A stretch of DNA of 31,844 nt from a virus. Where the stretch lies: positions 1 through 31,844 of IMG/VR virus record IMGVR_UViG_3300007541_000105; one strand, given 5' to 3'. Below the pieces are notes generated by a model. The model searched no databases. It had not been told where the DNA came from and worked only from the letters and a program-made list of their open reading frames with translations. The position numbers and the translations under genes are program-made. Positions within the stretch are counted from its first letter, which is position 1; each line of letters begins with the position of its first letter. This document shows positions 1 to 31,844 of the stretch, in pieces.

Positions 1-225
1 ACACTTTCTAATGTTTATCTCGGTTGGATCACCCGAGATAATACAAACCTCTCCGAACTTGCACTAATTAAGAAAGTGCAAGATGCAGCGAAAGATCCTT
101 ACGCTGCCGCCAAACTCTATGGGCAAAACACTGGCACGTGCTCGTGCTGTGGTTTGGAACTCACAAACTCCCTCTCTATTAAGTTAGGCATCGGACCTAT
201 CTGTAGGGAGAAGTTCGGTCTCTGA
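1..225 (+). CDS. C-terminal part of a zinc-finger-like phage protein (DUF6011-like)
   Basis: The frame is open from the left edge, so only the last 74 residues are seen and the start lies outside the window. The C-terminal third reads GTCSCCGLELTNSLSIKLGI followed by GPICREKFGL. This is a CxCCGxxLT...GxxCxxKFG pattern with four cysteines that could bind one zinc ion. The pattern resembles the small zinc-ribbon domain called DUF6011, which often ends phage proteins of unknown role. The upstream part is helical and charged and cannot be assigned. Codons are richer in G+C than in the structural genes downstream. A hairpin at 236-253 follows the stop and could end its transcript. The family assignment rests on motif memory only, and the function is unknown. 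Confidence 0.6.
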   Translation, partial: TLSNVYLGWITRDNTNLSELALIKKVQDAAKDPYAAAKLYGQNTGTCSCCGLELTNSLSIKLGIGPICREKFGL

Positions 226-235
226 GTTACATTCA

Positions 236-257
236 GGGGGCAGCAATGCCCCCCCTT
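236..257 (+). terminator. Stem-loop with GCAA tetraloop after the first gene
   Basis: GGGGGCA (236-242) pairs perfectly with TGCCCCC (247-253) around a GCAA loop, a GNRA-type tetraloop. It lies 11 bases after the stop of the first gene. The following run is only CCTT, so intrinsic termination may be weak. It could also act as a 3' end stabiliser. The fold is seen in the sequence; its role is inferred. Confidence 0.5.
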
Positions 258-281
258 CATTCACACTAACCACACACTGCA

Positions 282-464
282 ATGCGTATCCAAACCCCAT
301 TCAAGTTTCACAAATTCTTCTATTTTGGCATTGATACATCTGCGCGAATTGGTGATGAATTCCTCGCTGCAGGTATCTGGAAATTCTATATCGGAATCTA
401 TCCAATTCGCCGTGGGTATGATCTAAGCGTCGGTATCTGTGACACTAACGGTTGTATCTCATAG
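282..464 (+). CDS. Small hypothetical protein, 60 aa
   Basis: This frame starts at ATG 282 and sits between two hairpins, with a terminator-like structure directly after its stop. The product is 60 residues, rich in aromatic residues and glycine (FKFHKFFYFGIDTSARIGDE, then GIWKFYIGIYPIRRGYDLSV). It has no clear signal peptide, membrane segment or known motif. No good Shine-Dalgarno sequence precedes the ATG. Its codon usage (CGT, CGC, CTC, ATC) matches the G+C-richer neighbours rather than the structural block. Its placement between terminators supports a real, separately expressed small gene. I do not recognise the family. Confidence 0.5.
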   Translation: MRIQTPFKFHKFFYFGIDTSARIGDEFLAAGIWKFYIGIYPIRRGYDLSVGICDTNGCIS

Positions 465-469
465 CGTAC

Positions 470-562
470 ATTAGGGTCGCTGGGTATAAAGAACTCAGCG
501 ACCTTTTATGCCGTAGAGTAACACTTAGGGTCGCTGAGTTCTTTATACCCAGCGACCCTAAT
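470..562. repeat. Perfect 34-bp inverted repeat made of two terminator hairpins
   Basis: Bases 470-503 are the exact reverse complement of 529-562, separated by 25 bases. Each arm is itself a hairpin. In the left arm 475-485 pairs with 493-503. In the right arm TTAGGGTCGCTG (525-536) pairs with 550-561 around a 13-base loop. The DNA can therefore form either two small hairpins or one 34-bp stem. Only the left hairpin has a T tract. The right one has none on either strand, so it is not an obvious minus-strand terminator. Confidence 0.9.
475..507 (+). terminator. Rho-independent terminator after the 60-aa gene
   Basis: Bases 475-485 pair with 493-503: eleven pairs including one G-T wobble at 483/495, closing a 7-base loop (486-492). 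TTTT follows at 504-507. It begins ten bases after the stop at 464. This is a textbook intrinsic terminator on the plus strand. Confidence 0.75.
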
Positions 563-677
563 CGTGCGTGCTAAATGATGTTCGTGCGGACACATTTCAT
601 TGATCAGCAGTTCTTATGACAGTTAAATCGATCGATAAGTTATGCTAATGCGGCGCCCTGCGTCGAAATAAAAATGG

Positions 678-884
678 ATGACTCCCCTAACCTACAGAGG
701 TGACAATTCGAGTGAGTGTTATAAGGTATATAAAAAAATCGCCCAGAAAATTTTTCAAGTAAAAGGGTGCTATAATAGAGTTGATGAGAATTTTTATGAT
801 GCGCCGCCGAAGACCTTATTGGAATATGTGGAGAGTAATTCTTACATATTGGATTGCGAAGCACCCGAAGGGTTTTTTAGTTAG
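678..884 (+). CDS. Doubtful small ORF, 68 aa
   Basis: The frame begins at ATG 678 and ends in TAG at 884. The product has a charged N-terminal half with KVYKKIAQKIFQVKGCYNRV and a C-terminal tail ending CEAPEGFFS. No family is recognised, and there is no convincing ribosome site in front of the ATG. A promoter-like TGCTATAAT lies inside the frame at 768-776, which argues against it being under strong coding selection or suggests an overlapping regulatory region. Codon choice is mixed. It could be a real lineage-specific gene, a remnant, or chance. It is listed because otherwise bases 465-937 carry no gene at all. Confidence 0.3.
   Translation: MTPLTYRGDNSSECYKVYKKIAQKIFQVKGCYNRVDENFYDAPPKTLLEYVESNSYILDCEAPEGFFS
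768..776 (+). promoter_or_regulatory. Extended -10 promoter candidate
   Basis: TGCTATAAT fits the sigma70 extended -10 consensus (TGnTATAAT). No good -35 hexamer is present at normal spacing, which extended -10 promoters can tolerate. It would drive the 55-aa gene starting at 938, leaving a leader of roughly 150 bases. Confidence 0.35.
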
Positions 885-937
885 CATTGGAATTTTCATC
901 ATGGTCATATATAATACGTTCCGATAATGAATTTTGT

Positions 938-1105
938 ATGGAATCACAAACAGTTTATCACATTTATAACAAAAGGAATCAATGTTTATATGCAGTATTA
1001 ACTGAAGAAGAATTCCGTGAGAAGTGGGACAATCTTGATGATGAGAATTATGAGTATGAGAAACTAGAGATAAATAAGAGAATGGTGGCAGAATCTTCAT
1101 ATTGA
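938..1105 (+). CDS. Small acidic hypothetical phage protein, 55 aa
   Basis: I chose ATG 938 over the upstream TTG at 887. The segment between them looks non-coding, and from the ATG the protein starts MESQTVYHIYNKRNQCLYAV. The product is a short acidic protein with a beta-like start (VYHIYN...QCLYAVLT) and an acidic helix EEEFREKWDNLDDENYEYEK. Small proteins of this kind, with an N-terminal 'Y-n-Q-C-L/I-Y' strand followed by LTEEEF, are common in cyanophage genomes; their function is unknown. The start of the next promoter (1102-1130) overlaps its last codons. No Shine-Dalgarno sequence is apparent. The 72-residue TTG-start version cannot be excluded. Confidence 0.6.
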   Translation: MESQTVYHIYNKRNQCLYAVLTEEEFREKWDNLDDENYEYEKLEINKRMVAESSY

Positions 1106-1130
1106 CTTGCTACATATAAACTGTTAAAAT
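1102..1130 (+). promoter_or_regulatory. Sigma70-type promoter for the glycosyltransferase-like gene
   Basis: TTGACT (1102-1107) and TAAAAT (1125-1130) are separated by exactly 17 bases. Each has a single mismatch to the sigma70 consensus. Start of transcription would be near 1137, just before the ATG at 1154. The -35 box overlaps the stop of the preceding gene. In T4-like phages such host-type promoters usually serve early genes. A GATAAATA late-type sequence at 1069-1076 inside the preceding gene is a weaker alternative. Confidence 0.65.
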
Positions 1131-1153
1131 TGATCTGAGAGAATTATTCTAAA

Positions 1154-1939
1154 ATGGCAAAAGGATTTACTGTAAAGGCGGCAGCTCCGACTGCGCCAAA
1201 AGAAGATTGGGATTATGATGCAATCAAAGAGCGTATGCAAGGCAAGAGTATTGTCTTTTGTATGCCTGGTCGAGGTTGCTCTTATACATTTTTAAAGAGT
1301 TTTGTGCAGCTATGCTTTGACCTTGTACAAAACAACATGAGTATTCAGATCTCACAGGATTACTCATCAATGGTTAACTTTGCACGTTGTAAGTGTCTTG
1401 GTGCAAACGTATTACGTGGTCCGAAGCAAATCCCCTGGGATGGTAAACTAAAGTATGATTATCAACTTTGGATTGATAATGATATTGTTTTTAATACTCA
1501 AAAATTCTGGCAACTGTGCGATCTTGCAGTACCTGGACCAGATGCTGACGGTAATGCCCAGGAAGAGAGAGAAATTGTCGCAGGATGGTATGCTACTGAG
1601 GATGGGCAAACAACTTCTGTTGCTCATTGGTTAGATGAGGAAGACTTCCGTCGTAATGGTGGGGTGATGAATCACGAGACTGTGGAGAGCATCTCGAAGC
1701 GTCGTAAACCCTTCACAGTTGATTATACTGGATTTGGATGGGTAATGATTCGTCATGGTGTCTTTGAGCGTCTTGAATACCCTTGGTTTGCACCTAAGAT
1801 GCAAGTCTTTGAATCTGGAGCAGTTCAGGATATGTGTGGAGAGGATGTGTCCTTCTGTTTAGATGCAAAAGAAGCAGGTATTGAAACTTGGTGTGATCCT
1901 CGTATTCGTGTTGGACACGAAAAGACTCGCGTAATCTGA
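1154..1939 (+). CDS. Glycosyltransferase-like protein (GT-A fold)
   Basis: The 261-residue product has the layout of a small GT-A nucleotide-sugar transferase. It has an opening strand KSIVFCMPGRG (31-41), a central strand with a DxD-type motif YQLWIDNDIVF (metal-binding candidates D108 and D110), an acidic GEDVSFCLDAKEAG (229-242) and a late histidine in RVGHEK (H255). In GT-A enzymes the DxD motif and a C-terminal histidine hold the metal-bound sugar nucleotide. The donor and acceptor cannot be read from sequence. It could glycosylate a virion or host component, or modify DNA bases. Its own sigma70-like promoter and CGT-rich arginine codons set it apart from the AGA-using structural genes. 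Its stop overlaps the next ATG by one base, so the two are translationally coupled. Confidence 0.7.
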   Translation: MAKGFTVKAAAPTAPKEDWDYDAIKERMQGKSIVFCMPGRGCSYTFLKSFVQLCFDLVQNNMSIQISQDYSSMVNFARCKCLGANVLRGPKQIPWDGKLKYDYQLWIDNDIVFNTQKFWQLCDLAVPGPDADGNAQEEREIVAGWYATEDGQTTSVAHWLDEEDFRRNGGVMNHETVESISKRRKPFTVDYTGFGWVMIRHGVFERLEYPWFAPKMQVFESGAVQDMCGEDVSFCLDAKEAGIETWCDPRIRVGHEKTRVI

Positions 1940-2106
1940 TGAATAAATTTCAAGACCGTTATAACATATGCTATAATGGTCGAGTAATTTATAAAAACCT
2001 CTCTTTCAACGATTGCTCGGATATTATCCAAGACTTATCTGAGCAATTTTATGCAGGAGCAGATATTGATCCTGAATTAATTGAACTTGAACCACTATTT
2101 GATTAA
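1939..2106 (+). CDS. Small hypothetical phage protein, 55 aa
   Basis: The ATG shares one base with the TGA of the glycosyltransferase-like gene, which strongly suggests translational coupling. The product begins MNKFQDRYNICYNGRVIYKN and ends in an acidic tail LIELEPLFD. It has the common pattern of cyanophage micro-proteins: a short N-terminal strand with 'NG..IYKN', then a helix (DCSDIIQDLSEQFY) and an acidic end. The role is unknown. A 28-bp imperfect palindrome and a TATAAT hexamer lie in its first codons. It resembles the 55-aa protein at 938-1105 in size and layout. Confidence 0.7.
   Translation: MNKFQDRYNICYNGRVIYKNLSFNDCSDIIQDLSEQFYAGADIDPELIELEPLFD
1954..1981. promoter_or_regulatory. 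28-bp quasi-palindrome with extended -10 sequence
   Basis: The 28 bases pair end to end around a central CATATG, with one G-T wobble (1958/1977) and one A-C mismatch (1964/1971). TGCTATAAT (1969-1977) is an extended -10 match inside it. It lies within codons 6-15 of the 55-aa gene. It could be an internal operator/promoter for the downstream small genes, or a coincidence of coding sequence. Confidence 0.35.
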
Positions 2107-2111
2107 AAATT

Positions 2112-2252
2112 ATGGCAACTCGTAGAACTTCTAGTAACAATAAAATTGAATCCAAACCCAAAAAAACTCGTCAAGGGCAAGGGCAACATACAAAACATGC
2201 GGCATCATCTCGTAATGGAGCAGGCAAAAGGTATAGGGGTCAAGGAAAATAA
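2112..2252 (+). CDS. Small highly basic phage protein, 46 aa
   Basis: ATG 2112 opens a 46-codon frame five bases after the previous stop. The product is almost entirely basic and polar: MATRRTSSNNKIESKPKKTR, a central RQGQGQHTKHA, and a final GKRYRGQGK. With no acidic residue except one glutamate it should bind nucleic acid or an acidic partner. Small lysine/arginine/glycine/glutamine-rich proteins ending in YRGQGK are common in T4-like cyanophages and have no assigned role. A late-promoter-like AATAAATA overlaps its stop codon. Its compactness, conserved-looking ending and operon-like spacing support a real gene. Confidence 0.7.
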   Translation: MATRRTSSNNKIESKPKKTRQGQGQHTKHAASSRNGAGKRYRGQGK

Positions 2253-2255
2253 ATA
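2248..2255 (+). promoter_or_regulatory. T4-type late promoter candidate
   Basis: AATAAATA fits the N-ATAAATA core of T4-like late promoters. It lies 25 bases ahead of the ATG at 2281. The match is short in AT-rich DNA, so it could be chance. Confidence 0.35.
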
Positions 2256-2280
2256 AATCAGATGATCTTGAGTTATAAAA

Positions 2281-2784
2281 ATGAAAAATTTAAAGTTTAT
2301 ATCACAAGATCAAGAATTAGCACTCATTCAGGAGTTAACATACAAGATTAAAATGTCTAATTGGGACATTGATCCAAGTAAAACTTGCTTCTTGTGCGTT
2401 TCTCCTGATTATTCTAGTATTGTAACTCAACATCTCTCGCACTCATTATCAATGGGGCGGGAGATTTTTCATATTGAAGCAGTTAATGTTCCTTTTCCTG
2501 ATGAAGATTCAAAAAAATATCAAGTAGACTTTGAAATAAACTATGCGGATTGGATTTTAGATTGGGATAATTTTGTTTTATGTGAGGCTGGTGTAATAAA
2601 AGGTGGTACTTATACGTGGATTACTAAAATAATGGAACAATTTACAGAAAAAAATTATTATACCTTAGCATTATGTGAAAATATTCATAGTAAATTTAAA
2701 AGTGATATGGTTTCATTATATTATGATGATGCAATAGAAGATCTTCATTTTTGGTGGGAGAGACCAAACAATCATTGGAGTTGA
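2281..2784 (+). CDS. Conserved-looking phage hypothetical protein, 167 aa
   Basis: The 167-residue soluble protein has no signal peptide or membrane segment. It alternates strands and helices: SKTCFLCVSPDYSSIVTQHL (33-52), an acidic middle, then WDNFVLCEAGVIKGGTYTWI followed by an amphipathic helix. The order 'hydrophobic strand, helix, hydrophobic strand-EAGVIKGGTYTWI' is reminiscent of a phosphoribosyltransferase-like Rossmann fold, but the diagnostic phosphate-binding motif is not clear and I would not assign activity. The C terminus is tryptophan-rich (HFWWERPNNHWS). From here the DNA is AT-rich, like the structural genes. A late-promoter-like site lies upstream. Confidence 0.7.
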   Translation: MKNLKFISQDQELALIQELTYKIKMSNWDIDPSKTCFLCVSPDYSSIVTQHLSHSLSMGREIFHIEAVNVPFPDEDSKKYQVDFEINYADWILDWDNFVLCEAGVIKGGTYTWITKIMEQFTEKNYYTLALCENIHSKFKSDMVSLYYDDAIEDLHFWWERPNNHWS

Positions 2785-2787
2785 ATC

Positions 2788-2833
2788 ACGGGATAGCAAC
2801 CCCGTAAAAAGTTCTGATCTAAACAATCAGGAG
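2788..2833 (+). promoter_or_regulatory. Leader with two small hairpins and a strong ribosome site
   Basis: ACGGG (2788-2792) pairs with CCCGT (2801-2805), followed by AAAAA. A second hairpin, CTGAT (2814-2818) with ATCAG (2826-2830), has its 3' arm running into the Shine-Dalgarno AGGAG (2829-2833), six bases before ATG 2840. The second hairpin could partly mask the ribosome site. This is one of the few clear Shine-Dalgarno sequences in the window. Confidence 0.4.
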
Positions 2834-2839
2834 CAAAAA

Positions 2840-3103
2840 ATGGGAAAACCAGCAGATCGTAATAATGATTATATGATGGAGATGTGGGGAACCGATGGAT
2901 TAGTAACAGATTATGGTTCTTTAGCAAAAAAACTACAATCAAGTACTGAAAAAAGAATGCTTAGAGAAATTGTTGAGGATGATGTAACTCCAAAAAAACA
3001 TGATTTTGAAAAGCAAAATGATGTTCATGAAAAAATTCGTAATGATAATGATTATGATGATTGGTCATATGGAACTGAACCCACCTGGGGACATGAGTGG
3101 TAA
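2840..3103 (+). CDS. Acidic hypothetical phage protein, 87 aa
   Basis: The start is fixed by AGGAG six bases upstream. The 87-residue protein is hydrophilic and acidic. It has an N-terminal segment MGKPADRNNDYMMEMWGTDG, a central charged helix (SSTEKRMLREIVEDDV) and a tail rich in D, Y and W (NDNDYDDWSYGTEPTWGHEW). It is probably unstructured at both ends. I know of no function. It lies immediately before the late promoter of the baseplate genes, so it either closes the accessory transcript or has a role tied to late expression. Tryptophan at its C terminus recalls the preceding gene, but no homology between them is evident. Confidence 0.65.
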   Translation: MGKPADRNNDYMMEMWGTDGLVTDYGSLAKKLQSSTEKRMLREIVEDDVTPKKHDFEKQNDVHEKIRNDNDYDDWSYGTEPTWGHEW

Positions 3104-3108
3104 AAAAT

Positions 3109-3135
3109 AGGTATAAATAAAGGATAACTATACCT
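3109..3135 (+). promoter_or_regulatory. Late promoter of the baseplate operon, inside an inverted repeat
   Basis: TATAAATA (3112-3119) is the exact T4 late-promoter core. It lies 22 bases ahead of the gp25 ATG at 3142 and after the previous stop. AGGTATA (3109-3115) and TATACCT (3129-3135) form a 7-bp inverted repeat that spans the core and the expected transcription start. In T4 such promoters are read by host polymerase with gp55 and gp33. Confidence 0.7.
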
Positions 3136-3141
3136 AAGATA

Positions 3142-3543
3142 ATGCCAATAGAGCGTGTTAAATCTGGATTTAGGGATATAAGCCTTTCTTTAAAAAGAAA
3201 TCCATTGACAAAAGATATAGTTGTTTTGAGAGATCAAGATGCTATAGTACGCTCTATTAAAAATTTAATATTCACATCAAAGGGTGAAAAATTTTTTGAA
3301 CCAGAAATAGGTTCTTTAGTAAATCGACTACTATTTGAAAATATTACCCAAGACTTAGTTAATGATATAAAAAGACAAATTGAAATTGTTATAAAGAATA
3401 ATGAGCCTAGAGTAAAAATAATAGATGTAGTCGTAAAACCAAATTATGATTTAAACCAACTAAATGTAAACATTGAATACTTAATTGTTGGTATTGATTC
3501 TCCTCCTCAGCAATTATTATTCATATTACTACCAACAAGATAA
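3142..3543 (+). CDS. 25: Baseplate wedge subunit gp25
   Basis: At 133 residues this matches the T4 gp25 / GPW_gp25 family in length and pattern. It has an N-terminal arm with PLTKDIVVLRDQDAIVRSIK (21-40), the segment LIFTSKGEKFFEPEIGSLV (42-60), and the core motif EPRV at 88-91 followed by a beta hairpin. In T4 and related contractile systems gp25 is part of the wedge core (with gp6 and gp7). It forms the strand-sharing collar from which the sheath begins to assemble. The family's EPR motif is intact. It is the first gene after the late promoter, and its TAA is directly followed by the ATG of gp6 with no spacer, so the two are coupled. Confidence 0.92.
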   Translation: MPIERVKSGFRDISLSLKRNPLTKDIVVLRDQDAIVRSIKNLIFTSKGEKFFEPEIGSLVNRLLFENITQDLVNDIKRQIEIVIKNNEPRVKIIDVVVKPNYDLNQLNVNIEYLIVGIDSPPQQLLFILLPTR

Positions 3544-5451
3544 ATGTCATTAGTTAACGTATCATCACTAGACTTCAATGATATACGTGAGTCTATCAAA
3601 AGTTTTTTAAGAGCTGATGGTAGATTCACAGATTATGATTTCGAAGGATCTAACTTTAGAGTTCTTTTAGATACTTTAGCGTACAACACTTATATTAGCT
3701 CTTATAATGCTAATATGTTGACTAATGAAGTGTTCTTGGATGGAGCAACTCTAAGAGAGAATGTAGTATCTATTGCAAGAAACATTGGTTATTTACCAAG
3801 ATCCGTTAGATGCTCCAAAGCAAAAGTATCTTTTTATGTTGATTTGACAGAATATGATCAAAATCCAATTTCAGTAATTGTAAAAAAGGGTATCATAGCT
3901 TCTTCATCCGATGGTACTCTCTTGAATACTTTTGTTTACTCAATTCCAGACGATATTAGATCAAGAGTATCTGGTAAATTGGCGGAATTTGTAGATGTTG
4001 ATATTTTTGAAGGTACTTATATTGAAGAATTTTTTACTGTAGATTCTCTTAGTAAAACTCAAAGATTTATATTAAAAAACAACAATATAGATACTAACAC
4101 GATAAGAGTAAGTGTAAAAGATAGTAAAACTAGTAACAATTCTATAATCTATAAATTTGCAGATAATATTACAAATGTAAGTTCTTCAGATAAAGTATTC
4201 TTTATTAATGAAATTGAGGATAGTAGATATGAACTAATATTTGGTGATGGTACTTTTGGTAGTGCTTTATCTGATAAAAATTATATAACAGTATCTTATA
4301 TTAAAACCAAGGGTGAAGCTGCAAATGGGATCCGAAGTTTTGAATTTAATGGAATATTAACTGATAATAATGGAAATTCACTGGATATTGATGTCCCTAT
4401 ATTGACTACCATTGAGTTTAGTGATTATGGAGCACCAATAGAATCAATACCTTCGATAAAAAAATTCGCTCCTAGACTGTATGCAAGTCAAAATAGAGCA
4501 GTAACATCTTCAGATTATGAGACTATAGTTCCTTTAATTTATCCAGAAACAGAATCAGTTGCTGTTTTTGGTGGTGAAGAATTAAGTCCCCCACAATATG
4601 GCAAAGTTTTTATTACAGTAAAACCAAGAAATGGAACATACTTATCAAATTCACTTAAAGATTCTTTAAAACAAAAATTAAAGAAATATTCAGTTGCTGG
4701 AATTTTGCCAGAATTTATTGATTTAAAATACCTTTATATTGAATACAATACTGCCGTTTACTACAATATAAATCGAGGTTATGCAAATACACTTAAAGAC
4801 CAAATCCAATCTAACATAGAGTTTTATTCAAAATCTAAAGAATTGAATAGTTATGGTTCTAGATTTAAATATAGTAAATTTTTAAAATTGATTGATGATA
4901 CATCAGATGCCATAACATCAAATATCACATCAATGTCAATTAGAAGAGATCTAAAAATAAATGAAGGTACAAATACACAGTATGAAATTTGTTTTGGTAA
5001 TTCTTTTTATATAAAAAGAAAAACAGGTTACAATATAAAATCAAGTGGGTTTAGTGTTAGTGATATTTCTGGAGTTGTATATTTGAGCGATAGACCAATA
5101 GATGATACTAATGGAGATCTTTTTATATTCAGATTAACGTCAAAGAATGATCCAGTAATTGTAAAAAATAAAGTAGGAAATATAAACTATAGAACTGGGG
5201 AGATCAATTTAAATTACTTAAATATTATATCTACAACTAAATTAGATCCTGCTGGAAATAGAATAATACAATTATCAGCTATTCCAGAATCAAATGATAT
5301 TATAGGAAAACAAGATTTGTATTTACAATTAGACACAACATCTTCAACTTTAAATTTAATAAACGACACCATCAGTTCTGGAACTGATCTGTCTGGATCA
5401 GGATATATAGTTACATCTAGTTATTTAAACGAAGACTTAATAAGAATATAA
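3544..5451 (+). CDS. 6: Baseplate wedge subunit gp6
   Basis: The 635-residue product starts with the characteristic gp6 segment: FLRADGRFTDYDFEGSNFRV (21-40), then LLDTLAYNTYISSYNANMLT and NEVFLDGATLRENVVSIARN. This is the gp6/J-type wedge signature. A GDGTFG turn near residue 235 and the later SLYAS/SSDYETI-type segment also fit the family. The length is close to T4 gp6 (660 residues). gp6 forms the inner ring of the baseplate and bridges wedges around the hub. The last 140 residues (from about 495) are beta-rich and more divergent. It lies directly between gp25 and the gp7-position giant, as in T4 where 6 and 7 are adjacent. Confidence 0.93.
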   Translation: MSLVNVSSLDFNDIRESIKSFLRADGRFTDYDFEGSNFRVLLDTLAYNTYISSYNANMLTNEVFLDGATLRENVVSIARNIGYLPRSVRCSKAKVSFYVDLTEYDQNPISVIVKKGIIASSSDGTLLNTFVYSIPDDIRSRVSGKLAEFVDVDIFEGTYIEEFFTVDSLSKTQRFILKNNNIDTNTIRVSVKDSKTSNNSIIYKFADNITNVSSSDKVFFINEIEDSRYELIFGDGTFGSALSDKNYITVSYIKTKGEAANGIRSFEFNGILTDNNGNSLDIDVPILTTIEFSDYGAPIESIPSIKKFAPRLYASQNRAVTSSDYETIVPLIYPETESVAVFGGEELSPPQYGKVFITVKPRNGTYLSNSLKDSLKQKLKKYSVAGILPEFIDLKYLYIEYNTAVYYNINRGYANTLKDQIQSNIEFYSKSKELNSYGSRFKYSKFLKLIDDTSDAITSNITSMSIRRDLKINEGTNTQYEICFGNSFYIKRKTGYNIKSSGFSVSDISGVVYLSDRPIDDTNGDLFIFRLTSKNDPVIVKNKVGNINYRTGEINLNYLNIISTTKLDPAGNRIIQLSAIPESNDIIGKQDLYLQLDTTSSTLNLINDTISSGTDLSGSGYIVTSSYLNEDLIRI

Positions 5452-5455
5452 AAAC

Positions 5456-8400
5456 ATGAAAAATAGAGTACAGATTCAAAATTTAGTCACAGATCAGCAA
5501 CCATCTTATGTAAAAGAGTCTTATTCAGACTTTATACAACTTCTGAAGGATTATTATAGGTCCTTAGAGTTTTCTGGTGGTCCAAAAAATATTCTTAATA
5601 ATATCGATGATTATATAAAACTAGAAAATATATCTGAGCTTATATACTATACAGAATTATCTTCAGACATTACTACAGATTCAAAATCAATAACTGTTAC
5701 CAATACAGATGGATTTCCATCAAAAAATGGTTTTATTAAAATTGATGATGAGATTATATTCTATGATAGAAAAACCAAGACAGAATTTTTGGGGTGTCAG
5801 AGAGGATTTAGTGGCATAACAGATTATAGCAAAAATAATTTTAAATTTTCTACTTCATTTAAAAGTAAGCATGTAGCAAATACTGTCGTATACAATTTAA
5901 ATGCATTATTATTATTCGAATTATATAAAAAATTCAAATCACAATATACTCCAGGATTTGAAGAGATTGATTTCTATCAAGAATTAAATGAAAAAATATT
6001 AGTATCTAGAATTAAAGATTTTTATTCTTCAAGAGGAACAGATAAGTCTTTTGAAATATTATTTAATATTGTATGGGGAGTAAACAGCAAAATAATAAAA
6101 CCAAGAGACTACATAATTCAATCTTCAGATGCTGACTATAGAATAACTAGAAAGATTGTTGTTGAGGCATATGAAGGAAATCCTTTAGATCTTGCTGGAA
6201 GAACTTTATTTGAAGATGTGAATGGTGTAGATAAAAGTGCTTTTGCTACTATCATATCTTCAGAGCTTGTTATTAGTGATGGTGTAGAATATTATTCTTT
6301 AACATTAGATTATAATCCAGATGTAGAGTCATTTAATTTTTCTGTTCATAGTAAAACAAAGACCACCGACAATTCTTCTGCTGGACAAACATATCTAGAC
6401 GTAGATTCTACTTTGGGATTTGCGGATTCTGGTTCTATTGAATTCTACGACAATGGTGTTTTAATTGTAGTAGAATATAATGGAAAGAATGATAAGCAAT
6501 TTTTTAATTTATCTTTACCAATTAATTTAGCGTCTGGTACTAATATATTAGATAATAAATTTGCATATTCATTTAATGATAATAATGAGATAATAAAAGT
6601 AAGAGTAAAGGGTGTTCTTGGAGATATTAATTATGATAGAGAAGAAACTTACTTTTATGAAGATGGTGATAATGTTAACATTACTTCATTGGGTAAAGAA
6701 AGTGATGAGAAAATACATACTACTTGGTTTTTAAATACTTCTCCAAAATATAATGTTAAATCTTTATTTAAAGTCACAGAAAAACTTAATGGAATTTCTC
6801 AATATAGAGTAGAAACTTTTGACGATAATATTTTTAGGGCAGGAGATACTTTTACATTAGTAAGTAGTAGTGGAGAACAGTTTAGTAGTGTCGTTATAAG
6901 TTTTTCAAATACAAACGTATTTGATATTAATGTAACTTCATTTCTGAATCTGAATAAAAAATATGTTATTAAAAGAAATATTTCCAAGCCAACATTTCTT
7001 TTTAATTCCAATTTAAATATAATTTCTAGTAACGTTCAAAATGTTTATATTGATAAAGATGATACTTATGTAACATCAACACAATTACCAAGTTACTTAT
7101 CGAGAAACATTGGGGATAATACATTAACTGTAAAATTTTCGGCATCTTTACCAACTCCAAGCGAAGAGTTGATAATTGGAAATCACCCCTTTATTACTGG
7201 AGATTCTGTATACTATAGTTATGATGGTAATTTTGGGTTCAATTTACCAGAAGGTCAGTATTTTGTAAAGAGAGTTAGTGATAGTACTATAAAATTAGCT
7301 TCCAGTAGATCAAATATTAGATCAGAGAAATTCTTAGAATTATTTGGGACAGCAACTAATAATAAATTAATATTATCAAAATTTTATAATAAATCATTAT
7401 ACCAACAAAATATAATAAGAAAATATAGTAAACCAGTAAACGAAGCACCAATTGCAGAAAAAATTACAGTTCCTGGTGCTATTGGATGCTTTTTAAATGG
7501 TGTAGAATTATTAAATTATAAGTCTACAGATACTGTTTTTTATGGACAAATCGTAGATGTCATTCCCTCCTCTCCAGGAGATTCTAACTATGATGTTATA
7601 AATCCACCAAAAATAGAGATTATTGATAATGTTGGTTCAGGAGGTTCCTCTGGGTTCGGAACAGATGCTGTTGTAACTGCTAACGTTAGGGGAGTATTAA
7701 AGCGAGTTGATGTAATAGATCCTGGATTTGGATATGAATCAGAACCCATTGTTACGATTAGTGGTGGAAATGGTTTTGGTGCAAAAGTAAAGTGTAATTT
7801 AACAAGTAAAAAGAATGAAATATTATTTAATACTTCAAGTCTATATAATCAATTAGATTTAGATACTGGAACTATAGATTTTAAAAAATTTAATAGATTT
7901 AAAAATTTTGAGGCAATTGTTTACAATACTCTTGGTCAAGATGCAATTGGTGGATTAGTAAACGGATCAATTTATTATGTTGTTTCATATGATGGTATAA
8001 CTGCAAACTTATATAATAGTTTTGAAGAATCTGTTTCTGGAATAAACACCATAACATTCTCATCTTATGGAGATGGTATTCATAAATTCACATCAGTATC
8101 TTCAAAAAATATTATATCTTCTGTTGATGTTTTAGACTCTGGATCAAATTATACCAATAAAATTTTATACTTCGATTCAACAAATATTAGGAAAAATTTT
8201 GATGTTATTGGTATAAAAAATCATGGATTTTTAGACAAAGAAATAGTAATTTTTAACAGCGATGGGGTTCTTCCTACGGGATTGTCATCTACATCAGAAT
8301 ATTATGTCAAAAGAATAAATGAAAACGAATTCAAAGTATATGAAGTACTATCAACAGAACTTGGAAGAGATTTTAATTATAATAATAAATTAAATGTTAT

Positions 8401-11400
8401 ATTTTCGGACTTTGGAAGTGGGCAGCATAGAGTATCATATACTCCAATAAGTATAAAAGTTGAAGCTCCTATAGGAATAAACACTGTTGGCAGTCAATCA
8501 TTTACTGCAAAATTAAATCCAATTTTTGGTGGTGAAATTTTTTCAACTTCTGTAAAAAATCCTGGTCGCAATTATGGAGATAATTCCATTATTAACTATA
8601 ACAGGAAACCAACTATTAATTTATATAATGGGGAAAATGCAAAACTTTTACCAACAGTTTCTAGTCAGGGAAAAATTATTGGTGTAACAGTTATTGATGG
8701 TGGTTCTAATTATAATTCTGCGCCAATATTAAAAATCAATGGCGATGGATTTAATGCAGTTTTAACTGCTATTATAGTAAATGGAAGAATAGAATCAGTT
8801 ACAGTTTTAAATAGTGGTTTTGGGTATACAAAGAACACTTCCATAGAAGTTATATCTAATGGATTTGGAGCATCTTTTGATGTTAATATCCAGACATGGA
8901 CAATAAACTTGGTAGAAAAACTTTTTGATACAGAATCAATAAGCGTTGATGATGGAATAATTTATGAATCTAAAGATATTTCTAAAGAATTAGCTTATGG
9001 TCATGGATTTGCGTCAAGAGGAATTAGAGAGCAATGTTTAGCATCATCTTTAGATAATGATGGGAATCCAATATTTAAACAAGACTTATTAAATGACAAC
9101 GATACTATTAAATATCACTCTCCTATAATTGGATGGGCATATGATGGAAATCCAATATATGGTCCATATGGGTATGCGAATATTGAAGGAGGTCCTGTTA
9201 AAAAGTTAAGTAGTGGATATGAATTAAGAATATTAGAGCAAAACAGACCACCAGTAAATATTTTCCCAGTTGGATATTTTGTAGAAGATTATATATTTAC
9301 AAATGCAGGGGATTTAGATATCAGTAATGGAAGATTCTGCAAAACTCCAGAGTTTCCAAACGGAGTGTATGCATATTTTTCATCTTTTAATGAAAATAAA
9401 GAATCTACTGGAGACTATAATGGATTTTTGAAACCAAGATTTCCATATGTAATCGGAAATTCTTTTAATTCAAAACCAATACCATTTAACTTTAATGATT
9501 TTTCAAATTTGTCTAGAATATCTGTAGATGATAATTGGTTTAGATTTACATCGTATTTTGGATTTTCTAAAGAAAATACATTCTATGATGGATTAGTAAG
9601 TCCAGAAACATTTAAAAAAGTACTTCCACAAATAACTAATGTTAGTTCTGGTTCTGTTGATAAATTAAATGTTGTTTCTGGAGGTAACAATTATTCTGCA
9701 GGAGATCAAATTTATTTTGAAAATAAAGGAACTTTTGGAAGTAATGCTTTCGCTGTTGTAAAATCTATTTCTGGTCGTTCAATAGGAACTATTACATTTA
9801 ATGAATATCTTTATTCCGATTTAGAATTCTCTAGATTGGACAATAATGGAAATTACTTAGGAATTTCTAGTCATTTTGTAGATATAACAAACAATGATAT
9901 TGCAATTATTGACGATTGCAATATTATATCCACAAAATTTATTGGTCCAGTCAAATCATTAGAAGTTAAAAAGACTAATAAATTAAATATCTTATCAAAT
10001 TTAGGGAATTCTTCTCAAACGGGGATAGTTACATATTTAAAAGTTAATGGTGATTTAAATTCAGTAATATCTGTTGGTGACGTATACAAATCAAACGAAG
10101 AATTATTTAAAGTTTTAAATATTTACAGTAAAAATTATACTATAAAGGTAGAAAGATCTTATGCTGGATCAATTTCTACTACACATTCTCCTGGTGATAC
10201 TATCGAAGAATTACCTAGAAAATTAATAGTTAAGACTGGTTTATCTACAGATAAAACATATAATACAAATTCAGAATACTATTTTAACCCCACAGAATCT
10301 ATAATAATAGGATCAGAAAATTTATTGCAATACTCATATCCAATTTCATCTGAAGAATTACCAGGAACTCCTTGGACAAATGATGCAAATATAACTGGAT
10401 CTATTGATTACTTCCAAAATTCCCCTATAGAAAATAAAAAACAAGCAGTTAAAATCAGTATTGCAGATACTACGGGAAATTCTGATTATTTTCTCTATGG
10501 ATACAATGGAGTAAGTTTGGCAAATGAAGAAAATGTCTTCTCTGTGTTCTTAAAGGGAGAAGAAGGTGGAGAATCTGTCTATTTAATAGTTGATGATGGA
10601 ACTTTATATTATGGTCAATTGGTAACCTTAACTAAAGACTATAGAAGATATACATTCAAACAACTTACTGCTTCTGGAACACATAATTTTAGAGTTGGTA
10701 CTTATGGACCAGGAGGATTTACATTAAATTCATCTCCAACATTTTATGTTTGGGGAGCTCAAGTTGAGAGAGAAAATTTAAGTCTTTACTATGAAAATTA
10801 TGCATCTATTCTTCAACGTTCAGAGGGCAAGAGTGGATTATTATATCTAAATGTTCCAGAATTAGATTTGGTAAAAACAAAAGATACTATATCAAATACA
10901 ATATTCTTACCAAATCATAAATTTATACTGAATGATAAGTTATCTTACACAATAAACGATACTGATACTTCAATAAATGTATCTTATGCAACAACAACAA
11001 AAGATCTTACTGATGTAGATTCTTTGTATGTTGTACCATATTCTAATGATTACATTGGACTTTCAACACAAAAAGTTTCTATAGGTTCTTCTAATCAATA
11101 TGTTGGTATTGGATCTGATTCTATTTTTGAATTAATCAGATATAATAATTATGGTGTGGGAAATAATCAAAAATTAAAAACAAATAGAAATGATGTTATT
11201 AAATCAAATATTGTAAAAAAATATGCTAACATAATAACAAAATCTCCTCACGGATTAGTTGCTGGAAATGAAATAGATTTGTCTTTATCTAGCAATAAAA
11301 TAAGAACAGTAAAAGTATCTTATGATAATCTAGTATACCGAACTTTAATTAATAAGGTAGAATTTACAGCATCTGATGTCAATATTGATTCAAATACAAT

Positions 11401-14400
11401 ATCTATTATAAATCACCATTTTAAAACTGGAGATAAAGTAATTTATAATTCAGAAAATCCATCAATTGGACTAGTAAACTCTGGAATTTACTATATTGTA
11501 AGTATAAATTCTAATGAAATTGGATTATCAAATCAATATTATTCGGAAATATTTGACTTGGATTCATCAATATTGATTGATATACAATCTCAAGAAGATG
11601 GATCAATATCTCTTATAAACCCACAATTAAAGTTTTATAGAAATGAGACTATAATATTTGATTTGTCTGATAGATCACTACAGTATAATGAAGATCCCTC
11701 ATTTACATTTGAATTTTATACCGACGTTAATTTTTCAAATAAATATTATTCTTCTTCAGATAAAACACCTACTTTTAATGTTACTTATGTTGGGGATGTT
11801 GGTTCTGATGGAGCATATGTTCAAATAAAAGTGGATTCCAATACACCAAAAACATTATACTACAGATTAAATCCCATTAATCTACCAAACACTCCAGCAT
11901 CAAAGTTAAATTTAAAAGTAGATTTTAGTAATATAGAAAATTCTAGTTCTATTCAAATTACTGATAGTGTGTATTCTGGTAAATCAATAATATCTGGTAT
12001 AACTACCACATCCTTTACAATACCACTCAATTCCGATCCAGAACAATTAGTATATACTGAAAATGATGGATTAATTTCGTATAGATCTCCCAATGCTATT
12101 GGCCCAATAAATGAAGTTTCTTTAGTATCAAAAGGAAGAAACTATAAGAATTTACCATATGTTACAAATATTGTATCTTCAACAGGTGGTAATGGTGCCA
12201 TTTTCTTACCATTCTCAAATACAATTGGTAAGATAGACACTATCAGATTGTTGAATATTGGACTGGATTATCCTTCAGATAAAACACTAAGACCATCTGC
12301 AATTTTTCCAAGCACATATAAAATAGAACCATTATCAAAATTCAAATCCATAAAAATAGACTCTTTTGGTACAAATTATTTTGTACCTCCACAATTAGTT
12401 GTTCTTGATGGATTTACTGGAAGAGTTAACGATGAAGCACAACTTAAATATGATATTGGAGATACTGAGGTAAGTATAATTAGAAATACTACTGGATTAT
12501 ATAATGTTACTCCCAAAATTATACCAGTAAATAATCCAAATGGTATAAGAATTAGTAATATTTCATTTAATTCTGTTACTAATGATGTTACTGTTGCATT
12601 TGCAGTCACGTTCGCCACTGCTTCGGATTTTCCATTCAATATTGGCGATAATGTAATTATTGAGAATACCAATATCGATTTAAATGTTGGTGGAAAGGGG
12701 TATAATTCTTCTGCTTATGGATATACTTTATTCAAAGTTAAAGAATCTAATCCAAATATTGGTGGAGAATTTCCTTCTATTGTATATAATATTTCTGACG
12801 TACTTAAATCTGGAGAATCACCAGGAATTTATGACGAATTTGAATCCTTTGGTACAGCAACACCAGAATCATATTTTCCAGTATTTAATGTTACTTTAGA
12901 AAAAGGTTCATTTAATGAAAATGAATTAGTTATATATGAAGACAATAGTGGAATTGTGGAAAGATACGATACAAATAATGAATATATAAAAATTAGATCT
13001 GGTAAAAGGTTTAGTATTGGTGATATAATATATGGACAATCTTCAAAAAATTTAGCTTTAATATCATCAGTTTTTGGTTCTGAAGGAGACTATGAAGTAT
13101 CTTCAAGTAGTATAGTTAGAGAGGGATGGAGAAAAGAAACTGGTAAGTTGAATACATTTTTTCAAAGGATGCATGATAATGATTATTATCAATATTTCTC
13201 ATATTCAGTTAAGTCTCCATTAGATTTTACTGTTTGGAATCCTTTGGTTAGCAATTTAACTCATACTGTTGGATTTAAAAAATTCAGTGATTTGGTTTTA
13301 GAACCAGCAGATGATGATCTTACTAGAATGCCAACAGAACAAGATAGTAATGTTGTTATTGCTATATCTGATCTCACACAATCAGTAAACATTAATACAG
13401 TTAAAGACTTTGATATTGCTAGGGAAAAAAGTATTAAAGTAGATGAATCTCTTGTTTCTAATGAGATACTATTTAATTTGCCATTTTTAGCAGAATATAG
13501 GGAATTTATAGGAAATAGAGTTTTAACTATAGATGATATTAGTGATGAGTTTGATTCAAATAAAAAATCTTTTAATCTTTTTGAAAAAAATAATCCAATC
13601 TTTGAGATAGAGTTTGATGCTACAGATTCTAATACAATATTAACATCAGAAAACAATATAAATTTAAAAAATCACTTTTTTGTTAGTGGTGAAGAAGTTG
13701 AATATGTACCTCATAATGGAGATCCAAACAACGGCATACAAATATCCCCAATAAACTGGCCAGGAATAGGAATAACATCAAGATTACCATCCAGATTTTA
13801 TGTAATTAAAGAAGATAATCAAAGAATAAGTATAGCAGCAACAATTGGAGATTCTTTACAATTCAATCCAAATAGAGTGGATATTGTGGGACTTGGAGCA
13901 GGAAACTCTCATAAGATTAGATCAATTGATGCAAATAATAGATTACTCATATCAATAAATGGATCTATCCAATCACCAATTGTTGGATCTGGATATACAA
14001 TAGCAAGTACAAATTCTATTGGCATAGGTGATACAAATATACAGGTAGATACTATTGATTTTATTAAATCTGGAGATTTAATAAAGATTGATAATGAGAT
14101 TTTATTGGTAAAATCTTTGAACGGTCTAACAAATCAGATTAATGTTGAAAGATCAATAGTTGGAACAGAAGAAGAGTCTCATAATTCTAATACAGTAATA
14201 TCAAAATTGTCTGGCAATTTTAACATTGTCGGAAATACTTTAAACTTCTCAGAACCAATATGGGGTAAAATACCAGTAGGACTTGGAACCACTGCAACAT
14301 CAAACAACGAAATTGACTATACTGGATTAACTACATCTTCAAAATTTAGTGGTAGAGTATTTTTAAGGTCTGCTCTTAACTTTTTGTATACTAATGATTT

Positions 14401-17158
14401 TGATAAGGCATATGATAACAATTATGTTTATGATGACATAAGTTCGCAATTTAATGGAATATCAACAACATTTAATCTAAAATATGAAGGAAATAATATT
14501 ACAAACATTCCATATACTAATACTATCATTTTAATTGATGGTATATTCCAAGGACCTCAAAGAATCAGTACTCCAAAATACAGCCTTTATGGTGACTATA
14601 AACTTTTTGTTGATGGTGGTAATTTGAAGGTTGGTTTTAATTTGAATCCAACAGATCCAACGATAACTAAAGATATAAATGTAAATCGTTTACCAAAGGG
14701 TGGGATAATAGTTAGTACAGGATCTACAGAAGGATTTGGTTATCAACCATTGGTAAGTGCTGGCGGAACAGCGTTGATCAACGCACTTGGTGGTCTTGAT
14801 TCTATTGCTATTGGTAACACTGGATCTGGATATAGATCTGGTTTACAAACTGTAAAAGTTGGTTTAAGGACAGATTCATATTCAGTTGTATACGTTGGAG
14901 AAGCTGTTGTCAATGGTGGATATGTAACTTCTGTAAATATAACTAATCCGCCACCAGCAATATACAGTCAATTAAATCCACCAGAAGTTATTTTTGACGC
15001 ACCTTTGAATTACATAAACTTGCCATTAATATACTCCAATGGTTCAAGTGGACTTGGTACAGAAGCAACAGTAGATTTAATTCCAAGCAATGATGGAACA
15101 ATACGTTCTTTTGAAATTAAAAATTATGGATATGGATACAATGAAAACGATACACTTACAGTCTCTATTGGAGGTACTGTTGGTATACAAACATTAACTG
15201 GAATATCAAACTTTAAACCATTTGAATTAAATATTACAGAGGTCTTTAGATCACAATTCTCTGGTTGGAATGTTGGTGAATTTATAGTATTGGATGATGT
15301 ATCAAAGTATTTTAATGGTGTAAGAAGATTATTCCCATTACAAATTGATGGTGAAGATATATCATTCTATGCAAAAACTAGTTCTGGAATTAGTCTACAA
15401 TCGAACTTATTAGTATTTGTAAATGATGTATTACAGACTCCAGGAGAGGGATATCAGTTTAATGGTGGAAGTAGAATTAGATTTTCAGAAGCTCCAAAAG
15501 GACCACTAGTTGGATTTAGTACTGTTGGAGACACAGTAAAGATCCTTGCATATACTGGAACTTCAGAAATTGATGTTAGACTTGTAAGAGTTTTACCAAC
15601 TGTAAAAGTTGGAGATAATGTACAGATTTTTAGTGATATAGATTCAAATCTCACTCAAGAAAAACGACTTGTTGTTGATGTAAAATCGGCTGACACAATT
15701 ATTACTAACAACTATGCCGATGTTGGCGTTGTTTTGGATGAATTGTATGAGAGACCTATTAATTGGATCAAACAAAATGATGATTTGATAATTGATAATA
15801 GCTTTATTGGAAAAGATAGAGTTTACTATGAACCTATAATAAATCCAAGCACAAATATACTCAATAGTATTGCTATATCATCCGAACATGTTTATGTATT
15901 TGACACTAGTCTGTTTGATATTTCAAGGGAAGGTATAGAACCAACAGAACAAAGAAGAATCGAAATAATACCTACAGACGAATTAATTTCTGCAGAAGCA
16001 GAAGCAGTTTTAAATATTGATGGTACAATTGCTAGTATAAATGTTACAAATCCTGGACTTGGATATACTTTAGCACCAATAGTAACAATACAAAAACCAT
16101 TTATTGATGGTTCACAAGCAACTGCTTTTGCATTGATGTCGGGTTCTTCAGTAAATAGTGTAAATGTTAGTTATGCAGGAACAAATTATTATAATGGACC
16201 AATAAAAACATTATCAATTTATTCTCAAGGATCTGGATTCCCACCTTTATTTGGTCAAGAAGTCATAATGACTAAAGCAAAATTAAATACCATAACTGGG
16301 GTTGGAAGAAATGCAACCGTAAACATAACAATTAATCCAGAAACTTATATTGCATCATTAACTGAAATTGACAATAAAGGAGTTAATTATTCTGTCGGTG
16401 ATATATTAGAACTTAAAGTTTATGACAATGTTGGCCTTGCAAATTCTTATAGAAGATGGCCTTTAGAAAATTCTATTAAATTTATTGTAAATGAAATTGA
16501 ACCTCCACCTGTTTTGATTGCACCACCTTGGAGAAATACTGAAGAATCTATTTTTGTTAATTATTATGGTGATTATGGAATAATTGTTGGTTTTGATACA
16601 TCGAGGGTATCGGAATCAACAAATCAATACTTCCTTGGATTAGATTTGTTTGTACCTATGGATTCTGATTTAAGAAAAAATGGAGTATATGATGTTGGTA
16701 TAACAACAGGAGATTATTTTAATATTACAAATACTATATTTGGAGACCCAAATGGAGGAAGAGTTTCTTTACCTTCTGGATTTACTGCACAAACTGGACC
16801 TTTACCAGATCCAGTTGGAATCTCAACTATTTTTACTGATATGGTAGTACAATGCTATGACTGGTCAGAAAAAATTGTTACAATACCACCTGGAATATCT
16901 GGATTATCTGTTGGTATAACAACAACAGTTAAAAATGTTGTTGTTATACTGTCAAATTTAGCTCCTGGAGAGAATCCAAGTAATACTGGTTTTGGTAATA
17001 CTGAGTTCTTTGGTGATTATGTTTGGGGTAAAATAGATTTAACAAGAAGACTTAAAGCAAAACCATTTGCTGCTTTTTCTACACTGCAATCTGGTATAGG
17101 CACAAATCCAGTTTTGCGTAGAAAACTTCCATTAAAATATGATGGGTATTTTGTCTAA
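5456..17158 (+). CDS. Giant gp7-position baseplate protein with YHYH and lectin-like domains
   Basis: This single uninterrupted frame encodes 3,900 residues, against about 1,030 for T4 gp7. The N terminus (MKNRVQIQNLVTDQQPSYVK, then a DDYIKL helix and a SRGTDKSFEILF segment near 190-205) matches the start of cyanophage proteins annotated as baseplate wedge initiator. Residues about 1205-1340 form a YHYH domain: YHSPIIGWAYDG (1220-1231), NPIYGPYGY (1232-1240), GRFCKTPEFPNGVYAYF, FPYVIG (1329-1334). Residues about 1621-1785 look like a CBM/lectin-type jelly roll ending FYVWGAQVE. Much of the rest is beta-repeat modules with GxGYxxxP (near 757, 1121, 3123, 3225, 3534) and IKIDDE-type modules (near 94 and 2875). 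It probably builds the wedge and reaches outward, perhaps binding glycans. The gp7 role is inferred from position and N terminus. Confidence 0.8.
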   Translation: MKNRVQIQNLVTDQQPSYVKESYSDFIQLLKDYYRSLEFSGGPKNILNNIDDYIKLENISELIYYTELSSDITTDSKSITVTNTDGFPSKNGFIKIDDEIIFYDRKTKTEFLGCQRGFSGITDYSKNNFKFSTSFKSKHVANTVVYNLNALLLFELYKKFKSQYTPGFEEIDFYQELNEKILVSRIKDFYSSRGTDKSFEILFNIVWGVNSKIIKPRDYIIQSSDADYRITRKIVVEAYEGNPLDLAGRTLFEDVNGVDKSAFATIISSELVISDGVEYYSLTLDYNPDVESFNFSVHSKTKTTDNSSAGQTYLDVDSTLGFADSGSIEFYDNGVLIVVEYNGKNDKQFFNLSLPINLASGTNILDNKFAYSFNDNNEIIKVRVKGVLGDINYDREETYFYEDGDNVNITSLGKESDEKIHTTWFLNTSPKYNVKSLFKVTEKLNGISQYRVETFDDNIFRAGDTFTLVSSSGEQFSSVVISFSNTNVFDINVTSFLNLNKKYVIKRNISKPTFLFNSNLNIISSNVQNVYIDKDDTYVTSTQLPSYLSRNIGDNTLTVKFSASLPTPSEELIIGNHPFITGDSVYYSYDGNFGFNLPEGQYFVKRVSDSTIKLASSRSNIRSEKFLELFGTATNNKLILSKFYNKSLYQQNIIRKYSKPVNEAPIAEKITVPGAIGCFLNGVELLNYKSTDTVFYGQIVDVIPSSPGDSNYDVINPPKIEIIDNVGSGGSSGFGTDAVVTANVRGVLKRVDVIDPGFGYESEPIVTISGGNGFGAKVKCNLTSKKNEILFNTSSLYNQLDLDTGTIDFKKFNRFKNFEAIVYNTLGQDAIGGLVNGSIYYVVSYDGITANLYNSFEESVSGINTITFSSYGDGIHKFTSVSSKNIISSVDVLDSGSNYTNKILYFDSTNIRKNFDVIGIKNHGFLDKEIVIFNSDGVLPTGLSSTSEYYVKRINENEFKVYEVLSTELGRDFNYNNKLNVIFSDFGSGQHRVSYTPISIKVEAPIGINTVGSQSFTAKLNPIFGGEIFSTSVKNPGRNYGDNSIINYNRKPTINLYNGENAKLLPTVSSQGKIIGVTVIDGGSNYNSAPILKINGDGFNAVLTAIIVNGRIESVTVLNSGFGYTKNTSIEVISNGFGASFDVNIQTWTINLVEKLFDTESISVDDGIIYESKDISKELAYGHGFASRGIREQCLASSLDNDGNPIFKQDLLNDNDTIKYHSPIIGWAYDGNPIYGPYGYANIEGGPVKKLSSGYELRILEQNRPPVNIFPVGYFVEDYIFTNAGDLDISNGRFCKTPEFPNGVYAYFSSFNENKESTGDYNGFLKPRFPYVIGNSFNSKPIPFNFNDFSNLSRISVDDNWFRFTSYFGFSKENTFYDGLVSPETFKKVLPQITNVSSGSVDKLNVVSGGNNYSAGDQIYFENKGTFGSNAFAVVKSISGRSIGTITFNEYLYSDLEFSRLDNNGNYLGISSHFVDITNNDIAIIDDCNIISTKFIGPVKSLEVKKTNKLNILSNLGNSSQTGIVTYLKVNGDLNSVISVGDVYKSNEELFKVLNIYSKNYTIKVERSYAGSISTTHSPGDTIEELPRKLIVKTGLSTDKTYNTNSEYYFNPTESIIIGSENLLQYSYPISSEELPGTPWTNDANITGSIDYFQNSPIENKKQAVKISIADTTGNSDYFLYGYNGVSLANEENVFSVFLKGEEGGESVYLIVDDGTLYYGQLVTLTKDYRRYTFKQLTASGTHNFRVGTYGPGGFTLNSSPTFYVWGAQVERENLSLYYENYASILQRSEGKSGLLYLNVPELDLVKTKDTISNTIFLPNHKFILNDKLSYTINDTDTSINVSYATTTKDLTDVDSLYVVPYSNDYIGLSTQKVSIGSSNQYVGIGSDSIFELIRYNNYGVGNNQKLKTNRNDVIKSNIVKKYANIITKSPHGLVAGNEIDLSLSSNKIRTVKVSYDNLVYRTLINKVEFTASDVNIDSNTISIINHHFKTGDKVIYNSENPSIGLVNSGIYYIVSINSNEIGLSNQYYSEIFDLDSSILIDIQSQEDGSISLINPQLKFYRNETIIFDLSDRSLQYNEDPSFTFEFYTDVNFSNKYYSSSDKTPTFNVTYVGDVGSDGAYVQIKVDSNTPKTLYYRLNPINLPNTPASKLNLKVDFSNIENSSSIQITDSVYSGKSIISGITTTSFTIPLNSDPEQLVYTENDGLISYRSPNAIGPINEVSLVSKGRNYKNLPYVTNIVSSTGGNGAIFLPFSNTIGKIDTIRLLNIGLDYPSDKTLRPSAIFPSTYKIEPLSKFKSIKIDSFGTNYFVPPQLVVLDGFTGRVNDEAQLKYDIGDTEVSIIRNTTGLYNVTPKIIPVNNPNGIRISNISFNSVTNDVTVAFAVTFATASDFPFNIGDNVIIENTNIDLNVGGKGYNSSAYGYTLFKVKESNPNIGGEFPSIVYNISDVLKSGESPGIYDEFESFGTATPESYFPVFNVTLEKGSFNENELVIYEDNSGIVERYDTNNEYIKIRSGKRFSIGDIIYGQSSKNLALISSVFGSEGDYEVSSSSIVREGWRKETGKLNTFFQRMHDNDYYQYFSYSVKSPLDFTVWNPLVSNLTHTVGFKKFSDLVLEPADDDLTRMPTEQDSNVVIAISDLTQSVNINTVKDFDIAREKSIKVDESLVSNEILFNLPFLAEYREFIGNRVLTIDDISDEFDSNKKSFNLFEKNNPIFEIEFDATDSNTILTSENNINLKNHFFVSGEEVEYVPHNGDPNNGIQISPINWPGIGITSRLPSRFYVIKEDNQRISIAATIGDSLQFNPNRVDIVGLGAGNSHKIRSIDANNRLLISINGSIQSPIVGSGYTIASTNSIGIGDTNIQVDTIDFIKSGDLIKIDNEILLVKSLNGLTNQINVERSIVGTEEESHNSNTVISKLSGNFNIVGNTLNFSEPIWGKIPVGLGTTATSNNEIDYTGLTTSSKFSGRVFLRSALNFLYTNDFDKAYDNNYVYDDISSQFNGISTTFNLKYEGNNITNIPYTNTIILIDGIFQGPQRISTPKYSLYGDYKLFVDGGNLKVGFNLNPTDPTITKDINVNRLPKGGIIVSTGSTEGFGYQPLVSAGGTALINALGGLDSIAIGNTGSGYRSGLQTVKVGLRTDSYSVVYVGEAVVNGGYVTSVNITNPPPAIYSQLNPPEVIFDAPLNYINLPLIYSNGSSGLGTEATVDLIPSNDGTIRSFEIKNYGYGYNENDTLTVSIGGTVGIQTLTGISNFKPFELNITEVFRSQFSGWNVGEFIVLDDVSKYFNGVRRLFPLQIDGEDISFYAKTSSGISLQSNLLVFVNDVLQTPGEGYQFNGGSRIRFSEAPKGPLVGFSTVGDTVKILAYTGTSEIDVRLVRVLPTVKVGDNVQIFSDIDSNLTQEKRLVVDVKSADTIITNNYADVGVVLDELYERPINWIKQNDDLIIDNSFIGKDRVYYEPIINPSTNILNSIAISSEHVYVFDTSLFDISREGIEPTEQRRIEIIPTDELISAEAEAVLNIDGTIASINVTNPGLGYTLAPIVTIQKPFIDGSQATAFALMSGSSVNSVNVSYAGTNYYNGPIKTLSIYSQGSGFPPLFGQEVIMTKAKLNTITGVGRNATVNITINPETYIASLTEIDNKGVNYSVGDILELKVYDNVGLANSYRRWPLENSIKFIVNEIEPPPVLIAPPWRNTEESIFVNYYGDYGIIVGFDTSRVSESTNQYFLGLDLFVPMDSDLRKNGVYDVGITTGDYFNITNTIFGDPNGGRVSLPSGFTAQTGPLPDPVGISTIFTDMVVQCYDWSEKIVTIPPGISGLSVGITTTVKNVVVILSNLAPGENPSNTGFGNTEFFGDYVWGKIDLTRRLKAKPFAAFSTLQSGIGTNPVLRRKLPLKYDGYFV

Positions 17159-17168
17159 TAAATAAATA
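17157..17168 (+). promoter_or_regulatory. Late promoter candidate before gp8
   Basis: Two overlapping AATAAATA cores (17157-17164 and 17161-17168) begin at the stop codon of the giant gene. They lie about 30 bases ahead of the gp8 ATG at 17194. Each fits the T4-like late core N-ATAAATA. The 35-base gap is the widest in the structural block, which supports a regulatory use. Confidence 0.5.
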
Positions 17169-17193
17169 AACAAATCTTAGTTAAATACTAGAA

Positions 17194-18777
17194 ATGGCTG
17201 CAATCATAACTGATTATTTGAGAATCAATAATGCCAAATCTTTTGTGGAGAACATTCAGGATCCAAATCAGTCCTATTATACTTTTGTGGGACTTCCAAA
17301 TTCGGATTCTATCAGTCCTTCTTGGGACAGTAATCCAATCTCCCCAAAAGATTGCTTTGATGAAGACAATGCATATTGGGAATCATTAATAGCATTAAAA
17401 AAAATATCTCCAGATGATATAAGATTGGTTGTTAGAAAAATTCAATGGGAGTCTGGAACGATTTATGATTCTTATAGGCATGATATTTCTAGAACAAATC
17501 TTTCAAAACCATCAAATAAAACAAGTTTATATTCATCTAATTTTTATGTGATTAATAGTCAATTTAGAGTTTATATTTGTCTAAACAATGGTATTGATCC
17601 AGAAAATTCAAATGGAAAACCATCTCTAGATGAACCAAATTTTACAGACTTAGAACCAAGGGCTGCTGGAACTAGTGGCGATGGATACGTATGGAAATAC
17701 TTATATACAGTCAATCCTAATGACATTGTTAAATTTGATTCTTTAAATTTTATCCCAGTTCCAATGTCATGGGAATCAAGTTCAGAATATACTAATATTA
17801 GAAATAATGCTTTATCTAGTGGTCAATTAAAAACCATTTTCATAAAAGATAGAGGTCTTTTAGTTGGACCACCAAATACAACATATACCAATGTACCAAT
17901 ATCTGGTGATGGTGAAGGTGCAGAATGTACAATAGTTGTGAACAATGATGCAAAAGTAGAATCAATTACAGTATCTAAAGGTGGAAGTGGATATACTTTT
18001 GGTACTGTGGATTTGATTAGAGGATCTGTTCCTTTGGGAGCATCGTCTCCAAAATTTGATGTCATAATTCCACCAACAAATGGGCATGGATATGATATAT
18101 ACAGAGAGTTGGGATCTACAAACGTATTGTTATATTCCAGAATAGAAAATGATGTTCAGAATCCAGATTTTACTACAGGAACAAAAATATCTAGAATAGG
18201 AATAATTAAAAATCCATTAGCATATAATTCAAGCACAATACTTACAGATGATAGAGTAAGTTCTTTAGACTCCATAAAACTTGTTGGATTGGCACCAAAT
18301 CAAGACGATTATAAGATTACAAGATATGAACCAAATTCAATAATAAGACAGACTATTGGTACAGGTGTTACTGCTGTTGGTAGAGTTCTTTCGTATGATG
18401 CTCAAACAGGAGTTTTAAAATATTGGCAAGATAGATCTATAGTTGGATTTAATACCGATGGTACTATAAATGATAGGCCAACCTATGGATTATCAATAAA
18501 CAAATTTACATCTAATTTATCAGAGGGAGGAGATCTAAAAATTATTGGTGGTTCTAACGACCTATATATTGATAGTGGATTTGGTCAGAATAACAATCCT
18601 GGTATAAGTACTGTCATAAATAATAAAACATATTACTTAGGACAAAATTTTGTAGGTGGCGTTGCTCTACCAGAAGTAGAAAAATACTCAGGAAACATAA
18701 TTTATGTTGATAATAGACCAGCTATTACACGATCCGTGAATCAAAGAGAAGACATTAAAGTTGTATTACAATTCTAA
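17194..18777 (+). CDS. 8: Baseplate wedge subunit gp8
   Basis: The 527-residue product carries two gp8 landmarks. The first is SGDGYVWKYLYTVNP near residues 160-174, equivalent to GDGYVWEYLFEIPP in T4 gp8. The second is a C terminus ending IIYVDNRPAITRSVNQREDI (502-521) then KVVLQF, equivalent to T4 MIYMENRPPII...INILFTF. In T4 gp8 is a dimeric wedge protein that helps hold gp7 and gp10. This protein is about 190 residues longer than T4 gp8 (334). Part of the excess is a beta-repeat module, VESITVSKGGSGYTFGTVDL (about 251-270), of the kind found in the neighbouring giant proteins. It follows a late-promoter-like site and precedes the DUF4815 gene by 14 bases. Confidence 0.9.
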   Translation: MAAIITDYLRINNAKSFVENIQDPNQSYYTFVGLPNSDSISPSWDSNPISPKDCFDEDNAYWESLIALKKISPDDIRLVVRKIQWESGTIYDSYRHDISRTNLSKPSNKTSLYSSNFYVINSQFRVYICLNNGIDPENSNGKPSLDEPNFTDLEPRAAGTSGDGYVWKYLYTVNPNDIVKFDSLNFIPVPMSWESSSEYTNIRNNALSSGQLKTIFIKDRGLLVGPPNTTYTNVPISGDGEGAECTIVVNNDAKVESITVSKGGSGYTFGTVDLIRGSVPLGASSPKFDVIIPPTNGHGYDIYRELGSTNVLLYSRIENDVQNPDFTTGTKISRIGIIKNPLAYNSSTILTDDRVSSLDSIKLVGLAPNQDDYKITRYEPNSIIRQTIGTGVTAVGRVLSYDAQTGVLKYWQDRSIVGFNTDGTINDRPTYGLSINKFTSNLSEGGDLKIIGGSNDLYIDSGFGQNNNPGISTVINNKTYYLGQNFVGGVALPEVEKYSGNIIYVDNRPAITRSVNQREDIKVVLQF

Positions 18778-18791
18778 ATTCCGTTAAAATC

Positions 18792-21700
18792 ATGCCACAA
18801 GAAACAAATTTAAATATATCTCCATATTTTGATGATTATGATCCTTTGAAAGGATTTCATAAAGTTCTTTTTAAACCAGGTTTCCCTATACAATCAAGAG
18901 AACTTACAACTTTACAGTCTGTTTTACAAAATCAAATTGAACAAATTGGAACACACTTGTTCAAAGAAGGGTCTGTAGTTATTCCTGGAAACTATTCTTA
19001 TAACAACGAATTAAATTGTGTAGAGGTAGAAAGTCAGTATTTAGGAACAAATTTAGAAACATTTAGAAATAGTTTAACTGGGGTTACAATTAGAGGTCAA
19101 AATTCAAATATAAAAGCTAAAATAGTTGATACCCTTGGAGTCGAGTATTCAGATAGAGGATATGTAAGTTTATACATAAATTATATCTCAACAGGAAATG
19201 ATAATAAGACAGTATTTGATAATAATGAATTACTAATCCTAGAACAGAATTTAAATACAAATTCCGCTGTATTTCAGCAGGGTCAAGCATTTACAACTAC
19301 AGCACCAGAACAAGCAACTTCTGTAGGATCTGCTGTTTTTTTGGAGGAAGGAATTTATTATTTAAGAGGAACTTTTGTAAAAGTTTTACCACAAACTTTA
19401 ATATTAGAATCTCATGAAAATAATCCCACATATAGAGTTGGATTTGAAGTTTTTGAGAATATTGTAACTAGCGGACAAGATAGTTCTTTAACTGATAATG
19501 CTTCTGGATTTAATAATTATGCAGCTCCTGGAGCAGATAGATTACAAATAAGAGCAATTTTAGCAAAAAGACCAGTTGAGATTGATAAGCATGAAAATTT
19601 TGTTGAGCTTTTTATTGTAACATCTGGAGTTGTTGAAAGAGCATATAATAGATCAATTTACAATGACATTGGAAATGAACTTGCAAGAAGAACATATGAG
19701 CAGGCTGGTGATTTTTATGTTAAAGCATTTTCAGTGGCTGCAAAGGAAACTTTAGATGATAGAAAAGGTAATAATGGTGTATTTAAAAAAAGTCAATTAA
19801 CTAAAAGTGGAAATATTCCAAGAGAGAGTCTTGGTACATATAAGATTTCTCCTGGAAAAGCTTATGTTAAGGGTTATGAAATAGAATTTACATCTTCAAC
19901 ATATTTGGATTTTGAAAAACCAAGGACAACGAATACTTTAGAAAATCAATCAATAAACTATTTTACTGGTCCAACATTATCTCTGAATAGGGTTGTTGGT
20001 GCTCCAAGAATTGGATTTAGTACATCGTCCATAATTAGCTTAAGAGATAGTAGAATTGGAGTAGATAAATTTGTTGCTAGTGGTAAAGAAATAGGTATAT
20101 CAAGAATATATGATTATGCTTTGGAAGGAGGATCTTATGATACTTCAATTCAAGAATTAAATACTTGGGATATATCCTTGTATGACATCCAATATTATAC
20201 TGAATTAAATCTCAATTCTGCTATTTCGATTTCAACCCCCACTTATATTGAAGGTAAATCTAGTGGCGCAAATGGTCACCTAAGATTTGATAGTACAACT
20301 GGTATTGCAACTGTTTATGGCACTAGAGGAAAATTTATAAAAGGTGAAAAACTAGTTTTAAATGGTGTAGATAGCAATCGAATTATTAATAATGTTATTG
20401 AATACAAAACACTAGATGTAAAATCTTTACATTGTACAATTGGAGTTGGTGAAACTTTTAATGGAGACACTAAACTTTCTACATATAATAATATAGGTCA
20501 AGTTACCGTTGGTGCGGCAGTTGCAAATGTATCTACGGTTGTCTCAGCAGATATTCCATTAAATAAAATATTTAAAGTTGGAGATTATGTATCATTTACA
20601 AATACTGAGTTAGTATCTCCAGAATATAAGACTTATGGAAAAGTAGTAAGTATAGATAACGAATATACAATTAAAATCACAGCAATTACTGCTGTAACAG
20701 GAATAAATTATGGTGCAATGCCTTCTACTGATATTCAATCATTAGATTTTAGTTTAATTGGTGCAAAATTACAATCATCTACAGATAATACATTATATAC
20801 ACCTTTACCAAAAAAATATATTTCTAATGTAGATTTAACAGAATCTGAAATTACGATTAGAAAAGAATTTAATTGTGTAATAAATCAGAATGTCACTAAT
20901 ACAATTCAATGCGAATCAGATGAAGCATTTTTACCATTTGATGAGGAAAGATATGTATTAATAAACTCTAATGGCGATTTTGAAATCTTAACATCAGATA
21001 AGTTTGTATATGGTGCTGGATCAAAATCATTAACAATATATGGAATGACCACTAATGGTCCTGGAAGACTTATAGCAACATTATCAAAAAACAGAGTTAC
21101 TAGTAGGACAAAAACTGATAATAGAACAAATTCTATTATTGTAAATAAATCAAATTTAGTTTCTTCTGGTATAGGAAGCACTACTTTAGATGATGGATTG
21201 GAATATGGAAATTATGGTTATGGTTTGAGGGTTCAAGATAAGGAAATTTGTTTGTTAGAACCAGATGTAATTAGAATATATGGAATTTTTGAATCTACAG
21301 ATACATTTGCTCCAGTATTACCATCAATAGTTATATCAAATTTAAATAGTCAAACTGGAACAGTAAATGATTTGATCATTTCTGAAGTTATTGTCGGTGA
21401 AACTTCGGAAGCTGAGGCAATTTATATTGAAAAAGTTGATTCTTCAAAAATATCAATAGTTTATTTGAGTGATTTGTCATTTATTCCTGGTGAAACTATA
21501 AGAGCACAACAAAGTAATATTTTAGGAACAATTTCAGATATTGGTCAAGGTTCTAAGAATATAACAGATAGATATACCTTAGATTCTGGACAAAGAGACA
21601 CTATTTGCGATTATTCCAGAATTATTAGAAAAGAAAATTCTAAAGCACCAAAAAATCAAGTAAGAATTATTTTTGAATCTGGAGAATTTTCTTCTTCCGA

Positions 21701-24700
21701 AGATGGAGATCTAACTACAGTTAATTCATATTCACAATTCGATTATTGTGATTTATTATCTGTTAAGAACGATGTCAGAACCTCGGACATAATTGATATT
21801 AGACCAAGAGTAGTAGAATTTAACCCATCATCACAATATTCACCATTTGAATTTAATTCAAGGCAATTTTCGGATTCGAATAATTCTGCAAAAAATGTTC
21901 TCGCATCAGATGAATCCATACGTTTAACATACTCACATTATTTGGCAAGGATTGATAAGATATTTTTACTTAAAACTGGAGGATTTCAATTAGTAACTGG
22001 TATTCCTTCTGAAGATCCTTTACCACCGTTACAACTAGAAGATGCCATTGAAGTAGCTACTATATCTATGCCACCATATCTGTGTGATATTGATGATTGT
22101 GAGATAAAATTAAACAAATATAAAAGATATAGGATGGATAATATTGCTCAGTTAGAGCAGAGAATTAGTAATTTAGAGTATTATACAGCATTATCTTTAT
22201 TGGAAACAAAAACAGAATCATTAACAATTCCAGATTCAAATGGATTATCTAGATTTAAATCTGGAATATATGTTGATAATTTTAGTAGCAGAAATACTCA
22301 GATTAAAAGTTCTAGAGTCACTAACAGCATAGATCCAACAAATTTAGAGCTTAGACCTTCACATTTTACTACAGAAATTGATCTAATTCTTGGTTCAAAA
22401 TCATTACTTGGCATTGGAACTATTCCAAGTACAACTGCAGAGTCTGAGTTTGTAACAGATTTAATTGGATCCAATATAAGAAAAGTAGGTCCATTATTGA
22501 TGTTGAACTATGAAGAAGATATTGTAGTTGAAAATCAATTTGCAACAAGAGCAGAAAACGTAACTCCATATCTTGTTACTACTTATAAAGGAACAATTGA
22601 ATTGTTTCCTTCTTCAGATATTTGGATCGATCAAACTAGATTAAGTCCACAAACAATAACATCAGATGATTATACTCAAACCAGACTACAATTAGAATAT
22701 GCAGGATATGATTCACAAACTGGTCTTGGTCCAATTGTTTGGGGTTCTTGGGAAACTACTTGGACTGGATCCACTTCTACAAGTACATCATCAACTTCTA
22801 CAGGTAATTGGAGAAATCAAAGCAATACCAGAAGTGGAAATAGTACTGTTAGAACAGATGTTAGAGATATAACTACAACTACTGTAACCACAACTACACA
22901 AACTGGTTTTGATCAAAGAGATGGTAAGAGATTAAGAGTATCTGAACAAGTTGAGACTAGAAGTGAGGGTGATAGAGTAGTTAATACTTCTGTTATTCCA
23001 TTTATGAGATCTAGGAATATAGAATTTACTGCACAAAGATTTAGACCATTCACAAGATTGTATAGTTTCTTTGATGATCAAGACGTAAATAATTTTATAA
23101 TTCCAAAACTAATTGAAATTAGAATGATTAGGGGAATTTTTGCTCCTGGAGATCTTGTTAGAGGTAGAAATATTGGAAGTAGGGGGAGGTTTGTTCGAGG
23201 AAGAAGACTTTTCTTTGGTAGATCTTTGCCGAGAATTTCTTTTAGAGTAGCAAAGTCAAACCATAGAGTTGGACCAATAACAAATCCTTCAGATGTTTAC
23301 ATTGAAAGTCCATATGATGAAAATTATATAGTTCCAGAAGAATATTCTGGGTCATCTATATTATTAAATGTGGACACTAGATCTTTATCAGAAAATAACC
23401 AATCATTATATAGTGGATTTATTACCCCTGGTATGAGGTTGAGGGGTCCTAATGGAGAAGCGGAAGTAGTAAATGTTAGATTATTTACGGATAGCATTGG
23501 AAGTGTAAGGGGATCATTCTTTATTCCAAATCCAAATGTACCATCAAATCCAAGTTTTGAGGCTGGAACAAAAGTTTTTAGATTAACAAATAGTGAATCC
23601 AATACAACCATTCAAGGACTCGCTACTAGTTACGGAGAAGAGCAATATTTTGCTTCTGGAACTATGAACACGGTTCAAGAAACTATAAGATCTACAAGAA
23701 AACCAAGGTTTGACGTTGTAGAAACTGTAGAAACAAGACCCGCAGAAAATGTTCAAGTAAACACTACAGTAACTACAACTCAAGAACTTAACGTCAGGGT
23801 TATACCAGATCCACCACCACCACCACCACCGCCACCACCAGCACCACCCTCGCCGCCACCAAGATTTCCAGGTAGTCCATTTGCACCTGCAAATCCTACT
23901 CCTGCACGACCACCACTGTCGGTTAATAGACCTTGGTTAACTCAAGCTACGAATCAGGCAAGAAGGCCACAAAGACAAGAAAGAAGACAAGAAAGAAGAC
24001 AAGAAAGAAGACAAGAAAGAAGAGATCCTTTGGCACAATCATTTCTTGTTACTGATGTAAATGGAATGTTTGTAACTCATGTTGATTTATACTTTAGAAC
24101 GGTGGATCCTTTATTGCCAGTAATAATTCAACTAAGACCTATGGTAAATGGATATCCAACAAATGAAGTTTGCCCATTCTCAGAAGTTACTTTAGAACCA
24201 AGATATATTTTTACTAGTGAAGATTCTTTAGAAGCAACACAAGTTTATTTTTCTGCTCCAGTTTACCTAGAAGGATCAAAAGAGTATGCATTAGTTTTGT
24301 TAAGTGATTCAAATGAGTATACTGTTTGGATTTCAAAAATGGGAGAAATTGATGTATCAACATTGGCACAACAAGAATCCAGACAAATTCTTGTTTCACA
24401 ACAACCAAGTTTAGGTTCACTATTCAAATCACAAAATGGATCTACATGGACCGCAAGTCAATATGAAGATCTAAAGTTTACTTTATATTCTGCTAAATTT
24501 AATATTGATTCTCCAGCAAGTATATCATTCTTTAATCCACAGTTAGGTTTGGGTAATGATCAAATAGCAACTTTAGTTCCAGATCCTTTAGAATTTGAAT
24601 CTAGAAAAGTTGTTTTAACAACCACAAATCTAATAGATATTGCATCTTTTAATATTGGAAATACTATTAGGCAACAAGATAATTCTTTTGTTAGGGGAGA

Positions 24701-26516
24701 TGTTGTTGGGTATGGTGGATCTGCAACTGGTGAATTAACCATAACAAATGCTGGAATTGGATATACACCATCAGATGGTTCTCAATTTACATTTAATGAT
24801 GTATCCTTAATATCAGTAACTGGTTTGGGTAAGAATGCCACAGCAGACATTACCATAGGTGCTGCTGGAGGAACAAATGGAATTGCAATTGCAGCAACAA
24901 TTTCTTCTGGAGGATTTGGATATCAGACAGGAGATGTATTAACAGTAGATAGCATTGGTTCACAACCTTTGGGCAAAAATATACAACTTACGTTATCTAA
25001 TATAAATGGAATCAATCAACTAATAGTAGATAATGTCCAAGGTAATTTTGAAAATAATGTGTCAAAACCATTACAGTATGAAGATTCATCTGGAGCACTT
25101 ATTACTATATTAGATACAGGTGGAATAGATAGTGTTATTTCAAATGTGGAAATTTCATCTATATTTGAAGATGGTTTGCACATTAAAGTGAATCATAAGA
25201 ATCATGCAATGCATTCCAAAACCAATGTTGTCGAACTATCTAACGTTGGATCTGATATCAATCCTACATTATTAACTTCAGCATATGAATTCTCTGATTC
25301 TGGTCCCATTAGTGTTGCCAGCACATCTGATTTTACAACGTTTGAGAATATTGAGGTAACTGAATCTAATCCTGGATATATTTTAATAAATGAAGAGATT
25401 ATTTCGTATACTGGAATATCAAATGGATCTCTAACTGGAATTACAAGACAAATTGATAATACAGAATCAATATCATATCCAGAAGAAACCACAGTATTTA
25501 AGTATGAAAATAATGGCATTTCATTAAGAAGGATAAACAAATTACACTATCTCCAAGATGCACTTGTATCAAGGTCTATAGGTTTTGATTACTATTATAT
25601 AAAATTAAATACCTCCGAAAATGGCATCAATAGAGATTCTGATCCAAGTACACCAAAACTTTATATTAACAAATCAAAATCTAGTGGTGGTGAACTTGTA
25701 AATGCAACTCAAAACATACAATATGAATCAATGAGACCTATTGTACAAACTTTAGTACTTCCAGAGACTGGTGTAACTGCAAAACTTAAGAGTATAACAG
25801 GAACAAGTGTAGATGGAAATGAAGTCTCCTTCTTAGAAAGTCCAATAACAGACATTACCTTAAATGAAACTAATTATTTTACAGAACCAAGATTAATTAC
25901 GTCAACGGTTAATGAATCTATTCAGAATACTAATTTGATTTCAAATAAATCACTAGAACTGGAGTTAAGTCTATTTTCTGCTGATGAAAGAGTTTCTCCT
26001 GTTATTGATCTTGATAGAGTGGGTGTAATTCTTACATCAAATAGAGTAAACTCACCAATATCTGATTATATAAATGATCCAAGGACTTCTTCTTTAAATT
26101 CTGATCCTAATGAATTTATTTACTGCAATTTACCAGTCGAATTAGAAAATCCAGCAACTTCTATTAAGGTGTTACTTTCTGCACATGTAAATGTGTTTAA
26201 TGATATTAGAGTATTCTATTCGATATCAAATACTTCAGAAAATGATCCAATTTACTATCCTTTCCCTGGATATAATAATTTGGATATAAATGGAAATATC
26301 ATTGATATCTCCGCTTCTGATGGTTTGCCAGATAAGAAAGTGGTTAAGACTGATGTTTTATCATCAAATACTAATGATGTGATATTTAAAGACTATGTAT
26401 TTACTGCGGATGATCTTCCAGAATTTAGATACTTTAGTATTAAAATTGTTGGTACATCAACAAGTCAGTCAAATCCACCAAGAGTAAAAGATCTTAGAGT
26501 TATTGCTTTAGCATAA
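18792..26516 (+). CDS. Giant DUF4815 virion protein, probable fibre/pin component
   Basis: The 2,574-residue product opens with the DUF4815 signature: NLNISPYFDDYDPLKGFHKV, then LFKPGFPIQSRELTTLQSVL and an FKEGSVVIPGNYSY segment. A short coiled-coil-like helix lies near 1105-1145 (AQLEQRISNLEYYTALSLLE). Serine/threonine-rich stretches follow at about 1324-1340 and 1362-1372, then a polyproline run (from about 1674), a fourfold RQER repeat (1728-1743), and a conserved DPLAQSF domain (from 1745) with LGSLFKSQNGSTW and QYEDLKFTLY. The C-terminal third has GxGY-type repeats (about 1970-2070) and an INEEIISYTG module (near 2196). In T4 this locus holds genes 9-12 and wac, so the protein probably supplies outer wedge, pin or fibre-attachment functions. 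That is inference from synteny; no catalytic motif is seen. Confidence 0.8.
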   Translation: MPQETNLNISPYFDDYDPLKGFHKVLFKPGFPIQSRELTTLQSVLQNQIEQIGTHLFKEGSVVIPGNYSYNNELNCVEVESQYLGTNLETFRNSLTGVTIRGQNSNIKAKIVDTLGVEYSDRGYVSLYINYISTGNDNKTVFDNNELLILEQNLNTNSAVFQQGQAFTTTAPEQATSVGSAVFLEEGIYYLRGTFVKVLPQTLILESHENNPTYRVGFEVFENIVTSGQDSSLTDNASGFNNYAAPGADRLQIRAILAKRPVEIDKHENFVELFIVTSGVVERAYNRSIYNDIGNELARRTYEQAGDFYVKAFSVAAKETLDDRKGNNGVFKKSQLTKSGNIPRESLGTYKISPGKAYVKGYEIEFTSSTYLDFEKPRTTNTLENQSINYFTGPTLSLNRVVGAPRIGFSTSSIISLRDSRIGVDKFVASGKEIGISRIYDYALEGGSYDTSIQELNTWDISLYDIQYYTELNLNSAISISTPTYIEGKSSGANGHLRFDSTTGIATVYGTRGKFIKGEKLVLNGVDSNRIINNVIEYKTLDVKSLHCTIGVGETFNGDTKLSTYNNIGQVTVGAAVANVSTVVSADIPLNKIFKVGDYVSFTNTELVSPEYKTYGKVVSIDNEYTIKITAITAVTGINYGAMPSTDIQSLDFSLIGAKLQSSTDNTLYTPLPKKYISNVDLTESEITIRKEFNCVINQNVTNTIQCESDEAFLPFDEERYVLINSNGDFEILTSDKFVYGAGSKSLTIYGMTTNGPGRLIATLSKNRVTSRTKTDNRTNSIIVNKSNLVSSGIGSTTLDDGLEYGNYGYGLRVQDKEICLLEPDVIRIYGIFESTDTFAPVLPSIVISNLNSQTGTVNDLIISEVIVGETSEAEAIYIEKVDSSKISIVYLSDLSFIPGETIRAQQSNILGTISDIGQGSKNITDRYTLDSGQRDTICDYSRIIRKENSKAPKNQVRIIFESGEFSSSEDGDLTTVNSYSQFDYCDLLSVKNDVRTSDIIDIRPRVVEFNPSSQYSPFEFNSRQFSDSNNSAKNVLASDESIRLTYSHYLARIDKIFLLKTGGFQLVTGIPSEDPLPPLQLEDAIEVATISMPPYLCDIDDCEIKLNKYKRYRMDNIAQLEQRISNLEYYTALSLLETKTESLTIPDSNGLSRFKSGIYVDNFSSRNTQIKSSRVTNSIDPTNLELRPSHFTTEIDLILGSKSLLGIGTIPSTTAESEFVTDLIGSNIRKVGPLLMLNYEEDIVVENQFATRAENVTPYLVTTYKGTIELFPSSDIWIDQTRLSPQTITSDDYTQTRLQLEYAGYDSQTGLGPIVWGSWETTWTGSTSTSTSSTSTGNWRNQSNTRSGNSTVRTDVRDITTTTVTTTTQTGFDQRDGKRLRVSEQVETRSEGDRVVNTSVIPFMRSRNIEFTAQRFRPFTRLYSFFDDQDVNNFIIPKLIEIRMIRGIFAPGDLVRGRNIGSRGRFVRGRRLFFGRSLPRISFRVAKSNHRVGPITNPSDVYIESPYDENYIVPEEYSGSSILLNVDTRSLSENNQSLYSGFITPGMRLRGPNGEAEVVNVRLFTDSIGSVRGSFFIPNPNVPSNPSFEAGTKVFRLTNSESNTTIQGLATSYGEEQYFASGTMNTVQETIRSTRKPRFDVVETVETRPAENVQVNTTVTTTQELNVRVIPDPPPPPPPPPPAPPSPPPRFPGSPFAPANPTPARPPLSVNRPWLTQATNQARRPQRQERRQERRQERRQERRDPLAQSFLVTDVNGMFVTHVDLYFRTVDPLLPVIIQLRPMVNGYPTNEVCPFSEVTLEPRYIFTSEDSLEATQVYFSAPVYLEGSKEYALVLLSDSNEYTVWISKMGEIDVSTLAQQESRQILVSQQPSLGSLFKSQNGSTWTASQYEDLKFTLYSAKFNIDSPASISFFNPQLGLGNDQIATLVPDPLEFESRKVVLTTTNLIDIASFNIGNTIRQQDNSFVRGDVVGYGGSATGELTITNAGIGYTPSDGSQFTFNDVSLISVTGLGKNATADITIGAAGGTNGIAIAATISSGGFGYQTGDVLTVDSIGSQPLGKNIQLTLSNINGINQLIVDNVQGNFENNVSKPLQYEDSSGALITILDTGGIDSVISNVEISSIFEDGLHIKVNHKNHAMHSKTNVVELSNVGSDINPTLLTSAYEFSDSGPISVASTSDFTTFENIEVTESNPGYILINEEIISYTGISNGSLTGITRQIDNTESISYPEETTVFKYENNGISLRRINKLHYLQDALVSRSIGFDYYYIKLNTSENGINRDSDPSTPKLYINKSKSSGGELVNATQNIQYESMRPIVQTLVLPETGVTAKLKSITGTSVDGNEVSFLESPITDITLNETNYFTEPRLITSTVNESIQNTNLISNKSLELELSLFSADERVSPVIDLDRVGVILTSNRVNSPISDYINDPRTSSLNSDPNEFIYCNLPVELENPATSIKVLLSAHVNVFNDIRVFYSISNTSENDPIYYPFPGYNNLDINGNIIDISASDGLPDKKVVKTDVLSSNTNDVIFKDYVFTADDLPEFRYFSIKIVGTSTSQSNPPRVKDLRVIALA
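23973..24020 (+). repeat. Four tandem 12-bp repeats encoding RQER
   Basis: The unit AGACAAGAAAGA is repeated four times without a mismatch, in frame, giving RQER four times (residues 1728-1743). It follows a polyproline tract and a proline-rich linker. Identical codons in every copy point to recent expansion by slippage rather than old divergence. Confidence 0.95.
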
Positions 26517-26749
26517 TGGAAGATAATCAAAAATTAAACGTAGAAGGTCATAATAATCTCGTTAGAGATGTAGTCACTAATGGGATTATTAATACAGACA
26601 AATCTGGATACGAATCTTACATACAATTAAGAAAAATGAAAAAGAAAGATTCTTTAAGAATAGATAAAATAGAAGAAAATTTATCTTCATTAAAGGATGA
26701 CATAAGTGAGATAAAAAGACTACTATCATCCATAAGTAAAAATATTTAA
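26516..26749 (+). CDS. Small coiled-coil protein between DUF4815 gene and gp13
   Basis: The ATG overlaps the TAA of the DUF4815 gene by one base, so it is translationally coupled. The 77-residue product has an N-terminal segment MEDNQKLNVEGHNNLVRDVV and a C-terminal charged helix with heptad spacing (IDKIEENLSSLKDDISEIKR, then LLSSISKNI) that should form a short coiled coil. No named family is recognised, although small proteins with 'NLVRD...N.I.NT..S.Y..Y' at this place are typical of cyanophages. Position and coupling suggest a small structural or assembly factor, perhaps bridging the fibre protein and the neck. T4 has wac (fibritin) here, also a coiled-coil protein, but size and sequence do not support homology. 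Confidence 0.7.
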   Translation: MEDNQKLNVEGHNNLVRDVVTNGIINTDKSGYESYIQLRKMKKKDSLRIDKIEENLSSLKDDISEIKRLLSSISKNI

Positions 26750-26751
26750 AA

Positions 26752-27591
26752 ATGGCAAAACCAACAACCAGAACAGAATTAATTGATTATTGTAAAAGGA
26801 AACTTGGATATCCAGTATTGGAGATAAATGTTGCTGATGAACAAATAGAAGATTTGGTTGATGATGCATTGCAATTTTTTTATGAGCGCCATTTTGATGG
26901 GGTCATTCAAACATTTTTGAAGTATAAAGTTACTCAAGAAGATATTGATAGGGGAACTGCAACAATGGGTGGAGTTGGAATTACAACTACATCTGTCAAT
27001 ACAACTATTGCAGGAACCCCAACATCATTTAATTATTTTGAAACTGGTAATTATATACAAATACCAGATTATGTTATGGGAATCAATAAAGTTATGAATT
27101 TTGAGGGAGCTAATTCAATTTCCAGTGGAATGTTTAGCGTAAAATATCAATTATTTTTAAATGAAGTTTATAACTGGAGTTCTATAGAACTTTTAAGTTA
27201 TAGTATGGTTAAAAGATATCTTGAAGATATAGACTTTTTATTAAGTACACAAAAACAAATAAGATATAATCAAAGACAAGATAGATTATATTTGGATGTT
27301 GATTGGGCAATGCTTAGACCTGGACAATATTTAATTATCGATTGTTATAGACTTTTAGATCCAGCAGATTCACCACAAGTATGGAATGATTCATTCTTAA
27401 AACCATACTTAACAGCATTAATTAAAAAACAGTGGGGTCAAAATCTCATCAAGTTCCAGGGAGTTAAGTTACCTGGAGGAGTAGAACTAAATGGAAGACA
27501 AATGTATGATGATGGAGAGAAAGAAATTGCAGCATTGATGGAAAAAATGTCTTCTACTTATGAATTACCACCATTCGATATGATAGGTTAG
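26752..27591 (+). CDS. 13: Neck protein gp13
   Basis: The 279-residue protein (T4 gp13 is 309) has the expected N-terminal segment TRTELIDYCKRKLGYPVLEI, then NVADEQIEDLVDDALQFFYE and RHFDGV. These are equivalent to T4 'ELKDVILRRLGAP...YDCIQRALELYGEYHFDG'. The C-terminal LPGGVELNGRQM (about 241-252) and final PPFDMIG match T4 LPGGVTIDGQRL and PPFGILVG. gp13 and gp14 form the collar that closes the filled head and receives the tail. The middle holds a threonine-rich loop (TATMGGVGITTTSVNTTIAG). It is separated from the upstream coiled-coil gene by two bases and from gp14 by four, so it is co-transcribed with both. Confidence 0.92.
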   Translation: MAKPTTRTELIDYCKRKLGYPVLEINVADEQIEDLVDDALQFFYERHFDGVIQTFLKYKVTQEDIDRGTATMGGVGITTTSVNTTIAGTPTSFNYFETGNYIQIPDYVMGINKVMNFEGANSISSGMFSVKYQLFLNEVYNWSSIELLSYSMVKRYLEDIDFLLSTQKQIRYNQRQDRLYLDVDWAMLRPGQYLIIDCYRLLDPADSPQVWNDSFLKPYLTALIKKQWGQNLIKFQGVKLPGGVELNGRQMYDDGEKEIAALMEKMSSTYELPPFDMIG

Positions 27592-27595
27592 TATT

Positions 27596-28987
27596 ATGCC
27601 ATTAAATCCATTTTTTCTACACGGATCTTCTGGAGAACAAGGTTTAGTTCAAGACCTTGTAAATGAACACATTAAGATGTTCGGAATAGAAATTTATTAT
27701 ATTCCAAGAATATTTGTAAATGAAAAAACCATATTAGAAGAAGTTTCCAGATCAGAATACAATGTTGCTGTGCCAATAGAAGCATATATTGATAATTATG
27801 AAGGGTTTGGTGGAGCAGGAACTTTACTATCAAAATTTGGGGTTCAAGAAGTAGATGATTTAACATTAATAATATCAAAAGAAAGGTATGAATTGGGAAT
27901 AAGACCCATTATTGAACCAATGGAGAATACAAAATTAACAGAAAGACCTAAAGAAGGAGATTTAATTTATTTTCCACTGGGAGATAAATTATTTGAAATA
28001 AAATATGTTGAGCACGAAAGACCATTTTATCAGTTGCAAAAGAATTATGTTTATGAATTGAAATGTGAACTTTATGTTTACAATGATGAAATTATTAATA
28101 CTGGTATAGATAATATTGATGATAATGTAGAAGAAGAAGGTTATTTACAAAAACTTCAATTGGTTGGAATTGGAACTACTGCATTAGCAGTTACAAGTTT
28201 AGTGAATGGTGCAGTAAGATCTATTTCAATATCAAATAGAGGTTCTGGGTATATTGAAGTGCCTAGAGTTGCAATTACCTCTGCACCGAATAATGGAGTA
28301 ACTGCTGTTGGAATTGCATCCATGATCTCTGGAATTATTGATCTATGTGATACATCTGAAGAGTCTTTAAGAATTCAAGCAGTAGATATAATAAATCCAG
28401 GATACGGTTATACAATAACTCCTCGTGTAACATTCATTGGAGGTAGTGGAAGCGGAGCATATGGTATATGTAAACTTGCAAATAATGCAGTGGGTATTAT
28501 TACAGTCACTGGTGGTGGTAGTGGTTACTATGAATCACCAAATGTTACATTCGTTGGAGCAGGATTTACTGGATTTATTCCTGCTGTAGCATCCGCATTA
28601 ATTAATGAATCTGGAATAGTTACTTCTATTGTAATTCATGATTCTGGAAAAAATTATGCAGAAGTGCCTACAGTAGTCATAGATCCACCTGATGTTGTAA
28701 CTGGAACTGGTAAATTTATATTCAACGAAGTTGTTGTCGGATCTGCAAATAGTTCTACTGCAAGGGTAAAATCTTGGGATACTGTTAATAAAGTTTTAAC
28801 TATAGGTAATGTATTGGGATCATTTATTGACGGAGAAATTTTAACAGGATCTGAAAGTGGGGCAAGGTATACTATTCTAAATAATGATATTGAGATTGAA
28901 AATAATTTCAAGCAAAATAAAACTATTGAAATAGAAGCAGAAAAAATACTAGATTTTAGTGAGTCAAATCCTTTCGGAAATCCTTAA
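27596..28987 (+). CDS. 14: Neck protein gp14 with large repeat insertion
   Basis: The first 155 residues follow T4 gp14: QDLVNEHIKMFGIEIYYIPR, IEAYIDNYEGFGGAGTLLSK, FGVQEVDDLTL, and KEGDLIYFPLGDKLFEI, then FYQL. The last residues, LDFSESNPFGNP, match the T4 ending FESNPFDND. Between these two anchors lie about 230 extra residues (roughly 200-435). They hold four GxGY-type beta repeats (near 216, 269, 307 and 351) and a further module with TARVKSWDTVNKVLTIGNV. Total length is 463 against 256 in T4. The insertion probably projects from the neck as a decoration; a glycan-binding or stabilising role is speculative. gp14 works with gp13 in head completion and tail joining. Confidence 0.92.
   Translation: MPLNPFFLHGSSGEQGLVQDLVNEHIKMFGIEIYYIPRIFVNEKTILEEVSRSEYNVAVPIEAYIDNYEGFGGAGTLLSKFGVQEVDDLTLIISKERYELGIRPIIEPMENTKLTERPKEGDLIYFPLGDKLFEIKYVEHERPFYQLQKNYVYELKCELYVYNDEIINTGIDNIDDNVEEEGYLQKLQLVGIGTTALAVTSLVNGAVRSISISNRGSGYIEVPRVAITSAPNNGVTAVGIASMISGIIDLCDTSEESLRIQAVDIINPGYGYTITPRVTFIGGSGSGAYGICKLANNAVGIITVTGGGSGYYESPNVTFVGAGFTGFIPAVASALINESGIVTSIVIHDSGKNYAEVPTVVIDPPDVVTGTGKFIFNEVVVGSANSSTARVKSWDTVNKVLTIGNVLGSFIDGEILTGSESGARYTILNNDIEIENNFKQNKTIEIEAEKILDFSESNPFGNP
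28212..28690 (+). repeat. Four protein-level GxGY repeats inside gp14
   Basis: The units are SNRGSGYIEVPRVAI (G216-Y219), NPGYGYTITPRVTFIGG (G269-Y272), TGGGSGYYESPNVTFVG (306-311) and HDSGKNYAEVPTVVI (G351-Y354), spaced about 40-53 residues apart. Each has a strand, a GxGY turn, a proline and a second strand. The DNA copies have diverged, so the repeat is old at the nucleotide level. Confidence 0.8.
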
Positions 28988-28999
28988 AAATTTAAAGTC

Positions 29000-29989
29000 A
29001 TGTTTGATCATTTTTACCACCAAATTTTTAGAAAAACTGTAATATCTTTTGGAACTCTTTTTAATAATATACAAATTAAAAGAGAATCTAGTGATGGTGT
29101 TGCAGAAGAAATAATTGAGGTTCCATTGGCTTATGGACCAACTCAAAAATTTCTTGCTAGGATTGAACAGCAAGCTGATTTAAATAAACCAGTTCAAATG
29201 AGTCTTCCTAGAATGTCATTTGAATTTACAGGAATATCCTATGATACTGGTAGAAAATTAGCAGGAACTCAACATTTTACAACAACGTTAAAATCAGATA
29301 AAACCAATATTAAAAAGGTATACTTTCCAGTACCATATAATATGGAGTTTGAATTATCTATAATGACTTTATTGAATGACGATGCTTTGCAAATAGTTGA
29401 GCAAATACTTCCATATTTTCAACCAAATTATACTTTAACTATAGATTTGGTAGACACCATTGGTGAAAAAAGAGATGTTCCAATAACTTTAGAATCTATT
29501 AATTTTGAAGATAATTATGAGGGAGATTATACTACCAGAAGAGTATTATTGTATACATTAAAATTTACAGCTAAAACATATTTGTTTGGTCCAGTTAAAG
29601 ACTCTACAAAAGATATCATCAAAAGCGTATCTATTGGTATTGGCGGTGCAGATACTTCTGGTGCGGGAGCAAGAAATCTTATCTATAAGAAACCAATAGC
29701 AACTAAAAATTATAGTGGAATAGTTAAAACTAGATTAAAATTAGATACTTTACCAGATGCTACAATTATTACAGTTGAAAATGGTTCTACAATAAAAGCA
29801 GATAGTTATATAACAATCGATGATGAAACAATTTATGTTAGATCAGTATCTGGTAATGAACTTACAGTTACAAGAGCTGCTTATAATACAGTAAGAGCTG
29901 AGCATGTTGGTGGAAGTGCAGTATATGGAATAGATGAATCCGATAATAATTTGATCAGTGCTGGTGATGACTTTGGTTTTGGTGGGTAA
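29000..29989 (+). CDS. 15: Tail sheath stabiliser and completion protein gp15
   Basis: The start MFDHFYHQIFRKTVISFGTL and the following FNNIQIKRES match T4 gp15 'MFGYFYNSSFRRYATLMGDLFSNIQIKR'. The core IVEQILPYFQP (132-142) is almost identical to T4 IVEQILPYFQPHF. gp15 forms the hexameric ring that caps the tail tube and sheath and connects them to the neck. The family portion ends near residue 205. The last 85 residues contain an added module (KLDTLPDATIITVENGSTIK, then YITIDDETIYVRSVSGNELT from 270) related to modules in the gp7-position and DUF4815 proteins. Length is 329 against 272 in T4. It lies 12 bases after gp14 and 5 before gp16. Confidence 0.93.
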   Translation: MFDHFYHQIFRKTVISFGTLFNNIQIKRESSDGVAEEIIEVPLAYGPTQKFLARIEQQADLNKPVQMSLPRMSFEFTGISYDTGRKLAGTQHFTTTLKSDKTNIKKVYFPVPYNMEFELSIMTLLNDDALQIVEQILPYFQPNYTLTIDLVDTIGEKRDVPITLESINFEDNYEGDYTTRRVLLYTLKFTAKTYLFGPVKDSTKDIIKSVSIGIGGADTSGAGARNLIYKKPIATKNYSGIVKTRLKLDTLPDATIITVENGSTIKADSYITIDDETIYVRSVSGNELTVTRAAYNTVRAEHVGGSAVYGIDESDNNLISAGDDFGFGG

Positions 29990-29994
29990 AAATA

Positions 29995-30423
29995 ATGAAA
30001 GAACACTTCGATGACTTAAATTCTACCTTTAATGTTGATGCGGACATAGTAGAAAGAAAAAAAGAAAAGAAAAAAGACATAGTGCCTATAAAAGATTCTA
30101 ACGAGGATATAGTTAAAGATTACGAGTATACTAGAGGAAATTTATATTCAATCATAGAAAAAGGTCAAGAAGCACTTGATAGTGCTTTGGAAATTGCTGT
30201 AGATGGTGGACAACCAAGAGCATATGAAGTTGTTGCACAATTAATCAAAAATGTATCTGATGCGACGGATAAAATAGTAGATCTTCAAAAGAAAATGAAA
30301 GAACTTGATGAGGAAAATCCAAAAGGTAAGACAACTAATGTTACGAATAATGCAGTATTTTTTGGATCTACAGATGAGTTATCCAAATATTTAAAAAATC
30401 AAAAGCGACTAAACGATAAATAG
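29995..30423 (+). CDS. 16: Terminase small subunit gp16
   Basis: The 142-residue protein (T4 gp16 is 164) has a lysine-rich N terminus (ERKKEKKKDIV, 20-30). A central helical hairpin follows, EYTRGNLYSIIEKGQEALDS (44-63) and GGQPRAYEVVAQLIKNVSDA (71-90), then a long helix TDKIVDLQKKMKEL (91-104). The PRAYEVV motif (74-80) is typical of T4-type small terminases, whose central coiled-coil hairpins form a ring that recognises the genome concatemer and regulates the gp17 nuclease-ATPase. The C-terminal tail KGKTTNVTNNAVFFGSTDEL is the usual flexible end. Its position after gp15 matches T4. A late-promoter-like sequence overlaps its stop codon. Confidence 0.92.
   Translation: MKEHFDDLNSTFNVDADIVERKKEKKKDIVPIKDSNEDIVKDYEYTRGNLYSIIEKGQEALDSALEIAVDGGQPRAYEVVAQLIKNVSDATDKIVDLQKKMKELDEENPKGKTTNVTNNAVFFGSTDELSKYLKNQKRLNDK
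30415..30422 (+). promoter_or_regulatory. Late promoter candidate before the 448-aa gene
   Basis: GATAAATA fits the T4-like late core. It overlaps the stop codon of gp16 and lies 22 bases ahead of ATG 30444, the same distance as between the core at 3112-3119 and gp25. Confidence 0.45.
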
Positions 30424-30443
30424 TAAAAAAGTATTTTGTAGAT

Positions 30444-31790
30444 ATGTCTAGTCCTAGTTTTGATATTAATCCCAACTTTAAAAAGGGTTCAGAAAGGGAT
30501 AAAAAAATTACTAATGCAGCCGATGCTGGTCAGACTAATGCTGCAAGAATTTTACAAAAAAAGGGAAAAGGACCTTCTCTTCCAGGTCGCACTTCTGATA
30601 TGAGAAGAATTGCAAGGGAAGAAATAAAATTAGTAGATAAAATACTTGGTGAAGAAAAGTGTGGAAAAGGAATGTATTGGTGTAAATCTGATAATAGATG
30701 TAAACCAATTTCATCTAGACACGGTGGAGATATGAATACAAATGGTAAAGGAGAAGTTGACGAAAGTGTAACTATAGAAGATGCCTTTGGTAATAAATTT
30801 GTGGAATTTATTGATTTGATTACACCAGAATCTTTGCTTTCTCAAAGAGAAGAAAAAGATCATGAAGTGTCAATGGCACATCAACAAATCAAAAAATCTC
30901 AAGAAAACTTAAAAAAAATTAAGAAGAGTATTGGTAAAAAGGAAAAAAATCTTCCTGCTTGGATGCAGGCAAAACTTACAGACACTGAACACAATACCGA
31001 TGCTGTAGCAGGATATAATACTAAAGAAAGTATGAATCTTGCAAAGGCAGATATGGGAGATGTGATTAATGATTTTCGTAATTCCAAAAAACCTCAATTT
31101 AAAGGTAAGTCTGATAAAAAAATCCGTCAGATGGCGATTGCTGCTAAACTAGAAGCAGAACGTCAGAATGAGGAAGTCGAACTAGAAGAAGGAGTTAGAC
31201 TACCTTCAGAATTTGGACATTTACTATCAGTCATTGTTAGTTGGAGAGGACGTTCACAATATATAAGAATGTTCTTCCCACAAGCAAAGTTACCAACAAA
31301 GAAGGACATTCAGGCAGAAATTGAGAAGGTTTATCCTGGAGGAAGAGTTCTTCAATTCTCTACTTCAGATCTTCCTAGCAATCACGCAAATTTTGATTCC
31401 CCACTATTTAAAGTTACTACTAAAGAAGAAGTAGAACTTAAAGAAGAATGTGGTAAGTGTAAGAAAAACCCATGCGAATGTTCAAAAAGTGATGACATAG
31501 AAATTGAGGAGAAGAAAGGTCTTTGGGACAATGTTCATGCGAGAAGTAAAGAAGGAAAACCAAAAAGAAAACCAGGAGATAAAAATTACCCAAAAACTCT
31601 TAATGTTGAAGGCAAAATGGCAACTGCCCGTGCTAATGTAGGCGCTTCAAAATGTTGGGATGGATACAGGGCAAAGGGAACTAAAAAAAAGAATGGAAAA
31701 GTAGTTCCTAATTGCGTAAAAGAAGATATTAATATCTCTGGAGGTAGTGTTGGTACAATCGTTATTGGAGGAGATCTGCCAAAAAAGTAG
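30444..31790 (+). CDS. Lysine-rich phage protein with cysteine motifs, 448 aa
   Basis: This unrecognised protein is hydrophilic and lysine- and glutamate-rich. It carries three cysteine motifs: CGKGMYWCKSDNRC (C73, C80, C86), CGKCKKNPCEC (C336, C339, C344, C346) and CWDGYRAKGTKKKNGKVVPN followed by C424 (first C404). It also has EEKKGLWDNVHARSKEGKPK, then RKPGDKNYPKTLN. The GLWDN-H-R...G...PGDK.YPKTL and CWDGY...C patterns recur as tails on various cyanophage head or capsid-associated proteins. A more globular segment, LLSVIVSWRGRSQYIRMFFP (about 258-277), sits in between. EEVEL-type acidic stretches could be cleavage or scaffold segments. It sits between gp16 and, presumably, gp17. A role in the head interior is possible but unproven. 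Confidence 0.7.
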   Translation: MSSPSFDINPNFKKGSERDKKITNAADAGQTNAARILQKKGKGPSLPGRTSDMRRIAREEIKLVDKILGEEKCGKGMYWCKSDNRCKPISSRHGGDMNTNGKGEVDESVTIEDAFGNKFVEFIDLITPESLLSQREEKDHEVSMAHQQIKKSQENLKKIKKSIGKKEKNLPAWMQAKLTDTEHNTDAVAGYNTKESMNLAKADMGDVINDFRNSKKPQFKGKSDKKIRQMAIAAKLEAERQNEEVELEEGVRLPSEFGHLLSVIVSWRGRSQYIRMFFPQAKLPTKKDIQAEIEKVYPGGRVLQFSTSDLPSNHANFDSPLFKVTTKEEVELKEECGKCKKNPCECSKSDDIEIEEKKGLWDNVHARSKEGKPKRKPGDKNYPKTLNVEGKMATARANVGASKCWDGYRAKGTKKKNGKVVPNCVKEDINISGGSVGTIVIGGDLPKK

Positions 31791-31792
31791 AT

Positions 31793-31826
31793 AACGTCGG
31801 TGAGCACTTTACCGCCGACGTTCTTT
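31793..31826 (+). terminator. Terminator at the end of the neck/packaging operon
   Basis: AACGTCGGTG (31793-31802) pairs with CGCCGACGTT (31813-31822), ten pairs with one T-G wobble around a 10-base loop. CTTT follows. It starts two bases after the stop of the 448-aa gene. The remaining bases to 31844 contain AGGAAG but no complete gene. Confidence 0.75.
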
Positions 31827-31844
31827 GGAGAGGAAGACTCTATA

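Follow-up and report, generated by a model that had tools for sequence, protein, structure and literature searches.

The 31,844 nucleotides of viral DNA analysed here (hereafter the window) carry, in the place where T4 has gp7, a frame for a protein of 3,900 residues. The locus raises the question of whether such a protein is a gp7 at all, and what the remainder of so long a chain does on the virion. The reading that we favour, with a probability of about 0.8, is that this is the gp7 of cyanophages, in which a wedge-building core would be followed by a long tail of surface modules, with a CBM4-like insert acting as an adhesin in the present phage.

The frame, its locus and its relatives

The giant gp7 gene (baseplate wedge initiator; positions 5456-17158, plus strand) is a single intact frame that opens with ATG, closes with TAA and is free of internal stops. 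It lies in a gp25-like - gp6 - giant gp7 - gp8 gene order, with the gp25-like gene at 3142-3543, gp6 at 3544-5451 (plus strand; PF21379, E = 2.7e-14; phrog_219) and gp8 at 17194-18777 (plus strand; PF09215, E = 4.1e-12, and PHROG). Downstream of gp8 are genes for a VrlC-type structural protein of 2,574 residues (18792-26516, plus strand), neck proteins, a sheath stabiliser and the terminase small subunit. Together these genes form a baseplate operon of T4-like cyanophage type. Minus-strand open reading frames within the giant gene were short and without support, and no RNA element scored above Rfam gathering thresholds in the window. Positions 1-2000 differed in composition (G+C about 41%, vs about 30% elsewhere in the window). 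The sole long plus-strand gene of that region (1154-1939) codes for a phrog_1574 protein with a weak link to glycosyltransferases, and no Rfam match was found there.

Selection was analysed by comparing the gene with three relatives, two of which share 48-49% identity with it and one 46%. Each of the 13 blocks (300 codons apiece) showed purifying selection, with dN of 0.35-0.68 and dS of about 0.9-1.5 in nearly all blocks, which indicates that the entire frame is translated and used as protein. The intact 11.7-kb frame described in an earlier note on this DNA was thus borne out.

Four relatives (Synechococcus phage B23 and contigs L067, L044 and L081) encode gp7 as two adjacent genes, the second of which begins with a separate ATG near the position that corresponds to residue 2704 (13565-13567, plus strand). 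L067 and L044 share 60% identity, and L081 is distant from both (39%). Such split genes are what one would expect if the long frame were an assembly or sequencing artefact that fused neighbouring genes, but full-length frames in fifty relatives, purifying selection all along the frame and a second contig (L106) whose partial copy of the protein is about 99% identical rule out this explanation. The split genes do indicate that the final ~1,200 residues are able to function as a polypeptide of their own. The same point is also a site of domain variation: immediately before it, an additional domain of about 260 residues is found in 46 of 50 relatives. This domain is absent from the present protein and from L008, L009 and L011, and L004 gave no match to it.

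The protein belongs to a large family. PHROG 2885 ("baseplate wedge subunit", 4,179 positions) matched it with 2543 bits in four stretches. In tblastn searches, for which the protein was divided into two overlapping pieces, residues 1-2733 matched 465 phage records, nearly all from Synechococcus or Prochlorococcus phages and many labelled "baseplate wedge initiator". At least 80% of these residues were found in one place in 93 of the records, and 92% of them could be aligned to isolates. Homologues in isolates include those of Bellamy and SynMITS9220M01 (4,067 residues each), S-SM2 (4,156), P-TIM68 (4,307) and P-SSM2 (5,195), and the 50 full-length relatives from IMG/VR and isolate records (defined by a frame of at least 3,600 residues) ranged from 3,685 to 5,195 residues. 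The earlier note had stressed a size nearly four times that of T4 gp7; the ratio is right, but it is not remarkable, as about 4,000 residues is normal in Kyanoviridae. The giant gp7 proteins of these isolates agree with the present protein in place, length class, N-terminal core, GxGY and HxFxxGD modules and a single YHYH domain; those of the nearest isolates are 35-39% identical to it along most of the chain. They differ from it in having no CBM4-like insert at residues ~1625-1805, and it differs from most relatives in lacking the domain before residue 2704. In size and make-up the protein is therefore ordinary for its family and is unusual only in one lineage-specific insert. A gp7 of the cyanophage type, YHYH and GxGY modules included, is also encoded over 1,834 open residues in a contig filed as a Euryarchaeota MAG (NZRR01000014.1, isolate EAC30), which is probably a misbinned phage contig.

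Virion mass spectrometry had been proposed as a check, and published peptide counts and coverage in effect already provide it for two homologues. The 6,619-residue product of S-SZBM1_208, a neighbour of gp6, was represented by 71 virion peptides (13.5% coverage; PMC9146016), and S-CREM2 ORF122 (1,937 residues) by 91 unique virion peptides (27.2% coverage; PMC10665884). We confirmed the homology of both to giant gp7, including the N-terminal core, GxGY repeats and YHYH domain. S-SZBM1 has three extra structural genes between gp7 and gp8 (14260-19231 of its record); among them, 207 encodes a YHYH protein with an intact motif, and 205 contains GxGY repeats and is also labelled a wedge initiator.

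Relationship of the core to T4 gp7

T4 gp7 (1,032 residues; PDB 5hx2/5iv5) shares the gp6-gp7-gp8 gene order with the present locus. According to one published account, cyanophages and pelagiphages have no T4 gp7, and VrlC stands in its stead (PMC7029224). If so, the gp7 label would be purely positional, and a protein unrelated to T4 gp7 would occupy the site while VrlC assumed the gp7 role. Besides being the reading of that paper itself, this possibility is in line with our single-sequence phmmer search, in which residues 1-1133 had no significant match in PDB and none to T4 gp7. Foldseek found no reliable full-length match in PDB for the model of residues 1-700 taken as a whole. A profile of the same 700 residues, built from 69 sequences, gave a different picture: among 177,635 PDB sequences T4 gp7 ranked first (E = 5e-5) and Klebsiella phage KP1 gp7 second (E = 1.3e-4), with all further matches at E >= 0.12. 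One of the latter, an enterotoxin subunit (E = 0.12), was at chance level and was rejected.

The profile match covers 34 residues, T4 gp7 725-758, at the motif FYSxKGxxxSxxxLFxxLY. The predicted fold of the domain that follows the motif matched the adjoining part of T4 gp7 (760-844, 5iv5_BJ; Z 8.9, 2.5 Å, 84 residues), and the two matches are colinear. This fold match concerns a single domain within the 700-residue model, whose pTM is 0.55, and unrelated beta domains with similar Z also appear among its top VIA-align rows. In addition, predicted residues 167-389 could be superposed on KP1 gp7 708-843 (9f4a_A0; Z 8.6, 8.9 Å, 130 residues, 20% identity). These residues (5954-6622, plus strand), which combine a helical FYxSKGTxxSFxxLF motif with a beta domain, are what we call the gp7 core.

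Judged by the profile and the predicted fold, homology of this core to the C-terminal third of T4 gp7 is well supported. Restriction of the match to ~130 residues is the kind of result that a merely positional label would allow; yet the profile matched solely the two gp7 proteins, colinearly with the fold match, and VrlC is encoded here by a separate gene downstream of gp8. We thus regard an unrelated protein at the gp7 position as improbable. The earlier note had described a gp7-like N terminus. Its homology to gp7 holds, but the matching region is T4 gp7 ~708-844 and not the N terminus of the T4 protein. No counterpart of T4 gp7 residues 1-700 was matched in residues 1-700 of the giant protein, in a search in which weak matches can be missed, and the ~3,500-residue C-terminal extension of the giant protein is without known counterpart in T4. 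The presence of a gp7 core in a cyanophage protein argues against the published statement that cyanophages lack gp7.

Modules of the C-terminal extension

Iterated profiles revealed ten GxGY repeats (E <= 7e-11 each) and one weak partial copy; in a control at a looser cut-off, one match was obtained in 100 shuffles. The repeats, all on the plus strand, occur at residues 742-785 (7679-7810), with another at 881-935, three in tandem at 1022-1148 (8519-8899), and further copies at 2212-2256 (12089-12223), 3181-3253 (14996-15214; the first of these is the weak partial) and 3519-3600 (16010-16255). A second repeat type, HxFxxGDxVxY, was found four times, at residues 576-624 (7181-7327, plus strand), 813-862, 922-971 and 1986-2034; among the proteins of the window, only giant gp7 has it. 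Three small beta-barrel modules are located at residues 70-154 (5663-5917), 1520-1592 (10013-10231) and 2853-2924 (14012-14227), again on the plus strand. The closest solved match of the second module is in the baseplate of phage JBD30 (Z 12.8, 1.7 Å, 82 residues).

Most of these modules are shared with other virion proteins. Four GxGY repeats are present in gp14 and others in gp8 and VrlC, and barrels of the same type occur in gp15 and VrlC, suggesting that both are general building blocks and, by themselves, no pointer to receptor-binding arms. The repeats noticed earlier are therefore real, and number about ten, but they do not mark such arms. In the neck protein (head closure Hc2/gp14, 27596-28987) the four GxGY repeats are in tandem after residue 200, and may serve as neck decoration.

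A YHYH domain (PF14240) was detected at residues 1213-1310 (9092-9385, plus strand; E = 9e-22, 78.4 bits vs a cut-off of 25). The match corresponds to the C-terminal half of the Pfam profile, spanning only positions 85-181 of 193. Exactly one such domain is present in each of the 50 full-length relatives. Cellular YHYH proteins of Verrucomicrobia, Planctomycetes and Bacteroidetes share the HSPxIGWAxDGxPIYGPYGY and NGRFCKTPEFPxGxYAYF blocks with it, but carry, ahead of the HSPxIGW block, a histidine cluster (AHxxxxGxYHYHxxPxxLR) that gp7 does not have. Where YHYHxxPxxLR would be expected, the present protein has YGHGFASRGIR (1181-1191) and the relatives have the consensus YxHxYAPRxLR, so that the signature histidines are down to one. 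The domain named in the earlier note is thus well above the profile cut-off, but its signature motif is lost.

YHYH proteins of jumbo phages have been predicted to be metal-dependent hydrolases with a histidine triad and an aspartate (PMC7824862), and a hydrolase of this kind in gp7 might aid in breaching the cell wall. Conservation of H1221 and D1230 in all 85 relatives, and of H1183 in 80 of them, is consistent with such a function. On the other hand, the segment that holds several histidines in cellular homologues has degenerated to the YxHxYxPRxLR type with one, the Pfam match leaves out the first 84 profile positions, and in S-SZBM1 a separate YHYH protein with an intact motif (SSZBM1_207) is encoded directly 3' of gp7, as if any YHYH activity resided in that protein. 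Because the signature motif is lost, an enzyme at this site of gp7 is unlikely, and we give the hydrolase little credence. In cellular YHYH proteins from Verrucomicrobia and Kiritimatiellia (L097 and L105), an apparent sulfatase domain was seen by eye next in the same frame, a hint that cellular YHYH proteins could act on or near sulfated polysaccharides.

The CBM4-like insert and the role of giant gp7

The one lineage-specific feature of the protein is found at residues about 1625-1805 (10328-10870, plus strand), inside a linker of ~50 residues. Its predicted fold is a CBM4-like jelly-roll beta-sandwich (Z 10.7, 3.4 Å, 135 residues; model pLDDT about 50-79). The predicted beta-sandwich is what it has in common with CBM4 modules; identity is 11%, and no Pfam match was obtained. 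A single-sequence phmmer search of PDB gave nothing significant, and PHROGs yielded a marginal match to a tail protein only (E = 0.027). The predicted model nevertheless supports the lectin-like domain that had been suspected from the sequence.

At the corresponding site (~1,620), 68 of 77 relatives have a linker of 41-56 residues; in seven the site is occupied by another stretch, 120-157 residues long, and in two by a similar insert. By direct search the insert is present in two of the 50 full-length relatives and absent from the other 48; an initial count of four was rejected as an alignment artefact affecting L069 and L077. The direct search also located the insert in 21 further loci, with all strong matches at the same site of the gp7 gene. 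A search of 50,697 deposited phage records gave one weak partial match, to a metagenomic fosmid, and no deposited isolate with the insert was found. A 149-kb contig with the same inserted gp7 carries two photosystem reaction-centre genes, which indicates that the insert lineage infects cyanobacteria.

The CBM4-like domain probably binds a polysaccharide of the host surface, as its modelled fold suggests, and would thus add an adhesin to the baseplate. Tentatively, giant gp7 might serve as a modular platform for display, with ~1,620 as the site at which lineages gain different domains and the CBM4-like adhesin helping to set host range in cyanophages.

A further proposal is that the C-terminal part forms long, flexible receptor-binding arms, which would take the place of long tail fibres in host recognition. 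The predicted lectin-like domain, the variation of module content, module number and length among relatives (homologues range from 1,937 to 6,619 residues) and the virion of S-SZBM1, in which no long tail fibres were seen by TEM or proteomics (PMC9146016) and which has the 6,619-residue homologue, are all compatible with this idea. However, GxGY repeats and small beta-barrels are general virion modules, as described above, nearly the whole length is kept in nearly all 50 relatives, unlike a fast-changing adhesin, and the CBM4-like domain is missing from 48 of them. Receptor binding by giant gp7 is plausible; arms that replace the tail fibres are possible, although we are inclined to doubt them, and we infer rather than observe both their length and a copy number of six.

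We therefore return to a wedge protein with surface modules. Its core homology comes from the profile and predicted fold, and its assembly role and copy number are taken from T4. We came across no baseplate structure from any T4-like cyanophage. By analogy, the N-terminal core (~390 residues) would connect gp6, gp25 and gp8 within each of the six wedges. The other ~3,500 residues are a mostly-beta chain composed of GxGY and HxFxxGD repeats, small tail-type beta-barrels and a degenerate YHYH domain, in numbers that vary by relative, and would be displayed on the baseplate surface. Into a linker of this chain, the lineage of the present phage has received a CBM4-like domain.

Marine T4-like cyanophages are common, and the structure of their baseplates is almost unexplored. 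The largest protein of these baseplates is several times as large as the corresponding T4 protein. Within it, the lineage-specific carbohydrate-binding-like module is a concrete candidate for a role in host recognition, and one open to testing.
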